Source: a virus. From it: a stretch of DNA of 64,000 nt. The translations under genes were made by a program, and so were the position numbers. The stretch is from IMG/VR virus record IMGVR_UViG_3300013006_000023, positions 43,652 through 107,651 of that record; one strand, written 5' to 3'. Numbering within the stretch: the stretch's first letter is position 1; every line of letters begins with the position of its first letter. Of this stretch, positions 1 through 64,000 are shown one piece after another. The notes under the pieces were generated by a model. The model searched no databases. It worked only from the letters and a program-made list of their open reading frames with translations, and was not told the origin of the DNA.

Positions 1-1
1 A

Positions 2-418
2 GCCAAGCGCAATGAAAAAGAAGGTGAAGGAGATTCAATGGATGCAGACGATAAAAAGATTGCTGAAGCTAACAAATACTCAGGAACAACTCTTCGAGCT
101 CTAACTGTAAAAAATCGATTCATTCCTCCATTCCTTGAAGCAGAGATGTATCTTTCCTTCAAGACAGGTTTAAACAAATACAGTGGTCTACTTGCCATGG
201 CAGCTGCACGTGGCATTGTTGAGCAAGCTGGCGCCACATATTCTGTGGGCATCACATCAGGCAAGTACAAGAAGGGTGATAAGCTTGGTTATGCCAAGAC
301 TTTTGCCAAAGATCCTTTATTTTACGAAGAATTTATTATACCTGAATTAGACAAACGTCTTGTATTAGATTACCAGTATAACTCTAATGAAGCGCAAGCA
401 GAAGAGCCCATCCAGTAA
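2..418 (+). CDS. uvsX: RecA/UvsX-like recombinase, C-terminal part (5' end outside window)
   Basis: The reading frame is open to the left edge of the window, so this is the C-terminal ~138 residues of a longer protein; the in-frame ATG at 38 is internal. The segment KNRFIPPFLEAEM, then a Gly-Leu-rich helix and a GATYS/GDKLGYAKTF region, follows the layout of the RecA C-terminal core (KNRF...PF...AE, GINKYG-type helix, AGAWYS, GQGK). The family makes the ATP-dependent strand-exchange filament used in phage recombination and recombination-dependent replication. The Walker motifs lie upstream of the window, so the call rests on the C-terminal pattern only. The 3' end overlaps queC by 32 nt, suggesting co-transcription. 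Confidence 0.7.
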   Translation, partial: AKRNEKEGEGDSMDADDKKIAEANKYSGTTLRALTVKNRFIPPFLEAEMYLSFKTGLNKYSGLLAMAAARGIVEQAGATYSVGITSGKYKKGDKLGYAKTFAKDPLFYEEFIIPELDKRLVLDYQYNSNEAQAEEPIQ

Positions 419-1133
419 AGTCGTAGTGCCCGTCAGTGGTGGCATGGATAGCAGTGTTCTGTTGCATTTTGCTGCTAGCAAGTATGACAAAGTAATTGCA
501 GTTAATTATGACTACGGTCAAAAACACCGTGATAAGGAACTCAATTGTGCATCATTTCAAATTGAATCGGTTGACACACCGATTGATAGTCTACATTTAA
601 AATTACCGTTTTTTAAAGATATATGTCAAGTTTCTTCACTCCTTAATAATAAAGTTGCTGTTGCCAAGGCTAAAGATGTAATGGGTGATCCACAGACTGT
701 AAACTATGTTCCATACAGAAACTTAATGTTACTTAGCATTTCATTGGCCATTGCAGAAAATTATCAGGCCAGCACTGTTTTTCATGGTGCGGCTCAAGCC
801 GATAGTGTAGCGGGGTTTTGGGATGGCAGTGAAGAATTTTTGGAGCAAATTAATAATGTATCGGCTTTGAATCGTAGAAATAAAATTACAGTTGCAGCAC
901 CATTGATTGACAAATCAAAGCAAGAAATCATAAAGCTCGGTATGAAGCTTGGTGTCGATTTTAGTCAGACTTGGACCTGTTACGAGGGTGAAGAGCAAGC
1001 CTGTGGTGAATGTACTGCATGCTCATTGCGCATCAAGGGCTTCATGGATGCTGGGTACATAGACCCTGTTTCATATAAAATCTCATTACCCTGGAACAAA
1101 TACAACTGCAAACCTATCAGTCGCTGTAACTAA
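387..1133 (+). CDS. queC: QueC, 7-cyano-7-deazaguanine (preQ0) synthase
   Basis: QueC converts 7-carboxy-7-deazaguanine to preQ0 using ATP and ammonia. The 248-residue product has the PP-loop SGGMDSS at residues 17-23, the YDYGQKHRDKE segment typical of the family, and the zinc site CYEGEEQACGECTAC (Cys198, 206, 209, 212) followed by the conserved LRIKGF. All key residues are present and the length is close to cellular QueC, so it looks active. In phages preQ0 is normally a precursor for deazaguanine bases in DNA that block host restriction. The gene overlaps the recombinase and is convergent with the next gene. The partner enzymes (FolE, QueD, QueE, and the DpdA transglycosylase) are not in this window; a class II glutaminase lies 0.9 kb downstream. 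Confidence 0.93.
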   Translation: MKRKQKSPSSKVVVPVSGGMDSSVLLHFAASKYDKVIAVNYDYGQKHRDKELNCASFQIESVDTPIDSLHLKLPFFKDICQVSSLLNNKVAVAKAKDVMGDPQTVNYVPYRNLMLLSISLAIAENYQASTVFHGAAQADSVAGFWDGSEEFLEQINNVSALNRRNKITVAAPLIDKSKQEIIKLGMKLGVDFSQTWTCYEGEEQACGECTACSLRIKGFMDAGYIDPVSYKISLPWNKYNCKPISRCN

Positions 1134-2025
1134 AATTACCCCTATCAACTGGCGCCTGTCTTAATCCAAACTCTTGCTTGGCTGCTGTATATACATCATC
1201 GCCCTCTGGATATTCATCTACTGTTGGAGCTTCACCTGTACCCTCCCCTTCGCTTTGTTTGGTTTCACTTGCCGGCATGTAGCTATTCTTATATTTCAAT
1301 GAATCAATGAAGTCTCTTATAAATTCTTTATCTTTGGACTTGGTTACATCATAAGCACGTGTTGTAGCTTCAATAACCTCATTCTCAAGTTCAGGTGATT
1401 CATAAATATCTCCTTTGTCAATCTTGATTTCATCAGGCAGTTCAACAAAAATTGGCATAAATTCTCTAATAAACTTTGTTGCCATATTCTTAACATAAGT
1501 GTTGGATGTTGCAACTGCATCCAAAGGCGAACCTGCTGGATGTTCTGTGCCAGTAATCGGCTTATTAATCATTCCTGCATCAACAGCTTGTTTTACTTTT
1601 ACCATTGTTGTGTTAACACCGCCTTCCACATCAACCCTTACAACATTTAACAAATTATCGATCACCCGCGCTGTATATTTTGCATCTGTGCCACCCAACT
1701 TTAACTCTGTTTTGATTAAATTTTCTAAATCTGCGCGAAACTTCATCTTGCTACCAGGATAGAAAAGCTGATACTCTTTACCATCAATAATGTTTGAACC
1801 GGGCTTAAAGAGCTTTGATTTGATGGCAGTCAACAAGCTATTGGCAATGTCGGTCTTTGTCTTGCCTTCTCTGGCTGCAGCTTTGCCGACACCATAACCA
1901 CCACCTGGTGTTTTCTCAATGTCACCGGTGTATCCCATATCACCCATGCCATAGATCGGAGCTTCAGAAAGCACTTTCTTTCTTTTCAAATATGCTTCAA
2001 ATATAAGACTGCAATCACTATTCAT
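1117..2025 (-). CDS. Hypothetical late protein, possible capsid-internal protein
   Basis: A 302-residue protein with no fold I recognise. The N-terminus (FEAYLKRKKVLSEAP, about residues 9-23) looks like the short amphipathic capsid-targeting peptides of T4 internal proteins, which end in an EA cleavage site. The rest is a Gly-rich segment (25-50), a mixed alpha/beta core, and an acidic, Ser/Thr/Pro-rich tail. It runs against the flanking genes, overlaps the end of queC by 17 nt, and has a late box (ATTAAATA) 7 nt before its ATG, so it is probably made late and may be a virion component. The function is inferred from promoter class and N-terminus only. Confidence 0.6.
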   Translation of the reverse strand: MNSDCSLIFEAYLKRKKVLSEAPIYGMGDMGYTGDIEKTPGGGYGVGKAAAREGKTKTDIANSLLTAIKSKLFKPGSNIIDGKEYQLFYPGSKMKFRADLENLIKTELKLGGTDAKYTARVIDNLLNVVRVDVEGGVNTTMVKVKQAVDAGMINKPITGTEHPAGSPLDAVATSNTYVKNMATKFIREFMPIFVELPDEIKIDKGDIYESPELENEVIEATTRAYDVTKSKDKEFIRDFIDSLKYKNSYMPASETKQSEGEGTGEAPTVDEYPEGDDVYTAAKQEFGLRQAPVDRGNFSYSD

Positions 2026-2026
2026 C

Positions 2027-2054
2027 TTGAATTATTTAATCTTATACATATAAT
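2027..2054 (+). promoter_or_regulatory. Sigma70-like promoter of the glutaminase gene
   Basis: TTGAAT, 16 nt, TATAAT. The predicted start near 2061 leaves a leader of about 14 nt that still carries GAGG, so this gene, which lacks ATG/GTG/TTG at its true start, keeps a ribosome-binding site. Confidence 0.55.
2033..2040 (-). promoter_or_regulatory. Late promoter box of the 1117-2025 gene
   Basis: ATTAAATA on the minus strand, 7 nt before the ATG at 2025. Confidence 0.5.
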
Positions 2055-2057
2055 AAT

Positions 2058-2064
2058 AAGGAGG
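2058..2064 (+). promoter_or_regulatory. Strong Shine-Dalgarno site supporting an ATT start
   Basis: AAGGAGG lies 10 nt before the ATT at 2075. It is one of the best ribosome-binding sites in the window and decides the start of the class II glutaminase, whose catalytic Cys codon directly follows the ATT. Confidence 0.65.
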
Positions 2065-2074
2065 TATAAAATAT

Positions 2075-2755
2075 ATTTGTGGAATATTTGGAGCCAAAGA
2101 GTTTACAGAATACGTTAAACTCTATAATTTGAACAAGAACAGGGGCACCTTTTCTTATGGTGGGCTATTGATTGATAACAAGATGCATGCCATTATTAAG
2201 AGCGCTGGAAAAATGCAGCTTAGTAAGAAGCTTGATATTGAATATGGAAAGACAAGAAAACCCATAAATACTTTCAAATATTACCTTGGCCACACACAAG
2301 CACCAACATCCTCAGAGAGAAACTACACACCTAGGACGTCACATCCTTTCTCTTTCAAAGATTGGCATGTAGCTCACAACGGTGTGCTCACCAATTACAA
2401 GCAGCTTCGTGAACTACTACCCAAGAAATCCTATAATGCAGTTGATACATCCGTTATACCGCCTCTTCTTGACCAAGCATACAAACAAACAAAAGACGAG
2501 ATTACTGCTATCCGTCATGTGCTAGGCTCACTACAAGGCACATTTGGCCTATGGATTTATAATCATAAGACACACCACATATACATAGCGCGATCTGGTA
2601 GCACCATATATGCAGATTTCCTTACAAATAGTTTTTCTTCAATAAAACAAGATAATTTTCATGAACTTGAAGAGGGATTAATTTATCTCATAACACCAGA
2701 AGGTATAACATCTGTGGGTAAATTCATACCAAATTCACCTTTCTTCACTAAATGA
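2075..2755 (+). CDS. Stand-alone class II (Ntn-type) glutamine amidotransferase, apparent ATT start
   Basis: Class II glutaminases use an N-terminal Cys to release ammonia from glutamine. Reading from ATT at 2075 gives Met-Cys-Gly-Ile-Phe-Gly, the exact family N-terminus, then GHTQAP (72-77), HNGVLTN (101-107, oxyanion region) and ARSGS, as in GFAT/GlmS. The first ordinary start, TTG at 2129, would remove the nucleophile. At 226 residues it is only the glutaminase domain, with no isomerase or synthetase half, so it must hand ammonia to a partner. The nearest candidate is QueC: archaeal and phage Gat-QueC fusions make archaeosine-type bases. The neighbouring glycosyltransferase (ATGA overlap) leaves an amino-sugar role open. 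Family call sure, partner inferred. Confidence 0.85.
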   Translation: MCGIFGAKEFTEYVKLYNLNKNRGTFSYGGLLIDNKMHAIIKSAGKMQLSKKLDIEYGKTRKPINTFKYYLGHTQAPTSSERNYTPRTSHPFSFKDWHVAHNGVLTNYKQLRELLPKKSYNAVDTSVIPPLLDQAYKQTKDEITAIRHVLGSLQGTFGLWIYNHKTHHIYIARSGSTIYADFLTNSFSSIKQDNFHELEEGLIYLITPEGITSVGKFIPNSPFFTK

Positions 2756-3426
2756 AAACTGCTTTTTATTTCTGTACCCGAAATACGCATGCTAAATCAA
2801 CACTGGCATTCAAATCTTTATTGCAAATAAATCAAAAATTAAATTTTGATATATTTTACAAATCAAACAACAAGGATGGCTTGTCAGTTAATTATAATTC
2901 CTTTCTTAAAGAAAAATCTGCTCAATATGATAACATTGTCTTCATGCATGATGATGTGTATGTAGACGATTTCAATATAATAGATAAACTTAAAAAAGCG
3001 CACGACAGTTTTGACATTGTTGGATTAGCAGGTGGGATAAACATGAAAATACAGAATCCTGCACTGTGGCATCTCATGTGCGGCGGCTTTCAAAGCAACA
3101 ACCTACGAGGTGCAGTTGCTCATTTTGTTTCTGAAAACATTATTAATATGACAAGCTTTGGCATAACACCATCACGAGTTGCTGTATTGGACGGCTTGTT
3201 CTTAAGCGTCAATTGCAAGGCAATAAATACCGCAGAATTTACTTTTAATGAAAATTACACCTTTCATCATTATGACATTTCAAGCTGTATAGATGCCAAT
3301 CAAAAGAAATTAAAATTGGGTGTGTATCCCATATGGGTTATTCACAAATCACCGGGGCTTTTAGACCCTAATAGTGCTCTGTATCTAGACAGCGAGCGCA
3401 AATTTCTCCAAGAATACCTTGATTGA
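2752..3426 (+). CDS. GT2-like glycosyltransferase (StrF-type domain)
   Basis: A 224-residue GT-A-type protein. It shows an N-terminal beta strand (TAFYFCTRN), a dD-rich segment FMHDDVYVDD that supplies the metal/nucleotide-sugar Asp residues, then a VGLAGG loop and a LDGLFLSVN acceptor-side segment. This order matches the small Glyco_tranf_2_5/StrF-like family, in which HDDV and GVAG motifs are conserved. It starts at an ATGA overlap with the glutaminase gene, so the two are translationally coupled. The sugar and the acceptor (modified DNA base, virion protein or host envelope) cannot be read from the sequence. Confidence 0.7.
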   Translation: MKTAFYFCTRNTHAKSTLAFKSLLQINQKLNFDIFYKSNNKDGLSVNYNSFLKEKSAQYDNIVFMHDDVYVDDFNIIDKLKKAHDSFDIVGLAGGINMKIQNPALWHLMCGGFQSNNLRGAVAHFVSENIINMTSFGITPSRVAVLDGLFLSVNCKAINTAEFTFNENYTFHHYDISSCIDANQKKLKLGVYPIWVIHKSPGLLDPNSALYLDSERKFLQEYLD

Positions 3427-3450
3427 AAATTCGTTTATTGATATTATAAT
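3423..3450 (+). promoter_or_regulatory. Sigma70-like promoter of the helicase gene
   Basis: TTGAAA, 16 nt, TATAAT, then 6 nt to the ATG at 3457. The predicted transcription start is the A of the start codon. Confidence 0.6.
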
Positions 3451-3456
3451 ACAGTT

Positions 3457-4779
3457 ATGGCTCAGTTAGATTTAGACTTTTTTGAGACTATCATAGCATA
3501 CAAATGTCTTACAGATGAAATATATCTGGCTTCTGTTATTGACCATCTAAATCCTATCTTCTTTAAGAACAAAGACACCAAAGCTATTTTTGAGCTAATA
3601 AAAGGGTTTTATACCAAAAATAGTGCTTGCCCCACTATAACTGAAATAAAGGCCTACCTGACAACTGACGAGTTAAAGACGTCTTTAAAAAATGTGGTAT
3701 CACTATTCACCGGCATAGACAAAAATTTTAATAACGATGAGCTAACTACAAATACAGAGAAATTTTTGAAAGAAAAAGCCGTCTACCATACAATGATGAG
3801 TGTAGTGGATGACATATCTAAAAACGATGTTGATACATCAAAAATATTAGAAAAATTCGATAAAGCTTGTAATATTACACTCACTACTCAAATAGGTTTA
3901 GATTTATTCACCGACATTGATATGGTAATAAATGACCTCAACTCCACAGAGAAATACATTCCCTCCAAATGGAAATGGCTTGATGATAAGATCGGTGGCG
4001 GGTTTCTAGAGAATGGCAGGTCGCTCTATCTTTTTGCTGGCGAGACCAACATCGGCAAGTCTATATTCTTAGGCAATGTAGCAGTCAACATTGCACAACA
4101 GGGCAAAACAGTTCTTCTTGTGTCTCTTGAAATGCCTGAACTCATATATGCAAAAAGATTATGCAGCAGTGTTTCAAAAATACCGCTAGGTCAGCTCAAG
4201 GCTGAATGTGTAACACTCAAGAATCAAATTAGTGAATATTGTCTCGAAAACCCGCAATCAAAAATTCTTATCAAAGAGTTTCCGCCAGCAACCATAACTG
4301 CACATCAACTCAAATCGTTTATTCAAAAAATAATTCAAAAAGGTATTAACATTGATGCCATAGTACTAGATTATGTCAATCTTCTTAAACCAGCTTTTGG
4401 TGATTCAAGCTATGAGCGTATTAAGAACTGTACAGAACATCTTCGTGCTCTGTCATATCATTTTAATTGTCCAGTCATCTCTGCAACACAACTCAATAGA
4501 GAAGGGTATGAAATTACTGATCCTGGTCTCAAGACAATATCTGAAAGTATAGGCTTAGCCATGACAGGTGATGTTATTCTGAGTATTTGGCAAGAAGATA
4601 CAGATAAAGAATTAGGCGTTATCAAAATGGGCTTCATGAAAAACCGGTTCGGTCCAAACTTCGGACATTGTTCTATGAGAATTGATTACTCGACCTTAAC
4701 AATTACAGAAGATGAGCATGCTAATGATACTGAGGGCAGTTCTAGTACAATTTCTACTCTTTCCAAGCTATCGTTATAA
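3457..4779 (+). CDS. gp41: Replicative DNA helicase, DnaB/gp41 family
   Basis: This hexameric 5'-3' helicase unwinds DNA at the phage fork and works with the primase encoded at 10312. The 440-residue product has a helical N-terminal domain (1-150) and a RecA-fold C-terminal domain with Walker A GETNIGKS at 195-202, a VSLEMPE segment (about 222-228), the Walker B-like IDAIVLDYVNLL, and a sensor segment ISATQLNREG. Length and motif order match T4 gp41. It is preceded by a sigma70-like promoter placed for a leaderless transcript, as expected of an early gene. There is no upstream Shine-Dalgarno site. Confidence 0.92.
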   Translation: MAQLDLDFFETIIAYKCLTDEIYLASVIDHLNPIFFKNKDTKAIFELIKGFYTKNSACPTITEIKAYLTTDELKTSLKNVVSLFTGIDKNFNNDELTTNTEKFLKEKAVYHTMMSVVDDISKNDVDTSKILEKFDKACNITLTTQIGLDLFTDIDMVINDLNSTEKYIPSKWKWLDDKIGGGFLENGRSLYLFAGETNIGKSIFLGNVAVNIAQQGKTVLLVSLEMPELIYAKRLCSSVSKIPLGQLKAECVTLKNQISEYCLENPQSKILIKEFPPATITAHQLKSFIQKIIQKGINIDAIVLDYVNLLKPAFGDSSYERIKNCTEHLRALSYHFNCPVISATQLNREGYEITDPGLKTISESIGLAMTGDVILSIWQEDTDKELGVIKMGFMKNRFGPNFGHCSMRIDYSTLTITEDEHANDTEGSSSTISTLSKLSL

Positions 4780-4783
4780 ACTG

Positions 4784-4809
4784 TTGATTTGCATTAAATA
4801 GTATATAAT
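4784..4809 (+). promoter_or_regulatory. Possible sigma70-like promoter of the bS21 operon
   Basis: TTGATT and TATAAT are present but only 14 nt apart, shorter than usual. A perfect small inverted repeat (ACAGT-A-ACTGT, 4812-4822) sits over the predicted transcription start and could be an operator. The gap from the helicase stop to the ATG at 4926 (146 nt) holds nothing else I can identify. Confidence 0.35.
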
Positions 4810-4925
4810 TAACAGTAACTGTGAATGGACTTAACCCCACTGAAAATTTGAGCTCGTATGAGTACACACATCTCTTTCTTTCCTTTTGTAGTTTTGTTAC
4901 ATTATTACATACTAAGAAATTAAAC

Positions 4926-5108
4926 ATGGCTAACGTCTTTATTATGCTATTGCAACGCGAGGATTTGAGAGATCTATTTAAAAAGTATTGCGACCTACAG
5001 AACAATTTTTCTGCAGTCACTTTTTTTCTTCAATTTGAGCCTGGACTTTATAAAAGTAAGTATATAATGAAGTATCTAAACAGTCATACCAACAATCTAC
5101 CATTATGA
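4926..5108 (+). CDS. Small hypothetical protein upstream of bS21
   Basis: A 60-residue protein starting at ATG 4926 (MANVFIMLLQRED); a GTG at 4821 would add 35 residues of poor coding character, so the shorter form is preferred. It is hydrophobic/aromatic in its middle, with no signal or catalytic motif. It ends in an ATGA overlap with the ribosomal protein gene, so it is translationally coupled to it and may act with it. No family recognised. Confidence 0.5.
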   Translation: MANVFIMLLQREDLRDLFKKYCDLQNNFSAVTFFLQFEPGLYKSKYIMKYLNSHTNNLPL

Positions 5109-5314
5109 ACCAACCAAATATAAATGCAGCAGTTATCTTAGATCCAAAAAAATGCACAGAGAAAATGTATTTTGATAAAATGTACACCAAGTTCAGCAGG
5201 CAAGTAATTACAAGCGGTGTTCTGGATGACCTTAGGTTAAGAAGACGGTTCTTAACACCATCCCAAAGAAAAAAACTCAAAGTTCAGCTTGCCAACAAGA
5301 GAAGATTTGCTTGA
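5105..5314 (+). CDS. rpsU: Phage-encoded ribosomal protein bS21
   Basis: A 69-residue basic protein whose residues 17-69 carry the bS21 pattern: an aromatic/basic helix (MYTKFSRQV), the turn SGVLDDLR, then RLRRRFLTPSQRKKLK and a Lys/Arg-rich end. bS21 sits next to the anti-Shine-Dalgarno sequence of 16S rRNA on the small subunit and helps initiation. Phage copies are known from aquatic myoviruses and are thought to exchange into host ribosomes and favour phage mRNA. The N-terminal extension of about 16 residues is not in cellular bS21. It lies in a run of stop/start overlaps (4926, 5105, 5311) among replication genes, so it is likely expressed early. Confidence 0.85.
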   Translation: MNQPNINAAVILDPKKCTEKMYFDKMYTKFSRQVITSGVLDDLRLRRRFLTPSQRKKLKVQLANKRRFA

Positions 5315-5952
5315 TTACAAATTTCGATAAACACATATACAATTCTTTTCTAAAAGCCTCACGCGCTTCAAAAAATCTGCCTTTCAACTATAGAAAGGAC
5401 TTTAACAAGCTTGATGACGTAAAATATGTATCTCTTAAAAGATTAAGCTCTTTTTTTAAAAGGTTTCCAAACATCTCAATGGACGATTTCTTTAGTGCGC
5501 CCTACACTCTCTATAAAGATGAGAATTTTTTCCCCATTGAATACTTTACAACATTAAAAGCTACAAAAGCCTATACGCTTTTTCAAAAAAATAAAATTAA
5601 TCAGGATCCCGATTCTGATGAACAGTTGAATAGCATCAAAAACTCTTTAATCTTTATTAAGAATTTTTGCAAAGAGAGTAACATAGACATAAAAAACTAC
5701 ATATGCAACAAAACCAACAATCAGCACTCATTTCTACTTCACCTGAGAGACCACAAGATAAACTTCTATACATTATTTGGCTTTTCAAATTTTGACACTG
5801 TGCTTAAGAGCATTAATCCTGATATTGTCAAATTTACTATTAACGAAGATCTTTACAATAAAGTCTCCTTCTTTAGAACCAAGCTGTATAATTCAAAAAA
5901 AGCCCTGAACCTTGTCACCCTGGGATTAGATAAAATTACGAAAAAGAGTTGA
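5311..5952 (+). CDS. Candidate gp59-like helicase loader
   Basis: A 213-residue, helix-rich, Lys/Phe/Asn-rich protein starting at TTG (TTGA overlap with bS21). Length matches T4 gp59 (217 residues), and the C-terminal half has the same spacing of segments as gp59: a LLQ-type helix followed by FYTLFGFSNF, then a long basic helix near the end. As in T4, it lies directly before the gp32 gene and near the helicase. gp59 loads gp41 onto gp32-coated DNA. Sequence similarity by eye is weak, so position and size carry much of the call; otherwise it is a hypothetical replication-region protein. Confidence 0.45.
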   Translation: MITNFDKHIYNSFLKASRASKNLPFNYRKDFNKLDDVKYVSLKRLSSFFKRFPNISMDDFFSAPYTLYKDENFFPIEYFTTLKATKAYTLFQKNKINQDPDSDEQLNSIKNSLIFIKNFCKESNIDIKNYICNKTNNQHSFLLHLRDHKINFYTLFGFSNFDTVLKSINPDIVKFTINEDLYNKVSFFRTKLYNSKKALNLVTLGLDKITKKS

Positions 5953-5976
5953 TTTATACATTATATCTGTTATTAT
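5949..5976 (+). promoter_or_regulatory. Sigma70-like promoter of the gp32 gene
   Basis: TTGATT, 16 nt, TATTAT, then 6 nt to the ATG at 5983. The -35 box overlaps the stop of the preceding gene. Confidence 0.55.
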
Positions 5977-5982
5977 TAGTTT

Positions 5983-6846
5983 ATGAGTACATTTACAACA
6001 TCCATGTTTGAGAGCATCAAAGGTGCTCTTTCCAAAAATAACGAAAAATCATCAGGTGCAAAGGATTTTATCCGCACAGAAGTAGGCAATACATACACTG
6101 TAAGATTGCTTCCCAATTTAAAGGACCCTACCAAAACATTTTTACATTATTATTCCTATGGCTGGAATAGCTTCGCTACCGGTCAACTCATTACTGCAGT
6201 AAGTCCATCCACATGGAACCAGAGGGATCCCATTGCAGAAGAGCGATATAAAGTTCTAAGAACAGGTACTGAGAAGGAAAAAGAGAGAGCCAAGGCCATC
6301 AACCGCACTGAACGCTGGCTTGTAAATTGTTATGTTGTTAATGATCCAGTTAATGCTGAGAATAACAACAAGGTAAAGATTCTTCGCTTTGGCCGTCAAC
6401 TGCATAAAGTAATTATGGAAGCTATTGAGGGTGAAGAAGCATCAGAGCTTGGTCCAAGAATTTTTGATCTGTCTCCAAAAGGCTGCAATCTTCGCATTAA
6501 AGTGGAAAAGCAGGGTGACTATCCAACCTATGTTTCATCTAAGTTTACAACACCCAAAGAGCTTGAAAATGTTGATGAGGATAGTTATGATAAGGTTTAC
6601 AAGAGCTCTTTTGACCTAGAATCGTACGTAACTGCAAAGAGTTATGATGAGCTCAAGAGTCTCATGGATACACATTATTATGCAACAAAGGATGTCGACG
6701 ATGAGGGCACAAGCACACCAGTCGTTCATACTGAGGTTAAGGCTTCTGCTCCAGTTCCCAGTGTTGCACCAACTAAGAGCGTGAAGATCTCCTCTAATAA
6801 GACTTCTGAAGATGACTCTATCAATGAGTTGCTCAAAGACCTATAA
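5983..6846 (+). CDS. gp32: Single-stranded DNA-binding protein, gp32-like
   Basis: gp32 coats ssDNA at the fork and organises helicase loading. The 287-residue protein has the gp32 order: a short basic N-terminal segment for cooperativity (about 1-25), a core opening with GNTYTVRLLPN and HYYSYGWNS, an OB-fold with aromatic residues, and a Ser/Thr/Pro-rich linker ending in an acidic C-terminal tail (DDSINELLKDL) of the kind that docks partner proteins. I do not see the T4 zinc Cys/His cluster in clear form, as in many cyanophage and other marine gp32 proteins. It has its own sigma70-like promoter placed for a leaderless mRNA. Confidence 0.9.
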   Translation: MSTFTTSMFESIKGALSKNNEKSSGAKDFIRTEVGNTYTVRLLPNLKDPTKTFLHYYSYGWNSFATGQLITAVSPSTWNQRDPIAEERYKVLRTGTEKEKERAKAINRTERWLVNCYVVNDPVNAENNNKVKILRFGRQLHKVIMEAIEGEEASELGPRIFDLSPKGCNLRIKVEKQGDYPTYVSSKFTTPKELENVDEDSYDKVYKSSFDLESYVTAKSYDELKSLMDTHYYATKDVDDEGTSTPVVHTEVKASAPVPSVAPTKSVKISSNKTSEDDSINELLKDL

Positions 6847-6849
6847 TCA

Positions 6850-7260
6850 ATGGATACATTCCGAGAGCTAACACCTGAAGAAATAAAGTTAACAACTATT
6901 CAGTTCATGGGACAGCATCTCATGGGTGAAATGAAAGAGTTGGATAGAAACATTATTTCCAAGAGTAATAGTCTCCAGGGATTGACATTAAGACCAGAAC
7001 AGATTATAGAAAGTGTGGGTGTATCGCCGCAAATAGCTTCTCCTGTCAATACTGTTAACCCTGGCATTAACTTGCAGCCAGCTCTTGCTCAGCAGATGCA
7101 ATTGTCTATCAATAATACTGCAGCAAGCAATGGCACACCCAATGATCCAAACCAACTTGAGTTTGACTTTAATAACTGTAACTATGCAAAACTAATTTTT
7201 GATAAACTTGATTACCTTGATATCAAAATGGATCGACTAATTGAGCTACTTAAAAAGTAA
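6850..7260 (+). CDS. Hypothetical protein between gp32 and clamp genes
   Basis: A 136-residue protein, 3 nt after gp32 and so probably co-transcribed. It has a predicted helical N-terminus (ELTPEEIKLTTIQF), a disordered Asn/Pro/Gln-rich middle (about 55-100), and a C-terminal helical segment ending in basic residues. The peptide QLEFDF (about 105-110) resembles clamp-binding motifs, and the next gene encodes the sliding clamp, so a clamp-binding accessory role is possible but not shown. No known family recognised. Confidence 0.6.
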   Translation: MDTFRELTPEEIKLTTIQFMGQHLMGEMKELDRNIISKSNSLQGLTLRPEQIIESVGVSPQIASPVNTVNPGINLQPALAQQMQLSINNTAASNGTPNDPNQLEFDFNNCNYAKLIFDKLDYLDIKMDRLIELLKK

Positions 7261-7289
7261 TTGATTTAGCTTCACTCTTACATTATAAT
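7261..7289 (+). promoter_or_regulatory. Sigma70-like promoter of the sliding clamp gene
   Basis: TTGATT, 17 nt, TATAAT, then 5 nt to the ATG at 7295; the best-spaced promoter of this class here. Confidence 0.62.
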
Positions 7290-7294
7290 ATGTT

Positions 7295-8026
7295 ATGAAG
7301 CTTTTGATAAGTGATAAAGATAAATTTGTTAATAATTTCTTATCCCCTCTTAGCCGAGTAGTTGATAGTGCAGTTATTAATATCGACAAAGGAAAAATTT
7401 CAACGCTCATTGCAACTAGTGATAATACCGTTATTGTTAGCAGTGTCTTTAATGATGAAAATATAGACATTAAGAAAACCTTAAATGTACCGGATCTAAA
7501 AAAACTTAATCGTGTCATCTCATGCATTGAGCCGTCTGCTTTTGAATTAGATGTTTCATCTAATTTTATAGGTTATACGTCTAATACAATCAGGTTTAAA
7601 TACCATTTATATGATGATAATATCATCTCTTCACCAAAAGTGAACATTGATAAAATAAATGCATTGGAGTTTGACGGTAAATTTACACTGCTACAAAATA
7701 CAATTCTTAGTCTCATTAAAGGTAGTACGATTACCACTGAGTCAAATAAAATATATATTAGCGTTAAAAACAGTTCAGTTCTTGGTGAGCTCACAGATAA
7801 GACTCGCCCCAATATCGATTCCTATGGTATTGAGATCTCCAATAATTATGAAGGTACACAGTTTGCAGTACCTATACCGTTGAATTTTGAGATATTTAGA
7901 ATAATATCTTCTATGAAGTTCAAAGACATACAATTCAACCTTATAACAAAGATGGGGGTGGGTGTACTGGATTTAAATCAAGACAATACTTCGTTTAAAT
8001 TCATTATATCTGCTCTAACAAACTAA
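7295..8026 (+). CDS. gp45: Sliding clamp, gp45-like
   Basis: A 243-residue PCNA/gp45-fold protein, slightly longer than T4 gp45 (228). It is mostly alternating beta strands with the repeated clamp topology: N-terminal half ending near IRFKYHLYDDNII, and a C-terminal half with KIYISV, YGIEIS and the closing strands VGVLDLNQDNTSFKFIISAL. The clamp tethers the polymerase, and in T4 it also activates late transcription together with gp55 and gp33, which matters because late boxes are abundant here. A leaderless-type early promoter precedes it, and the next gene overlaps its stop (TAATG). Confidence 0.85.
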   Translation: MKLLISDKDKFVNNFLSPLSRVVDSAVINIDKGKISTLIATSDNTVIVSSVFNDENIDIKKTLNVPDLKKLNRVISCIEPSAFELDVSSNFIGYTSNTIRFKYHLYDDNIISSPKVNIDKINALEFDGKFTLLQNTILSLIKGSTITTESNKIYISVKNSSVLGELTDKTRPNIDSYGIEISNNYEGTQFAVPIPLNFEIFRIISSMKFKDIQFNLITKMGVGVLDLNQDNTSFKFIISALTN

Positions 8027-8400
8027 TGAGCAAAAATAAATTAAGAACACCTAGTTATTTCATAAAACGTCTAAAAGACAATGGTTTTGTTGTTTTGAAA
8101 GTCTTCAATGTGTATGCTAAATCTGATCCTCGCCAGTGGACAATCATAGTTAATCCAACTGAAGCTTCAGTCTTTATAACTTGTTATTTTAACAAAAGTA
8201 ATATAAATGAAGTGCTATTTGAGATGAATGATGGCGGCAGACGCATTCAAAAGAATTTCTATATAGCAACTGATAGCATAGAAGTAATCATCAACTTTTT
8301 ATTAAAAAGCGGCGTATCCAATGGTGTCGATTACCCAGGACGCAATAGATATCTTCGTCAAAGAATAAATAAATATGATGAGCAAAAGCAATCCTCCTGA
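8026..8400 (+). CDS. Conserved hypothetical protein downstream of the clamp
   Basis: A 124-residue mixed alpha/beta protein whose ATG overlaps the clamp stop by 1 nt. Visible segments are LRTPSYFIKRLKDNGF, a strand-rich core (QWTIIVNPTEASVFITCYF) and a late NDGGRRI loop. The pattern resembles a small protein of unknown function carried by marine T4-like phages, but it does not match RegA or gp62, which follow the clamp and loader genes in T4. Coupling to the clamp suggests a replication or transcription role. Confidence 0.6.
   Translation: MSKNKLRTPSYFIKRLKDNGFVVLKVFNVYAKSDPRQWTIIVNPTEASVFITCYFNKSNINEVLFEMNDGGRRIQKNFYIATDSIEVIINFLLKSGVSNGVDYPGRNRYLRQRINKYDEQKQSS
8364..8371 (+). promoter_or_regulatory. 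Late promoter box inside the upstream gene
   Basis: AATAAATA, 6 nt before the second of two adjacent ATG codons (8378). It lies within the end of the 8026-8400 gene. Confidence 0.5.
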
Positions 8401-8707
8401 TAGCAATCTAAACAATTTTAACCCCAATGAGAACAAGGAGGTTAAAGAGCTCACTCATAAAGCATTAATTAACTTTTTAAAAGAAGAGATAACTAATAAG
8501 CATGCATTAAAGAAGGATCTAGATGCTCTCAATTCTACAATATCAGAATATTTAAATTGTTTTATTCTATTGGGATACAATTGTGATGGTGATCCTGTGC
8601 AAACTATTTTTGCACACAATCAGCAGGAAGCTGATTCTCTTGGCACACTGGTTAATAAGTTTATGTTCAGTACACGCGAAAAAGATGATGATCGTGGAGA
8701 TTTGTAA
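8378..8707 (+). CDS. Small hypothetical protein, possibly late-expressed
   Basis: A 109-residue protein. Two ATG codons are adjacent (8375, 8378); the second is chosen because it sits 6 nt after a late box, the spacing seen at other late genes. The N-terminus is Asn/Pro/Ser-rich and likely disordered, followed by a coiled helical stretch and a small domain, LNCFILLGYNCDGDPVQ, with an acidic end (DDDRGD). It overlaps the preceding gene by 23 nt. No family recognised. Confidence 0.6.
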   Translation: MSKSNPPDSNLNNFNPNENKEVKELTHKALINFLKEEITNKHALKKDLDALNSTISEYLNCFILLGYNCDGDPVQTIFAHNQQEADSLGTLVNKFMFSTREKDDDRGDL

Positions 8708-8709
8708 AA

Positions 8710-8730
8710 ACTAATATAAACTATATTAGT
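8710..8730 (+). promoter_or_regulatory. Perfect hairpin covering a start codon
   Basis: A 9-bp perfect inverted repeat with a 3-nt loop (arms 8710-8718 and 8722-8730) overlaps the GTG start at 8729. As RNA it would bury the start; as DNA it could be an operator. It lacks a T tract, so it is not a typical terminator. Confidence 0.5.
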
Positions 8731-9613
8731 GAAAAACATAATAATTCTTGGCAAAGGCTTTGTCGGCAACCATATCTTCAATCATTTTAAAGAATGGTTC
8801 AACATGCATGCAGTTATAGTTGACAGGAAAGAAGTTGACTATTTCAATGAAATTGCATTGAAAAAATTTCTAAGGGAGCTTCATTGCTATCCAGAGAATG
8901 ACATTGTGTTTATTAATTGTTCTGGATACACAGGCAGACCCAATGTTGATGCATGTGAGTTGAACAAAGAAATTTGTGTGGAATACAATACTAAATTGCC
9001 CATTTTCTTGAGCAACTTCTGCCAAAAATATAAACACTATCTCATCAATGTGTCAAGCGGGTGTATTTACAGCGGTTATGAGAAAGACTACACAGAAGAT
9101 GACGTTCCGAATTTTGGAATGTATTCCAATGTTAGCAGTTTTTATTCTAAAACAAAACATCTAGCTGAACTGCTCTATACAAAGACACATTCATCAATCC
9201 TCAGAATACGTATGCCATTCTGCTCATATTCTTCTGAACGCAATATCATTAATAAAATTATAAACTATGATAATCTCATATCTTTCAAAAACAGTTTAAC
9301 CTCTCTTGATGATTTGTCAGTCTTTATTAACAAATTCATAGTTCACGAATTTTACAAGACTAAACCTGATATATACAATGTGGTCAACCCAGGTGGAATT
9401 GATGCAAAGGAGATAGTTCAGTTACTTTCAAAAAATAACATCATTAATAAGAATTGGAAGTTTGTAGATATTGAAAATTTGCAACTCAAAGCAAATCGTT
9501 CCAATTGTGTTTTGTCTACTGAAAAAATAGCTGATCTTGGATTAGACCTGCCCCCTGTGCATGAAACACTGCTGTCTAGTATTGAGAAACTCTCCCATGA
9601 AACAGCTGTTTAG
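8729..9613 (+). CDS. NAD-dependent sugar epimerase/reductase (extended SDR, RmlD-like)
   Basis: The 294-residue product has the Rossmann nucleotide motif LGKGFVGN (Gly8, 10, 13), a conserved central strand with NVSSGCIYSG carrying the catalytic Ser, and the Tyr139-xxx-Lys143 pair (YSKTK). Together these define the extended short-chain dehydrogenase/reductase family of nucleotide-sugar enzymes such as dTDP-4-dehydrorhamnose reductase. It probably makes or modifies an activated sugar, which would fit the many glycosyltransferases in this genome. The start is GTG, fixed by the closeness of the Rossmann strand. Exact substrate unknown. Confidence 0.8.
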   Translation: MKNIIILGKGFVGNHIFNHFKEWFNMHAVIVDRKEVDYFNEIALKKFLRELHCYPENDIVFINCSGYTGRPNVDACELNKEICVEYNTKLPIFLSNFCQKYKHYLINVSSGCIYSGYEKDYTEDDVPNFGMYSNVSSFYSKTKHLAELLYTKTHSSILRIRMPFCSYSSERNIINKIINYDNLISFKNSLTSLDDLSVFINKFIVHEFYKTKPDIYNVVNPGGIDAKEIVQLLSKNNIINKNWKFVDIENLQLKANRSNCVLSTEKIADLGLDLPPVHETLLSSIEKLSHETAV

Positions 9614-9878
9614 TTTGTTCAGCAAACATCCTCGCGAGCGTCATGTATATGCTGTTTGTGGTGGTAAATACTTGGGTGAAATGTTTGTTTTTATGGAAAA
9701 ACGAGATGCAGAATACTATTTCCTATCATTACCAGACATGCAAATCAGACAGGTGCCTATTGAAAAATTCGATACAGGATTAAAGGAAAAGATACTGGAT
9801 GTTGTCAACAAGCTGCCTGTAGAGATCTATAGTATGTGTCAAAAACAGTATAAAACAAATAAGACTATTGATAAATAA
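9597..9878 (+). CDS. Small conserved hypothetical protein
   Basis: A 93-residue protein from ATG 9597; an upstream ATG at 9561 lies fully inside the SDR gene and adds an unconvincing segment. The core HVYAVCGGKYLGEMFVFMEK reads as a beta hairpin, followed by a helical C-terminus. It overlaps the SDR gene by 17 nt, so it is probably in the same operon. No catalytic motif recognised. Confidence 0.6.
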   Translation: MKQLFSLFSKHPRERHVYAVCGGKYLGEMFVFMEKRDAEYYFLSLPDMQIRQVPIEKFDTGLKEKILDVVNKLPVEIYSMCQKQYKTNKTIDK

Positions 9879-9887
9879 TTAGGGTGG

Positions 9888-9895
9888 TATAAATA
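9888..9895 (+). promoter_or_regulatory. Late promoter box, exact T4 consensus
   Basis: TATAAATA, 5 nt before the ATG at 9901. Confidence 0.6.
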
Positions 9896-9900
9896 GTTCT

Positions 9901-10110
9901 ATGAATTTAATTATTGAAACAACTTTTAGGTCTGAGAAAGATAAGAATAAGGACGTGGAATCATTTACAGTTCTTTGTGATATTGATGCTATTCAAAATA
10001 TTATTAATACCAAAGGCGTGGAGGCTGCAAATACTGCGCTGGATTCATATGTTGCAAAGTTCACAGAGGATTTCAAGAGAAAGCTTTCCACTGCCTTGAG
10101 AAAGGTCTGA
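9901..10110 (+). CDS. Small hypothetical protein
   Basis: A 69-residue protein with a beta strand at the N-terminus (MNLIIETTF), a charged loop (SEKDKNKDVE) and a long C-terminal helix (AANTALDSYVAKFTEDFKRKL). An exact late box with 5-nt spacing supports the start and suggests expression late or throughout infection, although it lies among replication genes. The next gene follows after 1 nt. No family recognised. Confidence 0.6.
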   Translation: MNLIIETTFRSEKDKNKDVESFTVLCDIDAIQNIINTKGVEAANTALDSYVAKFTEDFKRKLSTALRKV

Positions 10111-10111
10111 T

Positions 10112-10297
10112 ATGGATCTTATTGACCCTCGTCCCATCACTTCCCCCATTAGTGGACAGCCTGTCAGACCAGTCTTAAAGACCTTTATTCGTGGTAACAA
10201 GGAAATAGTTGAAGCGCATTATATTGATCCTGCAAGTGGTGTTTTCATACGCAAAGGCCTGGTATCAGTAAAAGATATTGAACCTCCAAAGAAATAA
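10112..10297 (+). CDS. Small hypothetical protein
   Basis: A 61-residue protein rich in Pro and Ile/Val: DLIDPRPITSPISGQPVRP, then a beta hairpin-like segment EIVEAHYIDPASGVFIRKG. It starts 1 nt after the previous stop with an AAGG-type ribosome site, so the two are co-translated. No family recognised. Confidence 0.6.
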   Translation: MDLIDPRPITSPISGQPVRPVLKTFIRGNKEIVEAHYIDPASGVFIRKGLVSVKDIEPPKK

Positions 10298-10305
10298 GTT
10301 ATAAT
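10278..10305 (+). promoter_or_regulatory. Sigma70-like promoter of the primase gene
   Basis: TTGAAC, 16 nt, TATAAT, then 6 nt to the GTG at 10312. Confidence 0.57.
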
Positions 10306-10311
10306 ATTTTT

Positions 10312-11355
10312 GTGGTTATACCTCAAGAATATATTGTTCAGAAATTCTATCAGTATGCAGGTTACCCTAAGTTCAAGAAATTTAGCAACACATACATGGC
10401 CGGGTGTCCAATATGCAGAGAAGGAAAATCATGGAACAAAAAACGTAGATGCATTTATTTGGTAGATGATAATAAAATTTGCTGTCATAATTGTGGTTGG
10501 TATGGTGATACTGTCAAGTGGGTGCAAGAAGTCTCCGGACTTACTTTTGTGGAAATTATAAATGAATCGAAAAATTATGAGATTTTGCCTCTGGAAGCAT
10601 TAGCGGACGACCAGAGAAGCGACATTCAAAAACCCATCAAAGTTGAAAGACTGCCACTTGAATCAATTGATTTATTTGACAAGATGCAGATTAATTACTA
10701 TAACAACAATAGGACAGTTAATGATGCACTGCTCTTGTTAGAGAAGAGAAGAATGATTAACGCTATCAATAGACCCAAATCTTTGTTTCTATCATTGAAT
10801 GATAAAGTTCATAAGAACAGAATCATAATACCTTTCTATAACGAGGAAAATGAGGTCATCTTCTATCAATCAAGAATCATCTATGATAAAGATCTGAGGC
10901 TGTATCCCAAATACTTGAGCAAAATAAATGGTGAAAAATCTCTGTACAACATTAACAACATAAATGCAGATTTAGAATATATCTTTGTTTTTGAAGGCCC
11001 TATTGATGCATTTTTTGTGCGCAATGGCACAGCAATTTCAGGTATTCAAGAGAATAGCCACACCATGTTTTCTGCATTACAGGAGAATCAGCTGAATTCA
11101 TTTAAATTTCACAAACGCATTTGGGTGCTGGATAGTCAATATAATGATAGGGCCAGCAGAAACAAGACTGAGAAGCTCATACAAAATGGTGAAACTGTAT
11201 TCATATGGCCTGAAAATGACGGCAAAAAATACAAGGATATTAATGATCTGGTAATAGATAAAAAAATAGATTCAGTGGATCCAAGTTATTTTGTTGAAAA
11301 TTCCCACAGCGGAATCAAGGCAAAATTATTATTATCTGTCATTAGCAGAAATTAA
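10312..11355 (+). CDS. gp61: DNA primase, zinc-finger plus TOPRIM
   Basis: The 347-residue protein makes RNA primers at the fork with the gp41-type helicase. Residues 32-61 form a zinc site (CPIC at 32-35 and CHNC at 58-61), as in DnaG/gp61 primases, and FEGPIDAFF (Glu228, Asp232) is the TOPRIM catalytic start, followed by VLDSQYNDRA with further acidic residues and a KDINDL segment. The size is close to T4 gp61 (342). The GTG start sits 6 nt after a sigma70-like -10 box. Its end overlaps the convergent gene at 11332-11739 by 24 nt. Confidence 0.9.
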   Translation: MVIPQEYIVQKFYQYAGYPKFKKFSNTYMAGCPICREGKSWNKKRRCIYLVDDNKICCHNCGWYGDTVKWVQEVSGLTFVEIINESKNYEILPLEALADDQRSDIQKPIKVERLPLESIDLFDKMQINYYNNNRTVNDALLLLEKRRMINAINRPKSLFLSLNDKVHKNRIIIPFYNEENEVIFYQSRIIYDKDLRLYPKYLSKINGEKSLYNINNINADLEYIFVFEGPIDAFFVRNGTAISGIQENSHTMFSALQENQLNSFKFHKRIWVLDSQYNDRASRNKTEKLIQNGETVFIWPENDGKKYKDINDLVIDKKIDSVDPSYFVENSHSGIKAKLLLSVISRN

Positions 11356-11739
11356 GTACCCCTTCATTGATTCACTCAATGAGCTTAATTCTGCGGCCAG
11401 CCTGGCAATCTTCTTTTTCTCACTTCTGGCCATGTCCTCAAATATTGAATCACAAGGAGCAGCATGCAGCTGCACTTGAATAGAATCAGAATCTGTGCCA
11501 TTTAAAAATTTAATAAACACATCAATTTGCTCAATCCATCCTCTTAATGACTGCAATTGATGTTGCTTGTTTTGATCAACAACTGTCTCTCTGCCTTTAA
11601 TATCATAGTCTTCAGGTGCTGTGGTTTTTAGAGTTTGCGCCATGGCATTTCTATCATTTTGTGGAGCTGCTACTGCAGTATCATCCATGTTCTCATCCGC
11701 TTCAAGCACTGTATCAAACACCTTATTAAAGAGACTCAT
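11332..11739 (-). CDS. Hypothetical late protein with MSLFNKVF N-terminus
   Basis: A 135-residue protein: N-terminus MSLFNKVFDTVLEAD resembling the start of the nested protein at 15284 and, more loosely, capsid-targeting peptides of T4 internal proteins; then an Asp/Asn/Ala-rich linker (15-60) and a helical C-terminal half with QLQSLRGWIEQIDVFIKFLNG. It is opposed to its neighbours and has an AATAAATA late box 5 nt before the ATG, so it is probably a late, virion-associated protein. No family recognised. Confidence 0.6.
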   Translation of the reverse strand: MSLFNKVFDTVLEADENMDDTAVAAPQNDRNAMAQTLKTTAPEDYDIKGRETVVDQNKQHQLQSLRGWIEQIDVFIKFLNGTDSDSIQVQLHAAPCDSIFEDMARSEKKKIARLAAELSSLSESMKGYLISANDR

Positions 11740-11744
11740 AATAT

Positions 11745-11752
11745 TATTTATT
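11745..11752 (-). promoter_or_regulatory. Late promoter box (minus strand)
   Basis: AATAAATA, 5 nt before the ATG at 11739; arranged back to back with the plus-strand box at 11761. Confidence 0.58.
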
Positions 11753-11760
11753 CCAAAAAG

Positions 11761-11768
11761 ATTAAATA
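11761..11768 (+). promoter_or_regulatory. Late promoter box deciding a GTG start
   Basis: ATTAAATA, 5 nt before GTG 11774. It excludes the longer reading frame that runs antisense through the neighbouring gene. Confidence 0.55.
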
Positions 11769-11773
11769 ATTAT

Positions 11774-12136
11774 GTGAAACATACTCTTTTGTTTGATGAA
11801 GTGATGCAATATAACAAATGGGTAAGCGGCATTGCATCCAGAGATCTGTCAACTCAACGTGTCACTCTGAATGACATTTTTGACACCAACAAAAACCCGC
11901 AAATTCCAGGTGCCATCAAAGCTGGCAATGATCTGCCATACCCACTTAGAAACGTTATAAATCAGCTTGGTGATCTGTATGTAAACTCTTCTAATTCAGT
12001 GGAGCTCTTCAAGCAATCATTGAACAATCCAAATATTGAGTTCAATGATGATGCCAAGGCTTACATCATTTCTGCAATCAAGAAACTCACAGTCATACAA
12101 AACTTAATAAAAACTGTTATCAGTGGTAACAAATAG
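11774..12136 (+). CDS. Hypothetical late protein
   Basis: A 120-residue protein starting at GTG 11774. The frame is open much further upstream, but that part is only the shadow of the minus-strand gene, and the late box at 11761-11768 fixes this start. Features: an N-terminal amphipathic helix (LLFDEVMQYNKWVSGI), a central Asn/Pro loop region, and a C-terminal helix pair. No family recognised; late expression suggests a structural or assembly role. Confidence 0.55.
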   Translation: MKHTLLFDEVMQYNKWVSGIASRDLSTQRVTLNDIFDTNKNPQIPGAIKAGNDLPYPLRNVINQLGDLYVNSSNSVELFKQSLNNPNIEFNDDAKAYIISAIKKLTVIQNLIKTVISGNK

Positions 12137-12137
12137 C

Positions 12138-12166
12138 TTGCTGATATTGGAATTGTAATATATAAT
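12138..12166 (+). promoter_or_regulatory. Sigma70-like promoter
   Basis: TTGCTG, 17 nt, TATAAT, then 7 nt to the ATG at 12174. Confidence 0.5.
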
Positions 12167-12173
12167 ACTATAT

Positions 12174-12599
12174 ATGCTCAAAAAGCTATTGAATCAGCTA
12201 TTCACACTGTGCCTTGTGTCTTTGCTATTTGCCATTATTTTTTATCTGCTGAAGCTTAATTTTGTTGCAGGCATACTGACAGGTATCGTCTTTCAGTTTA
12301 CTGGTTTTTACTTGTATTCAACCTTTTTACGAATTTACACCGGTCTTCAAATAAAAAAAATCGAAAATGAAATGCTCAAGGAGCTGTCTTTTCAAGGTTT
12401 GGAAGTGGCATGCCCTTGCTACAAGAAGGTTGTGGAATTTGTACCCATTAGACTCAATGCAAAGAATTATTACAAATGCACGCAGTGCAACAAGAAAATA
12501 AGTGTAATAATTGACGCGGAAACGGCCATTGCAACAGAAGCCATTGAAAACCCATCAGCTGTTTTAAATAATCTAAGGATTCCAGATGCAAATTCCTAA
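12174..12599 (+). CDS. Small membrane protein with zinc-ribbon
   Basis: A 141-residue protein with two hydrophobic segments, about 8-27 and 29-50, that should form a membrane hairpin, followed by a basic/helical linker and a cytoplasmic zinc-ribbon-like motif: CPC (about 81-83) and CTQC (about 102-105). This suggests an inner-membrane phage protein contacting nucleic acid or protein in the cytoplasm. It has its own early-type promoter and overlaps the next gene by 14 nt. No named family recognised. Confidence 0.6.
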   Translation: MLKKLLNQLFTLCLVSLLFAIIFYLLKLNFVAGILTGIVFQFTGFYLYSTFLRIYTGLQIKKIENEMLKELSFQGLEVACPCYKKVVEFVPIRLNAKNYYKCTQCNKKISVIIDAETAIATEAIENPSAVLNNLRIPDANS

Positions 12600-13035
12600 A
12601 AGCATTGAGAAATTGACAACCAGCATACCGCCCAATAGCATTGACCGTGCAGTTGAATCTGCAAGCTTGCTTCCAGATGACATTATACTTTTTTTTAAAA
12701 AGTATCTGACCATAGCTGACTACCAAAAATTTGAATATGGCTTTGTATCTCTTAAAAAAGTATCTGATGAAAGAGTTTTCTTCTCCGGTTTAAATAATCT
12801 CTTTTATGATGCGTTGAGTGCCTCTATCAAAAATAGCGATGTGTTGGAAGAACATAAAGAACAAATTACCAGATGCTGCCGCACATTCTTTGAAGCACAA
12901 AACACGTCTTTGAATGCATTTCTTGAAGTGATAACTTTTTTTAATAAAAATAAGAATCTTCTTGACGTAAAAGATCTTTCATATATTATTATTGGATATG
13001 CAATTAGTACCATCAAAAAACTCCATAACAGTTAA
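12586..13035 (+). CDS. Hypothetical helical protein
   Basis: A 149-residue, mostly alpha-helical protein with an AAGGA ribosome site 6 nt before its ATG, inside the end of the preceding gene. Segments such as DDIILFFKKYLTIADYQKF and a C-terminal LSYIIIGYAISTIKK helix suggest a compact helical bundle. Two adjacent Cys residues (RCC) are present but make no motif. It belongs to a four-gene overlapping operon (12174-13560). No family recognised. Confidence 0.6.
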   Translation: MQIPKSIEKLTTSIPPNSIDRAVESASLLPDDIILFFKKYLTIADYQKFEYGFVSLKKVSDERVFFSGLNNLFYDALSASIKNSDVLEEHKEQITRCCRTFFEAQNTSLNAFLEVITFFNKNKNLLDVKDLSYIIIGYAISTIKKLHNS

Positions 13036-13324
13036 GACCAATTCAAATAAAGTTCATGAACTTAAACTTCAAGAATATACCAGGTGGATATGCTTGGTTG
13101 AAGCCTTGGATTACATATCAAAAAAAGCAGGCAATTTCAAATGCAATTTGCAGGACAATGATGACTGGATCAAGCCCTTGGCTTTTCAAAAATATATTGC
13201 TGAGAGGTATGAATCCATGCTAGATGAAATTTCATTAAATGAATTCAATACAATGCACACTGTACCACCTAGTTTAAATGAGGAGAATGCATGCACTACA
13301 TCGTTGGAACCAGCTTCACTATAA
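12998..13324 (+). CDS. Small hypothetical protein
   Basis: A 108-residue protein with ATG 12998 chosen over TTG 12992. It overlaps the upstream gene by 38 nt and the downstream gene by 34 nt. It contains an HELKLQEYTRWICLVEALDYI helical region split by a loop, and an Asp/Trp segment. No motif points to a function. Confidence 0.55.
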   Translation: MQLVPSKNSITVKTNSNKVHELKLQEYTRWICLVEALDYISKKAGNFKCNLQDNDDWIKPLAFQKYIAERYESMLDEISLNEFNTMHTVPPSLNEENACTTSLEPASL

Positions 13325-13560
13325 TACACAACCCTTCATATCAATTGCTTGATAAAAGGTTCAAATACAATATAAAATATGTATTAACCAACATATCCAA
13401 GAAAGATAATAAATTTATCTATACATTTGCATGCATAGATGGTAAAGTGGCTGCTGAATTTAACAGCATACCAGATGCAGAAAAGTTCATTTCAAATTGC
13501 AGAAAAGAAAGAATACCTGTGTATTCTTATGATGAACCTCAACCGCCATATCCGCCATAA
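13291..13560 (+). CDS. Small hypothetical protein
   Basis: An 89-residue, beta-rich protein (NIKYVLTNISKKD, KFIYTFACIDGK) ending in a Pro/Tyr tail (EPQPPYPP). An AGGAG site 5 nt before the ATG supports the start. The last 22 nt overlap the convergent gp14 gene. No family recognised. Confidence 0.6.
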   Translation: MHYIVGTSFTIIHNPSYQLLDKRFKYNIKYVLTNISKKDNKFIYTFACIDGKVAAEFNSIPDAEKFISNCRKERIPVYSYDEPQPPYPP

Positions 13561-14273
13561 ACATCAGAGTAATTGGTTTGGCTGTAGTCAAACACGCTCT
13601 TGGATGCTTCATTGACACTGTAGTTGTAAGGCTTGACTGCACCTGATGCATAAGGGCTTTTTGTGTCGTCAAAAACCTGATCATTAACCACTTCACCGCC
13701 ACTGAGCCCAGGCTCAAATGAATATTCAAACCTCTTGGCTTTAACCAACCACACATAGTGTCCCATGAGAGGGTTTATTTGTGCAATATCTTGATCTAGT
13801 CGTTGTGTGATTTCATATATGTTGCCTTGTCTGCCACCAGGCCTATCATTGCCATATTCAACAAGCTTGAACAGATCACCAGACTTGGGCTCCTGGTTAT
13901 AACCAAATGCAGTGTAAAATGCGCTTATGTGAATGAATGCGGTGAGCTCATCATCTGATACCAATCCAAACTTGCTCAACATTAATGCATTTTCTTGCAA
14001 GTTTATTGCCACAGTAATCAATCTTGGTGTAGAATATTGTTGTATTGGATCTTCGCCATATAAATTATCTGCAGATAAAACGTTGTAATTGTGTGTATAA
14101 TACTCGACCTTCTGACCGTACAGATTAATCTGTTCCCTCCAATAATTAGAAACCGTCATTCGTTCAGCTGAATTGTTATCTTTATCTGTGTATCTAAAAC
14201 AGTCGTTATCCTTGAAGGCAAAAGGCTGTATGTTTATAGTGTTACTACCTGTATACTTGTCCTTAGTATTCAT
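13539..14273 (-). CDS. gp14: Neck / head-completion protein, gp14-like
   Basis: T4 gp14 closes the filled head together with gp13 and connects it to the tail. The 244-residue product follows T4 gp14 (256 residues) segment by segment: a Gln-Leu-Tyr-Gly helix with YYTHNY, then LYGEDP (T4 has IFGED), a KFGLVSDDELTAFI region, EPKSGDLF (T4 EPKEGDLI), and a Phe/Tyr segment RFEYSFEPG. The C-terminal tail is Tyr/Ser/Gly-rich. It is translated with the upstream minus gene (4-nt overlap), so the two share the late promoter near 14600. Confidence 0.75.
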   Translation of the reverse strand: MNTKDKYTGSNTINIQPFAFKDNDCFRYTDKDNNSAERMTVSNYWREQINLYGQKVEYYTHNYNVLSADNLYGEDPIQQYSTPRLITVAINLQENALMLSKFGLVSDDELTAFIHISAFYTAFGYNQEPKSGDLFKLVEYGNDRPGGRQGNIYEITQRLDQDIAQINPLMGHYVWLVKAKRFEYSFEPGLSGGEVVNDQVFDDTKSPYASGAVKPYNYSVNEASKSVFDYSQTNYSDVYGGYGG

Positions 14274-14593
14274 TTCTCTATTATGGCTTTCCTAAAAATT
14301 GGGTCAAATTTCAAAACAATGCCTGTATTGCCAAGCTTCTTTGGATTTTGCGGATCAAATTCCAAGTTGTATTCATTTTGTATTTGTTGTATATCCTGAA
14401 TATTAAGAATTTGTTTACCACTATCTTGATTCATCAAGGTCTGTACTTTTTGATTCTTAACTTTAGTTCTTACGTAATCAGGAACCGTTTTACCCGGGGT
14501 TTGTGGATGCGATATGGGATCAGGGATTACATCTTTCATGTGCCGATGCTCCACTCCATACTTTTCGAAAAATTTTAAAAAGGACTCAGCCAT
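14270..14593 (-). CDS. Hypothetical late protein upstream of gp14
   Basis: A 107-residue protein with an amphipathic N-terminus (MAESFLKFFEKYG), a Pro-rich middle, and a Gln/Asn-rich helix (NIQDIQQIQNEY). A CTTAAATA late box lies 5 nt before the ATG, and the stop overlaps the gp14 start. It is likely a virion or assembly protein by position. No family recognised. Confidence 0.6.
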   Translation of the reverse strand: MAESFLKFFEKYGVEHRHMKDVIPDPISHPQTPGKTVPDYVRTKVKNQKVQTLMNQDSGKQILNIQDIQQIQNEYNLEFDPQNPKKLGNTGIVLKFDPIFRKAIIEK

Positions 14594-14598
14594 GTAGA

Positions 14599-14606
14599 TA
14601 TTTAAG
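14599..14606 (-). promoter_or_regulatory. Late promoter box of the gp14 operon
   Basis: CTTAAATA on the minus strand, 5 nt before the ATG at 14593, immediately after the terminator of the upstream gene. Confidence 0.55.
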
Positions 14607-14607
14607 C

Positions 14608-14642
14608 AAAAAAAAAGGCTTAATTTACATTAAGCCCTTTTT
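14608..14642 (-). terminator. Rho-independent terminator (also T-tailed on the other strand)
   Basis: A 7-bp perfect stem (14617-14623 with 14630-14636, loop 6 nt). On the minus strand it is followed by an uninterrupted T tract of about 9, and it ends transcripts of the acidic protein gene. The plus strand also has a T tract, so it may work both ways. Confidence 0.75.
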
Positions 14643-14663
14643 TTACTATTTTTGAATTTTTAG

Positions 14664-15284
14664 TTATTTTAAACCAGCAAGGTATGATCCGACTTTTGAT
14701 GTCTTTGAATCAACTTTGTTGCTTTTGCCTGTGAAAGCATTAGCACCTTTGACTCCAGCACCAACTAAAGCATGGCCTTTTTCACCATCATTGCCAACTT
14801 TATCAGTAACCTTGGCATCACCTGCACCACTTGAAGTTAGTGACTTTGTAACATCACCAACTTTGTTGTCTTTCTTCTGTAGTCCTTGACCAGCAGAAGC
14901 AGGAAGTTCCTTGAGCTCTGTAGCTTCCTTTGCAACACCTTCATTATCTTCATCTTCTTTATGCTCATCTTTCTTCATCTTTGCCTTTGCTTCGGCATCT
15001 TCTGAAGGAGCAAATTGTTCATCTTCACTTGCATCACCCTCTTCACCGCCCATTCCCTCTTCATCGCCAGCTTCCTCTTCAGTGTCAAGAACAGCTTTTA
15101 GTGCATCACACAATTTGTGTGCAATGTCACGAGGCAGTGTAAAACTTACTTCACCTTCTTCACCTGAATCATTACCTGAATCAACTGAAGGCAGGCCAAG
15201 GGCTGCAGCATCAACTGCTTCAGTGTCTTGGGCCTGATCGGACATTACATCCTCATACAATTTGTCAAAAATAGATTTGCTCAT
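14664..15284 (-). CDS. Nested short form of the acidic late protein (206 residues)
   Basis: ATG 15284, in frame with the 305-residue form, lies exactly 5 nt after an AATAAATA late box on the minus strand, and its product begins MSKSIFDKLYEDV, like the MSLFNKVF start of the 11332-11739 protein. This looks like a separate start giving a shorter protein with the same C-terminus, an arrangement known for scaffold genes. Both forms may be made, or the upstream 99 residues may be a recent in-frame fusion. Confidence 0.55.
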   Translation of the reverse strand: MSKSIFDKLYEDVMSDQAQDTEAVDAAALGLPSVDSGNDSGEEGEVSFTLPRDIAHKLCDALKAVLDTEEEAGDEEGMGGEEGDASEDEQFAPSEDAEAKAKMKKDEHKEDEDNEGVAKEATELKELPASAGQGLQKKDNKVGDVTKSLTSSGAGDAKVTDKVGNDGEKGHALVGAGVKGANAFTGKSNKVDSKTSKVGSYLAGLK

Positions 15285-15581
15285 AAAATTATTTATTGTT
15301 TTAACTTCAGTTTTTTCATAATTTTGTGAGAATTTTTCTGGTTGATAGAAATTTTCTTTTTTACTTGCTACCTTTGTATCAATTAAATTGTCTCTAAACC
15401 CGTCAGCATTCTCTGGACCAGTGTTCTTAACAAAAGCATTCTTGTCAGCTTCTGCCTCCGAGGGCTCTTTCTTATCCACCATCTTGAAAGTGCCCTTGGG
15501 TGGAAACATTGACTTCTTTTCTTCTATAATCTTATTTTCATAGAAGTTACCCATTTCTATTAGTGTTCTTGTCTGGTTCAT
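14664..15581 (-). CDS. Acidic late protein, long form (305 residues)
   Basis: The full reading frame gives a charged, low-complexity protein. Residues 1-99 are a Lys/Glu/Asn-rich N-terminal region; residues 100-306 are a second unit beginning MSKSIFDKLYEDVM, then an extremely acidic stretch (EEEAGDEEGMGGEEGDASEDE), a Lys-rich segment, and a Gly/Ser/Ala tail ending SYLAGLK. Such composition is typical of prohead core or scaffold proteins in T4-like phages, but no specific homologue is recognised. A late box (ATTAAATA) lies 6 nt before the ATG at 15581. A second start with its own late box occurs at 15284. Confidence 0.6.
   Translation of the reverse strand: MNQTRTLIEMGNFYENKIIEEKKSMFPPKGTFKMVDKKEPSEAEADKNAFVKNTGPENADGFRDNLIDTKVASKKENFYQPEKFSQNYEKTEVKTINNFMSKSIFDKLYEDVMSDQAQDTEAVDAAALGLPSVDSGNDSGEEGEVSFTLPRDIAHKLCDALKAVLDTEEEAGDEEGMGGEEGDASEDEQFAPSEDAEAKAKMKKDEHKEDEDNEGVAKEATELKELPASAGQGLQKKDNKVGDVTKSLTSSGAGDAKVTDKVGNDGEKGHALVGAGVKGANAFTGKSNKVDSKTSKVGSYLAGLK
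15290..15297 (-). promoter_or_regulatory. Internal late promoter box
   Basis: AATAAATA on the minus strand, 5 nt before the internal ATG at 15284, within a reading frame. Confidence 0.55.
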
Positions 15582-15587
15582 ATTAAG

Positions 15588-15595
15588 TATTTAAT
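15588..15595 (-). promoter_or_regulatory. Late promoter box of the acidic protein gene
   Basis: ATTAAATA on the minus strand, 6 nt before the ATG at 15581. Confidence 0.5.
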
Positions 15596-15601
15596 GTATC
15601 T

Positions 15602-17308
15602 ATGCCAAAAAAACCAGATTCCAAGTTTTATTTAGGTAATCAAAATCTACCTACGTCTGAAACAGTATTTGATTATGAAGCACACCCTGAATGGGTGGAA
15701 GACATAGCCAAATCAAGAAAGAACATACTTTTCTTTGCAGAAAACTTTTTCTTCATTACCAACCTGGACGAGGGAAAGATGAAGATCAAGCTTCACAGCT
15801 ATCAAAGGCGAATCTTGAGAAGTCTAAGGGATAATAGATTTGTTTGTCTGTTGGCATCAAGACAAGTAGGAAAAACAACTCTCATGACCATATATGCTTT
15901 GTGGATTGCCTGCTTTTTTGAAGATCAACGTATTTTAGTGGTCGCCAACAAAGAGCAAACTGCAATTAACATTTTTAAGAGGATACGGTTAGCTTATGAA
16001 AAACTACCTAACTACCTCAAACCAGGCACTGTAGAATATGGGAAAACATCCATGTCACTGGGCAATGGCAGTAGCATAGGCATTTCCACAACCAGCAGTG
16101 ATGCAGGCAGAGGTGACAGTTGCAACGTTCTTATTTTGGACGAGCTAGCGTTTATTGACAATCATCTTGTGGAACAATTCTGGAGCTCAGTCTATCCAAT
16201 TATCTCATCATCTAAGAAGTCCAAAATATTTGTTGCTTCAACACCAAATGGTACAGGCAATCTCTTTCATGAATTATATACAGGAGCAATAGAACGTAAA
16301 AATGACTGGCATGCAGAAAAAGTCGATTGGTGGGAATTTCCGGGAAGAGATGAAGCATGGAAAGAAAATACAATACGCACCTTAGGTAGCAGGGATGTAT
16401 TTGATCAAGAGTTTGGAAATGTTTTCTTACAAACTGGTGAAAGTGCTCTGGACGAAAAACTTTTTGAAGAAATGAAAAGTGAATGCACTGAACCAAAATT
16501 TGTTTTTGAAGATGGAAAATATCAATTATGGGATGAACCTAACAAAGAAAAAATTTATGTCGTTGGCGTGGACATAAGTGAAGGTGTGGGTGAAGCTGCA
16601 AGTGTCATACAAATCTTGGACATTACTAACTTAAGACAGATTGAACAGGTAGCTGTGTATCACAATCGAACTATAAGCCCTTATAACTTCACAACAAAAT
16701 TATTTGAAATCCTACAACATTGGGGCTCACCGCTTGCCATGATTGAAAGAAACAATTGTGGCGCACAAGTAGTTGATCAACTTAAAAATACGCACCTATA
16801 TGAGAATATTGTTTCATATGGTCCCAAGATTGGTGGCACTAGTTTTAATAAACCAGGTGTACTGGCTCATACTAATTCAAAGTATAAAGGTGTAATGAAC
16901 ATGAGGTATTGGATTAATGAATTAAAATCTGTAAAAATTAAAGATGTAAAAACACTAAAAGAATTAAAAGCTTTTATTCGGTATCCTAATGGTACGTGGA
17001 GTGCTAAACCTGGAATGGATAATTGGGATGATCGTGTAATGAGCTTAATATGGGCATTAATGATCTTAGAAAATGATTTGGTTGAAAAATTTTTTGATGT
17101 TAGTGAATTTGATTCAAATAAAAAACCACTAACAATTAAATCGCTTGACTACGGAATAAAATATTTTATTAATCCAACTTCAATATACAGTAATGAAAAG
17201 GATGCATCCATGGGCTCCACAACACCTATTGTGTTTTCACAAGCTGATCAAGAAGAGCTTGAAGGCTTAAAAGAATTGGAGTCACAGGGGTGGTCTAGAT
17301 TAAGTTAA
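15602..17308 (+). CDS. gp17: Terminase large subunit, gp17-like
   Basis: The packaging motor ATPase and nuclease. The 568-residue product has the ATPase domain with Walker A SRQVGKTT (86-93), Walker B ILDELAF (Asp180, Glu181) and the coupling motif ASTPNGTGN, then a RNase H-like nuclease domain with VGVDISEGVGE (first catalytic Asp), an AMIERNNCG strand (second acidic residue) and a late NWDDRVMSL Asp. Order and length match T4 gp17 (610). It lies between the gp14 region and the sheath gene, close to T4 gene order, although gp14 is inverted. Confidence 0.93.
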   Translation: MPKKPDSKFYLGNQNLPTSETVFDYEAHPEWVEDIAKSRKNILFFAENFFFITNLDEGKMKIKLHSYQRRILRSLRDNRFVCLLASRQVGKTTLMTIYALWIACFFEDQRILVVANKEQTAINIFKRIRLAYEKLPNYLKPGTVEYGKTSMSLGNGSSIGISTTSSDAGRGDSCNVLILDELAFIDNHLVEQFWSSVYPIISSSKKSKIFVASTPNGTGNLFHELYTGAIERKNDWHAEKVDWWEFPGRDEAWKENTIRTLGSRDVFDQEFGNVFLQTGESALDEKLFEEMKSECTEPKFVFEDGKYQLWDEPNKEKIYVVGVDISEGVGEAASVIQILDITNLRQIEQVAVYHNRTISPYNFTTKLFEILQHWGSPLAMIERNNCGAQVVDQLKNTHLYENIVSYGPKIGGTSFNKPGVLAHTNSKYKGVMNMRYWINELKSVKIKDVKTLKELKAFIRYPNGTWSAKPGMDNWDDRVMSLIWALMILENDLVEKFFDVSEFDSNKKPLTIKSLDYGIKYFINPTSIYSNEKDASMGSTTPIVFSQADQEELEGLKELESQGWSRLS

Positions 17309-17311
17309 TAT

Positions 17312-17914
17312 ATGGCAAACCTAGTTCCATATTCACAAAGTATTTTTAATAAAAGCAGAAAAGATAAATTTTTGCTCATATTGAACCTGCCCAAAGGATT
17401 AAAAGGCATTGATCGAAAAATTAATCGCAGTGATGCAACTATCAAAGAAGACTCTCTTCAATTTTCAGTCTATGGCAGCATTGTGCCCAACATTGAAATA
17501 CCTGCAATACCCTTAAAGTATGCAGGCCAAACCTTACACACATCTTCTCTGACCAGACCGCCCTATCCACCTCTTACTATAAACTTTACCGTTGACAACA
17601 GGTTCAACAATTATTGGGTAATTTACAAGTGGCTAAACATATTGAATGACAGTAAAACAGGCATATATGATGGTACCGATATCATGGCAAATAACAATAA
17701 ATCCATTAATCTTGAATATGCATCTAACTTGTCAATCTTCTCTTTGGATGAATATGACAAAAGAGTTATTGAGTTTGTATACACAAACGCGTTTCCAACC
17801 AGCTTAGCAGGCATTGATTACAACAATAGAGATGCAGGCGAAATAGAAACATCAGCTACATTCAATTATTCACAATTTCATGCTACTTTGGTGGAGAGTG
17901 TAGATAGTTTGTAA
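17312..17914 (+). CDS. Tube-fold tail protein (gp19-like paralogue)
   Basis: A 200-residue beta-rich protein, 3 nt after the terminase. Segments NIEIPAIPLKYAGQTLHT and YPPLTINFTVDN followed by a helix (NYWVIYKWLNIL), and a closing AFPTSLAGIDYNN...SATFNYSQF, follow the tail-tube fold order also seen in the gp19 gene at 20266. It could instead be the tail-completion protein (gp15/gp3 type), which has a related fold. It is a tail-assembly protein by fold and position; the exact role is uncertain. Confidence 0.55.
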   Translation: MANLVPYSQSIFNKSRKDKFLLILNLPKGLKGIDRKINRSDATIKEDSLQFSVYGSIVPNIEIPAIPLKYAGQTLHTSSLTRPPYPPLTINFTVDNRFNNYWVIYKWLNILNDSKTGIYDGTDIMANNNKSINLEYASNLSIFSLDEYDKRVIEFVYTNAFPTSLAGIDYNNRDAGEIETSATFNYSQFHATLVESVDSL

Positions 17915-17941
17915 AAAACTAAAAAGTTTTATCCAAAAAAC

Positions 17942-17949
17942 AATAAATA
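17942..17949 (+). promoter_or_regulatory. Late promoter box of the sheath gene
   Basis: AATAAATA, 6 nt before the ATG at 17956. Confidence 0.6.
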
Positions 17950-17955
17950 ATTTAT

Positions 17956-20253
17956 ATGGCACGCACAATTCAAAGTCCCGGTGTACAGATAACTGAGCAA
18001 GATTTTACAATAAGAAACGTTGGCGCACAACCCACAGTGGTATTTATTCCAGGGTTTGCAGCTAAAGGTCCTTCTTCAGAACCCATCAGTGTAACATCTG
18101 TTTCTGAGTTTGAGCAGATATACGGCCAACCCAGCAATGCTGCAGAGAGATATTTCTACCACACAACAAAAGCTATATTACAGTCACCGGCAAGCGTAAT
18201 TGTTTATAGATTACCATATGGTAATGGTGCAGGTTTTGATGTGAGTACAGAATATAGTGCTCTTGTTTATCCAGTGGTCTCATATGTGGATGGAGTATCT
18301 TCAACTGCAATTGATCGCAATGATTCAGTATATTTCTTTGGCAAGCCAACCCATCTCAAACTCTCTCAACCTGAGTATCTTTCCATTTTAAGAGGAGATG
18401 GGTTCACATGGTCAAACAATACCAGTGGAGCAACCGCCTTCAGCAATGTTGCATCTCTCAAAGATGCGGGTCTTATACTTCTCAATAAAGCACAAACCAC
18501 AATCAACACCCGTTATGAGGGAACATATGTGGGTATTATTGATAATACCAATCTCAATCCCGCCACCCCATATAATGACATAAATTCAGTTTTATCCATT
18601 AACAGCGATGCACAAGCAATAGGTGGTGGCGATTATGTAAATGTACCCTCAACTCGTTTGAACTTTGGTTTGAGCGCTGCTGCTGGCACTGGGGGCGGCA
18701 ATAACTTAACAATTTCAGAAATTTTAGAAAACATACCCTCATATGACATTTCATCAAGTAAATTTGATGATACAGTTTCAGTGGGTGTCTTCAAACTTGT
18801 ACAATCATCCAGCTCACCTGATGTAATTGCTCTTGATTATATTCTCAAGGATGGCTTCACAGCTTCATTTGATTATAACCGTCAAATCGCTTCACAAAAT
18901 GGTGGGCCTGCAATAAGCAATTTCCTTGAGCAAGTAGATAACAATTCTACAAACATTATCTCAATAGTTAACCCATTCATTTCTAATAAAAACAAGCCCA
19001 CATGGCTTGATTCTACCGGTTTACCAACAAAGAAAGTTCGTTTTCTCAGTCAAGGCATGTCGGAATATTTGAATGGCGAATCATCTCAGGACTACATCAA
19101 CAGAATTGGCGCGCCAATTGGACAAGTTCGCGGGTTTCTAAATCTGTTAGGTGAGACCAACAATTTGGTTGCCCTGGGTGATTATGATAACCAGGATTTA
19201 ACCACAAAGCTTATTGGCAATGTGCCAACCAAGCTTGATTATGCTTTTGATAAAATCAACAATGTTGATCTTTATCCTGTCAATCTCACAACAGAAGCTG
19301 GCTTAGGCACAGTGTACCTCAACTCCTTTAACCCTGCAACTTCAGGATACTTTGATGACACAGTCCCATATGATAGCGCAGTGCAGTCGCTAACAGCACA
19401 AACAGGACCAGCACCTTTTGCGACTTCAAGATACATGGAAGTTGCAACATCATTTTTAAACTTTACTAATGTGCGCAAGGATCATCTGTTCATTGCTGAT
19501 CCCATTACAAACATATTTGTGCAAGGTTCAAACATCAAAACCCTTGATCTTGCAACCAACTCATTCAATAACAACATCTACTGGCCATTAAAGAATCAAT
19601 TTGCTGGTATTAATACAAGTTATGCATGCACATTCGCCAATTGCGCACGTGTTTCAGATGTTACAACAAATCAAGATGTGTGGGTTCCATTCTCTGGCTT
19701 TGCTGCAGCTGCAATGGCAAATACTGACTCTAACTTCCAACCATGGTTTGCACCAGCAGGATTTAAACGCGGTGTACTAACAGGTGTTGTTGATATTGCT
19801 CTCTATCCTAAGCAGAAACAACGCGACTTACTATATCGTATTAGCTTGAACCCAGTAACCTTCTTCCCTGCAGAAGGATACGTTATATTTGGTCAAAAGA
19901 CACTTCAGAAAATACCAAGTGCATTTGATAGAATTAATGTTCGTAGGTTGTTCTTGAGTCTGGAGACTGCAACTCGCGATACAGTAAAATACTTCGTATT
20001 CGAGCCTAATACACTCTTTACAAGAACACAAATATTAAATTCAATTTCACCTATTTTTGATAACGCAAAAAATACACAAGGTGTTTACGATTATTTGATA
20101 ATCTGCGACGAACGAAACAATACAACCAATGTTATTGATGACAATACAATTGTAATTGATATCTATATTAAACCAGTACGAAGTGCAGAGTACATTCTTT
20201 GCAATTTTTACGCAACCAGAACAGGAACCAGCTTCCAAGAGATAGTTTCCTAA
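17956..20253 (+). CDS. gp18: Contractile tail sheath protein, gp18-like
   Basis: A 765-residue protein, somewhat longer than T4 gp18 (659). The N-terminus SPGVQITEQDFT, then VVFIPGFAAKGP and FEQIYGQPSNAAERYFYH, is diagnostic of the sheath family. The C-terminal domain has the conserved WVPFSGFAAAAMANTDS, a WFAPAGFKRGVL segment, a QRDLLYRISLNPV region and VRRLFLSLETATRD. It forms the contractile outer cylinder around the tube. A late box at N6 spacing precedes it, and the tube gene follows. Confidence 0.96.
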   Translation: MARTIQSPGVQITEQDFTIRNVGAQPTVVFIPGFAAKGPSSEPISVTSVSEFEQIYGQPSNAAERYFYHTTKAILQSPASVIVYRLPYGNGAGFDVSTEYSALVYPVVSYVDGVSSTAIDRNDSVYFFGKPTHLKLSQPEYLSILRGDGFTWSNNTSGATAFSNVASLKDAGLILLNKAQTTINTRYEGTYVGIIDNTNLNPATPYNDINSVLSINSDAQAIGGGDYVNVPSTRLNFGLSAAAGTGGGNNLTISEILENIPSYDISSSKFDDTVSVGVFKLVQSSSSPDVIALDYILKDGFTASFDYNRQIASQNGGPAISNFLEQVDNNSTNIISIVNPFISNKNKPTWLDSTGLPTKKVRFLSQGMSEYLNGESSQDYINRIGAPIGQVRGFLNLLGETNNLVALGDYDNQDLTTKLIGNVPTKLDYAFDKINNVDLYPVNLTTEAGLGTVYLNSFNPATSGYFDDTVPYDSAVQSLTAQTGPAPFATSRYMEVATSFLNFTNVRKDHLFIADPITNIFVQGSNIKTLDLATNSFNNNIYWPLKNQFAGINTSYACTFANCARVSDVTTNQDVWVPFSGFAAAAMANTDSNFQPWFAPAGFKRGVLTGVVDIALYPKQKQRDLLYRISLNPVTFFPAEGYVIFGQKTLQKIPSAFDRINVRRLFLSLETATRDTVKYFVFEPNTLFTRTQILNSISPIFDNAKNTQGVYDYLIICDERNNTTNVIDDNTIVIDIYIKPVRSAEYILCNFYATRTGTSFQEIVS

Positions 20254-20259
20254 TAAATA
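20252..20259 (+). promoter_or_regulatory. Late promoter box of the tube gene
   Basis: AATAAATA, 6 nt before the ATG at 20266, overlapping the sheath stop. Confidence 0.6.
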
Positions 20260-20265
20260 TTTTAT

Positions 20266-20814
20266 ATGGCAGACGTAAATCAACTCATTACTGACTTCTA
20301 CAGAATAGCAACATCACGCGAATTTGCACGTGATTTTAACTTCAGAGTGCTCTCAATTAACACAGGTGGAGCCAGTACAGTAACATTTGATGACAGTGAT
20401 TTAGTATATGTCAAGACAGCATCATTACCCGGTCGCGAGATAACAAACATTCCAATTCCTTACATGGGATTAAATTTTAATATCCCAGGAAATGCTGTGT
20501 ATCCTGAATCTAATGCATACAGTCTTACTTTCTATGCTGATTCAAAATCACAGATAAGACAAAAATTCGAACAATGGTCAACAGATATTTTTGATGATAG
20601 CAATTCAACTGGTAATTATTTTGCACCAAAACAGACAGCTATCATAGATTTACTTCAGCTTGATAATCAAATGAACAAAGTGGCACAATATCAATTGGTT
20701 GGTGTTTCAGTAAGAAGCGTTGGCCCTTTAACATATAATATTGCTACTGGTACTGGCGAAACAATCGAATTCACAGCAACTGTTTCCTACCATTACTGGA
20801 GAAAACTCAGCTAA
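20266..20814 (+). CDS. gp19: Tail tube protein, gp19-like
   Basis: A 182-residue protein, near the length of T4 gp19 (163). It carries the family segments FNFRVLSIN, a KTASLPGREITNIPIPYMGLNFNIPG strand-loop region (split here only for description), SNAYSLTFYAD, and a C-terminal strand set ending FTATVSYHYWRKLS. Hexamers of it stack into the inner tube through which DNA passes. It directly follows the sheath gene, as in T4, but has its own late box. Confidence 0.92.
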   Translation: MADVNQLITDFYRIATSREFARDFNFRVLSINTGGASTVTFDDSDLVYVKTASLPGREITNIPIPYMGLNFNIPGNAVYPESNAYSLTFYADSKSQIRQKFEQWSTDIFDDSNSTGNYFAPKQTAIIDLLQLDNQMNKVAQYQLVGVSVRSVGPLTYNIATGTGETIEFTATVSYHYWRKLS

Positions 20815-20827
20815 CTTTAATTTTTTT

Positions 20828-20835
20828 CTTAAATA
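20828..20835 (+). promoter_or_regulatory. Late promoter box
   Basis: CTTAAATA, 5 nt before the GTG at 20841. Confidence 0.55.
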
Positions 20836-20840
20836 TTTAA

Positions 20841-21749
20841 GTGAATAATCCATTCACTGATGCTTTAAATGGACTAGGTCAGAATTTCTCTGGCTTAGCA
20901 ACAGGTCAAAACCCATTATTTGCTCCACAAGTTACCAATTTATTCGGTTTTAATATACCTGGCGTACCCATTGTTAGTGTAAGAGATTATTTCTTATTTC
21001 AAATGGAATCGTGGTTCACTTCCATTCCAAATTCCTCTCAATGGTGCGTAGTAATCGATAATTATCCACAAGGTTTAAGAACTAACTTAATACAAGGATT
21101 GGAACGCACAGATGGCAGTAAAAAAGGTTTTGACATTGATACTGCAAAAACAATTCTTGCGAGCTACCCATTGCAAAAAGTAATTGGGTGCTTATTTGCC
21201 CACGCCATAACCATACCCACTGAGCAATTTGATGTGCTAACTACTTCTGTACAGAACAACAGAGGTTTTTTGCCTGGTGTTTTGGGTGGTGGCAGATCAA
21301 CTGAAGCACCAACACTAGTCATTAACTTCAGAGAAACAAACACATCATTCATAGATTTTGTTATCAGACCATGGGTCATACTGGCATCACATTATGGTTT
21401 GGCAGCACGACCAGGTGATACCGGAGTTAGAAAGGATCTTAGAAACATGAAAGTTAATATGACATTGCTTGAATACACTCGAACTTATCATAGCATTTCC
21501 ATGATCCCTAGAAAAGTGTTTCACTTCTATAATTGTGTGCCATATCAAATATCTGAACAAGACTTAGACTACGAAAATGACAAATTAACAACATATTCCA
21601 CAAGGTGGACATATTCAAATTATACAGTGGAGAACAATTTGTATCTGCCTATTGCTGACATAGTAAACAGAATTTCAAACGGCGAAATTCCAAGAATTAG
21701 CAGCTTTCAAAATGGCATTGGTAGTATTAATCCGCTAGGGTTCTTGTAA
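20841..21749 (+). CDS. Baseplate tube-initiator-like protein (gp54 candidate)
   Basis: A 302-residue protein from GTG 20841. A Gly/Phe/Leu-rich N-terminus is followed by FQMESWFTSIPNSSQWCVVI, a tube-like segment with TLVINFRETNTSFIDFVIRPW, and a beta-rich C-terminus with ISMIPRKVFHFYNCVPYQIS. This combination is similar to the gp54/gp48 family that nucleates the tube on the hub. Size is near T4 gp54 (320) and it follows the tube gene. The call rests on fold pattern and location, not a full match. Confidence 0.5.
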   Translation: MNNPFTDALNGLGQNFSGLATGQNPLFAPQVTNLFGFNIPGVPIVSVRDYFLFQMESWFTSIPNSSQWCVVIDNYPQGLRTNLIQGLERTDGSKKGFDIDTAKTILASYPLQKVIGCLFAHAITIPTEQFDVLTTSVQNNRGFLPGVLGGGRSTEAPTLVINFRETNTSFIDFVIRPWVILASHYGLAARPGDTGVRKDLRNMKVNMTLLEYTRTYHSISMIPRKVFHFYNCVPYQISEQDLDYENDKLTTYSTRWTYSNYTVENNLYLPIADIVNRISNGEIPRISSFQNGIGSINPLGFL

Positions 21750-21752
21750 ATA
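21745..21752 (+). promoter_or_regulatory. Late promoter box
   Basis: TGTAAATA, 5 nt before the GTG at 21758, overlapping the previous stop. Confidence 0.5.
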
Positions 21753-21757
21753 ATTTA

Positions 21758-22591
21758 GTGAATTTTTTATACTCTTGTTACCTACCATTTGCAAAGAAAA
21801 ATACTCTAATAAAAGAGCTTTCTTTTAATTCATATAAAAATTTAGTAAAAAATATTACCAACAACAACAACAAATCAATTGATATATTACTAGAAGATAT
21901 CTTAAAAACACATGTAGTTGATTTACCTTCATGCAATTTCCTAGAAAAAATTATAATTCTACTCACAATTAGAGCAGTGTGTGTATCTGATAAGCTAGAA
22001 CTCTCATTAGGTAGCAAAAACTTCAAACAAGATATTAATATTATAGATTTTATCAAAAAGATTGAAGATATTAATCTTGATAATTTTTATAACAAAAAGA
22101 TATCTTTAAATGATAACATAGATGTCACATTAAAAATACCCAATCAACTCTACTATGAAGATGAATATATTAGCTTCATAGAGACTGTATTGTTAAATGG
22201 TAGTGAATATCCGGTTACAGAGGAAATCTTAAACAATTTACCAGCAAATGTTTTTTTAGAAATAAATGAATTTAAAAGAGATCTTGAAGCTCAACTTTCT
22301 AAAGTTTGTTTGTTTAAGATTAAAAACCCTGCCGATTTGTCTGAAAATATAGAAATATTTCTTTCTGCCAATGTGCAGAGTATTTTTGACTTTCTTAAAT
22401 TTATTTTTAAGAGAGATTTACTTTCATTCTATGAAATTGAATTCTTTCTGTTTTCAAAGATGAACATGTCGTTAGAGGATTTAGACAGAATAACGCCTGC
22501 TGAAATCGATATTTATATAAACTTGTTTAAGAAAGACTTAGAAGATAGGAATAAGCAGACTAAATCTCCTGTGGATATACCTAACTCTTAA
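21758..22591 (+). CDS. Baseplate hub assembly protein candidate (gp51/gp26 type)
   Basis: A 277-residue helical protein. The N-terminus YLPFAKKNTLIKELSFNSYKN resembles the start of T4 baseplate hub proteins gp26/gp51, in which a short strand (v/i-P-x-x-k/x) leads into KEL-type helices. The rest is Leu/Ile/Asn/Asp-rich helix with no membrane segment. It sits just before a clearer gp26-like gene. I would rank gp51-like first, hypothetical hub protein second. Confidence 0.4.
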   Translation: MNFLYSCYLPFAKKNTLIKELSFNSYKNLVKNITNNNNKSIDILLEDILKTHVVDLPSCNFLEKIIILLTIRAVCVSDKLELSLGSKNFKQDINIIDFIKKIEDINLDNFYNKKISLNDNIDVTLKIPNQLYYEDEYISFIETVLLNGSEYPVTEEILNNLPANVFLEINEFKRDLEAQLSKVCLFKIKNPADLSENIEIFLSANVQSIFDFLKFIFKRDLLSFYEIEFFLFSKMNMSLEDLDRITPAEIDIYINLFKKDLEDRNKQTKSPVDIPNS

Positions 22592-22605
22592 ACTAATTAT
22601 TATAA

Positions 22606-23361
22606 ATGAGTAATACCTCAGAAATCATATCGCAATTAGATATTCTAAACAGAGACAATTTTATACCCATTTACGTACCGTCTCTTAAAAAAGAAATACG
22701 CTTCAAAGCATTAAATTTAAAGCAGCAAAAAAATCTTTTAAAATCGTCCATAGATGAAACACTCACAAAACTTTCTTTTATTATAAACTTTCATGGCATA
22801 TTGAGCGAAAATGTTCTTGACAGCATTGATATTAATGATCTCTATACATTTGATAGGCAAGCCATAGCAATCGCATTAAGAGCTAAATGCTTAGATGCAA
22901 CATATAAATTTGAAGACCGCGATCTCAATTTAAATACTCTTATCTCTACATTTCCACAAGCTACTTATGATTTCGCGTTTGATAAAGATATTGTTTTCAG
23001 CAATTTTTGTGTGTCGCTTCAAGCCCCGAAATTAGGTTTTGAAAAAGAAATGAGCCAATTTAGCCTTCATAAATTACGTACCACTGCCGATAAAGACTTT
23101 AAGAGTGTCATTGGTGAGCTATTTGTTTACGAATTAATAAAATTTGTAAAAACCATTAAAATTACTAAAGAAGATAAAACCTTTGAGTATAATACGCAAA
23201 ACCAGAAAATAGATGATATTGTTCAGATTGTTGAAAAACTACCCTCACAAATTAATAATCAAATTCTGGATTTTATTAAGTCTTACAGAGATATTGAAAA
23301 ATATTATGCTTTTCTGGATAATGTTGCCATAGAAGTTGACGGTGCATTCTTTACTATCTAA
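22606..23361 (+). CDS. gp26: Baseplate hub subunit, gp26-like
   Basis: A 251-residue protein with the T4 baseplate (gp26/gp51, PF12322-type) N-terminus: FIPIYVPSLKKEIRFKALNL followed by KQQKNLLKSS, then helical repeats. T4 gp26 is a hub/assembly factor present in few copies. It lies 14 nt after the preceding hub candidate and has no late box of its own, so the two are probably co-transcribed. The next gene is the tape-measure candidate. Confidence 0.65.
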   Translation: MSNTSEIISQLDILNRDNFIPIYVPSLKKEIRFKALNLKQQKNLLKSSIDETLTKLSFIINFHGILSENVLDSIDINDLYTFDRQAIAIALRAKCLDATYKFEDRDLNLNTLISTFPQATYDFAFDKDIVFSNFCVSLQAPKLGFEKEMSQFSLHKLRTTADKDFKSVIGELFVYELIKFVKTIKITKEDKTFEYNTQNQKIDDIVQIVEKLPSQINNQILDFIKSYRDIEKYYAFLDNVAIEVDGAFFTI

Positions 23362-23370
23362 GTATTTTTT

Positions 23371-23378
23371 CATAAATA
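23371..23378 (+). promoter_or_regulatory. Late promoter box
   Basis: CATAAATA, 6 nt before the ATG at 23385. Confidence 0.58.
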
Positions 23379-23384
23379 TTTAGT

Positions 23385-25424
23385 ATGGATGGTATTACCT
23401 TTGAACAGATGTCCTCTATTATGGGATCTGGCTTTACTTCTATAGAGCAAAGTAATAAGAGAGTATCAGATACTTTAGAAAAAATACAAATTACATTAGG
23501 TAAGAAATTTGATAAAATAGGCGAGTTTTTCACTGTGTATCAGACTGAAGAACAGAAAAAAGCCAAAAGAGATAAGGAGCCAAAAGAAGTAAGATTCACA
23601 AAAGATACTAAACAGTTAATAGGTAAATTAGATCAGTCTAAAACTAACGAAGCTATTTTAAAGGAATTTAGAGGATTACGTCAAAAAGATAAAGGGTTTA
23701 TTTCTGGCATTCTAGGACCCATAGGATTACTTTTAGGTGGAGTAGCAACTCTTGCTTTCGGGTTAACTAAATTTCCTGCATTTAAAAAGATGTTCGAAGA
23801 ATTTAAACAAGGCAAAATTCTATCCAGTGTAACAAGTTTACTGCAGAAATTTGCAGGTAAAGACAAGAGCTTAAAAGAAATGATACGATCCATACCGCTT
23901 GTAGGCAGACTCATAGATGCTTATGAAGGGTTCACTAGTATCTTCCAAGGCGATTTTACAAAAGGAATTAAGCAATTGGCTTTTGCTATTCCTGGTGCAG
24001 AATTTATTGCAGACTTTTTCGGTACATCAAAAGCCAGATTAATAGCTGGTGATCTCACCGGTGATAAGAGCAAACAGTTCAGTATTTTTGGAAAACAATT
24101 TACTTTTGAAGATATTTTTAAAAAAATTACTGAGTTCCCAGCTCCGTTTTTCAGTCAAATAGGCGATTTTTTCAATAATATATCTAAATCTTTTGTTGAT
24201 CTATATTCCTTAGTTACCATGGGCGGCAGTGCCAGATATGACGACATTGTTAAAGTTCTTGATAATATTGGTAACTATTTTCCTGCTGTGCGAGGTGTTA
24301 CTAATTTCATGAAAATGTTAACAGGAAAAGCTTTTGGATTCGCAGAAAATAAAATGATTGCGTCAGGTAAAAGTATAACCCCAGGAGCACCTGAAATAAA
24401 TATAGGCGACGTCTTTAATGAAATAGTAAAATCTATAAGTGAAAAAATAAACGCCGCATTAAAGACGGTATTTAATATTTTTGAAGCTATTATGAATGTT
24501 TTTAGTGATGACGAATCTAAAATATTTAAGGGTCTTGCTGTTTTAGAAAAATATGCTCCGGGTCTTGCACAAGGTCTTAGAGTTGTTAGAAGTCTTATAG
24601 ATCAATTCAAGGATGCACCACAAGGTGGCAATATTTTTGATAAATTTAAGTTTTTTAATAAACTGGATTTTTCAGGAAAACAATTTAGCCCTGAAAGAGT
24701 TTATGATTTAAATGCTAAAGGTCTCCCAAATCTTACTGTTGATAAGAGAGAAAAAGACGAAAAAGAATTACAAGAAAGACAAAGCTACCTTGATGATGTT
24801 AAAAATCCAAAATTAAGAGAGGCGAAAACAGGATTAACAGCAGCGGCACTTGCCGGTACAGCTGCAGCTGGAGCATCCTATCTGAAGTCACTTGCAACAG
24901 GAAATTTATTAAATGCAAAAGAAAGAGCTCTTACAGCAAGTTTATTAGCTGGCAGTACGGGTTATGCTGTAGGAGCAGGCACCGCTAAGCTAACCCAGCC
25001 TTCAGATAAAGAGATTGAAGCGGAACAAAAAAGACTCGATGCGTTAAAAGACCAAATGAAAATAGAGAGACAAAACGCTCTTAAAGACGCAGAAAATGAA
25101 ATATTTAAAGATAGCCCATACAATCGATTAAAAACACAAGAACCTACTGCTCCTAAGCCTGCAGCATCCAAAGAAGTAAAACTACCTTTTGTAGCTAAGG
25201 ATGAAGTTGAGAAAAATATCAAAACAAGTGCCATTAATTCTACAAAGGAAATTTCATTACAAGAACAGGTGGTACAATTATTGACCGTAATTGCAAATCT
25301 ACCGGGTTTAGCTAAACCCGGGTTAATTAGTGTTATGAATCAATCTGCAAATGTGAATTTTGGTGGTACAAATTCTTCAAGTTTAGATACCAGATCAAGA
25401 TTTGCGGGGAGCTTAAATTCATGA
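23385..25424 (+). CDS. Tail tape-measure protein candidate (gp29-like)
   Basis: A 679-residue protein with tape-measure character: a coiled-coil-prone N-terminus (1-100), a hydrophobic helix GILGPIGLLLGGVATLAFGL (about 107-126), long helical and Phe-rich regions, a second Ala/Gly-rich stretch AALAGTAAAGA (about 485-495), and a charged Lys/Glu coil (540-600). Tape measures are long helical proteins with hydrophobic patches that enter the host membrane. Position between gp26-like and gp48-like genes fits T4 gp29 (590 residues). A perfect 20-bp DNA palindrome lies near its 3' end. Confidence 0.6.
   Translation: MDGITFEQMSSIMGSGFTSIEQSNKRVSDTLEKIQITLGKKFDKIGEFFTVYQTEEQKKAKRDKEPKEVRFTKDTKQLIGKLDQSKTNEAILKEFRGLRQKDKGFISGILGPIGLLLGGVATLAFGLTKFPAFKKMFEEFKQGKILSSVTSLLQKFAGKDKSLKEMIRSIPLVGRLIDAYEGFTSIFQGDFTKGIKQLAFAIPGAEFIADFFGTSKARLIAGDLTGDKSKQFSIFGKQFTFEDIFKKITEFPAPFFSQIGDFFNNISKSFVDLYSLVTMGGSARYDDIVKVLDNIGNYFPAVRGVTNFMKMLTGKAFGFAENKMIASGKSITPGAPEINIGDVFNEIVKSISEKINAALKTVFNIFEAIMNVFSDDESKIFKGLAVLEKYAPGLAQGLRVVRSLIDQFKDAPQGGNIFDKFKFFNKLDFSGKQFSPERVYDLNAKGLPNLTVDKREKDEKELQERQSYLDDVKNPKLREAKTGLTAAALAGTAAAGASYLKSLATGNLLNAKERALTASLLAGSTGYAVGAGTAKLTQPSDKEIEAEQKRLDALKDQMKIERQNALKDAENEIFKDSPYNRLKTQEPTAPKPAASKEVKLPFVAKDEVEKNIKTSAINSTKEISLQEQVVQLLTVIANLPGLAKPGLISVMNQSANVNFGGTNSSSLDTRSRFAGSLNS
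25302..25321. repeat. Perfect 20-bp palindrome inside the tape-measure candidate
   Basis: A self-complementary 20-mer with CCGGG at one end and CCCGG at the other around a central AGCT. It is GC-rich against an AT-rich background. Confidence 0.8.
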
Positions 25425-26725
25425 GCTTATTTTCCATATCTATTGATAGAAATGAATCGGAGTTAAACTTTGATAGTGATACTAACCCGCCACAATTGGT
25501 ATCCACAAACAATACACCTATTGGTGGTGGGTTAATAGCTGCATCCTCAGACAGTCCGCAAGGCAGTGTAGTTGATGTGGTTAAAAATTTTTATTGGACT
25601 TATTCTAAATTAACTGATTCAAGACAAGAAGTACCAAGAATCATATTAAGAGAACTCAGACTCAAAACTAATGCTTTAGTAGCACAACTCAAATACACAT
25701 ACGGTGTTGCATCGCAAAATGTAAGAGAAGGGCTAACGAACCTTGAAAATAATGAAACATTAAGAAATGTATTAAATTTTGCTACTAACAATAATTCTCA
25801 GAATATAAATAATAGTGTTGGACAAGTTGCTGAGTTTACAGATAAAAGCATCAAAGCTGCCTTAGATACAATACCGGGTGCTAGAGATGAAAATACCACA
25901 CTAAATGCCAGCAAAAGTAACTACTTGTTTCCATACAAAAACCTGTACATCACCAAGCCAACCGGTTGGGTGTTTAATTTGCCTTATTTTGATAACTACA
26001 GTGGCTCAACTAATAGTAGCTTCTCTAATGATGCATCAAACCCTTTTCTAGGTCTTTTGAAGAGTGGAGGTGATCTTGTAAGAGGCATTCAAGAAGCTAC
26101 CTCCGTAATCAATGCTCCAACAAAGATTTCATTTGTGGAACAGGCTAAATTCTTCAATTACTCTTCTGAAGGAGAAGAAATAAGTTTTAACTTTCCCTTA
26201 ATCAACACTGGATCCGCAACATTTAATGATGTGGTAAACAATTGGCAGTTGTTGTTTTTGTTAATGTACAACAACAAGCCTGCAAGAAAAAATAGCTCCA
26301 TTGTTGAACCTCCAGTAATTTATGAAATTAGAATACCAGGTGTTAAGTTCATGCCTTATGCTTACATATCTTCCATCAGTGTTGAATTTCAGGGTTCCAG
26401 AAGAGAATTAAATTTTAACTTGGCAACTACAGGCAGCTTGAGAGTTGATGAACCTCAAAACCCTGCATTTGTGGGCCCTGCTGCACCATCCCTTGTCACT
26501 TCTCAAAACAAATTTATACCTGTCAGAGCCATAGTTCCTGATGCTTATGTAGTCAGAATATCAGTAAAAGGTTTAATTGCCGATACAAAGAACACTATGT
26601 ATAATGTTCTAGATGAATCAAGTATAGTAACAACAAGGACATTGCTACGAGATGAGACTAACCCTGCATTTAACACAGCACTTGAAGGCATACTTGATAG
26701 AGCACAATCACTTACTAATCAATAA
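25421..26725 (+). CDS. gp48: Baseplate tail-tube cap, gp48-like
   Basis: A 434-residue protein (T4 gp48 is 364). A Pro/Asn-rich N-terminus is followed by helices (60-130), then the segment YLFPYKNLYITKPTGW, FNLPYFDNYSG, and a C-terminal beta domain with PPVIYEIRIPGVKFMPYAYIS and IVPDAYVVRISVKGLIADTKN. These segments resemble gp48 of marine T4-like phages. It overlaps the tape-measure gene by 4 nt with a GGGAG-like ribosome site. gp48 caps the hub and starts the tube with gp54. Confidence 0.6.
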   Translation: MSLFSISIDRNESELNFDSDTNPPQLVSTNNTPIGGGLIAASSDSPQGSVVDVVKNFYWTYSKLTDSRQEVPRIILRELRLKTNALVAQLKYTYGVASQNVREGLTNLENNETLRNVLNFATNNNSQNINNSVGQVAEFTDKSIKAALDTIPGARDENTTLNASKSNYLFPYKNLYITKPTGWVFNLPYFDNYSGSTNSSFSNDASNPFLGLLKSGGDLVRGIQEATSVINAPTKISFVEQAKFFNYSSEGEEISFNFPLINTGSATFNDVVNNWQLLFLLMYNNKPARKNSSIVEPPVIYEIRIPGVKFMPYAYISSISVEFQGSRRELNFNLATTGSLRVDEPQNPAFVGPAAPSLVTSQNKFIPVRAIVPDAYVVRISVKGLIADTKNTMYNVLDESSIVTTRTLLRDETNPAFNTALEGILDRAQSLTNQ

Positions 26726-26729
26726 CTTA

Positions 26730-26737
26730 AATAAATA
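26730..26737 (+). promoter_or_regulatory. Late promoter box
   Basis: AATAAATA, 5 nt before the ATG at 26743. Confidence 0.6.
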
Positions 26738-26742
26738 TACAT

Positions 26743-27114
26743 ATGGATGGCAAACATCAAAACAACATACCCTTTTTGCCCAGTTTAGACAGCATTAGGT
26801 ATGAGAACATATTTAAACTGTATGAGCACAAAGAAAAACGTAGCTATGTTTACAACTTAATTCAGAGCATAAGCTTTCCAGATGATATAGATAAAAATGC
26901 TTTAGTGTATATAACTATTACCGATAAGATGCCTTGGACAACCGTTAGTTACAATGCTTACAAAACTATTCATTTATGGTGGTTAATATGCATGCTTAAT
27001 AAAATAAGAAACCCTGTAAAATTTCCTGAAAGAGGAATGGTTGTAAAAATAATAAAGCCTGATTATGTAAATTTGGTTTTAAGAGAAATACAGAATTCAA
27101 TTAAAAGGTTATGA
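26743..27114 (+). CDS. gp53: Baseplate wedge subunit, gp53-like
   Basis: A 123-residue protein (T4 gp53 is 196). It has the compact gp53/LysM-like core: ALVYITITDKMPWTTVSYN, then a Tyr-x-Thr-Ile helix (YKTIHLWWLICMLNKI), NPVKFPERGMVVKII. gp53 contacts neighbouring wedges in the baseplate and shares this short domain with LysM proteins. It is followed by a 4-nt overlap with the next gene. Confidence 0.8.
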   Translation: MDGKHQNNIPFLPSLDSIRYENIFKLYEHKEKRSYVYNLIQSISFPDDIDKNALVYITITDKMPWTTVSYNAYKTIHLWWLICMLNKIRNPVKFPERGMVVKIIKPDYVNLVLREIQNSIKRL

Positions 27115-28697
27115 GTATCTACCAACAAAATGCTGTTGATGCCAATACTGTCATAGATAGAAGTCCTTATTATTTTCAGATACAAATCATAACTGCTGAT
27201 GGTAGGAGACAAGAGGTAAAGATAGGAGCAATAGAAACATTAGTTCTTCAAGATAATATAGACAACATTGGACACTCTGGTTATTTAGTTTTAAATAATT
27301 ACTTGGATTCTTTAGAAAGAGTAGCCGATATTAATCAACAGAATAAATCTGCCAGTAATTTAACTGGCGATTATTTCAATGAAACAAAAAGTAGTGATCG
27401 CGGGTTCATCTTAAGAGGTGATTCAAGAGATTTTGTTTACATTGATATAATACCCAAGCTAGAGGATTCATCTTTCAAAAAAGATTTTGATAATGCTAAA
27501 CAAAGCAACGTATTCAGAATACGATTGAACATGGCCATATACAATACAGAAGAAATATTAGGTGATATGCCTGGCAAAAAATATAAAAAACTGTATTTGA
27601 GAGATCTACATACCGATATATTGGAATATAAAAATACGTATTTTAATACAGCAAGCTTATTGGAAACTGATGACTTGATTCAAGATCTTTCTAATCAAGA
27701 AAGAAGTGTTTTCACTGGTGATGCCATAAAATCTTTCATTTCAACATTTTTTAATGATACAAATCTGCCTGTAACATTTAGTAATAATTTTGAAACTGGC
27801 AGTACAAAAATATTTTTCTCGTCTCCAGTTAATTACAAGGGCATTGATTGTTTAAACTACTTAATGAGCAGACATGTGTCATCAAAAGATAATAATTATG
27901 ATAGGTGCATACTTCAATGCGATAGATATACCAGCGAATTTTCGTTAATAAGTCTTTCAGATTATTTTAAAAACGCAGTAAAACAAAGCAGCTTCACAAA
28001 TGAAAACAGTGGTGATTTGTATCTCGAAACGTTTAAGCTAGGTAATTATTCTGACTCTTACAACACATACAACATAAAAAAAGTTTCAGAACGTGTTCCT
28101 AGTGAATCATTGTTCTTTAAATCTTTTGGCACTATTAATAATTTTTCTTATGATCCGATGCCTGGTATTCTCACACAAAAGCACATTGCTTCACAAATAG
28201 TTCACAGCCATGACGGCGATTCTAAGACATTTAATATTGAATTTTCAAATAATAGCATACAAAAAGTCATGGAGGCATATGAAAATAATTATGTAAAGCC
28301 GTTCAAAGGGGTGAGCAGAACCAGCCCATACAAAAACTTTGTACCCGGCAGTATAAGAACTACACAGAAAAATATTAATAACATTTTTTCAGTTTTCAGT
28401 GATAACCCCGAGCAGCGTTTGAACATGGGTAGAAACGAAGCATTATTTGATACAATTTTTTTAAATAATATAGTATATTTTAAAGTACCAGGCTCAACAC
28501 ACAGACAAGCTGGGACATTTATAGGCATAGATAGGGACGGTGGCACTTCTGACAGCGATTTTGATACTAAAATACTAGGCGTATATTTTGTTATTGAAGT
28601 AAAGCATATTTTTGAAAAAAACGAATACATAAACGAGTTAAGATGTGTAAAGACATACAATTCAAGCAACGTATTCTTACAGGAGAATAGCATATAA
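27111..28697 (+). CDS. Baseplate hub structural protein (gp27-like candidate)
   Basis: A 528-residue beta-rich protein. The N-terminal part (20-70) reads YYFQIQIITADGRRQ...VLQDNIDNIGHSGYLVLNN, a hub-barrel-like opening, and the C-terminus has LNNIVYFKVPGSTHRQAGTF and GVYFVIEVKHIFEKNEYIN, which recall the second barrel of gp27-type hub proteins. It is larger than T4 gp27 (391). It is translationally coupled to gp53 and to the following tail gene. Role as a hub ring is inferred from pattern and position. Confidence 0.5.
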   Translation: MSIYQQNAVDANTVIDRSPYYFQIQIITADGRRQEVKIGAIETLVLQDNIDNIGHSGYLVLNNYLDSLERVADINQQNKSASNLTGDYFNETKSSDRGFILRGDSRDFVYIDIIPKLEDSSFKKDFDNAKQSNVFRIRLNMAIYNTEEILGDMPGKKYKKLYLRDLHTDILEYKNTYFNTASLLETDDLIQDLSNQERSVFTGDAIKSFISTFFNDTNLPVTFSNNFETGSTKIFFSSPVNYKGIDCLNYLMSRHVSSKDNNYDRCILQCDRYTSEFSLISLSDYFKNAVKQSSFTNENSGDLYLETFKLGNYSDSYNTYNIKKVSERVPSESLFFKSFGTINNFSYDPMPGILTQKHIASQIVHSHDGDSKTFNIEFSNNSIQKVMEAYENNYVKPFKGVSRTSPYKNFVPGSIRTTQKNINNIFSVFSDNPEQRLNMGRNEALFDTIFLNNIVYFKVPGSTHRQAGTFIGIDRDGGTSDSDFDTKILGVYFVIEVKHIFEKNEYINELRCVKTYNSSNVFLQENSI

Positions 28698-30415
28698 TGA
28701 CACCGCTCAACAACAGATTCAACGTTAAGACCTTATTTCCTGAACTGGTAGACTGTAACATTACAAATTCAAGACAGTTCTTAGAAGAATATACCGATTT
28801 TATTAAACAAATAGGATTTAAAGCCGGTGAAAATTACATGGGCAATTCCATAGACATAGCCATTGACTATAGAAATGCATTAAAGAGTTCCAACCCTATT
28901 CAAAATTTAATTGATTTCTTTGTGGAGTTAAACACAAAACTAAAAACTCAGCAGAATGATTTCAAAGTTTACTGGATTAAAAAATTTAATAGTTCAGTGG
29001 ATGAAGTTAAAAATGTAGTGCTTGAAAAACTTACTGATAAACAGAATTTTTTTGCCCCTACAAGTGATAGTATTGGCTCATTATACAACCTTACTACTGC
29101 TAGTGATGATTCCACTTTACTTGTAAGTGATTTAAATTCTGATAAGGGATTCTCTAGTACGCTACCTTCATCTTTGTTAAATAAAATTAGTAAAGCTGTT
29201 CTAGAGAATAGTGCGGAATTAAGTATTTTTACAAATAGAGTTTTTAGAAATAACTTAGTTCAAGTCCAAAAGAGCACATATAATGGCAATTTATATGTGG
29301 ATTCTAGCGTCGCACATGGTCAGAACCTTGTGAACGACATGGTATTTTTCAATAATTTTAAGAGAAATATAACAAATTATGTTTCAGAATTAAATACATA
29401 CTTTGGTGATCGTTATGAATACATTCGATACTGCTCAAATATAAACGATAAACCCGGTTTAAATTTAAGAAATTATGATAGTTTTAATCTACAAAAAACT
29501 CCTGATTTTTCTTATACTATCAATATTGAAGGCAGAGATCAAATTGTTGATATATTGCAAAACAAATACAGAGAGAGCACATCAAATGCTACTATTGGAA
29601 AATCACTAGGGGTAGTCAGACTAACAAATAGCAATCAACCAGTCGACACTCAATCCATAAACAATACCTTCTTAAATCAAACCAGCCAACAGCAATTACC
29701 AGAATTTGTTTCAAGAGATACAAAAAACAAATCTATTAAACAACAAGAATTAACTGAAAGCACACTTGGATTGAATGATAAACTATCATTTGTTAGCTCA
29801 CTTACAGACAAGCTAGGCACAGGTGGTGCATTGCAGTTATCCCAACCGTTTATTGGCGAATCTGTAGAATTTTTATCTAATACGTTCAATGAAGCAGTAG
29901 CTCCTGTTAACTCCATATTCGGCGAACTGGGCGGATTTGTACAAAATGTATCAAACACGTCAAATATTAATGCCATAAGTTTTGCAAATCCATTGCAAGC
30001 TGTACAATCCATAGAAAGCATGGCTACAAATTTAACCAACACATTAAATTCAATTCCATTCATAGATCTGTCTCTACCATCAATAGATTTAGGATCGTTC
30101 CCACAACTGGCTGCAATTGCTACCAATACCAATTTCAAAGATCTGGCAAGCAACCCATTAGGTGTACTAGAATTAGCTCAACAAGCAAAAGATTTGATAT
30201 GCAATTTCCAATTACCTATTATAGGTGATTTGGACTTCTCAGCATTATTAACATTTGATTTCGATGGAATTGAAGATATGCTCAAGAAAATAGGTAACAA
30301 ATTTGAAAAACTATGGAATGATATTGAGAAGTTCTTTACTAATCTATTTGACTTTAATAAGCTATTTAAGAACTTTTCTGGTAAGTTCCTTGAATGCGAT
30401 AAAGACAAGAATTAA
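28697..30415 (+). CDS. Large tail/baseplate protein, unknown family
   Basis: A 572-residue protein starting 1 nt into the previous stop, with AGGAG 11 nt upstream. The N-terminal 110 residues are helical (FLEEYTDFIKQIGFKAGENYM), the middle is Asn/Ser-rich, and the C-terminal third has alternating hydrophobic/Asn patterns and amphipathic helices rich in Phe (KIGNKFEKLWNDIEKFF). It could be a hub-associated or lysozyme-free spike protein; no gp5 lysozyme motif is visible. Its 3' end overlaps the convergent minus gene by 4 nt. Confidence 0.5.
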   Translation: MTPLNNRFNVKTLFPELVDCNITNSRQFLEEYTDFIKQIGFKAGENYMGNSIDIAIDYRNALKSSNPIQNLIDFFVELNTKLKTQQNDFKVYWIKKFNSSVDEVKNVVLEKLTDKQNFFAPTSDSIGSLYNLTTASDDSTLLVSDLNSDKGFSSTLPSSLLNKISKAVLENSAELSIFTNRVFRNNLVQVQKSTYNGNLYVDSSVAHGQNLVNDMVFFNNFKRNITNYVSELNTYFGDRYEYIRYCSNINDKPGLNLRNYDSFNLQKTPDFSYTINIEGRDQIVDILQNKYRESTSNATIGKSLGVVRLTNSNQPVDTQSINNTFLNQTSQQQLPEFVSRDTKNKSIKQQELTESTLGLNDKLSFVSSLTDKLGTGGALQLSQPFIGESVEFLSNTFNEAVAPVNSIFGELGGFVQNVSNTSNINAISFANPLQAVQSIESMATNLTNTLNSIPFIDLSLPSIDLGSFPQLAAIATNTNFKDLASNPLGVLELAQQAKDLICNFQLPIIGDLDFSALLTFDFDGIEDMLKKIGNKFEKLWNDIEKFFTNLFDFNKLFKNFSGKFLECDKDKN

Positions 30416-30900
30416 TCTTGTTTTTTCTTATTTTCAAGTTCTATAATTTCAGTGTCAATTATTTTTGCACTCTTATTAGCGCTCTCTATGAGCATCTTAA
30501 AGACCTGTTCTCTTGTGGCTAATAATCTGTTATTATTATCAACTTCTCTTATTTCTTTCTTGCTCTTAATGTCCATGTCTTTAACTTGTACTAATGTTTC
30601 ATTTCTCTTGTCACTTATTATAATCTTATTTAAAGTCTCTAGTGCAGTGGATGTGGCAGCTATAAGTTCCGACATGGAACCCACGTCCTTACTCTCTGGT
30701 GCCGAACTTATGTAATCCTTAACATTAATAACTATATCCATGCTCTCTGATACTAACCTGCCAGCATTTTCAATTACAAATTTCTCTAAATTCTCTTTAG
30801 TTAAAACGTCTCTTGTCTTTTCGCTCTTTTCAGCTTCCTTTTTTACCTCTTTAAGTTGAGATAGCAAATCCCCTACCATTTCATTAAGCTCTTCACTCAT
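30412..30900 (-). CDS. Coiled-coil late protein; small terminase (gp16) candidate
   Basis: A 162-residue, almost wholly helical and charged protein. Length equals that of T4 gp16 (164), and the order TKENLEKFVIENAGRLV, then SMSELIAATSTALETLNKII and a Lys-rich tail, is like the ENL...IE.G / EV...LI...N..LL pattern of marine gp16 proteins. Small terminase forms an oligomeric ring that directs DNA to gp17. An exact TATAAATA late box lies 5 nt before the ATG. An alternative is a generic coiled-coil virion protein. Confidence 0.45.
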   Translation of the reverse strand: MSEELNEMVGDLLSQLKEVKKEAEKSEKTRDVLTKENLEKFVIENAGRLVSESMDIVINVKDYISSAPESKDVGSMSELIAATSTALETLNKIIISDKRNETLVQVKDMDIKSKKEIREVDNNNRLLATREQVFKMLIESANKSAKIIDTEIIELENKKKQD

Positions 30901-30905
30901 AATAG

Positions 30906-30913
30906 TATTTATA
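30906..30913 (-). promoter_or_regulatory. Late promoter box, exact T4 consensus (minus strand)
   Basis: TATAAATA, 5 nt before the ATG at 30900. Confidence 0.6.
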
Positions 30914-30917
30914 CATA

Positions 30918-30945
30918 TTGATTTCTATTGAAACGATATTACTAT
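30918..30945 (+). promoter_or_regulatory. Sigma70-like promoter of the dUTPase/clamp-loader island
   Basis: TTGATT, 16 nt, TACTAT, then 6 nt to ATG 30952, the second of two adjacent ATG codons. It diverges from the late box on the other strand. Confidence 0.5.
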
Positions 30946-30948
30946 AGT

Positions 30949-31431
30949 ATGATGTATAGTAAAGATAACTCTAATAGCCGTGATGTGGATCCAAATATTC
31001 AGTTTTTGCCTGTGTTAAAGTTTGAAAAAACCCATGAACTGGCAAAATTACCGGTAAAAAACCATGATAATGATACAGGTTATGATGTTTTTTCAGTTGA
31101 AGAATCAATAATACCTGCCAAAGGCAGTGCAGTAATTAAGGTCGGATTCAAGTTTGCAGCAATACCGGAAGGATACTGGATAAAGGTTGAGTCGCGTAGC
31201 GGACTTGGCTTCAAACATAGTATTATGGCTCATCCAGGCATTATTGACTGTGGATACAGAGGAGATGCTGGTGTTAAGCTGTACAATCTTTCGGATGTTG
31301 ACTATAAAATTAATGTGGGTGACAGGATAGCTCAGTTTGTTGTGTACATAAACTTCTCAATGCCCATGGAATGGGGAGAAGTTGAAGAATCTCAAAGAGG
31401 AGACAAAGGATTTGGCTCTTCCGGAAAATAG
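30949..31431 (+). CDS. dut: dUTPase
   Basis: Hydrolyses dUTP to dUMP, keeping uracil out of phage DNA and feeding dTMP synthesis. All five trimeric dUTPase motifs are visible: DTGYDVF (I), ESRSGLGFKH (II), GIIDCGYRGDAGV (III), GDRIAQFVV (IV) and RGDKGFGSSG (V). About 160 residues, normal length. ATG 30949 or 30952 is the likely start; a TTG at 30928 would precede the predicted transcription start. It sits with the clamp-loader gene as a small early island inside the tail-gene region, with a divergent late gene upstream. Confidence 0.93.
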   Translation: MMYSKDNSNSRDVDPNIQFLPVLKFEKTHELAKLPVKNHDNDTGYDVFSVEESIIPAKGSAVIKVGFKFAAIPEGYWIKVESRSGLGFKHSIMAHPGIIDCGYRGDAGVKLYNLSDVDYKINVGDRIAQFVVYINFSMPMEWGEVEESQRGDKGFGSSGK

Positions 31432-31434
31432 TAA

Positions 31435-32373
31435 ATGTTAACATTTAATAGCTTGTGGGTGGAAAAATATAGGCCTAAAAACTTAGAAGACTTTATTTGT
31501 AATGATAAAATTAAATTGTTCATCCAAACAATACAAACCCAGAAAACCATACCTAACTTGTTGTTTGTTGGCACCCCAGGCATTGGTAAAACATCGCTTG
31601 CTAAAATAATTGTCAATGACATCTTAAAATCGCAATATCTTTACATCAATGCTAGCGATGAAAATGGTATTGATACTATCAGAAGCAAGGTCACCAGCTT
31701 TGCACAATCAAAAAGTCTCTATGGTGATATTAAAGTAATTATTTTAGACGAGACTGACGGTCTATCCATAGATGCACAACGCGCTTTACGCAATACTATG
31801 GAGGAGTATTCATCTATTACACGATTCATTCTTACTGCCAACTACAAATACAGAATTATTAATGCCCTACAAAGCAGGTGTCAAAGTTTTGACCTCACAC
31901 CTCCTGTGGAAGGTTCAGTAAAAAGATGTGTACATATTCTTAAAAATGAAAAGATCGAAATACCAGCTGATCAAAAGCAACACTTGTTGTCTTTTATTAA
32001 ATCTAACTATCCAGATCTCAGAAAAACGATCAATGAACTTCAAAAATACTCAGTTAATCAGGTATTAAGCCTTGATATATCTGATAGCGATCAAACCCTT
32101 CAGTTGTTGTTCAATGAAATTAAAAGTAAAAATGTTACTACTCTCAGAAAAGTGCTTATTGAAAACGAATCTGCCTTCAATAATGATTATGTTTCGCTTC
32201 TGAGAGGACTATTTAACTATGTGGACAAGAATGAAGATGATATCAATGTTAGGAAGCAATACCTTCTGACCATATCAGAATATTTGTACAGGAGTTCATT
32301 TGTGATTGATCAGGAGATAAATTTTTACACGTGCTTGATAGCACTCTCAGAACTCAAATCAGCTCTTAGGTAA
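31435..32373 (+). CDS. gp44: Clamp loader large subunit, gp44-like AAA+ ATPase
   Basis: The 312-residue product (T4 gp44 is 319) loads the gp45 clamp. It starts with the RFC-type LWVEKYRPKNLEDF box, has Walker A GTPGIGKT (46-53), Walker B ILDETD (Asp105, Glu106), a sensor 1 FILTANYKY, and the SRC arginine-finger segment (ALQSRCQSF). The helical C-terminal collar follows. It is co-transcribed with dUTPase (3-nt gap). The small subunit gp62, normally next in T4, is not adjacent; a minus-strand late gene overlaps its 3' end by 15 nt instead. Confidence 0.93.
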   Translation: MLTFNSLWVEKYRPKNLEDFICNDKIKLFIQTIQTQKTIPNLLFVGTPGIGKTSLAKIIVNDILKSQYLYINASDENGIDTIRSKVTSFAQSKSLYGDIKVIILDETDGLSIDAQRALRNTMEEYSSITRFILTANYKYRIINALQSRCQSFDLTPPVEGSVKRCVHILKNEKIEIPADQKQHLLSFIKSNYPDLRKTINELQKYSVNQVLSLDISDSDQTLQLLFNEIKSKNVTTLRKVLIENESAFNNDYVSLLRGLFNYVDKNEDDINVRKQYLLTISEYLYRSSFVIDQEINFYTCLIALSELKSALR

Positions 32374-32967
32374 ATAATTGTAAGTGTAGCTAGCTGGATC
32401 TTTATGTGATGCTACTGGTACTGAAGGTATCTTAATATTCTTGTTTAGCAATTCTCTATCACCCTTGGATAGCTTTTTATTGCCTATGTCGGAAAGCCTT
32501 GTTTGTTGCGGTGTATAGAAAGGAACTTCTTGATTTTCATCTTTAACTCGCTTGGGCTTGATATTGACTCTCTTAGCAGGATCACCTTTCTTAAAAATCT
32601 CTGGAACATCAGGTAAATTGGGGTAACTGCTTCTCACATCTAAAAGTCTGCTTGGCACAGTAACAAAATCCATGTATCTGCCTGGTGCAATTTCTGCTAC
32701 AATATCAACATCTGATTCTGACCCAATGAAACTTGTGTCACCTGCTGCACCCACTGCAGGGTATTTGTTCTTAACTGCAGAGACTCTCAAATTTAGACCG
32801 CCTGTGGCCATCTGTCTGAGTTTTTCTTGTGTATTTGTGCCAGCGTTCATGTACCACTCGTCTTTAAACGCTTTATCTTTGAAAACAACCAAATCACCAG
32901 CTAAAAATCCTGTATTTGAATACCTCTGTAATGCTGATTCAAATAGCTTAGTGAACTTGAGATTCAT
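32359..32967 (-). CDS. Hypothetical late protein, possible virion protein
   Basis: A 202-residue protein: N-terminus KFTKLFESALQRYSNTGFLAGDLVVFKDKAF followed by a Gly/Ala loop region and a long Lys/Pro/Asn-rich C-terminus likely to be disordered. The short helical start followed by GDLVVFK resembles a conserved protein of marine T4-like phages of unknown role. A late box (AATAAATA) lies 6 nt before the ATG. It is the last of the minus-strand late genes in the window; divergent with gp25. Confidence 0.6.
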   Translation of the reverse strand: MNLKFTKLFESALQRYSNTGFLAGDLVVFKDKAFKDEWYMNAGTNTQEKLRQMATGGLNLRVSAVKNKYPAVGAAGDTSFIGSESDVDIVAEIAPGRYMDFVTVPSRLLDVRSSYPNLPDVPEIFKKGDPAKRVNIKPKRVKDENQEVPFYTPQQTRLSDIGNKKLSKGDRELLNKNIKIPSVPVASHKDPASYTYNYLPKS

Positions 32968-32973
32968 TAAAAT

Positions 32974-32981
32974 TATTTATT
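32974..32981 (-). promoter_or_regulatory. Late promoter box (minus strand)
   Basis: AATAAATA, 6 nt before the ATG at 32967. Confidence 0.57.
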
Positions 32982-33022
32982 CTTCTGCGTGCGAGAAATA
33001 GGCTTATAATCGATAAAAACCA

Positions 33023-33030
33023 CATAAATA
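33023..33030 (+). promoter_or_regulatory. Late promoter box of the gp25-gp6 operon
   Basis: CATAAATA, 5 nt before the GTG at 33036. Confidence 0.58.
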
Positions 33031-33035
33031 TATGT

Positions 33036-33518
33036 GTGGCAACTATAAAAATTAATTCCATTAAAGAGGTTAAGCCAGCACATGAAGAGTATCTTTACTC
33101 GGATCTTACTTTGGACATGGAATTTGGATACACAAAAAGTAATGAACTCCTTAAACTCAATGAAGTTAAAGATTTAAAGCTGAGCTATAATTATAATGCC
33201 ATTAAAAATTCTATATTCAATTTATTCAACACATCCAAAGGTCAGAAACCGCTCAATCCCGAATTCGGTCTAAATATAGACAGGTATCTGTTCAATGGGT
33301 TGAGTGAATCAATAGGATATGTAATAGGAAATGATATATTGGACAATATAACCAGATTTGAACCGCGAATCAATGTTATAAATGTGGATGTTGCTGTGGA
33401 TGAGCCAAATTTTCAATATATTATAACCTTGGTAGTGGTAGTACCGAATATTAAGAAGGATAACAGGATTAAATTAGTGGGGACACTAAGTAATTCAGGA
33501 TTTAACTTCACAAATTAA
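33036..33518 (+). CDS. gp25: Baseplate wedge subunit, gp25-like
   Basis: A 160-residue protein of the gp25/lysozyme-like baseplate family that joins wedge to sheath. Typical segments: NSIFNLFNTSKGQKPLNPEFG, LFNGLSESI, and the conserved EPR loop in ITRFEPRINV, then a Val-rich strand pair. GTG start, fixed by the late box. It precedes gp6 by 1 nt, the same order as in T4-like phages. T4 gp25 is 132 residues; the extra length is an N-terminal extension (about 30 residues). Confidence 0.9.
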   Translation: MATIKINSIKEVKPAHEEYLYSDLTLDMEFGYTKSNELLKLNEVKDLKLSYNYNAIKNSIFNLFNTSKGQKPLNPEFGLNIDRYLFNGLSESIGYVIGNDILDNITRFEPRINVINVDVAVDEPNFQYIITLVVVVPNIKKDNRIKLVGTLSNSGFNFTN

Positions 33519-33519
33519 T

Positions 33520-35373
33520 ATGGCAACATTCGAACAATTTCCTTTGCTTAAAAACGAGTATGTAGCTTTTGATGCTACTAGCTTGAAGTCATTAATCACT
33601 ACCAGATTAAACAGCAAGCAGATATTCACAGATCAAAATTTCGAGGGCAGCAATATTTCCTCTGTAATTGACATTGTTGCGTATGCATACAATGTTTTAA
33701 TCTTTTATCTCAATCAAACTGCCTCAGAAAGTACTTTTACCACTGCAGAATTGTACGAAAATATTAATAAAATTGTAAAACTACTAAGCTACAAACCAAT
33801 AGGATCACAAACACCCATATTGCCTTTTCTAGCCACTGGTCAGCCAGCATTGCTTGCAAATATCTATACAATTCCAAGATACAGTTATTTCACTATCAAT
33901 GGCTACAATTATTCATTCAATAACGACATATCTTTCTTCAAGACTACAAATGCTTCAGAAGTATTAACTGATTTACAAGATAATAACTTACTTTATCAAG
34001 GAACGTTCACTGAATACCCCATTTATACTGCAACTGGTGAGCCTTACGAGGTATTAACCATCTCCATAGTAGATAATGATAATAACAATGCTATTATTGA
34101 TCATTTTAATGTGGATGTGTATGTGAAAGATAATGCCACTCCCAATGCTAAATGGGAAAAATGGGCACCAGTGCAGTCGTTGTTCTTGCAACGCTCCAAT
34201 TCCACGTCATATGAAATTAGATTGAATGAAAACGAAAGATACGAGATAAAGTTTGGCAACAACGTCACTGGTAAAAAATTAAATGCTGGTGATCAAGTTG
34301 CCATTTATTATCTAAAGAGTGATGGCAGTAAAGGCGAAGTAGGACCTGGGCTATTAAACAATAACAAATTGTTTTTCTTCAACACGCCAAATTTTGCACA
34401 AGTAAAAATTGATACAACTCCGGAGAATCTTAACATCATAACTGCTCAACAAGCTGCGCTTATTAATTTTACAAATATTGACGGCTCAACCACATACATA
34501 GAAAGAGAGAGTGTGAGCCGCATAAAAGAAAATTCCATCAATACATTCAGAAGTCAATATAGACTCATAACCAGTGATGATTTTATTAGCTATGTTTCTA
34601 AAAATTACAGTAATATTATTTCATCTGTGTATGCAGTCAATAATTGGGACTATATATCTGGTCATTTAAAGTATTACTTTGATTTAGGCATAACTAATCC
34701 AAACAATACAAGTAGAGTATTCTTTAACCAAGTAAAATTTGCTGATTCATGTAATTTTAACAACGTCTACATTTATGCTGTACCCAAATTAGAAAAGTTA
34801 ACATCACTTACATCAAGATCCAATTATTTAAACGCCTCACAGAAGCAGCTATTGTTAAATGACCTGCAGCAAGTCAAACTTACAACATCAGAAGTAATAA
34901 TTAATGACCCTGTGTATGTAGCTGTTGATGTAGGCACTAGCTTCAATAATGAAACCCTTTCACCCGCCATTGCAGACACATCTTTTATTGAAATCTCAAG
35001 AGACATTACTTCAAAAAGAAATCCAGAAGCACTTAAAAAGCTTATAACTAAAATATTTACTGATTATTTTTCTACTCTTAACAATAACTTAGGTGCCACC
35101 ATAAGTCTTACTAACATATCCAATCAAATAAGAGCTCTTGAAGGTGTAACTGATGTGAAGACCAAAAGAATCCAAGGTGAAAATACTATAGAAGTAAATG
35201 GCATTAATTTATTGGTCTATAACCCCGTCTACCCATTCAAAGACATATCAATTATAGCACAAGATACAAAATTACCTTATTTTAAATATCCATACTTAAA
35301 CAACGTCCTTGATTTTGGCAATAAGATAAGAATTGTTACTCCTTCTATACAAACTATAACTAAGGAGTATTAA
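33520..35373 (+). CDS. gp6: Baseplate wedge subunit, gp6-like
   Basis: A 617-residue protein (T4 gp6 is 660). N-terminus with FDATSLKSLITTRLNSKQIFTD and a GSNISSVIDIVAYAYNVL helix are hallmark gp6 segments; the C-terminal half has the baseplate J-like strands and a GATISLTNISNQIRALEGV segment. gp6 dimers form the inner baseplate ring and trigger sheath contraction. It is coupled to gp25 and to the next gene, whose ATG overlaps its stop and has an AAGGAG site. Confidence 0.9.
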   Translation: MATFEQFPLLKNEYVAFDATSLKSLITTRLNSKQIFTDQNFEGSNISSVIDIVAYAYNVLIFYLNQTASESTFTTAELYENINKIVKLLSYKPIGSQTPILPFLATGQPALLANIYTIPRYSYFTINGYNYSFNNDISFFKTTNASEVLTDLQDNNLLYQGTFTEYPIYTATGEPYEVLTISIVDNDNNNAIIDHFNVDVYVKDNATPNAKWEKWAPVQSLFLQRSNSTSYEIRLNENERYEIKFGNNVTGKKLNAGDQVAIYYLKSDGSKGEVGPGLLNNNKLFFFNTPNFAQVKIDTTPENLNIITAQQAALINFTNIDGSTTYIERESVSRIKENSINTFRSQYRLITSDDFISYVSKNYSNIISSVYAVNNWDYISGHLKYYFDLGITNPNNTSRVFFNQVKFADSCNFNNVYIYAVPKLEKLTSLTSRSNYLNASQKQLLLNDLQQVKLTTSEVIINDPVYVAVDVGTSFNNETLSPAIADTSFIEISRDITSKRNPEALKKLITKIFTDYFSTLNNNLGATISLTNISNQIRALEGVTDVKTKRIQGENTIEVNGINLLVYNPVYPFKDISIIAQDTKLPYFKYPYLNNVLDFGNKIRIVTPSIQTITKEY

Positions 35374-38300
35374 TGGCTAATACTACCCCGCAGTTCATAA
35401 ATTATTCATATATATATTTTGATGTAAAGGATTATTCAAACAACAGAACATTATCATCCTACACACTTGAAAATACACCACTTGTCTTTATACCCAATTT
35501 AACCTCTTCTGCCTTACTTACTGCATCAGACGCCATATCAAACAAGTACGTGCAATGGAATTTCGGTGATGGAACGTTTTCAAACGATTTAACTGCAACT
35601 CATAGATACAAATGGCCAGGGATATACAAACCTATACTGACTGTTTATAACAGGCAAGGTGTACCATATGATTCAAGCTATCAACCCCTCATTGAAATCA
35701 AAGATTTTGTACCTGATGCACTTATTTTTAGAGACAGCGATAAATTCTTTCTGAATACTCTTGCTGGTAAGCTTACTGAACCTATTGATCTGTATAGATA
35801 TAATAGTTGGCAGTCATATCCTGCATTGAGCTCTGAGGGATACACCATTAATTTGTATGCTTCAGGTGCACTTGGTGAATATCTTGATTTAGATAGATAT
35901 AATAATGATAAATGGGGCCATTTAAGAAAAACTAGCAGATTTTATATTAAAAATGAATACAACGGCAATGAAGAATATACAGTTGTTGACAGTTTGTGTA
36001 CTAATAGCGTGGAGATATACACAGTCGTTGATGGTGGTATCTTAACAATATGCAGCATGGACACACCCAACAGTGTTTTTGCAGGCACTTCTGGGCAAAA
36101 GTCAATTTACTATGCAGACGATTATGTAAAAAATTTCTCAACAAGAAACGCTCCTATCTTCATATTCGCAAATTTTGATAGTTCCAAATTTAGTGACAGC
36201 TTTACTATTAAAAATGATGCTTATCGTAGCATAAGGTACATGCCTATTGGATATCAAAATCTTAAACCAGCCATATTTCCATTTACTAAAATAAGATTTA
36301 ATCCAGCTGATAAACTATCAATTTCAACAACAGGCATAGACGGGGAAGGTACACTGTCTACAACAGTATTTGATATTCCAAAATTGAGCTGGTCGAAAAC
36401 CCAAATTCCATTTGTTATAAAACTTAAAGACAATGAAAATTTTACTACCAAAACATACCAAGAGCTAGATTCGTCCACTATTCATCCAAATCTTTCCAAT
36501 GTTCAATACTTTAACCTGCAGCTTGCGTTACTGGAGCAAACTGACAACGGGGTTCGCCCCATAACTGCAGTTAAATTTTATGACGACTTTGGTTCTGATA
36601 TTCCTAAATCTATAGGCGGGTTTTATAAAGGGTATTTTGTGGCTGATACCACAAGTAACAATTGCTTTCTGAGTGCATCAATGGTTATTAGAGATGTTCC
36701 AAACATGTTTCTTGATACCATATTTGGATGGATTGCGTTGCCACAATTCAACAAATTGCAAAGGTACTTCAAACAAGAAATATATAGCTATTGCACCGGT
36801 CTATTAACATTAAATTTATCTGCGGAATCCATCAAGTACGACAGCAGGAGCAATAGAAATGTCTACTCCATACAAGTAATACCTTCAGGCTCTGACTATA
36901 CAAAAGATTTTCAAACTTGGTTTGCTGATGGCTCCAGAGATACACTATTTAAATTTGATGTGAATGGCAATATGTTATCTTCATTTAGCCTTTCCTCTTA
37001 CCCACTATCTACTACCTCTGGAATTACTTATATAGATCTAAGATCGCCACAAATAAGTAGTGCTGCCCCTGGAAGTTTGGCATTAGACGCAAGAAATGAT
37101 CTTTGGATGACACTTTTTGATAGTGTATCAGTATTAAAATTAGATTGCAATACAGGTGTTATTAAATCTGTAGCTTATCCTGCAAACAGTAACATTGTAT
37201 ATCTATTGAGCTCCGACTACAACTTGCCACAATTAAGTGGTTTTGCAGGTGAGAATTTATTCTTACCCTCCAGCGTGGATACTGACGTAGATAATAACAT
37301 TTGGGTAACATACACCCATCCAGCTTCCAACTTCCTCATAAAGTACGATACATATGGCCAGCTATTAACTACAATTCTATTTCCAAAAGTAATAAGCCCT
37401 GTGGAGGTGGTTATTGACAGAGATAATAATGCATGGTTGACTGCTTATAATTTAATTAGTGGATACAGGTTAGATCAAAGAGATGATTTTCTCTATAAAT
37501 TCAATAACAAAGGCGAATTGCTCTCAGGCTATCCAATCAAAGGGTTTAAGAATATTGGAAATCTCACAATTGATACGCTACAGAATGCCATTGTGTTTGA
37601 AAACCAACAAACCGTTACAAAAATAAACAAGAACACTTTACAAAAAACATATTTTAAAGCAGGTAGTGCCAATCAAACCACATACATAGGCAGCGCTGGG
37701 GGCATTGCATGTGACACAGGGGATTTTGTCTGGGTAATTAATAACTTTGATAAGAGATTATATTTTATTGATTCATACCAAGAGCCTGCTGATGCTTATA
37801 ATAATATGTCTTGGGTGACGCTTGAATACCCACCTGAAAGTGTGGAGAATGTATTAAGCTCTTTTCAAATGAAACAATTTCAAGCTTATGGTGATTGGTT
37901 GGGTCAAAGATGGTCAAACAAATATGCTGTAAAATCATCTCTTGAAAGAGCCATTACAGGCAGCAGTAATTCTTTTAAAATATTGCCTTATACTGGTGAG
38001 TATAATGTGTATAAAGTTAATGAAGATTTTAATGCTGAAGGGTTCTATTATTCATTAGCTTATAATGATCTGTTAAGTGAATGTAATAAATTTTTTAAAT
38101 CATTCTTGGGCACAATAGTTGGTGGTGTGACTGCTCAGCCCTATGAACTTGGAAAAACAATTTACGAAAAAATTGCTAATTTTGTTAGCAATAAAAGCGA
38201 CATTGATCTTGTCAATCTTGACTCTCTCTTGAGCATGTGCAATGAATTGTCTGTACAATTTGAACAATATAATTATCCATTTCCTCCTCAGATTGAAAGG

Positions 38301-38840
38301 CTAGTCAACTTATTATCCATTAAGCATAAAAAGCTATGGGGAGATAAAAATAAATATGACTTAAACTTTGATAATAAATTAGGTTCATATCCCATCTCCA
38401 AAGCCACCAATTTAGGCGATGAATTATCTGTACTTACAAGTGTAGTTACTGCTTATACTCCGGTAGTAGCATATGAAATATTCTCAAATACCTACACAGT
38501 TGTGAACAGAACACTCATTCCTGGTCTTAATATCAACGAGACTGCACCTCTATCAACATTTAACTACAATTGGGCATGGGGGCTGGTCTTGCCAGCAGCA
38601 GTATCTGGTGTGAAGATTAAAGATTATTATAAATTTTACAAGTATGTTGAAAAATATAATGATGGTGTGTATGATAATATCATAGATTGGAATAACCCAC
38701 ATACAACTTTAAGCTATTCTAACAGCAGCTTTAATGAATGGTCCAAGATCAATGGCATAATGGAAAATGTATTAAGCTATGAACTAACAAAAGGGCTTAG
38801 ATTGATATTAAGCGCTAGCGACCTGGTATATAACAATTAA
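35373..38840 (+). CDS. Large baseplate wedge protein with PKD and NHL-type propeller domains (gp7 position)
   Basis: A 1155-residue protein in the gp7 position (directly after gp6). A PKD domain with the WNFGDGTF signature is at residues 62-69 and its HRYKWPGIY strand follows. Residues about 565-830 hold repeats of the type LDARNDLWMTLF / VDNNIWVTYTH / DRDNNAWLTAYN, which read as an NHL or SMP30-like beta-propeller. The C-terminal 300 residues are helical and wedge-like. T4 gp7 (1032 residues) has no such propeller, so a receptor- or fibre-binding domain seems to have been inserted. AAGGAG site 5 nt before the ATG. Confidence 0.65.
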   Translation: MANTTPQFINYSYIYFDVKDYSNNRTLSSYTLENTPLVFIPNLTSSALLTASDAISNKYVQWNFGDGTFSNDLTATHRYKWPGIYKPILTVYNRQGVPYDSSYQPLIEIKDFVPDALIFRDSDKFFLNTLAGKLTEPIDLYRYNSWQSYPALSSEGYTINLYASGALGEYLDLDRYNNDKWGHLRKTSRFYIKNEYNGNEEYTVVDSLCTNSVEIYTVVDGGILTICSMDTPNSVFAGTSGQKSIYYADDYVKNFSTRNAPIFIFANFDSSKFSDSFTIKNDAYRSIRYMPIGYQNLKPAIFPFTKIRFNPADKLSISTTGIDGEGTLSTTVFDIPKLSWSKTQIPFVIKLKDNENFTTKTYQELDSSTIHPNLSNVQYFNLQLALLEQTDNGVRPITAVKFYDDFGSDIPKSIGGFYKGYFVADTTSNNCFLSASMVIRDVPNMFLDTIFGWIALPQFNKLQRYFKQEIYSYCTGLLTLNLSAESIKYDSRSNRNVYSIQVIPSGSDYTKDFQTWFADGSRDTLFKFDVNGNMLSSFSLSSYPLSTTSGITYIDLRSPQISSAAPGSLALDARNDLWMTLFDSVSVLKLDCNTGVIKSVAYPANSNIVYLLSSDYNLPQLSGFAGENLFLPSSVDTDVDNNIWVTYTHPASNFLIKYDTYGQLLTTILFPKVISPVEVVIDRDNNAWLTAYNLISGYRLDQRDDFLYKFNNKGELLSGYPIKGFKNIGNLTIDTLQNAIVFENQQTVTKINKNTLQKTYFKAGSANQTTYIGSAGGIACDTGDFVWVINNFDKRLYFIDSYQEPADAYNNMSWVTLEYPPESVENVLSSFQMKQFQAYGDWLGQRWSNKYAVKSSLERAITGSSNSFKILPYTGEYNVYKVNEDFNAEGFYYSLAYNDLLSECNKFFKSFLGTIVGGVTAQPYELGKTIYEKIANFVSNKSDIDLVNLDSLLSMCNELSVQFEQYNYPFPPQIERLVNLLSIKHKKLWGDKNKYDLNFDNKLGSYPISKATNLGDELSVLTSVVTAYTPVVAYEIFSNTYTVVNRTLIPGLNINETAPLSTFNYNWAWGLVLPAAVSGVKIKDYYKFYKYVEKYNDGVYDNIIDWNNPHTTLSYSNSSFNEWSKINGIMENVLSYELTKGLRLILSASDLVYNN

Positions 38841-38843
38841 ATA
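38836..38843 (+). promoter_or_regulatory. Late promoter box
   Basis: ATTAAATA, 5 nt before the ATG at 38849. Confidence 0.57.
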
Positions 38844-38848
38844 ATTAG

Positions 38849-41800
38849 ATGCCCGATAATTTTAATTATTTTGACGAAAAAATAAAAGATGTATCGATAA
38901 CGTCGACTAATCCAGTAGATAATCCTGTGGATTCAGGTGCACCCCTCACTTTTAATGAATGGTTACAGTACAATAGCAGCTTATATACAAATGCCGAAGA
39001 ATTTCTATCACGATACCAGTCTTATCTCAACAATTGGTACCAAAAAAAGAATTTATCAGTAGAAGAGCAAACCATCTCATCCAGAGATCTATACACGCAA
39101 CTCATCAGTGAAATAGTTATTAACTACAGCTCTTCAGAAGAAAAGAGATTCTTAAAGAACATTGATATTAATAATAATAGAGATTTAGCCATAGCTATCC
39201 CCTTCTTTTCAACAAAAATTAAAGAAATATGCTTATATTACAGTACTTTACGCGATGAAGTAAATTCAGCCAACATTAAATTCAATTTGAGAGGATCAGA
39301 TCTTGGATTAGAGAAATTAATTTACAATGAAGTGTCAAAAAGTCTTGAAAATGAAGACTTGGTTGACCTCATATCCACTCTTGGTTTATCATTAAGTGAG
39401 GTAAGAAACAATCTTGTGGTAGAAGTTGGTGATTTGTACGACACATACAGCAATTATCTTGATGTGAGTCCTGACAAACAGCCATCTGATTACAATTTAA
39501 CGCCAGAAGACGACAGAAGTAAATATTTTTCTTTAAACCAATATGATATTAATAGCGATGTTTTCATTAACCTAAACTCTGCAATAGTAACAGCCATCAC
39601 AGGCTATCCTTTTTATCTAATAGAGTTGGGTACTAATAATTTCTCCATCACTCCTAATGTATCACCACAAGATCTAATTTACTTGAAAGATAGTGATTTC
39701 ATTAACACTATCAATACAAATAACAAAGACAATTTAAATCTAAATCTCGATAAACTACTCACACCCAAGTTCATGGGCACAAGTTATTATTTTCTTTCAA
39801 CAGGAACAACACAAACAAATTATGTCACTGGTTTACTTTTTGATGCAAAGAACAAATTTGCAAATTATTTGAACAAAAGATATCCAACAGTTGCAGCAGT
39901 GGCAAGTGACAGCTTTTTAAAAACCGGCAAAGAAATTGGTTTGTTTTTTAAACCTGATAAACTAGGGTTAACCACTTTTGTTTCCAAAGATTTTAATGCT
40001 CAAGTAAATGCAGCTGCGTTAAGTGCCAATACACTTTATGTTTTTCCAGACCCTAGTGAATACGGCAATGTAAGCGGTCTAACAAAAGAAAATTTTAGTT
40101 CACCTTTAATCTTTAATGAAAACAACTATGATTTAAAAATTGATTTCTCCAATCAATACAGATTTGGTGAAGCTGACAGCAATCCATACTATCAAACGTT
40201 CAGAGGGTACCAAAGCAGAGAGCAAAGCCTGCAAGATGCACCTCAAGGCATATCAAGATATGTGGACAGTCAAGAGTTCTTTGCCGGTGATCTCAAGAAA
40301 GTCTGGGCAAACAAAGATACCTTCCCCTTGTTTCCTATTACCCGATACCCTCTTGATGAAAGGATAGATGCGTTAGTCTCTATCAATAAAACTTTGGTCA
40401 ACTATAAGAGCGATATATTTGGCAACGAGTATAGTGTATACAAAAATTCTCATCCAAGCAGGCTCATAGACGATTTGGTGAAGTATCTTTTGAATAGAGT
40501 TAAAGAACGCATTTATTATTGCTTGCTTGTAAATGGGCATTTTTATTATGACAGTGTTTCCGGCTTCAATTTTAACTATGCAGTACAAGATGTTGCAAAA
40601 GGATACTCTGGCATAATCTTAAAAACCACAACCAACATTCCTCCTGGTTCAGGATACTGGCTTCAAGGTGGTACATTTGCAACATCCACCTCTGCCTACA
40701 ATCAAGGGCCTCCACAGTTTTATCTCTCAGGCGCACCTACTCCATTGGCATCATACAGGTTTTTACCAGAAAAGTTTTGCCCCAGCTACATAGAAAAAGA
40801 CTTTGAATGCTTCATAGCTGATGGTGTAACATTTACTGGAAAAAATGGTGAAATATTTGATGATTATTCTTCAGACAGATCCAGCTTCAATGAAGACTCT
40901 AATGTGTATTACAATACATTGTATGATGCAGGCATGAACCCTGCAGGCCCTAGAGGCAGAGCTAATACTGTGAATCCTGGCATCTTCAACTACAACCCAC
41001 CACAATCTGCGTATTCCACTCTGGATAATTATCTGTATCTGTACAGAGGCATACCCATTTGTTCCACAGTATTTCAACTGCCTTCTTATACTGAAAATAA
41101 TAATTTCTTAAATTACAAATTACCCAATCGAGACACCAAAGCACTTACAGAAGCTTTTTCCATGAAAAAGAGAAGAAGCGTGTATGAGCTCAAGTATGTG
41201 GACTTAGGTGAAATATATTTCAGAAGCTCCAATTCTGATACTATTGCTCCTGCTTCAGCAGCATTGAGCAGCGTATTTATAAAATATGACACCTTCATTC
41301 AGAACGAAATATACAATAACTCTGTTGGATTGGATGTTTATTATGATGTGCTGCAGATTGACACAGTAAACTACACAATTTTTGATAAGCTTAAATTTAA
41401 TTATGAAACTAATCAAATAATAGGATCCACAAGAAGCGATGTATACTTTAAGGCTGGAGACAGCAATTTGGAAAAGATATCAACTGTGTGGTTCAATGAA
41501 GTGGAGAATGCATTAATAATTTGCAAGACTGTTCTGTTTCCCGAATTAAGTGCCACAAACAGCAAGATTTTATATCCAGAAATCTATAGTATTGATCTGC
41601 GCACTCTCAACTTCACCCAATTGTATCCATTTGCCAAGAGAGACAATTTAACAATGAATGATGTGGCTAGCTTCACTCTGTCCTCATTGAATGTTAACAT
41701 AGTTTCCATAGACAAACCTCTGTTAAGTTACAGCAGTGAGACTGAAACGTACAGCATTACGTATTTGGGCAGAGACATGTCAGGTGTGATGTATATTTTT

Positions 41801-41977
41801 AAAACGTATTTCAGATACATAAATGGCAAAATAGCAAACATATATTCTGGTGTTTACGATTTGAGAACCAATGCATCCAGCATTAATATAGGCGATGAGC
41901 TCACTGGTTACAGTACAGACAACATACTTGGCACAGGCAATATAAATTATGCTGATGATGCATTAATAATGGGATAA
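38849..41977 (+). CDS. Large baseplate/tail structural protein
   Basis: A 1042-residue protein. Its N-terminal 220 residues are helical (LTFNEWLQYNSSLY, YLNNWYQKKNL, AIPFFSTKIKEICLYYSTLRD) in a pattern shared by large structural proteins of marine myoviruses. The middle is Asn/Tyr-rich, and the C-terminal half is beta-rich. Located between the gp7-position protein and the fibre locus, it is likely a peripheral wedge protein that connects fibres. No enzyme motif or named family can be assigned. Confidence 0.55.
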   Translation: MPDNFNYFDEKIKDVSITSTNPVDNPVDSGAPLTFNEWLQYNSSLYTNAEEFLSRYQSYLNNWYQKKNLSVEEQTISSRDLYTQLISEIVINYSSSEEKRFLKNIDINNNRDLAIAIPFFSTKIKEICLYYSTLRDEVNSANIKFNLRGSDLGLEKLIYNEVSKSLENEDLVDLISTLGLSLSEVRNNLVVEVGDLYDTYSNYLDVSPDKQPSDYNLTPEDDRSKYFSLNQYDINSDVFINLNSAIVTAITGYPFYLIELGTNNFSITPNVSPQDLIYLKDSDFINTINTNNKDNLNLNLDKLLTPKFMGTSYYFLSTGTTQTNYVTGLLFDAKNKFANYLNKRYPTVAAVASDSFLKTGKEIGLFFKPDKLGLTTFVSKDFNAQVNAAALSANTLYVFPDPSEYGNVSGLTKENFSSPLIFNENNYDLKIDFSNQYRFGEADSNPYYQTFRGYQSREQSLQDAPQGISRYVDSQEFFAGDLKKVWANKDTFPLFPITRYPLDERIDALVSINKTLVNYKSDIFGNEYSVYKNSHPSRLIDDLVKYLLNRVKERIYYCLLVNGHFYYDSVSGFNFNYAVQDVAKGYSGIILKTTTNIPPGSGYWLQGGTFATSTSAYNQGPPQFYLSGAPTPLASYRFLPEKFCPSYIEKDFECFIADGVTFTGKNGEIFDDYSSDRSSFNEDSNVYYNTLYDAGMNPAGPRGRANTVNPGIFNYNPPQSAYSTLDNYLYLYRGIPICSTVFQLPSYTENNNFLNYKLPNRDTKALTEAFSMKKRRSVYELKYVDLGEIYFRSSNSDTIAPASAALSSVFIKYDTFIQNEIYNNSVGLDVYYDVLQIDTVNYTIFDKLKFNYETNQIIGSTRSDVYFKAGDSNLEKISTVWFNEVENALIICKTVLFPELSATNSKILYPEIYSIDLRTLNFTQLYPFAKRDNLTMNDVASFTLSSLNVNIVSIDKPLLSYSSETETYSITYLGRDMSGVMYIFKTYFRYINGKIANIYSGVYDLRTNASSINIGDELTGYSTDNILGTGNINYADDALIMG

Positions 41978-41981
41978 CAAC

Positions 41982-44900
41982 ATGAATGTACTTCCAGAAA
42001 AAATTCGTCTCAATGTAGGCCATCCTGCAAATGTATTAGCAGATTTGACTTACAATTATTCGCTTTGCGCGCCCATCTTAAGTTCAATCACTAATGTGCC
42101 GCTCCCAGGTTACATTGGCTATTATTTTAATGACGGTAATACTACGAGAAGATATGCTGCACTAATATATACTACTCAAGATCAATATATATATTCACCG
42201 ACCAGACAATTAAGCGCAAACAGATGGAATCTAATTTATGGTTTTACATCACCTATTAATAATGTTTACGATACCCACACACATACTGATCCTCAACCTA
42301 TTAATACATCTAGCCCAATTAATAATTATGTAACATTGACTGGTTGGGGATTCACAAGAAATATAACCACACTTTCAGGCAGGAAAATACACATAACTTA
42401 CAATGATTTCAATTGGTATGATATTAATACTGTGCTGGTACAGAATATCACAGGTAATTTTACACAATTCAACGGTGTTTACACATATGCGCCGGGTTCA
42501 CTATCAGGTGTATATGTAAAAGAACTTTATTTGGATCAGTATGGTGTACCATATTATGCAGCATTGACATATGTAAAAGATTTTTACTATGGAAATAATC
42601 TATGGGCTTTCGGTGAAGGGTATTTAGGTTCCTATAGTTATATATTTTCAGCTGCAAATGTTTTTCCAATATTGTCTTCATCTGCAATAGTGCCCACAAC
42701 AGGTTACAGTTATTTTTCATTTCATGGCTTAGATGTAAATCAAAGTCGATATGCTTCTTTTGCATATGATCGCATTCAGCCTACACCCACACCCACACCC
42801 ACTCAAACACCTACACAGACACCCACCAACACACAAACTCCTTCACAGACACCCACGCGTACACAGACACCTACACAGACACCCACCAACACACAAACTC
42901 CTTCACAGACACCTACCAATACGCAGACACCTTCCAATACCCCCACACAGACACCCACTCCCACCATCACCAATGTAGGTGTGCAATCTCTTTCATCACT
43001 GCCTACAACAGATCCTTCATCAAAAACATCTACTGTAGCTTTGTCAAGTTTTGTTATCAATCCAACTGATGATGACATATTTTCATTTCAATGCGCACAT
43101 TATGGCCCCACATTGAGTGGGTGTGAAGGGTTTTCACTATTTTTCATAGATACAACTCTACCACCACAACAAAGATATGATGGTGCACCATTGAGAGGCT
43201 TGGGGTACAGCAGTCTCATACTCAGAGACGCTGGATTCATAAAAGTTTATTTGGGAGTGGAGAATGGTGTGTTTGGAATTGGTTTTGATTCTTCTGGCAA
43301 TTTTGGCTTGAGTTCAGCTGGTGTATTAGGTTATGGCAAACCCATACCCAACAGTGTCACACTCAGATCATCAATAAACAATAAATTTGTTCCATTATAC
43401 AGAACAGAAGACTTATCTAATGAATATTTAGATGAACCCTTCTCCATGTATCAACAGCTAACTGGCAGCCCGCAATTCACAGATTACAGAATACGATTCT
43501 CAAATTTTGGTAAAACAATCTTTTTAGATTTTAAAAACAGAGAAATATTTAGAAACATCTTAAAATATGATTTTGCAACTGCTCTGCCTTCCATCATGCC
43601 ATCAATAGGATTCTCTGCTCTGTCTGGTTCTAAATTGGCTGTCAGAGGATTCAATTATAACGGCAATCTCATTCCATTAACACCCACACCCACCCCTTCT
43701 ATAACACCTTCACGGACACCCACTCAAACTCCAACAACTACCAGAACACCCACACCTACTAGAACACTTACACCTACACCTTCCATGACACCTTCCATAA
43801 CACCTACACCTTCCATAACACCTTCACGGACACCCACTCAAACACCCACACCCACTAGAACACCCACCCCCACTGTAACACCCACACTTCCTGACAACCG
43901 AGTATTTTATGCTGATTTTGCCAACACTTTAAGCTATCCAGGCACTGGTACCCTTGTTCAGAATTTGAAGAGTTTGTCCAATTATGCAACCTTGACTAAT
44001 GGATTTTATCCCATTACCAGTTATGGAGGTGGCATACATGTTATTTCTTCAAATGGTTTTACATTTGATTACCCGGGTTTCACTTGGAATCAATTGGGAT
44101 TGAACAACAACTTCACTGTTAACATGTGGCTGCAATTGAGCAGTTATCCACAAGAATATTTCCGATCATTGTTCAGCAGTGAAAGCTACCAGTTGAGTGG
44201 GTTCAGATGCTTTCTAGGAGGCTCTGGCTCTGGTAGCTTGCAAGGTAGACTAGTCTTTGGTAATGGTGAAAGTTTATCTTCTACAGATTCTCCAGCATTC
44301 GCTGTGCAACCGGCAACTGTGGTGCCTCTCAACACACCAGTCAATCTCACATTCACAGTGGCTCCATGTGGTGGACCTCTTGGAGTAGTGGCCAGTGTGT
44401 ACATGAATGGCATGATGGCAGCATCTGCCTCTGGCAATTTCCGATCACCATGGAACACCACAATCAGACTATTCAGCATTGGTGGCTGGAAACCAGCAGA
44501 GTGTGATTTCTTTTTAGCAGAGTATGCCACAGGAGCACAGCCTTCATGGCAAGTTAAGGACAGATACAACCAATATGCACCTCGCTTTAGACCTGCTGTT
44601 TATAATTATATTACATTTACAGGTGAAATTATTCCAATAGTAGCACCACAAACCCCTAACTATTTAATTGTATCAACAGATGTACAAACATTCAGCGCTA
44701 CTTTCGATTCACAAATACTAGGCATATCAAATAATTTCGATACTAACAATTTTACCAACTGTAACCTTACTTTTAATTACAGCGCCGGTCTATCGGCTAA
44801 TAAACAGGTTGTATATACTACACAAAACGCTACAATTTCTAGTAATTTAGGCAATTTATATACTTTGTATTACACAAATACCGGTTCAATTATATTAGGT

Positions 44901-46550
44901 TTTGCTGTCAGCAATTTAAATGTCCCGCCTATAACAAGCTACCCACCCCCTTCTCCAACCCCCACCCAGACACCTACTCAAACACCCACCCCCACCCAGA
45001 CACCTACTCAAACACCCACACCCACACCTACTCCTACAATAACACCCACTCCTTCTACCACACCGTCTTTGGCTAATAACATATGTGTGTCAGGAGCTGG
45101 AACTGAAGAGGCAAATGGAACTTATGCATATGACCCCAACTTCAATGCCAATCCCGGAAAGAAGGTTTGGTTAAGATTTCAGCCTTTAGGACCCCCCTAC
45201 AGTTACGGTGTGACTTATGACGAGGCCCAGGGTCGGTGGGTTTTAGGTGTTTACTTTGTTTTATCTTTGCAAACTACTCTTTACTCCAACTCTGCTCCCA
45301 ATTCAGTAAACCCACCGCAATCTGGATGGGTTGTTGACTCTGGGACTGTGCCTGCACCCACCATCGCTCATGCAGCATGTCCTACACCCACACCTACAGT
45401 TACACCTACAGTTACACCTACAGTTACACCAACTGTCACACCAACTCTCATACCGCCGCCCCCATCTTACCAATACTATGGCACAGGATCCAATCTCTAT
45501 GGACAATTAGGATTGGGCGACACAACTCAATTTAACACATTCACTGCATTGACTGGCAATTGGTCACAAGTTGCATGTGGTGGCAATCATACCATGGCAT
45601 TGTCAGCAGGTACTAATAACCAATGGTTTGCCGCAGGGTACAATCAATATGGTCAATTGGGATTGGGCAACAGTGGTGCAGGTACCAACAGAAACACCTT
45701 CACTGCATTGACTGGCAATTGGGCACAGATTGCATGTGGTACCTATCACACCATGGCATTAAGTGCTGGCACTAATGCATTGTTTGGCACAGGATTCAAT
45801 GTCAGTGGTCAATTGGGATTGAGCGACACAGTGCAAAGAACCACATTCACACAATTGACTGGCAATTGGTCACAGGTGGCATGTGGTAGCCAGCACACCA
45901 TGGCATTGTCAGCAGGTACTAATAACCAATGGTTTGCCGCAGGATTAAATAATGATGGTCAATTGGGATTGGGCAACAGTGGTGTAGGTACCAACAGAAC
46001 CACATTCACACAATTGACAGGCAATTGGTCGCAAATCATATGTGCTAATGGTGGCGAACACACCATGGCATTGTCAGCAGGTACTAATAACCAATGGTTT
46101 GCCGCAGGATTCAATGGCTCTGGTCAATTGGGATTGGGCAACAACACACTGAGAAACACATTCACTGCATTGACTGGCAATTGGTCACAAGTTGCATGTG
46201 GTGCCTATCACACCATGGCATTGAGTGCTGGCACTAATGCATTATTTGCCACAGGATCCAATCTCTATGGACAATTAGGATTGGGCAACAGTGGTGCAGG
46301 TACCAACAGAAACACCTTCACTGCATTGACTGGCAATTGGTCACAGATTGCATGTGGTACCTATCACACCATGGCGTTGAGTGCTGGTACTACACAGTGG
46401 TTTGCCACAGGGTACAATCTATATGGTCAATTGGGATTGGGCAACAGTGGTGCAGGTACCAACAGAACCACATTCACACAATTGACTGGTAATTGGTCAC
46501 AGGTGGCATGTGGTAGCCAGCACACCATGGCATTGAGTAGTACACTATAA
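41982..46550 (+). CDS. Giant tail-fibre adhesin: Thr-Pro stalks, LamG-like domain, seven-blade RCC1 propeller
   Basis: A 1522-residue mosaic. Residues 1-265 form a beta-rich base; Thr-Pro stalks lie at about 267-330, 567-637, 987-1028 and 1135-1160. Between them are a beta domain (330-565), a LamG/concanavalin-like domain (640-860, with FTVNMWLQLSS and VYMNGMMAA), a strand-rich domain (865-985), and a small CVSGAG-GWV module (1037-1130). Residues 1162-1522 hold seven RCC1 repeats (GQLGLG / HTMALSAGT), enough for a closed propeller. The layout is a chain of binding domains on stiff, potentially glycosylated linkers. No chaperone or autoprotease domain recognised. It starts 4 nt after the previous gene. 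Confidence 0.85.
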   Translation: MNVLPEKIRLNVGHPANVLADLTYNYSLCAPILSSITNVPLPGYIGYYFNDGNTTRRYAALIYTTQDQYIYSPTRQLSANRWNLIYGFTSPINNVYDTHTHTDPQPINTSSPINNYVTLTGWGFTRNITTLSGRKIHITYNDFNWYDINTVLVQNITGNFTQFNGVYTYAPGSLSGVYVKELYLDQYGVPYYAALTYVKDFYYGNNLWAFGEGYLGSYSYIFSAANVFPILSSSAIVPTTGYSYFSFHGLDVNQSRYASFAYDRIQPTPTPTPTQTPTQTPTNTQTPSQTPTRTQTPTQTPTNTQTPSQTPTNTQTPSNTPTQTPTPTITNVGVQSLSSLPTTDPSSKTSTVALSSFVINPTDDDIFSFQCAHYGPTLSGCEGFSLFFIDTTLPPQQRYDGAPLRGLGYSSLILRDAGFIKVYLGVENGVFGIGFDSSGNFGLSSAGVLGYGKPIPNSVTLRSSINNKFVPLYRTEDLSNEYLDEPFSMYQQLTGSPQFTDYRIRFSNFGKTIFLDFKNREIFRNILKYDFATALPSIMPSIGFSALSGSKLAVRGFNYNGNLIPLTPTPTPSITPSRTPTQTPTTTRTPTPTRTLTPTPSMTPSITPTPSITPSRTPTQTPTPTRTPTPTVTPTLPDNRVFYADFANTLSYPGTGTLVQNLKSLSNYATLTNGFYPITSYGGGIHVISSNGFTFDYPGFTWNQLGLNNNFTVNMWLQLSSYPQEYFRSLFSSESYQLSGFRCFLGGSGSGSLQGRLVFGNGESLSSTDSPAFAVQPATVVPLNTPVNLTFTVAPCGGPLGVVASVYMNGMMAASASGNFRSPWNTTIRLFSIGGWKPAECDFFLAEYATGAQPSWQVKDRYNQYAPRFRPAVYNYITFTGEIIPIVAPQTPNYLIVSTDVQTFSATFDSQILGISNNFDTNNFTNCNLTFNYSAGLSANKQVVYTTQNATISSNLGNLYTLYYTNTGSIILGFAVSNLNVPPITSYPPPSPTPTQTPTQTPTPTQTPTQTPTPTPTPTITPTPSTTPSLANNICVSGAGTEEANGTYAYDPNFNANPGKKVWLRFQPLGPPYSYGVTYDEAQGRWVLGVYFVLSLQTTLYSNSAPNSVNPPQSGWVVDSGTVPAPTIAHAACPTPTPTVTPTVTPTVTPTVTPTLIPPPPSYQYYGTGSNLYGQLGLGDTTQFNTFTALTGNWSQVACGGNHTMALSAGTNNQWFAAGYNQYGQLGLGNSGAGTNRNTFTALTGNWAQIACGTYHTMALSAGTNALFGTGFNVSGQLGLSDTVQRTTFTQLTGNWSQVACGSQHTMALSAGTNNQWFAAGLNNDGQLGLGNSGVGTNRTTFTQLTGNWSQIICANGGEHTMALSAGTNNQWFAAGFNGSGQLGLGNNTLRNTFTALTGNWSQVACGAYHTMALSAGTNALFATGSNLYGQLGLGNSGAGTNRNTFTALTGNWSQIACGTYHTMALSAGTTQWFATGYNLYGQLGLGNSGAGTNRTTFTQLTGNWSQVACGSQHTMALSSTL
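42780..42972 (+). repeat. Thr-Pro stalk 1, degenerate tandem DNA repeat
   Basis: ACACCCACnn-type repeats encode TPTQTP units; a ~60-nt block beginning near 42811 is repeated almost exactly at about 42871. The + strand is almost free of G. Confidence 0.9.
43679..43892 (+). repeat. Thr-Pro stalk 2
   Basis: Encodes [18 protein letters not shown]-type units; a block with [13 protein letters not shown] occurs twice. Confidence 0.9.
44944..45067 (+). repeat. Thr-Pro stalk 3
   Basis: Encodes [20 protein letters not shown]-type units; a CCCACCCAGACACCTACTCA block is tandemly repeated. Confidence 0.9.
45382..45456 (+). repeat. Thr-Pro stalk 4 (TPTV repeats)
   Basis: Four to five copies of a 12-nt unit (ACACCTACAGTT) encoding TPTV. 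Confidence 0.9.
45466..46548 (+). repeat. Seven tandem RCC1-repeat units, about 150 nt each
   Basis: The GQLGLG codons recur near 45500, 45651, 45807, 45957, 46121, 46269 and 46425. Long DNA blocks are nearly identical between units, e.g. units 2, 6 and 7, which points to recent duplication or gene conversion. Confidence 0.92.
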
Positions 46551-46579
46551 CTCTATTCTTGATTTAAGACTATTTTATA

Positions 46580-46587
46580 TTAAAATA
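46580..46587 (+). promoter_or_regulatory. Degenerate late promoter box
   Basis: TTAAAATA, 5 nt before the GTG at 46593; it departs from TAAATA but keeps the spacing. Confidence 0.35.
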
Positions 46588-46592
46588 TTCTT

Positions 46593-47864
46593 GTGAAAAA
46601 ACAGCTCAACGAAAAGATATTTATTTCCATTGCTTCATACAGAGACCCACAATTGTTGCCAACCTTAAGAGATTGTATTGCCAATGCTAAGCATCCCGAA
46701 AATTTAGTTTTTGGCATAGCTTGGCAAAGAGATGACAAGGAATCGTTGGAAGAATTTGCCAAAGACAAGAGATTCAGAGTGCTGGACATACCTTACAAAG
46801 AAAGCAAAGGCACTTGTTGGGCCAGAAGCAGCATACAAGGATTGTATAAAAACGAAAAGTATCACCTACAGCTTGACAGTCATCATCGGTTTGTCAAGGA
46901 CTGGGATGAAAAATGCATTGCCATGATCAAAGCTTTGCAAGACAAAGGCCATGAAAAGCCTTTGCTAACAGGTTATATATCCAGTTTTGATCCAGATAAT
47001 GATCCACAAGCACGCATCAATATTCCATGGAAAATGAATTTTGATAGGTTTATTCCAGAGGGTGCAGTGTTCTTTCTGCCTGCTTCAATTGATGAATACA
47101 AATCTCTCACACTGCCAGTACCAGGTCGCTTTGTATCAGCTCATTTCATCTTCACCCTGGGCCAGTGGATCAAAGAAGTGCCATATGATCCATTCTATTA
47201 CTTCCATGGTGAAGAGATAAACCTGGCTGTGAGGTCATACACCCATGGGTATGACATATTTCATCCTCATATTGTTGTGGCTTGGCATGAGTATACACGC
47301 AAAGGCAGGACCAAGCATTGGGATGATATCACTGATTGGGGTCAAATGAACACTTCATCTCATGCACGCAACCGCAAGTTGTTTGAAATGGATGGTGAAA
47401 AGAAGGACATCGATTTTGGCATATACGATTTTGGCAAGACAAGATCATTAGCAGATTATGAGAAGTATTCTGGTCTTTGCTTTAAAAAGCGTGCAGTGCA
47501 ACGTCACACTCTTGACAATCTGTATGCACCCAACCCCAATTCCACATTAACACCAGAAGAATATGACAAGTCTTTCTTAAGAATCTTCAAACATTGCATT
47601 GATGTTGGTTATGACAAAGTGCCAGAAAAAGATTATGATTTTTGGTGTGTGGCATTCAAAGATAAATCAGGCAAAGATGTGTACCGCAAAGATGCCGATC
47701 CAGAAGAAATTAAGAGAATGCTCAATGATCCCGACAAATATTGCAAAGTGTGGAGAGAGTTCAATGCAGAAGAAACACCACACAGTTGGATTGTGTGGCC
47801 ACATAGCTTATCAAAAGGCTGGGCTGAACCCATAGTAGGCTACCTGGGCAATGCTGTAAGCTAG
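46593..47864 (+). CDS. GlcNAc-type glycosyltransferase (PF11397/Skp1 GlcNAc-transferase-like)
   Basis: A 423-residue protein. The N-terminus IFISIASYRDPQLLPTLRD, then NLVFGIAWQRDD, KGTCWARSSIQGLY and HLQLDSHHRFVKDWD (DSH with the metal-binding Asp) is the clear signature of the GlcNAc family, whose founding eukaryotic member puts GlcNAc on hydroxyproline of Skp1. The C-terminal 150 residues are charged. First gene of a glycosylation cassette directly after the giant Thr-Pro fibre gene. A protein acceptor, such as the fibre stalk, is inferred; no prolyl hydroxylase is seen in the window, so Thr could be the target. Confidence 0.85.
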   Translation: MKKQLNEKIFISIASYRDPQLLPTLRDCIANAKHPENLVFGIAWQRDDKESLEEFAKDKRFRVLDIPYKESKGTCWARSSIQGLYKNEKYHLQLDSHHRFVKDWDEKCIAMIKALQDKGHEKPLLTGYISSFDPDNDPQARINIPWKMNFDRFIPEGAVFFLPASIDEYKSLTLPVPGRFVSAHFIFTLGQWIKEVPYDPFYYFHGEEINLAVRSYTHGYDIFHPHIVVAWHEYTRKGRTKHWDDITDWGQMNTSSHARNRKLFEMDGEKKDIDFGIYDFGKTRSLADYEKYSGLCFKKRAVQRHTLDNLYAPNPNSTLTPEEYDKSFLRIFKHCIDVGYDKVPEKDYDFWCVAFKDKSGKDVYRKDADPEEIKRMLNDPDKYCKVWREFNAEETPHSWIVWPHSLSKGWAEPIVGYLGNAVS

Positions 47865-47872
47865 TATAAATA
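47865..47872 (+). promoter_or_regulatory. Late promoter box, exact T4 consensus
   Basis: TATAAATA, 7 nt before the ATG at 47880; evidence that the glycosylation cassette is late. Confidence 0.58.
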
Positions 47873-47879
47873 AGTACTA

Positions 47880-48662
47880 ATGAACAAGTTTTGTTTTGCT
47901 ACAGAAGCAACATACCCCAATTACACAAAACGCATAAAAGAAAACATTCTGGGCGATTATTTGCATCTGGAGTTGGATAAAAAAAATGTGCCTTTCATAG
48001 TATCCACCAACAGGCCTGAAGATTTTGGAGAATTCAAAGATCACCCCACCATAAAAGTCTTTCATATTGACGATTTACGCAAAGATGCACCTGAATCTCT
48101 TGAATATGAATTGCTCCCTGAGAATCCTGCAGGCATTTATCCAAGCAGATACCCTTTCAACACAAGAAGATTCACATTAAAAAAAGCTGTTGAATTAGGA
48201 TGCAATTCTTGTTATTATTTTGAAGCTGATATCAAGGTTAACCGTGGATTGAATTTTACAAGTGATAGTTTTTTTAATTTCTTAAATGATATATATGCAC
48301 CCAACACTCTAACCACCAACACAACAATTTTTAGATACAAAAACTTAAAACCCGATGATGTATTTAATTTTCACGGTCAATACATTGAAAAATTTGGATA
48401 CAATTTTAAACCTGATCAATATGACACTGTTGACGGCACACTTCAATTTTACATGGGTGAAACATGTGACTCTCTATTAAACTTTTATAACACATGGAAT
48501 GACTTGGCATTATTTGGATACAGAAATGCTGTAAACGGAGGCTATGGCTACAAGAACAATGCACATGGCGTTCTTTCATTTGCCATACCAGCATCAAACT
48601 TTACCTTGAGGGAATATGGTCTCCCATTTTATGCTGATCACCATCCAGATGAAAGATACTAG
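47880..48662 (+). CDS. Putative glycosyltransferase-like protein
   Basis: A 260-residue protein with GT-A-like features: FCFATEATYPNYTKRIKEN at the start, a central SCYYFEADIKVNRGL in which EADIK could be the metal-binding acidic motif, and a conserved Tyr/Asp-rich C-terminal half (YDTVDGTLQFYMG, GYGYKNNAHG). I cannot name the family. Its place between two clear carbohydrate-modifying genes and its late box support a role in the same pathway. Confidence 0.5.
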   Translation: MNKFCFATEATYPNYTKRIKENILGDYLHLELDKKNVPFIVSTNRPEDFGEFKDHPTIKVFHIDDLRKDAPESLEYELLPENPAGIYPSRYPFNTRRFTLKKAVELGCNSCYYFEADIKVNRGLNFTSDSFFNFLNDIYAPNTLTTNTTIFRYKNLKPDDVFNFHGQYIEKFGYNFKPDQYDTVDGTLQFYMGETCDSLLNFYNTWNDLALFGYRNAVNGGYGYKNNAHGVLSFAIPASNFTLREYGLPFYADHHPDERY

Positions 48663-49318
48663 TGAAACTTTTAAGGAAAATTGTAGATAAAATTTCATTG
48701 CATAATGATTTTACCTTAGTAAGTGTGGGTGCCAACAACGGGCTATTTGTTGAAGAATTGGTTTATTTTGACATTCTTAAAAAAGATTGGAATTGCTTGT
48801 TCATAGAACCTGTGAAAGAATCTTTTGATAAATTAATTGAAAATTATAATGAACACTACCCTTTGAATAACTTTAAATATGAAAATAGTGCCATTTTTAT
48901 TGAAGATGGTACAGGAGAGCTAATTACTCATAAGAATGATGATTCGTTTGGCATGTGCTCTTTTTTTCGTCATAAAAATACTAATTCGGTGAGCATACCT
49001 GTTAATTTAAAAACATTTAAAACAATCTTAGATAAACATGAAATAAAACATGTGGATTTTTTAAAGGTTGATTGCGAGGGTTTTGATTATGAAGTTATCC
49101 TGCAACTGCTGGACATGCAAATACTTCCAAAGCTTATTTTATTTGAGGATATTATGCTTGGTGCAACTCCAAATGATGTAATTAAAGGTGTCAGAGGTAA
49201 ATCTGAATGCTTGACTGTGTTGAGGGCATTAAGATACAAAATTATTACTGATGTACCTGAAGTGGAATTTGAATCATCCAATATGTTTGCAGTGAGAAAT
49301 GATATAAATATTGAGTAA
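48662..49318 (+). CDS. FkbM-family methyltransferase
   Basis: A 218-residue SAM-dependent methyltransferase. It shows the motif I region LVSVGANNGLF, the acidic loop CLFIEPVKESFDKL, and the family signature HVDFLKVDCEGFDYEVI, as in FkbM enzymes that O-methylate sugars. The GTG start overlaps the stop of the preceding gene. In this cassette it probably methylates a sugar hydroxyl and so may cap or vary the glycan. Confidence 0.85.
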   Translation: MKLLRKIVDKISLHNDFTLVSVGANNGLFVEELVYFDILKKDWNCLFIEPVKESFDKLIENYNEHYPLNNFKYENSAIFIEDGTGELITHKNDDSFGMCSFFRHKNTNSVSIPVNLKTFKTILDKHEIKHVDFLKVDCEGFDYEVILQLLDMQILPKLILFEDIMLGATPNDVIKGVRGKSECLTVLRALRYKIITDVPEVEFESSNMFAVRNDINIE

Positions 49319-49320
49319 CC

Positions 49321-50865
49321 ATGAGCAACAAACTGGAATGTGCAGATTTATTTTCCATATGCAATGTTAGTTTTGCAGATACAGGATTTTACGTAAATCT
49401 ATGCGAATCCACAGAAAGAAAAGCTAATGTTGATGAGCAAATTAAAAAATTTCAAATAACTGGTTTAAATAGATTTGAAGCATTAAAAGATGAATTGCGT
49501 CAAAGTTCTGCAACAAAAAGCCAAAGAGCGGTTTTTGAACAAGCAATTAAAAACGGTAATGATGTTGTCTTTGTGGCAGAAGATGATTTTCACATATTGG
49601 ACACAATAACTCCTCATAATAAACCACGTATTCCCATTGAGGAACATTTATGCATGTTAAAACAAGAGTTGGATACTCTGGATTGGGATGTGTTTTTGTT
49701 TGGTTGTTGCCCGCGATCACATTTAATACCATACACACAAAATATAAGTCTTGTGCACAAAAGCACAGGAGCATGGGCTTACTTAATAAAGAACAAAGCC
49801 ATGCAATATATTTTGGATAATTTCCATTACACAAGAGATTATTTGGCCATTGATGACATTCTACCGTTGCTCAATTTCAGAGGATTCAAAACGTTTTGCG
49901 CTTCACCCATAACAATACATCATGAAGTGGGGTTTGTGTCCACACTCAATCCTCAAGGCCCTGTAAACTATGATAACATGATAAATGGATGCTATGCAAA
50001 ATACCAGAGTTACAGTGATGATAATTATTTGACAGATTATGATTTTGCACGCAACACAACCATAGTAATTGCTGGTCACTTTGCAGATAATTTTTTATTT
50101 TACTTGAGATACTTGCTTCACAGTCTGCCTGAAGCACTTAAGAAATGTAAATTTTTAATTTATTATGATCATGATCCTAGGGTTGATAACCCAGTACTCT
50201 CGTTAATACATTACTTCTACAACCGAAATGACTATCTAACACACAACATTAAGTTTGTTAAATATGGATTAATTGACATATTTAAAACAGCATTGGATGA
50301 TATAACCACACCATATTTTATTTTCTTAGAACATGATTGGGTTTTTCTTGATAAAAATAAAATTAACTTCAATTCACTGGTGAGTGCATTCAATAACAAC
50401 AATTTTGTGCATTCAGTTTATTTTAACAAGGACGATAATAACATGCGCGGTTTTGATATATGCAAAGATGCTTGTGGTGACACAACACCATTTGAGAGAG
50501 ACATCAGAGTCAGTGAGACTGATCTTGTAACAACTTGCCGCTGGTCCAACAACCCTGCAATGCATAGAACAAGCAAATTTAAAGAATGGTATGATGTGCA
50601 TTTGGCTCATGTGCATGGCAACACAGGTCATGGTCAGCATGATGTGGAAGAGAATATGATACCCATATACAGAAAAGCAATTGAAACGTCCAAATGGACA
50701 GACATCAGGGACAATTGGGGAACATTTTTATATGGTAATATTGGTGATGGTCCCTATGTTGGTCATACAGATGGCACCAGAAGATACACTACCACTGCAC
50801 GATCACAGCCAGAAATTAATGGTGATGCATATATTGAAAACAATCCTTTACCGCAGCAAGACTAA
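49321..50865 (+). CDS. Two-domain glycosyltransferase (GT25-like plus a second GT-A-like domain)
   Basis: A 514-residue protein. Residues 1-215 match GT25 (LPS-type) transferases: FYVNLCESTERKANVDEQI, a KSQRAVFEQAI helix, and VVFVAEDDFHIL with the EDD motif, then WDVFLFGCCP and GAWAYLIKNKA. Residues 225-514 open with TIVIAGHFADNFLFYLRYLL and have YFIFLEHDWVFLD (second acidic metal motif) and a His/Asp-rich region (HGNTGHGQHDVEEN). The fusion could add two successive sugars. Two bases separate it from the FkbM gene. Confidence 0.75.
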   Translation: MSNKLECADLFSICNVSFADTGFYVNLCESTERKANVDEQIKKFQITGLNRFEALKDELRQSSATKSQRAVFEQAIKNGNDVVFVAEDDFHILDTITPHNKPRIPIEEHLCMLKQELDTLDWDVFLFGCCPRSHLIPYTQNISLVHKSTGAWAYLIKNKAMQYILDNFHYTRDYLAIDDILPLLNFRGFKTFCASPITIHHEVGFVSTLNPQGPVNYDNMINGCYAKYQSYSDDNYLTDYDFARNTTIVIAGHFADNFLFYLRYLLHSLPEALKKCKFLIYYDHDPRVDNPVLSLIHYFYNRNDYLTHNIKFVKYGLIDIFKTALDDITTPYFIFLEHDWVFLDKNKINFNSLVSAFNNNNFVHSVYFNKDDNNMRGFDICKDACGDTTPFERDIRVSETDLVTTCRWSNNPAMHRTSKFKEWYDVHLAHVHGNTGHGQHDVEENMIPIYRKAIETSKWTDIRDNWGTFLYGNIGDGPYVGHTDGTRRYTTTARSQPEINGDAYIENNPLPQQD

Positions 50866-50889
50866 TAGTTGATATTGAAATAAAAATAT

Positions 50890-50897
50890 ATAAAATA
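50890..50897 (+). promoter_or_regulatory. Degenerate late promoter box
   Basis: ATAAAATA, 4 nt before the ATG at 50902. Confidence 0.3.
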
Positions 50898-50901
50898 TTT
50901 T

Positions 50902-53244
50902 ATGTCCTTTTGCACAGCGGATAGGCTTTTATCAAGACCCAACAAGAGCGTTGATGCCAGCATCATTTCACACGAACAGATCAAGCACCTCATTACATTT
51001 CTTGAACAAGCGGTTACAGAGAACATAGAAGGTGATGTGGTTGAATTTGGTTGTTATGTGGGCGAATCATCCAAATATCTGAGAATGATGCTTGATGAGC
51101 TCAAGAGCAATAAAGAATTGCATGTGTATGATTCTTTTGAAGGATTGCCTCAATTGAGTGAACATGAAAAAAACACTGCATGGAGACCAGGCACTCTCAA
51201 ATCAACTGTTGAAATTCTGGAACAAAATTTTGAACAAAACGGTCTCAAGAAACCTGTTATCACAAAAGGGTGGTTTAAAGATGTTGCAGATGCTGACATC
51301 CCATCCAAAATATCATTTGCATTTCTTGATGGTGATTTTTATGAATCAATATATGATTCTCTTCAAAAAATTTATGACAGAGTTAGCGATGGCGGTTTCA
51401 TTGTATTTCATGATTACAAAAGACCTGACCTGCCTGGAGTAGAAAAAGCTGCATGGGATTTCTTTTATACCAAAAATGTATTTCCTAACATAACTGTTGT
51501 ATGTGAGCAGCTTGGTGTGTATCGCAAGAATGCCACAGTGAAAGTCATCACTGAAACTCCCAAATATGAAAATCCAATCACACTGGTCACAGGCATCTGG
51601 GATCTGGGCAGAGGGCAACTCACTGAAGGATGGTCTCGTAATTATTCGCACTACCTAGATAATTTCAACAAACTACTCCAAGTTGAAAACAATTTAATTA
51701 TTTTTGGTGACAAAGAACTCAGAGATATAGTTTACAAAGTTAGAAGCGATAAAAATACACAATTCATTGAGAGACCCTTGGAATGGTTTAAGGATAACCA
51801 ATATTATCCGTTGATACAGAAGCTCAGAACCGATCCAAATTGGTTCAATCTGGCAGGCTGGCTCACGGAATCAACACAGGCAAAGCTGGACATGTACAAT
51901 CCCTTGGTAATGTCCAAGATGTTCATGCTTAATGATGCTAAAATCATGGACAAGTTTGATTCTAAGTTCTTATTCTGGCTGGATGGTGGCATAACCAACA
52001 CTGTGCATCCTGGATACTTCACTCATGACAAGGTGTTCAATAACCTGGAGAAGTACATCACCAAATTTTCTTTCATCTGTTTTCCGTATGAGGCCAATAA
52101 TGAGATTCATGGCTTCAAGTTTGATGAAATCAATAAACTAGCAGGCACCACAGTGAAGAAAGTTGCAAGGGGTGGATTGTTTGGTGGACCCAAGGACAGC
52201 ATTTCTGATATTAACACAATATATTACAATCTTCTCATGGGCACTCTTGACTCAGGTCTAATGGGCACAGAAGAATCCATATTTAGCATCATAACATACA
52301 AATATGGAGACAAGGTTAACTATTTTGAGATTAATTCAGATGGTTTGTTAGGTACATTTTTTGAAAACTTAAAAAATAATAACATAACAGTGCTAAGTGA
52401 GAGCAACAATGCAACGTCCTCCATTGTGCTGAATACAAACAACACAGGCTTGTATGTCATAACGTTCAATTCGCCCAACCAGTTCAAAACATTAATACAT
52501 AGCATGAATTTATATGACAAAGAGTTCATACTCAAACCTAAAAAATATTTGCTTGATAATTCTACTGATGCCTCAACATTTGATCAGTATAAAAAGCTAT
52601 GTGAAGAACATAATTTTACGCACATTAAAAAAGACAACCTGGGCATATGTGGCGGTCGACAGTTCATTGCTGAACATGCTGAGTCTGAAAACTTAGATTT
52701 TTACTTCTTCTTTGAGGATGATATGTTTTTTTACCTTGGCCAAGAAAACACATGCAAGAACGGATTCAACAGACGAGTTGAGAACCTATACGCAAATTCA
52801 CTAAAAATTATTAATGAAAATAACTTTGATTTCCTTAAGCTATCTTTCACAGAGTTTTATGGTGATAATAAAACACAATGGTCATGGTACAATGTGCCAC
52901 AAGCCAAACGTGATGAATATTGGCCAGATTACAACAAGCTGCCACAAATGGGCCTGGATCCCAATGCTCCCAAGACTGTATACCACCACATTGGTTGTGC
53001 CAACAACATACCTTTTGCAAGTGGTGAAGTGTATTACTGCAATTGGCCACAAGTTGTTTCTCGTTCTGGCAATAGAAAGATGTTCATTGACGTGAAATGG
53101 GCCAACCCGTATGAGCAAACCTGGATGTCATACATGTATCAACTCACAAAAGAAAAGGATTTGAACTCAGGCATTTTGCTCATATCGCCCATTGAACACA
53201 ACAGATTTGAATACTATGAAGGTTCACTGCGCAGAGAGAATTAA
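50902..53244 (+). CDS. Three-domain carbohydrate-modifying enzyme: TylF methyltransferase, HtrL/YibB-like, GT-A
   Basis: A 780-residue fusion. Residues 1-215 are a TylF/MycF-type O-methyltransferase (GDVVEFGCYVGESSKYL for SAM; FAFLDGDFYESIYDSL with metal Asp residues; FHDYKRPDLPGVEKA). Residues about 220-470 resemble the HtrL/YibB family (TLVTGIWDLGRG, WLTESTQAKLDMYNPLVMSK, FLFWLDGGI), likely a sugar transferase. Residues 490-780 are a third transferase-like domain (VITFNSPNQFKTLI, DFYFFFEDDMFFYLG with EDD, GEVYYCNWPQ). A single polypeptide with methyl- and glycosyl-transfer halves suggests stepwise building of one glycan. Confidence 0.75.
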   Translation: MSFCTADRLLSRPNKSVDASIISHEQIKHLITFLEQAVTENIEGDVVEFGCYVGESSKYLRMMLDELKSNKELHVYDSFEGLPQLSEHEKNTAWRPGTLKSTVEILEQNFEQNGLKKPVITKGWFKDVADADIPSKISFAFLDGDFYESIYDSLQKIYDRVSDGGFIVFHDYKRPDLPGVEKAAWDFFYTKNVFPNITVVCEQLGVYRKNATVKVITETPKYENPITLVTGIWDLGRGQLTEGWSRNYSHYLDNFNKLLQVENNLIIFGDKELRDIVYKVRSDKNTQFIERPLEWFKDNQYYPLIQKLRTDPNWFNLAGWLTESTQAKLDMYNPLVMSKMFMLNDAKIMDKFDSKFLFWLDGGITNTVHPGYFTHDKVFNNLEKYITKFSFICFPYEANNEIHGFKFDEINKLAGTTVKKVARGGLFGGPKDSISDINTIYYNLLMGTLDSGLMGTEESIFSIITYKYGDKVNYFEINSDGLLGTFFENLKNNNITVLSESNNATSSIVLNTNNTGLYVITFNSPNQFKTLIHSMNLYDKEFILKPKKYLLDNSTDASTFDQYKKLCEEHNFTHIKKDNLGICGGRQFIAEHAESENLDFYFFFEDDMFFYLGQENTCKNGFNRRVENLYANSLKIINENNFDFLKLSFTEFYGDNKTQWSWYNVPQAKRDEYWPDYNKLPQMGLDPNAPKTVYHHIGCANNIPFASGEVYYCNWPQVVSRSGNRKMFIDVKWANPYEQTWMSYMYQLTKEKDLNSGILLISPIEHNRFEYYEGSLRREN

Positions 53245-53265
53245 TTAGTTTATACAGAGTATTAT

Positions 53266-53273
53266 AGTAAATA
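53266..53273 (+). promoter_or_regulatory. Late promoter box
   Basis: AGTAAATA, 5 nt before the GTG at 53279. Confidence 0.5.
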
Positions 53274-53278
53274 ATAAT

Positions 53279-54433
53279 GTGAATTATGTAAATGCCTATC
53301 TTTCAAGTGGTCCATTGAACCTTGAGAGACCATCACTGGTAAATCACTACTTCTTCTTAGATCCTGTTTTCGGCGAATCATTTACATATGCAAACACAGC
53401 AGATGGTAGTCTGTTCACCAATTCAAGCTTCATAGACACAGTGGACAGCAAGTTATTCTCCCCTTGGGATTACCCTGTCCAAACCTATACGTACAACATC
53501 AATCTTTGCACATTTAATGGTGACACAACTATTAATTTCATCACTTCAGCCCTATATAATGCGTCATATACCACGCTTAAAATAATGTACAATAGCGGAT
53601 TAGGTGATGATATTAAAGTTTTTGAAAAAAAGATCATTGACTCGGAGACTTTAACTTTTCTATTTGACGAAAATTCATTGATTGACACTGACATAAGTTT
53701 TGCATATTCACCCCAATCACAAAATATTACAACATATTATCCAAGTGTTTCCATTTTGAATGGTAATTTGTCATTCACTGTTTATAACTTTGTAATTAAT
53801 TTGCTGCCTGAGTCGTTCTTAAATTTAGTTGACATGAGAATCATCAATTCAACTCAGCTGACAAAAACTGTGGGTGCATTGTCCAAGACTCTGGAAGTGG
53901 TGGAGTTGACCAACAACAGTACAGATGATCAATCCACGTTTTTAACCAATTTTGTGTTGATAAGTGCACAGCCTACTCCCACACCAACTCAAACTGTGAC
54001 TCCCACCATCACCCTGACCCCTTCCAATACACCTTCTAACACACCCACACCATCCATCACACCTTCACGCAGCACACCCACGCCCACACCCACTGTAACA
54101 AACACACGTACACCTACACCTTTTCTCACTCGCACGCCTACACCTACTAATACGCTCACACCCACCAACTCACCCACCCCATCCAACACACCCACCCCCA
54201 CGCAAACACCTTCCAATACACCAACCAACACACAGACACCCACTGTGACACGCACACCATTTGCATCACCAACACCATCTCTGACTGTGTCACCAACGGT
54301 CACATTAACTCCATCACCCACACCTGTCACCCGACAGTCGAATTTGAACGTATTCGGTATAAATTCTTCTGGAGAATTAGGCATAGGCAGCTTCTATGAT
54401 ACCAATGAGAACGACAACCCAGATATATTATAA
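53279..54433 (+). CDS. Tail-fibre protein with Thr-Pro stalk, ends inside an RCC1 repeat
   Basis: A 384-residue protein from GTG 53279. Residues 1-230 are a beta-rich base domain, residues 233-350 a Thr-Pro-Ser stalk, and the last 30 residues (NVFGINSSGELGIGSF) are the opening half of an RCC1 blade. The TAA stop at 54431-54433 interrupts that blade; after one CAC codon the next reading frame resumes in the same phase at ATG 54437 and continues RCC1-like sequence. This looks like one ancestral fibre gene split by a single stop, or one subject to readthrough. Confidence 0.75.
   Translation: MNYVNAYLSSGPLNLERPSLVNHYFFLDPVFGESFTYANTADGSLFTNSSFIDTVDSKLFSPWDYPVQTYTYNINLCTFNGDTTINFITSALYNASYTTLKIMYNSGLGDDIKVFEKKIIDSETLTFLFDENSLIDTDISFAYSPQSQNITTYYPSVSILNGNLSFTVYNFVINLLPESFLNLVDMRIINSTQLTKTVGALSKTLEVVELTNNSTDDQSTFLTNFVLISAQPTPTPTQTVTPTITLTPSNTPSNTPTPSITPSRSTPTPTPTVTNTRTPTPFLTRTPTPTNTLTPTNSPTPSNTPTPTQTPSNTPTNTQTPTVTRTPFASPTPSLTVSPTVTLTPSPTPVTRQSNLNVFGINSSGELGIGSFYDTNENDNPDIL
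53974..54334 (+). repeat. Thr-Pro stalk in the split fibre gene
   Basis: Encodes TPTPTQTVTPTITLTPSNTP-like units, less regular than in the other stalks. Confidence 0.9.
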
Positions 54434-54436
54434 CAC

Positions 54437-55810
54437 ATGAATGCATCTTTTTATTATAGTGACAATTATGTTACCCTGGATCCAGGGTTTTCAGGCATTG
54501 CTTCTCAAGAAGGATTTGTATTTAGTGATATATTTGGCAGTGCCAACATGACATTTGCTTTGTCTGCCAATCCTGCAGGTAAAAAAGCATACGCCTGTGG
54601 ATACAACACCTTACCCACCACCCCTGCCAATATGGTTAGCTACTTGGGCATAGGCGCAACAAATAGACAAACGTATACTCAAATTTATTTTACTCCCATC
54701 TTGTCTGCATACAATGGATCGTCCATCTTTTCACCAGTTTTTACAAAAATCTCTCCCACGTTTCAAGGGGCATTGGGGCAAATAGGCACAGCTCTTTATG
54801 CCACAGGTGATGATGCTGCTGGTTATAATCTAGGCAAGGGCAACCAAAATACAATTTTCACCAGGGTGATGGCAGGTCCCATTGCAGACTTTGAAGCCGG
54901 GTTTTATGGCTCTTTTGTGCTTGACAATTCAACCCCGCCTGTTGTTTATTATTCAGGCTATGGTGATGCTGGTGGATGGAATCCGGCAGGTCAAGGTACT
55001 GGAGCCAATGCCAGTTATCAAACATTCACAGCTTTGGGTCAGTATTTACCAGGATATACCTACGTGAAAGGTGATTCAGCAATGCCCACAGTGCCAGGCA
55101 CTGGCCCACTTTCAACCTTTTTGCCTTACAACAACAATCGTAGCATAGCAGCTAAACCTGCAAAATCTCTTAATCTTGCATCCTGGATGCTAGCTACCCC
55201 ACAGGGCAATATACCTGCTGGGTATGCACCAGGCAAATACCTCATGTATGTAACAGGAAACAATTTTTATGGCCAACTGGGCATAGGGTACAAATATGCT
55301 TCTAGACCTCTGTGGACATGTGTGCTGGGGGTATGTGCCACTAATCAAGATGTGCAACGTGCAGATGTAAATGCAATTTTTCCTGCCTGGTTTACCAAGC
55401 TTTATGATAGCTCCAGTGATCCCAATGCAAGTAGGTGTTTTGCAAGAGGATTTGATACTGATGGAGGCAATAGGTGGTATGTGGCAGGCGATGTTTCAGG
55501 TGGCAAGGGTGGCGTCACTGTAACTGCTTCCGGAAATGTAAGAAAAGCTAATCAACCTTTACACTGGACACCAATTGAATCTGCAAATACAAATCCTGGT
55601 GTTCTTTTTAGCCCTGATTTCGATTCTGTACACATTGCACCTAAATTCACTGCAGCCAGACTGGCCAGAGCCATATACATCACAGGCCAATTCTCTGGAT
55701 TTGGTCTGCCACAAGCTAATTACACCCAATTCACAAGACTCACATCATTAGATTATGATTTCAATATATCTACTACCAGCTTGGGTGTACTTGTTCTTAG
55801 ATCCAGTTAA
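54437..55810 (+). CDS. RCC1-like propeller protein, downstream half of the split fibre
   Basis: A 457-residue, Gly-rich protein in the same frame as the preceding gene. It contains diverged RCC1-type blades: KAYACGYNTL...YLGIG, ALYATGDDAAGYNLGKG, VVYYSGYGDAGG, MYVTGNNFYGQLGIGY, WYVAGDVSGG and IYITGQFSGFG. There is no ribosome-binding site or late box before ATG 54437, so independent translation is doubtful; it may be reached by readthrough or be decayed. The blade order suggests a complete propeller only when joined to the upstream protein. Confidence 0.65.
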   Translation: MNASFYYSDNYVTLDPGFSGIASQEGFVFSDIFGSANMTFALSANPAGKKAYACGYNTLPTTPANMVSYLGIGATNRQTYTQIYFTPILSAYNGSSIFSPVFTKISPTFQGALGQIGTALYATGDDAAGYNLGKGNQNTIFTRVMAGPIADFEAGFYGSFVLDNSTPPVVYYSGYGDAGGWNPAGQGTGANASYQTFTALGQYLPGYTYVKGDSAMPTVPGTGPLSTFLPYNNNRSIAAKPAKSLNLASWMLATPQGNIPAGYAPGKYLMYVTGNNFYGQLGIGYKYASRPLWTCVLGVCATNQDVQRADVNAIFPAWFTKLYDSSSDPNASRCFARGFDTDGGNRWYVAGDVSGGKGGVTVTASGNVRKANQPLHWTPIESANTNPGVLFSPDFDSVHIAPKFTAARLARAIYITGQFSGFGLPQANYTQFTRLTSLDYDFNISTTSLGVLVLRSS

Positions 55811-55813
55811 CTA

Positions 55814-55821
55814 TATAAATA
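55814..55821 (+). promoter_or_regulatory. Late promoter box, exact T4 consensus
   Basis: TATAAATA, 6 nt before the ATG at 55828. Confidence 0.6.
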
Positions 55822-55827
55822 ATACAT

Positions 55828-58800
55828 ATGGAGGTATTTAAATTAGATTCGACTAATTTTATTGGGTTGTCCTCCAGATACCCATATGATGACAAACTGC
55901 AGTTCAATGAGAACATCACGTTCACAAAAGAATACATACAAATACCTAAGAATCAGTTGTTTAAAGATTTTAATGACAACAGTATTAACAATTTTTCCAA
56001 TTTAACTCTCACCAACAGCATTCATTTATCTGGTGCAGTGAATATTGAAAAACTTGATTCAATACCAGATCAAAATTTTACTACATACTTTGCAACAGAA
56101 GCTGTAGGATCCATAACACCCAATTCAAAATTTTGGGTTGTGCAAGAACCACCAATTGATGTGCCAGTGGCCAATGTGGCATTAACAGGCAGCTACAGTC
56201 TTTTCAATAACAAATATCTGTTTCAATTTGAGTACTTGAGTGATAAACTTTGCAAAATTTCACATGAAAACAACAATGTAATCCGCTACTTGACTGTGGA
56301 TTACAGTGAAAATCTGTACTTCACTCCAAATACAAATCAAGACAGCTTCTTAGAGTACAGTCCTCAAGTATTTTTATATGTGTATGACAGAGAAAATAAT
56401 TTTATTTTGCTCATAAAAAATATAGATGATAATTTAAAATATGTTTCCTTTTCTGCAGCAACTCAAGGATTATTCTTAAAAGAAGCATTAACAGGTGGTG
56501 ATGCTTCGTTCTCAACGCAATCAGTTTTCAGGGTAATATCCAAAAGCTCCACATCCAACACAACAAAATTCTTTGACCCTTGGGTTAGTTACAATAAAAA
56601 TTTTAAAACAAACACTCAAGACATAAATGCCATCAATAGTTTTGATAACATTAGAACCAATTTGTTGGTAAATTCTGAATATACCAACATTTCATCCAAC
56701 CACATAGATTTTAATATTTTGTCTCTTAAAAATACTAACACCCCAGAAAACCATCAATCCAGAAACAATCCATTCTTCAATGAAGATGAAATTTTCATGA
56801 GAGATTACAAAACTCTCTTCACTGGATCCAATCAAGAGTTAGGCAATGACAACATATCTGTGGGATATGAGAGTTACACAAATAAAATTCTATTAGAAAA
56901 AGACAAAGTAACATATTTTCATGTACCACAAGTGTTTTATCCATTTGAGAGGTTGAATGTTGCTGATTCTGGTTTAATAGAAGCAGGTGCACTTGCAGGT
57001 GATCACCCACTCAAATCTGATAAAATTTTTAAGAAAAAAGCTGATTACAAATACACATCCCACTTTGGTGACACAATTGATGAAAACACCGGTACATTTT
57101 TATGTTCTTGGTTATCTGGCAATACAAATGTGCAAGACAAACCCATCTGGGTGGATAGATACTACAATCCAAAACGCACATCCTTTGTTGCAGCTCTCAC
57201 ATCCAGGGAACCTAAAGTCATAAGATACATCTCCATATTTGAATGCTTAACTGATAAAGCCAAAGAGTTACTTGATGATGTGGATGTGTTTGATAAGCCA
57301 TCAGACTTGATATTTGAAAAAGGCACATACTATGCCTACCACCATTATGGGCCAGAAGATTCCAAGCGCTTCATAGAAATCTTTAATTCCAGTCTGGTCG
57401 CCAACAGGCTTGCCACTTACAAATTTGTTAATGGCTCTGATGTGTATGCAAATGACCCAGTAAATCCTGAATACCCTTTTTACAGTGATAGATATGGCAT
57501 AACCGAATCGCTATCGGCCATACAAAACACCAATCAATTCACATTAATTTTTGATGCATATAGCTCTGATTGGTCCAAACCATTGGGGTATCAATTGATA
57601 GGCAATTATGACTCTGATGGCTTTGGACTTTTCAATACAAACATAGTTACACCCACTCTGTTCTTCTTTACACCCAGCGCCATAAAAATTACTAATGTAA
57701 ACAGTGACATTTTAAACAATGTGGAAATTAATGCACAACCCATTGGTGCCATAAGACAACAGGGGCTCAATGACTATTTTGTTGTGTTCTCTGATAATAC
57801 TATTCGAAAATTTAATATTTCCAATACAGAGATAAGAAAAACAACAAATGATGAAAATTTTCAAATTAAAAATCTGCTTAGTTATGATTATGATGAAGAA
57901 AATGTTTACTTGCTTATAAACAATGCCACACCACCTTCAGTGCAGAATAAAATTTTGAAATATAACATATATGATAATACAGTAATCGATATTACTAGCA
58001 ACATTGAACGCAAAGGCATTGTAACCAACAACTTAAATTTGCTCAAAACCATTAATCTGTACACAGAGAATGGTGTGGATAAGGTGTATCTCACACCAGG
58101 CATAAAGTCTGAAAGAACAGGAACAAATCTTTTCTTTCTGTCCAATTACAATGAGATCTACAGGTGGTCAAAATTTAATACTGCCACCTCCACTCTCTGC
58201 AGCTCGTTTTTTTCAAACACTAAGATAGAAGATTTTAATATCGACTTCGATAACAACATTTGGGTATTATATAATAACAACCAATACGCAAAATTTACAA
58301 CGGATAGACAGTTCATACTTTCCGGTATAATTGCAAATACTGATTATTTAAATTATAAGGTAAAGTTTGGAGCAGATTTTTCAGATAAGAATTATAATAA
58401 ATTCACATTTTTCATAGGTCGCAGCAAAACAAATGCTAACAAATTATTTTTCTATAAAATAGATTCCAAAGGCGATGTAATTCGTGATACAACTAAAACA
58501 TTTGAACCCACATTCATGAATTTTCATGCCATATCTGCCATAGCTGGTAACAAATTCACTGCATCACCCACTTTATCCTCACTATATTCTTCTGGTATAG
58601 CAGTAGGTAATAATATTGCTGCTGCATCTTATGCAAATATTATTAAATTTAATTCAGATTTCTCTAAATGCTTCAATCCAGCCGAAGATGTTTGCATGAA
58701 TATATCTAATGACAGCTTTTTACGTTCCTACATAAATGAAAAATACAGTGAAAATACAATTAATGCCAAAGTAAAATTAATAAACCCCACAAATAGAAAT

Positions 58801-59382
58801 GACGTCATCACAGAAGAAGTGATATACCCACTATCAGGGCTGGACAGAGGGTTCCATAATTTTGCCATAAGATTTGATAGTTATCAAGGCTATTTAGGAC
58901 TGTTCGTTGACGGCCAGCCAGCAGGCTACACATTGTTCACTCCAAGAAAGTATAAATTTAGTGATATGTTTAGCAAGCCCATAATAGTTGGCAGTTCCAG
59001 CTATTCCTTTGGCATACCACTCTTCAGTTACTTGAAATACGATTCATTTCTTGCCAACGATTTTATTGTTAAGAATTTTTATCTGTACAACAAACCACTG
59101 CTTGACTATGATATTATAATTCATACAAGACAAAGCATGAATATAAGGGATATTAATTTTGATATAGCTTGTGGTAGACGCAATTACATTGAAGAGATAG
59201 AAAGATATTTCAAGGTTTCAACTCCTGGTTCAAAGAGTACTGTGTTTGATTTAAATCTAAGAAGCAGCGGCATTAAAGACAAGAACTTGCAAATAGAGCT
59301 GGAAAAGAGAATAGTTAATCTTATCGGTAAATCTGTGCCTGCATATTCAAAATTAAGAAACATTAAATGGAGCAATTCATGA
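55828..59382 (+). CDS. Very large fibre/baseplate-associated protein
   Basis: An 1184-residue, Asn/Phe/Tyr-rich beta protein. The middle (about 630-900) has propeller-like strands (YFVVFSDNTIRKFNIS, NNIWVLYNNNQYAKF). A LamG-like segment (GFHNFAIRFDSYQGYLGLFV) is near 1010-1100. The C-terminus NYIEEIERYFKVSTPGSKS and YSKLRNIKWS looks like a conserved attachment domain to the next protein. No Thr-Pro stalk is present, so it may be the proximal fibre or connector. Its stop overlaps the ATG of the next gene. Confidence 0.6.
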   Translation: MEVFKLDSTNFIGLSSRYPYDDKLQFNENITFTKEYIQIPKNQLFKDFNDNSINNFSNLTLTNSIHLSGAVNIEKLDSIPDQNFTTYFATEAVGSITPNSKFWVVQEPPIDVPVANVALTGSYSLFNNKYLFQFEYLSDKLCKISHENNNVIRYLTVDYSENLYFTPNTNQDSFLEYSPQVFLYVYDRENNFILLIKNIDDNLKYVSFSAATQGLFLKEALTGGDASFSTQSVFRVISKSSTSNTTKFFDPWVSYNKNFKTNTQDINAINSFDNIRTNLLVNSEYTNISSNHIDFNILSLKNTNTPENHQSRNNPFFNEDEIFMRDYKTLFTGSNQELGNDNISVGYESYTNKILLEKDKVTYFHVPQVFYPFERLNVADSGLIEAGALAGDHPLKSDKIFKKKADYKYTSHFGDTIDENTGTFLCSWLSGNTNVQDKPIWVDRYYNPKRTSFVAALTSREPKVIRYISIFECLTDKAKELLDDVDVFDKPSDLIFEKGTYYAYHHYGPEDSKRFIEIFNSSLVANRLATYKFVNGSDVYANDPVNPEYPFYSDRYGITESLSAIQNTNQFTLIFDAYSSDWSKPLGYQLIGNYDSDGFGLFNTNIVTPTLFFFTPSAIKITNVNSDILNNVEINAQPIGAIRQQGLNDYFVVFSDNTIRKFNISNTEIRKTTNDENFQIKNLLSYDYDEENVYLLINNATPPSVQNKILKYNIYDNTVIDITSNIERKGIVTNNLNLLKTINLYTENGVDKVYLTPGIKSERTGTNLFFLSNYNEIYRWSKFNTATSTLCSSFFSNTKIEDFNIDFDNNIWVLYNNNQYAKFTTDRQFILSGIIANTDYLNYKVKFGADFSDKNYNKFTFFIGRSKTNANKLFFYKIDSKGDVIRDTTKTFEPTFMNFHAISAIAGNKFTASPTLSSLYSSGIAVGNNIAAASYANIIKFNSDFSKCFNPAEDVCMNISNDSFLRSYINEKYSENTINAKVKLINPTNRNDVITEEVIYPLSGLDRGFHNFAIRFDSYQGYLGLFVDGQPAGYTLFTPRKYKFSDMFSKPIIVGSSSYSFGIPLFSYLKYDSFLANDFIVKNFYLYNKPLLDYDIIIHTRQSMNIRDINFDIACGRRNYIEEIERYFKVSTPGSKSTVFDLNLRSSGIKDKNLQIELEKRIVNLIGKSVPAYSKLRNIKWSNS

Positions 59383-60992
59383 AAATAAAAGATATAGTGG
59401 CACAATCAGGATTATTATATGATAGAGTTCTCATACAGAATCTAACTCTTCCACATAACATGGACACAATAAAGATTCAACCCAATGACACATCATCTGG
59501 CACTTTGATAAATCAAAAGCTTGAATATCTGTATAATAATTTTCTTTATTTGTATAAAAATACACAAGTGCTTTCTAACATTATTCCTGTTTCATCATAT
59601 TTTACCTCCATCATAGGTGTGACTGCCAATTCAAATGTGCTCAACGTGTACAAACAAAAAACTACATCACAATTTACATATCTCTCCGCTGACAGTTTGT
59701 ATGTTAATATGGACTTAACAAAATCCATTTTGTTTGTTTCCAACAATGATAATAACAATGATTATATTTTCTGTGGATACAGAGGAAATATTAATGCCTT
59801 TAACATCAATGAAGATGCATCTGTCATAAGGAATGTGTTCAGTACCAATCAAATTGAAACCCCGTACAATGTTTATTTTTTAAATATTAAATCCATTGTT
59901 AAGTATAATAATAATATCTTTGTTTTGGATAATTTGAATAATATTTTAGTAAAATATGATGCATCTGGGTTTACAACTGACAATAACATAACAAAAGAAA
60001 GACTAATATATCTCAACACCATTGGAGGTCTTGGCACTGTAACTACCAAAACTGAATTTAATAATCCTCAAAGCATGGCATGTTATAACAATTCAATTTA
60101 TGTGCTTGATTCAGGAAACAGCTGCATAAAGCAGTTTGATGTGAATTTAAATTGGAAACAAACTTTTAGATTAACAAGAGATTTTCTTAAACACTATCCA
60201 ATTGACATTAAAATTGATAATTTTGGTGCAGCTTATGTATTAACAAACAACGATACAATTCTGAAGTACGATATTAATTTTCAAAACTATGAAATCCTTG
60301 ATTTGAAAAACATAAAAACAGGTGACGAGAGTTTTGTTCAACTGTGTTTTTCTGAATATGACAGCAACATATTTTATGTAATTTCAAATAAAAATGTGTA
60401 TAAAAAGTTAGTCAATAATCCCACACAGCTAGTGGGTAAATATCTGTTTTATTTGTACAATTACAACACAGCAGAGAATATCACTTGTTTCAGTTCAGCA
60501 TCTGGCATTGATGGAGACAAAAATATTCTTTTTTCTACTAACAATTCCAAAGGTAAAATTGGCTATTTTTATGACAATTTAAATCTATTTGATATCTTGT
60601 CAATTAATAATTTTGATGTGTACACTTTGCAGGATGTTCTTTTATCAGAACAAGAGTATATACAAAACTGGGTTTTCAATAAGTCGATTTCCAAATTGCT
60701 GGTAAATTTAATTAGACTCAAGGATCAAATAGTTGGCAAATTTCTAGCACAAAGAGACAGCTTTGGCAATATTGCGTTTGATGGAACACGCTACTTAACA
60801 CCCAATGAACTGGAAAGTGTTACTATAAAACAAGATATAAGTTATTTTATAGGTTGCAATGAACCTGTAAGCAATGCAATTGTAAATAGAGTGCTGGAAA
60901 ACATATATCATATTCAACTTGATCTATCAAAAATTCTCAATGCAGATATAACTAATATACCTGCTCTTGATAAAACATTGATATTAAATTAA
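59379..60992 (+). CDS. NHL-like propeller fibre or connector protein
   Basis: A 537-residue protein starting at ATG 59379 (ATGA overlap; a second ATG at 59367 lies in the previous gene). After an N-terminal assembly region (1-120), repeats such as [36 protein letters not shown] and [18 protein letters not shown] form an NHL-type beta-propeller; the C-terminal 130 residues are helical ([17 protein letters not shown]). It is coupled to the previous large protein, so the two probably form one complex. Not recognised as a named T4 protein. Confidence 0.6.
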
Positions 60993-60995
60993 ATA
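60988..60995 (+). promoter_or_regulatory. Late promoter box
   Basis: ATTAAATA, 5 nt before the GTG at 61001, overlapping the previous stop. Confidence 0.55.
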
Positions 60996-61000
60996 CTTCC

Positions 61001-62140
61001 GTGGCTAACCAGTTTTTATTCAAAATTAACAACAGTGCAGGGCTGGAGCCACTTGTAACACAAGAGCCTTCACGCACACCCACACCCACCAGAACCCCCA
61101 CCCCCACCCCCACTCCGTCCAATACTCCCACACCTACCCAGACTCCTACCCAGACCCCTTCACAAACACCTACAATTTCCATAACACCCACGCAAACATT
61201 AACTCCTACACAGACACCCACAAAGACTCCCACGCCCACACAAACGCCTTCCACAACTCCTACACAGACACCCACCCCCACACAAACACCTTCACAAACT
61301 GCCACACCCACACAAACACCTTCCACAACACCCACCATGTCGCCCACCATGTCACAGACACCCACACAAACACCCACCAGCACGCAAACCCCCACGCAAA
61401 CACCCACACCTACTCAAACGCCTACACGCACACCTACGCAAACACCTACGCAAACGCCCACATCCACACAGACTCCCACTCCCACACGCACACCCACACA
61501 AACACCTTCACCTACACAAACGCCTTCCACAACCCCCACCATGACACCTACACCCACACAGACACCTACCAATACTTCCACACCCACACGCACACCCACG
61601 CAAACACCTTCCAACACATGCACACCCACAAAGACCCCTACACCCACTCAAACTCCTTCCAACACACCCACAGTCACCATAAGCAATTCACCCACACCCA
61701 CCAAAACACCTTCCAACACACCCACACCCAGCATCACACCTTCCAACACACCCACACCCAGCATCACACCTTCTAAAACACCCACACCCACTGCAACCAA
61801 TGTGGCTTTTGAGAATTCATGGTTTGCAGGCCCAGGGGAAGGCGGTATATCCAACAGCCCAATTGACGACATGGCTGCATCTGCTGAACAAGATAATGTA
61901 TGGAAAATTTACTACAGTGGCGCATACTACATTGGCAGTACTGAACTAATGTCATTCTCACTTAATGGTGTTGGCGTTATTGGCTTGACTTACCAATCTG
62001 AACGAGCATCTGGCCCAGGTAAAACCATTGCCATAGAGCACAATGTGCCTGGTGGCAGAAAATATTCTTACACTTTGTTAACTGTCTCGCCTGGAGATAT
62101 TGCACTTGGCAGTGCACTAGCACCAGCAACACCCCAATAA
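61001..62140 (+). CDS. Tail-fibre protein with a very long Thr-Pro stalk
   Basis: A 379-residue protein from GTG 61001. A 22-residue N-terminal peptide ([20 protein letters not shown]) is followed by about 240 residues (23-266) composed almost only of Thr, Pro, Gln, Ser and Asn in a regular T-P-x alternation, then a C-terminal globular beta domain of about 112 residues ([14 protein letters not shown] ... [12 protein letters not shown]). A peptide tip on a long mucin-like stalk fits an extended fibre. The stalk is a strong candidate for O-glycosylation. Function in adsorption inferred. Confidence 0.8.
61069..61800 (+). repeat. Longest Thr-Pro stalk, 730 nt tandem repeat
   Basis: Imperfect ACACCCACnCAn units; G is almost absent on the + strand. 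Late copies include a near-exact repeat of an ACACCCAGCATCACACCTTC block. Confidence 0.92.
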
Positions 62141-62154
62141 TGCATCAAGCTGAA

Positions 62155-62162
62155 CATAAATA
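62155..62162 (+). promoter_or_regulatory. Late promoter box
   Basis: CATAAATA, 6 nt before the ATG at 62169. Confidence 0.58.
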
Positions 62163-62168
62163 ATATAA

Positions 62169-62474
62169 ATGAACACATATGCATATTCAGTCACAGGCCC
62201 CACAGATGGGTTGGGCACAGTTGGAGGCAAACAAGATGTGGCAGTCACCACGCATTATGATGCATCACAACCTGGAGCATTGGCCACTTTTTATTGGAAC
62301 GGCGAATACATCAATGGCAGTCCATGTGCAATGTACATAAAAGTCAGTCAATTGGCCCCATGGTACATATTGAAAGTGGAATTCAACAGTTCCAGATTGG
62401 GTCAACCTTGGAAATATGCAGTGGATGATAAGATTTTTGAAGGTAAATTCGTAGATTCAACAATAGATTATTAA
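62169..62474 (+). CDS. Small late protein in the fibre locus
   Basis: A 101-residue beta-rich protein (AYSVTGPTDGLGTVGGKQD, PGALATFYWNGEYING, PWYILKVEFNSSRLG) with its own late box. It has no stalk and could be a fibre tip, a small chaperone, or a structural subunit similar to the terminal domain of the preceding fibre. No family recognised. Confidence 0.6.
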   Translation: MNTYAYSVTGPTDGLGTVGGKQDVAVTTHYDASQPGALATFYWNGEYINGSPCAMYIKVSQLAPWYILKVEFNSSRLGQPWKYAVDDKIFEGKFVDSTIDY

Positions 62475-62477
62475 ATA
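62470..62477 (+). promoter_or_regulatory. Late promoter box
   Basis: ATTAAATA, 7 nt before the ATG at 62485, overlapping the previous stop. Confidence 0.5.
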
Positions 62478-62484
62478 ATATCAT

Positions 62485-62988
62485 ATGGCACAGCCTCCCA
62501 ATTACAGTGATTTGTCCAGAATAGTGGCATCCAAAGCCATGGATTTTAGTACTTTTGAAAACACCTTGAAGCGTGGGGTGGGGCAAAACATAGGCAGAGG
62601 CAACATACCTTATCCACCTCCCACACCCACACCTTCTGGCACACCCCCTCCACCCCCTTCCAGCACACCCACCCCCACCCCCACACCATCTCCAACAGGT
62701 GCATGGTCCATGCTGCTTACCCCTTTTTCTTTCAACAATGGCATCAGTTTGCAAGGATCTTTTGCCAATCAAGCATTTTATTACACAGGTGACTCATTTG
62801 ATGGATTTCCTTACACCACCACCATATTCTTAAATGATGCATACCAATGTGATGTCACATGGCTTGATGACAGAATTGCCAACAATCTGGCTGATTTTGC
62901 ATTTGCTGAAACCAGTGCCAGTCCAAAGTATTATGGCACGCTAGTGGCTGATGTTACTGGTCAAATTGTATATTTCAATCGCTACTAA
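62485..62988 (+). CDS. Short fibre protein with Pro-Thr linker
   Basis: A 167-residue protein in three parts: an N-terminal helical head (DLSRIVASKAMDFSTFENTL, 1-42), a Pro/Thr/Ser linker (43-72), and a C-terminal beta domain (GAWSMLLTPFSFNNG ... TGQIVYFNRY). It repeats the stalk-plus-tip plan of the larger fibres at small scale. The head might anchor to the baseplate. Late box upstream. No named family. Confidence 0.65.
   Translation: MAQPPNYSDLSRIVASKAMDFSTFENTLKRGVGQNIGRGNIPYPPPTPTPSGTPPPPPSSTPTPTPTPSPTGAWSMLLTPFSFNNGISLQGSFANQAFYYTGDSFDGFPYTTTIFLNDAYQCDVTWLDDRIANNLADFAFAETSASPKYYGTLVADVTGQIVYFNRY
62617..62698 (+). repeat. Short Pro/Thr linker tract
   Basis: Encodes PPPTPTPSGTPPPPPSSTPT-type sequence; richer in Pro than the other stalks. 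Confidence 0.85.
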
Positions 62989-63002
62989 TAATCTCAAAAT
63001 CC

Positions 63003-63010
63003 AATAAGTA
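63003..63010 (+). promoter_or_regulatory. Degenerate late promoter box
   Basis: AATAAGTA, 6 nt before the ATG at 63017. Confidence 0.38.
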
Positions 63011-63016
63011 ATTGTT

Positions 63017-64000
63017 ATGGGACCGTTAAACTACCCTGTAATGAAGGTGTATTCACCTAGTTGCTACATTGGATACACTGGCACAATATCATTACCTTTT
63101 AGTTCTGTAAGTAATTTTGTTACTACAATTATAACACCCCGGCCAGACACTCGTTTAACCTATTTAGTGTATAGGCCAGGTGTTTTTATTCCTGGTTCCA
63201 CATTTACACATTTCCAGCCTGGATCCACATATGAAATTTCATCTTCTTTACCACCATTTGGCAGCTTCACCATACCAGTGTGTGGTAGCAGATTTGAATT
63301 TCCTCAAGTCATTGATTTGTTTTCCGGAAGTACCAACAAAATTGGTACAAATTTCATCACTTACAGTCCCTTTGCAGCTGCTTTTCCGCTGTCCACATTT
63401 GACAGTTTTATTAACTTAGTCTACATAGTCAATCCTGTGGGCAACAGTTCTTACATAGTGTATAGACCTGATAGTGTGATAAAAAACCCTCTTCTCACAC
63501 ATTTTCAACCAGGCAGCAGTTACAATGTGCAAGTGAAACAATCCACAATCTTGTTGCCCACGCCCACACCCACACCTACCAAGACCCCCACATGTACACC
63601 AACAAAGACACCCACCATGACACCCACAAACACACAGACGCCCACTAATACAAGAACACCTTCTCAAACACCTACATCTTCTCAGACACCTTCACAAACA
63701 CCCTCCACGTCACCCACCCCCACCCAGACACCCACTAATACAAGAACACCCTCACAAACACCTACAATTACTCCTACTCAGACTTCTACATCAGCCACTG
63801 TTTCATTGTGTGCCACAGTGTGTGTCACTGGTGCAGGTGAAGATCTTGTGAACACTTTTTATTCCAGAAATGCTGGTATTAACAATGGCAGATATTATGT
63901 AGGCTATCCTAAGTTTGCCGGTTTTGTACCGTACCTGGTGTATTCCAACAGCATATACACCGTAAATGAAGCTGGGTGGGTGATACAAGATGTGACTGGA
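63017..64000 (+). CDS. Tail-fibre protein with repeat domains and Thr-Pro stalk (3' end outside window)
   Basis: Open from ATG 63017 to the window end (328 codons, no stop). Residues about 50-85 and 145-178 are two copies of one motif: [20 protein letters not shown] and [20 protein letters not shown], i.e. tandem Ig/FN3-like units. A Thr-Pro stalk (about 181-258) follows, then the module [11 protein letters not shown] ... [15 protein letters not shown]-like, which corresponds to the CVSGAG ... LYSN ... GWV module of the giant fibre at 41982. Sharing of modules between fibres suggests shuffling within the locus. Confidence 0.8.
63557..63791 (+). repeat. Thr-Pro stalk in the last fibre gene
   Basis: Encodes [20 protein letters not shown]-type units, including a duplicated ACTAATACAAGAACACC block. 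Confidence 0.9.

What the first reader, a model, noticed from the sequence alone, without database searches (positions are those of the whole stretch)
45466..46548. Near-identical RCC1 units form a seven-blade receptor-binding propeller
Seven units of about 150 nt with almost identical DNA blocks make a full propeller at the fibre C-terminus. RCC1 propellers are mostly eukaryotic or bacterial surface proteins. High DNA identity allows recombination that could swap the variable loops between blades and change host range.
Basis: partly seen in the sequence, partly recalled or inferred. Interest (0 to 1): 0.65.

Follow-up and report, generated by a model that had tools for sequence, protein, structure and literature searches.

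The report
Seven-blade RCC1 tip on phage fibre
An uncultured T4-like phage carries a long, linker-rich fibre protein ending in a seven-bladed RCC1 propeller whose blades have exchanged DNA with each other, probably varying a surface used to grip its bacterial host; RCC1 propellers in phage particles are already known, but I found no description of this exchange between blades in them.

Summary
ORF 41982-46550 (1522 aa) ends in exactly seven RCC1 units (147-165 nt). AlphaFold gives a confident 28-strand, seven-blade propeller (pLDDT 94) matching UVR8, HERC1, RPGR and RCC1. 'Near-identical' is overstated: mean pairwise DNA identity is 80% (72-89%), but sub-blocks are 97-100% identical. The units are mosaics (blade 7 = 5' part of blade 2 + 3' part of blade 3), with a significant recombination signal. 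Blades cluster by phage, not by position. Blade number is seven in all ten or so complete relatives, so unit number is fixed. Amino-acid variation concentrates on one face. The gene lies beside T4-like baseplate wedge genes and also carries an L-type-lectin-like domain found in 38 other viral contigs, never with RCC1 attached. In four relatives of the same clade the same RCC1 subfamily sits in unrelated carrier proteins, so the propeller is a swappable module. Receptor binding is well supported by inference but untested; host-range change by blade recombination remains a hypothesis. RCC1 virion proteins, RCC1-bearing tail fibres and recently amplified RCC1 propellers are all known. A new variant of a known kind, moderate interest.

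The parts
41982..46550 (+). fibre-like adhesin gene, 1522 aa, four Pro/Thr-rich linkers between globular domains, RCC1 propeller at the C-terminus
   Evidence: ORF; linker repeats; Pfam RCC1; downstream of gp25-like and gp6-like baseplate wedge genes
41982..42779 (+). N-terminal domain of unknown fold; by search found only in the same virus (a short weak match in L015)
42783..42961 (+). Pro/Thr-rich linker 1
   Evidence: TRF rows
42993..43691 (+). domain D2: L-type (legume/ERGIC-53) lectin-like fold, conserved at the same locus in relatives
   Evidence: AlphaFold pLDDT 84; Foldseek top 50 hits are L-type lectins or carbohydrate-binding domains, E 8e-6 to 6e-5; 38 other viral contigs encode it
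43686..43887 (+). Pro/Thr-rich linker 2; a contig of the same virus from another sample ends here
43893..44591 (+). domain D3, no relative found; looks LamG/ConA-like by eye only
   Evidence: no match outside the window; no Pfam hit
44592..44933 (+). domain D4, no relative found
44949..45064 (+). Pro/Thr-rich linker 3
45081..45386 (+). domain D5, no relative found
45381..45442 (+). Pro/Thr-rich linker 4
45477..45626 (+). RCC1 blade unit 1
45627..45782 (+). RCC1 blade unit 2
45783..45932 (+). RCC1 blade unit 3
45933..46097 (+). RCC1 blade unit 4
46098..46244 (+). RCC1 blade unit 5
46245..46400 (+). RCC1 blade unit 6; mosaic of blade 1 (codons 3-14, 36/36 nt) and blade 2 (codons 14-47, 93/96 nt)
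46401..46547 (+). RCC1 blade unit 7; mosaic of blade 2 (codons 1-22, 64/66 nt) and blade 3 (codons 22-47, 71/72 nt)

Best explanation
The propeller is the adhesive C-terminal module of a baseplate-proximal, multi-domain fibre protein of an uncultured T4-like phage. Globular binding domains, at least one of them L-type-lectin-like, are strung on Pro/Thr linkers and the seven-blade RCC1 ring is the distal tip. The blades are kept alike by homologous recombination between them (gene conversion or unequal crossing-over), while the fold holds the count at seven. Loops on one face vary most, so that face is the likely contact surface for a bacterial surface ligand, probably a glycan or protein. Shown here: gene, seven units, confident fold model, mosaic blades, fixed blade number, concentration of variation, shuffling of the module between carriers. 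Inferred: presence in the virion, receptor binding, which face binds, and any effect on host range.
For: Fold: AlphaFold pLDDT 94, pTM 0.91, 28 strands = 7 x 4; Foldseek to UVR8, HERC1/2, RPGR and RCC1 with E about 1e-23 to 1e-26. Location: after gp25-like and gp6-like baseplate wedge genes and two large conserved proteins. Lectin-like domain D2 in the same polypeptide. Recombination: PHI-type test k=2 p=0.0002, k=3 p=0.0008, significant in five of seven arrays tested; mosaic blades 6 and 7. Nearest neighbour of a blade is in the same array for 37 of 45 units against 4.9 expected, maximum 16 in 5000 shuffles. Entropy of face I loops / face II loops / strands 1.67 / 0.61 / 0.79 bits over 45 units; dN/dS among this protein's blades 1.01 / 0.34 / 0.35. 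Seven blades in every complete relative. Same RCC1 subfamily (54-65% aa identity) in unrelated carriers of relatives G020, G009, G004, G016, while D2 is not fused to RCC1 in any of 35 other complete ORFs. A relative with 86% DNA identity over 13 kb loses similarity at about 42005, in the first codons of this gene, as is typical of host-range genes. The record encodes a RecA-type recombinase. Precedent: T7-type tail fibre N-domain (below the Pfam cut-off, E 6e-5) fused to RCC1 in Pseudomonas phage Ppr_SeaP4, and an RCC1-bearing tail protein in phage Littlefix.
Against: No direct evidence of virion incorporation or binding for this protein, and no known fibre anchor or trimerisation domain was recognised. 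Face I vs face II within this protein alone is borderline (p=0.06); the dN/dS interval for face I is wide (0.46-2.77) and compatible with relaxed constraint. Two arrays (L074, first ring of L020) give no recombination signal. The array in the window rests on one metagenome assembly: the other contig of the same virus, L014, ends at 43703, so an assembly chimera inside the array cannot be excluded.
Confidence: 0.68

Rival explanations
1. The propeller is a protein-protein docking or structural element of the tail (for instance binding another fibre subunit) and not the receptor-binding tip.
For: Solved RCC1 propellers are mainly protein-binding platforms (RCC1-Ran, RPGR-RPGRIP1, UVR8-COP1; entries listed). 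The D-A loop on face II is nearly invariant, which could be a conserved contact or simply a folding need. In relative G009 the ring is at the N-terminus of its protein, not at the tip.
Against: The ring is moved between unrelated carriers, the D2 locus occurs without it in 35 complete ORFs, and one face is variable between blades and between phages, unusual for an obligate internal contact.
Confidence: 0.18
2. The similarity among blades reflects only a recent amplification from a single blade followed by divergence, with no later exchange between blades.
For: Pereira and Lupas 2022 (PMC9218822) show repeated amplification from single blades in most propeller families, including RCC1/BLIP-II and a few viral members, and close relatives that amplified independently.
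Against: A tree-like amplification does not give blades whose two halves match different partners at 97-100%, nor incompatibilities that depend on distance. Amplification may still have come first.
Confidence: 0.12
3. The protein condenses or organises phage DNA inside the capsid, as database names and two papers suggest for phage RCC1 proteins.
For: PHROG files the families under DNA metabolism; PMC7247149 and PMC11370258 propose a DNA-packing role for virion RCC1 proteins.
Against: Those proposals rest on the family name. Here the ring is fused to lectin-like and Pro/Thr-linked domains next to baseplate genes, an extracellular adhesin layout.
Confidence: 0.04
4. The seven-unit array or its mosaic blades are artefacts of metagenome assembly of a repeat.
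For: A contig of the same virus from another sample ends inside the linker repeats of this gene; repeats 97-100% identical over about 70 nt can mislead short-read assembly.
Against: Seven blades is the number the fold needs and recurs in all complete relatives; one relative's array is present at 99.8-99.9% identity in four separate contigs; mosaic signals recur in other contigs.
Confidence: 0.06

Closest known systems
RCC1/BLIP-II family of beta-propellers (PF00415, PF25390; RCC1, UVR8, HERC1/2, RPGR)
   Same: Repeat motif, seven blades of four strands, fold
   Different: Blades are much more alike in DNA and protein than is usual for the eukaryotic members; carried by a phage fibre-like protein
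Phage virion RCC1 proteins (PHROGs 4219, 7220, 16766; GAP32, phAPEC6, W70, S-SRM01, LIBA6276)
   Same: RCC1 rings in structural-gene regions; GAP32 and W70 members found in virions by mass spectrometry
   Different: Many are stand-alone ring genes, often several per genome; here the ring is the end of a 1522-aa multi-domain protein with a lectin-like domain; identity to isolated phages is only about 27-36%
Tail fibre proteins carrying RCC1 (Pseudomonas phages Ppr_SeaP4, Littlefix)
   Same: RCC1 domain in the distal part of a tail fibre or tail protein
   Different: T7-like or Schitoviridae context; weak sequence similarity (E 0.4-0.6)
Recently amplified beta-propellers (Pereira and Lupas 2022, PMC9218822)
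   Same: Propellers with blades over 60% identical, including RCC1/BLIP-II and a few viral cases
   Different: That study stresses amplification from single blades and, in some families, variable blade numbers; here the number is fixed and exchange between existing blades is visible

Membership tests
RCC1-like seven-bladed propeller | RCC1 repeats scoring over the curated cut-off | tested here: met
   PF00415 143 bits vs 21.7; PF25390 188 bits vs 150
RCC1-like seven-bladed propeller | seven blades of four antiparallel strands closing a ring | tested here: met
   AlphaFold 28 strands, pLDDT 94; TM about 0.8 to solved RCC1 folds over the whole length
Phage receptor-binding protein / tail fibre | gene position in the tail/baseplate module | tested here: met
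   downstream of gp25-like and gp6-like wedge genes; similar order in relatives
Phage receptor-binding protein / tail fibre | a recognised fibre anchor or trimerisation domain | tested here: not met
   no Pfam or PHROG fibre domain; hence 'fibre-like', not filed as a named fibre family
Phage receptor-binding protein / tail fibre | carbohydrate- or protein-binding domains | tested here: met
   lectin-like fold prediction for D2; TM moderate, 0.43-0.56
Phage receptor-binding protein / tail fibre | binds the host surface | not testable with these tools
   needs experiment
Phage receptor-binding protein / tail fibre | part of the virion | not testable with these tools
   uncultured; only remote RCC1 relatives were seen in virions by mass spectrometry
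Diversity-generating retroelement target | reverse transcriptase nearby | tested here: not met
   no PF00078 match in the 107,651-base record, which may be incomplete
Recently amplified propeller | blades over 60% pairwise identical at protein level | tested here: met
   63-87%, mean 75%

The most novel reading that the evidence does not exclude
Recombination between the blades, perhaps by the phage's own RecA-type recombinase, acts as a reverse-transcriptase-free way to reshuffle the variable loops on one face of a receptor-binding ring while the fold holds the blade number at seven, giving the phage population many versions of its adhesin.
Probability: 0.25. Interest if true: 0.65.

Novelty: new variant of a known kind. 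Interest (0 to 1): 0.45.

Why it matters
If true it joins two things so far kept apart: continual homogenisation of propeller blades, and variation of phage host-recognition proteins. A closed ring with a fixed blade number can exchange loops between blades without changing length, a simple route to adhesin diversity that long reads can test directly. It also suggests that phage proteins named 'regulator of chromosome condensation' are surface adhesins rather than DNA-packing proteins.

Tried and rejected
A single-sequence search of IMG/VR with the propeller found one weak relative because its patterns fell in repeats; DNA-motif patterns and an alignment query worked better. A scan of 84,980 bacterial and archaeal genomes with the subfamily alignment found no confirmed relative, so no bacterial donor was identified; that scan is limited by its patterns. 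A diversity-generating retroelement was considered and not supported. psbA is absent from this and three related records, so that gene gives no support for a cyanobacterial host. Literature searches with the word RCC1 are swamped by Roscoff culture numbers. Variability could not be mapped on atomic coordinates because the model's coordinates are not exposed; faces were assigned from strand order.

Full report
What is there. The window is bases 43652-107651 of a 107,651-base IMG/VR virus record. Its terminase is T4-like, 31-38% identical to gp17 of cyanophages and rhizobiophages, and the structural genes are of the T4 type. ORF 41982-46550 encodes 1522 aa with four Pro/Thr-rich linkers and a C-terminal RCC1 region. 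Seven units of 147-165 nt run from 45477 to 46547. Whole-unit identity is on average 80% in DNA and 75% in protein, lower than 'near-identical', but defined blocks are 97-100% identical.

Fold. With an alignment of 16 viral propellers AlphaFold gives pLDDT 94, pTM 0.91 and 28 strands, that is seven blades of four. Foldseek matches solved RCC1-type propellers over the full length and phage and giant-virus RCC1 proteins in BFVD.

Exchange between blades. Among 23 informative two-state sites, neighbouring sites are far more compatible than distant ones (PHI-type test, k=2, p=0.0002). The mosaics are visible by eye: blade 7 matches blade 2 over codons 1-22 (64/66 nt) and blade 3 over codons 22-47 (71/72 nt), but blade 3 only 41/66 in the first part; blade 6 matches blade 1 at 36/36 nt over codons 3-14 and blade 2 at 93/96 over codons 14-47. 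Silent differences travel with the blocks, so convergent selection on the protein is not enough to explain them. The signal recurs in the arrays of L023, L028, L122 and the second ring of L020, not in L074 or the first ring of L020. Unequal crossing-over and gene conversion cannot be told apart here. Across eight arrays, 37 of 45 units have their nearest neighbour in the same array against 4.9 expected: blades evolve in concert within a phage. The record encodes a RecA-type recombinase at the left edge of the window and has no reverse transcriptase match.

Fixed number. Every complete ring of the subfamily has seven blades: this one, G001 (two rings), G004, G008, G009, G016 (same array in four contigs), G017, G020 and L200. 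PF00415 match counts in several other viral records are 7, 14, 21 or 28.

Where the variation is. Strand order within a unit in the model is C (columns 1-4), D (22-27), A (32-37), B (43-48). Because neighbouring strands of a blade are antiparallel, the C-D loop (5-21) and the A-B loop (38-42) lie on one face (face I) and the D-A and B-C loops on the other (face II); this is deduced from topology, not measured on coordinates. Mean entropy is 0.68 / 0.26 / 0.35 bits for face I, face II and strands among the seven blades (I vs II p=0.06), and 1.67 / 0.61 / 0.79 over 45 units of eight arrays (p=0.015). dN/dS among the seven blades is 1.01, 0.34 and 0.35 (face I vs rest p=0.03; 95% interval for face I 0.46-2.77); pooled within arrays it is 0.50, 0.19 and 0.26. 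This shows concentration of change and weaker constraint on one face; it does not prove positive selection.

Surroundings and modularity. Upstream lie gp25-like and gp6-like baseplate wedge proteins and two large conserved proteins; downstream, glycosyltransferase and methyltransferase genes. Relatives of the same clade are G020 (terminase 85%), G009 (72%), G004 (70%) and G016 (65%). All carry the same RCC1 subfamily, but in carriers of 1417, 600, 537 and 709 aa that share only the ring with this protein. Conversely, domain D2 of this protein is conserved at the first fibre locus of relatives (35-38% identity in G020 and G009) and in 38 other contigs, none of whose 35 complete ORFs (some from the same virus) contains RCC1. 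AlphaFold and Foldseek give D2 an L-type-lectin-like fold. A strain with 86% DNA identity over 13 kb diverges abruptly at about 42005, within the first codons of this gene. Together these make a modular, rapidly exchanged adhesin the best reading.

Known context. RCC1 proteins occur in many phages, in virions of W70 and GAP32 by mass spectrometry (PMC11370258, PMC5259590), and as eleven copies in phAPEC6 (PMC7247149), where a DNA-packing role was suggested from the name. Fusion to a T7-type tail fibre N-domain in Ppr_SeaP4 (weak match) favours an adhesin role. Recently amplified propellers, including RCC1/BLIP-II ones and a few viral ones, are described in PMC9218822.

Verdict. Receptor binding and host-range effects are inference. 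The array rests on one metagenome assembly, the main technical caveat.

Noticed in passing
53279-54433 and 54437-55810: A second linker-rich fibre gene begins an RCC1-like blade (FGINSSGELGIG) and is ended by an in-frame TAA at 54431-54433; one codon later, in the same frame, an ATG ORF of 457 aa carries weak RCC1-like motifs (PHROG 7220 E=0.004, hhalign probability 12.6). It may be a decayed or split second propeller.
   Followed up: partly
46593-53244: A block of glycosyltransferase-like and methyltransferase genes (PF11397, PF05050, PF05711, PF09612) sits between the two fibre genes; relatives G020 and G004 have a similar block starting with a homologous gene.
   Followed up: partly
42993-43691: L-type-lectin-like domain found at the fibre locus of 38 other uncultured phage contigs with varied C-terminal partners; no Pfam family covers it.
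   Followed up: yes
38849-41977: A 1042-aa protein conserved through the uncultured clade has no match in 50,697 phage records.
   Followed up: partly
61001-62140, 62485-62988, 63017-64000: Further proteins with long Pro/Thr-rich repeats, probably more linker-bearing surface proteins.
   Followed up: no
35373-38840: Baseplate-region protein of 1155 aa with a PKD domain near its N-terminus.
   Followed up: no
L199 (G001), ORF of 1811 aa: One protein carries two complete seven-blade RCC1 rings separated by a stretch of short repeats of the type TYGTVSALSAAWQ.
   Followed up: partly
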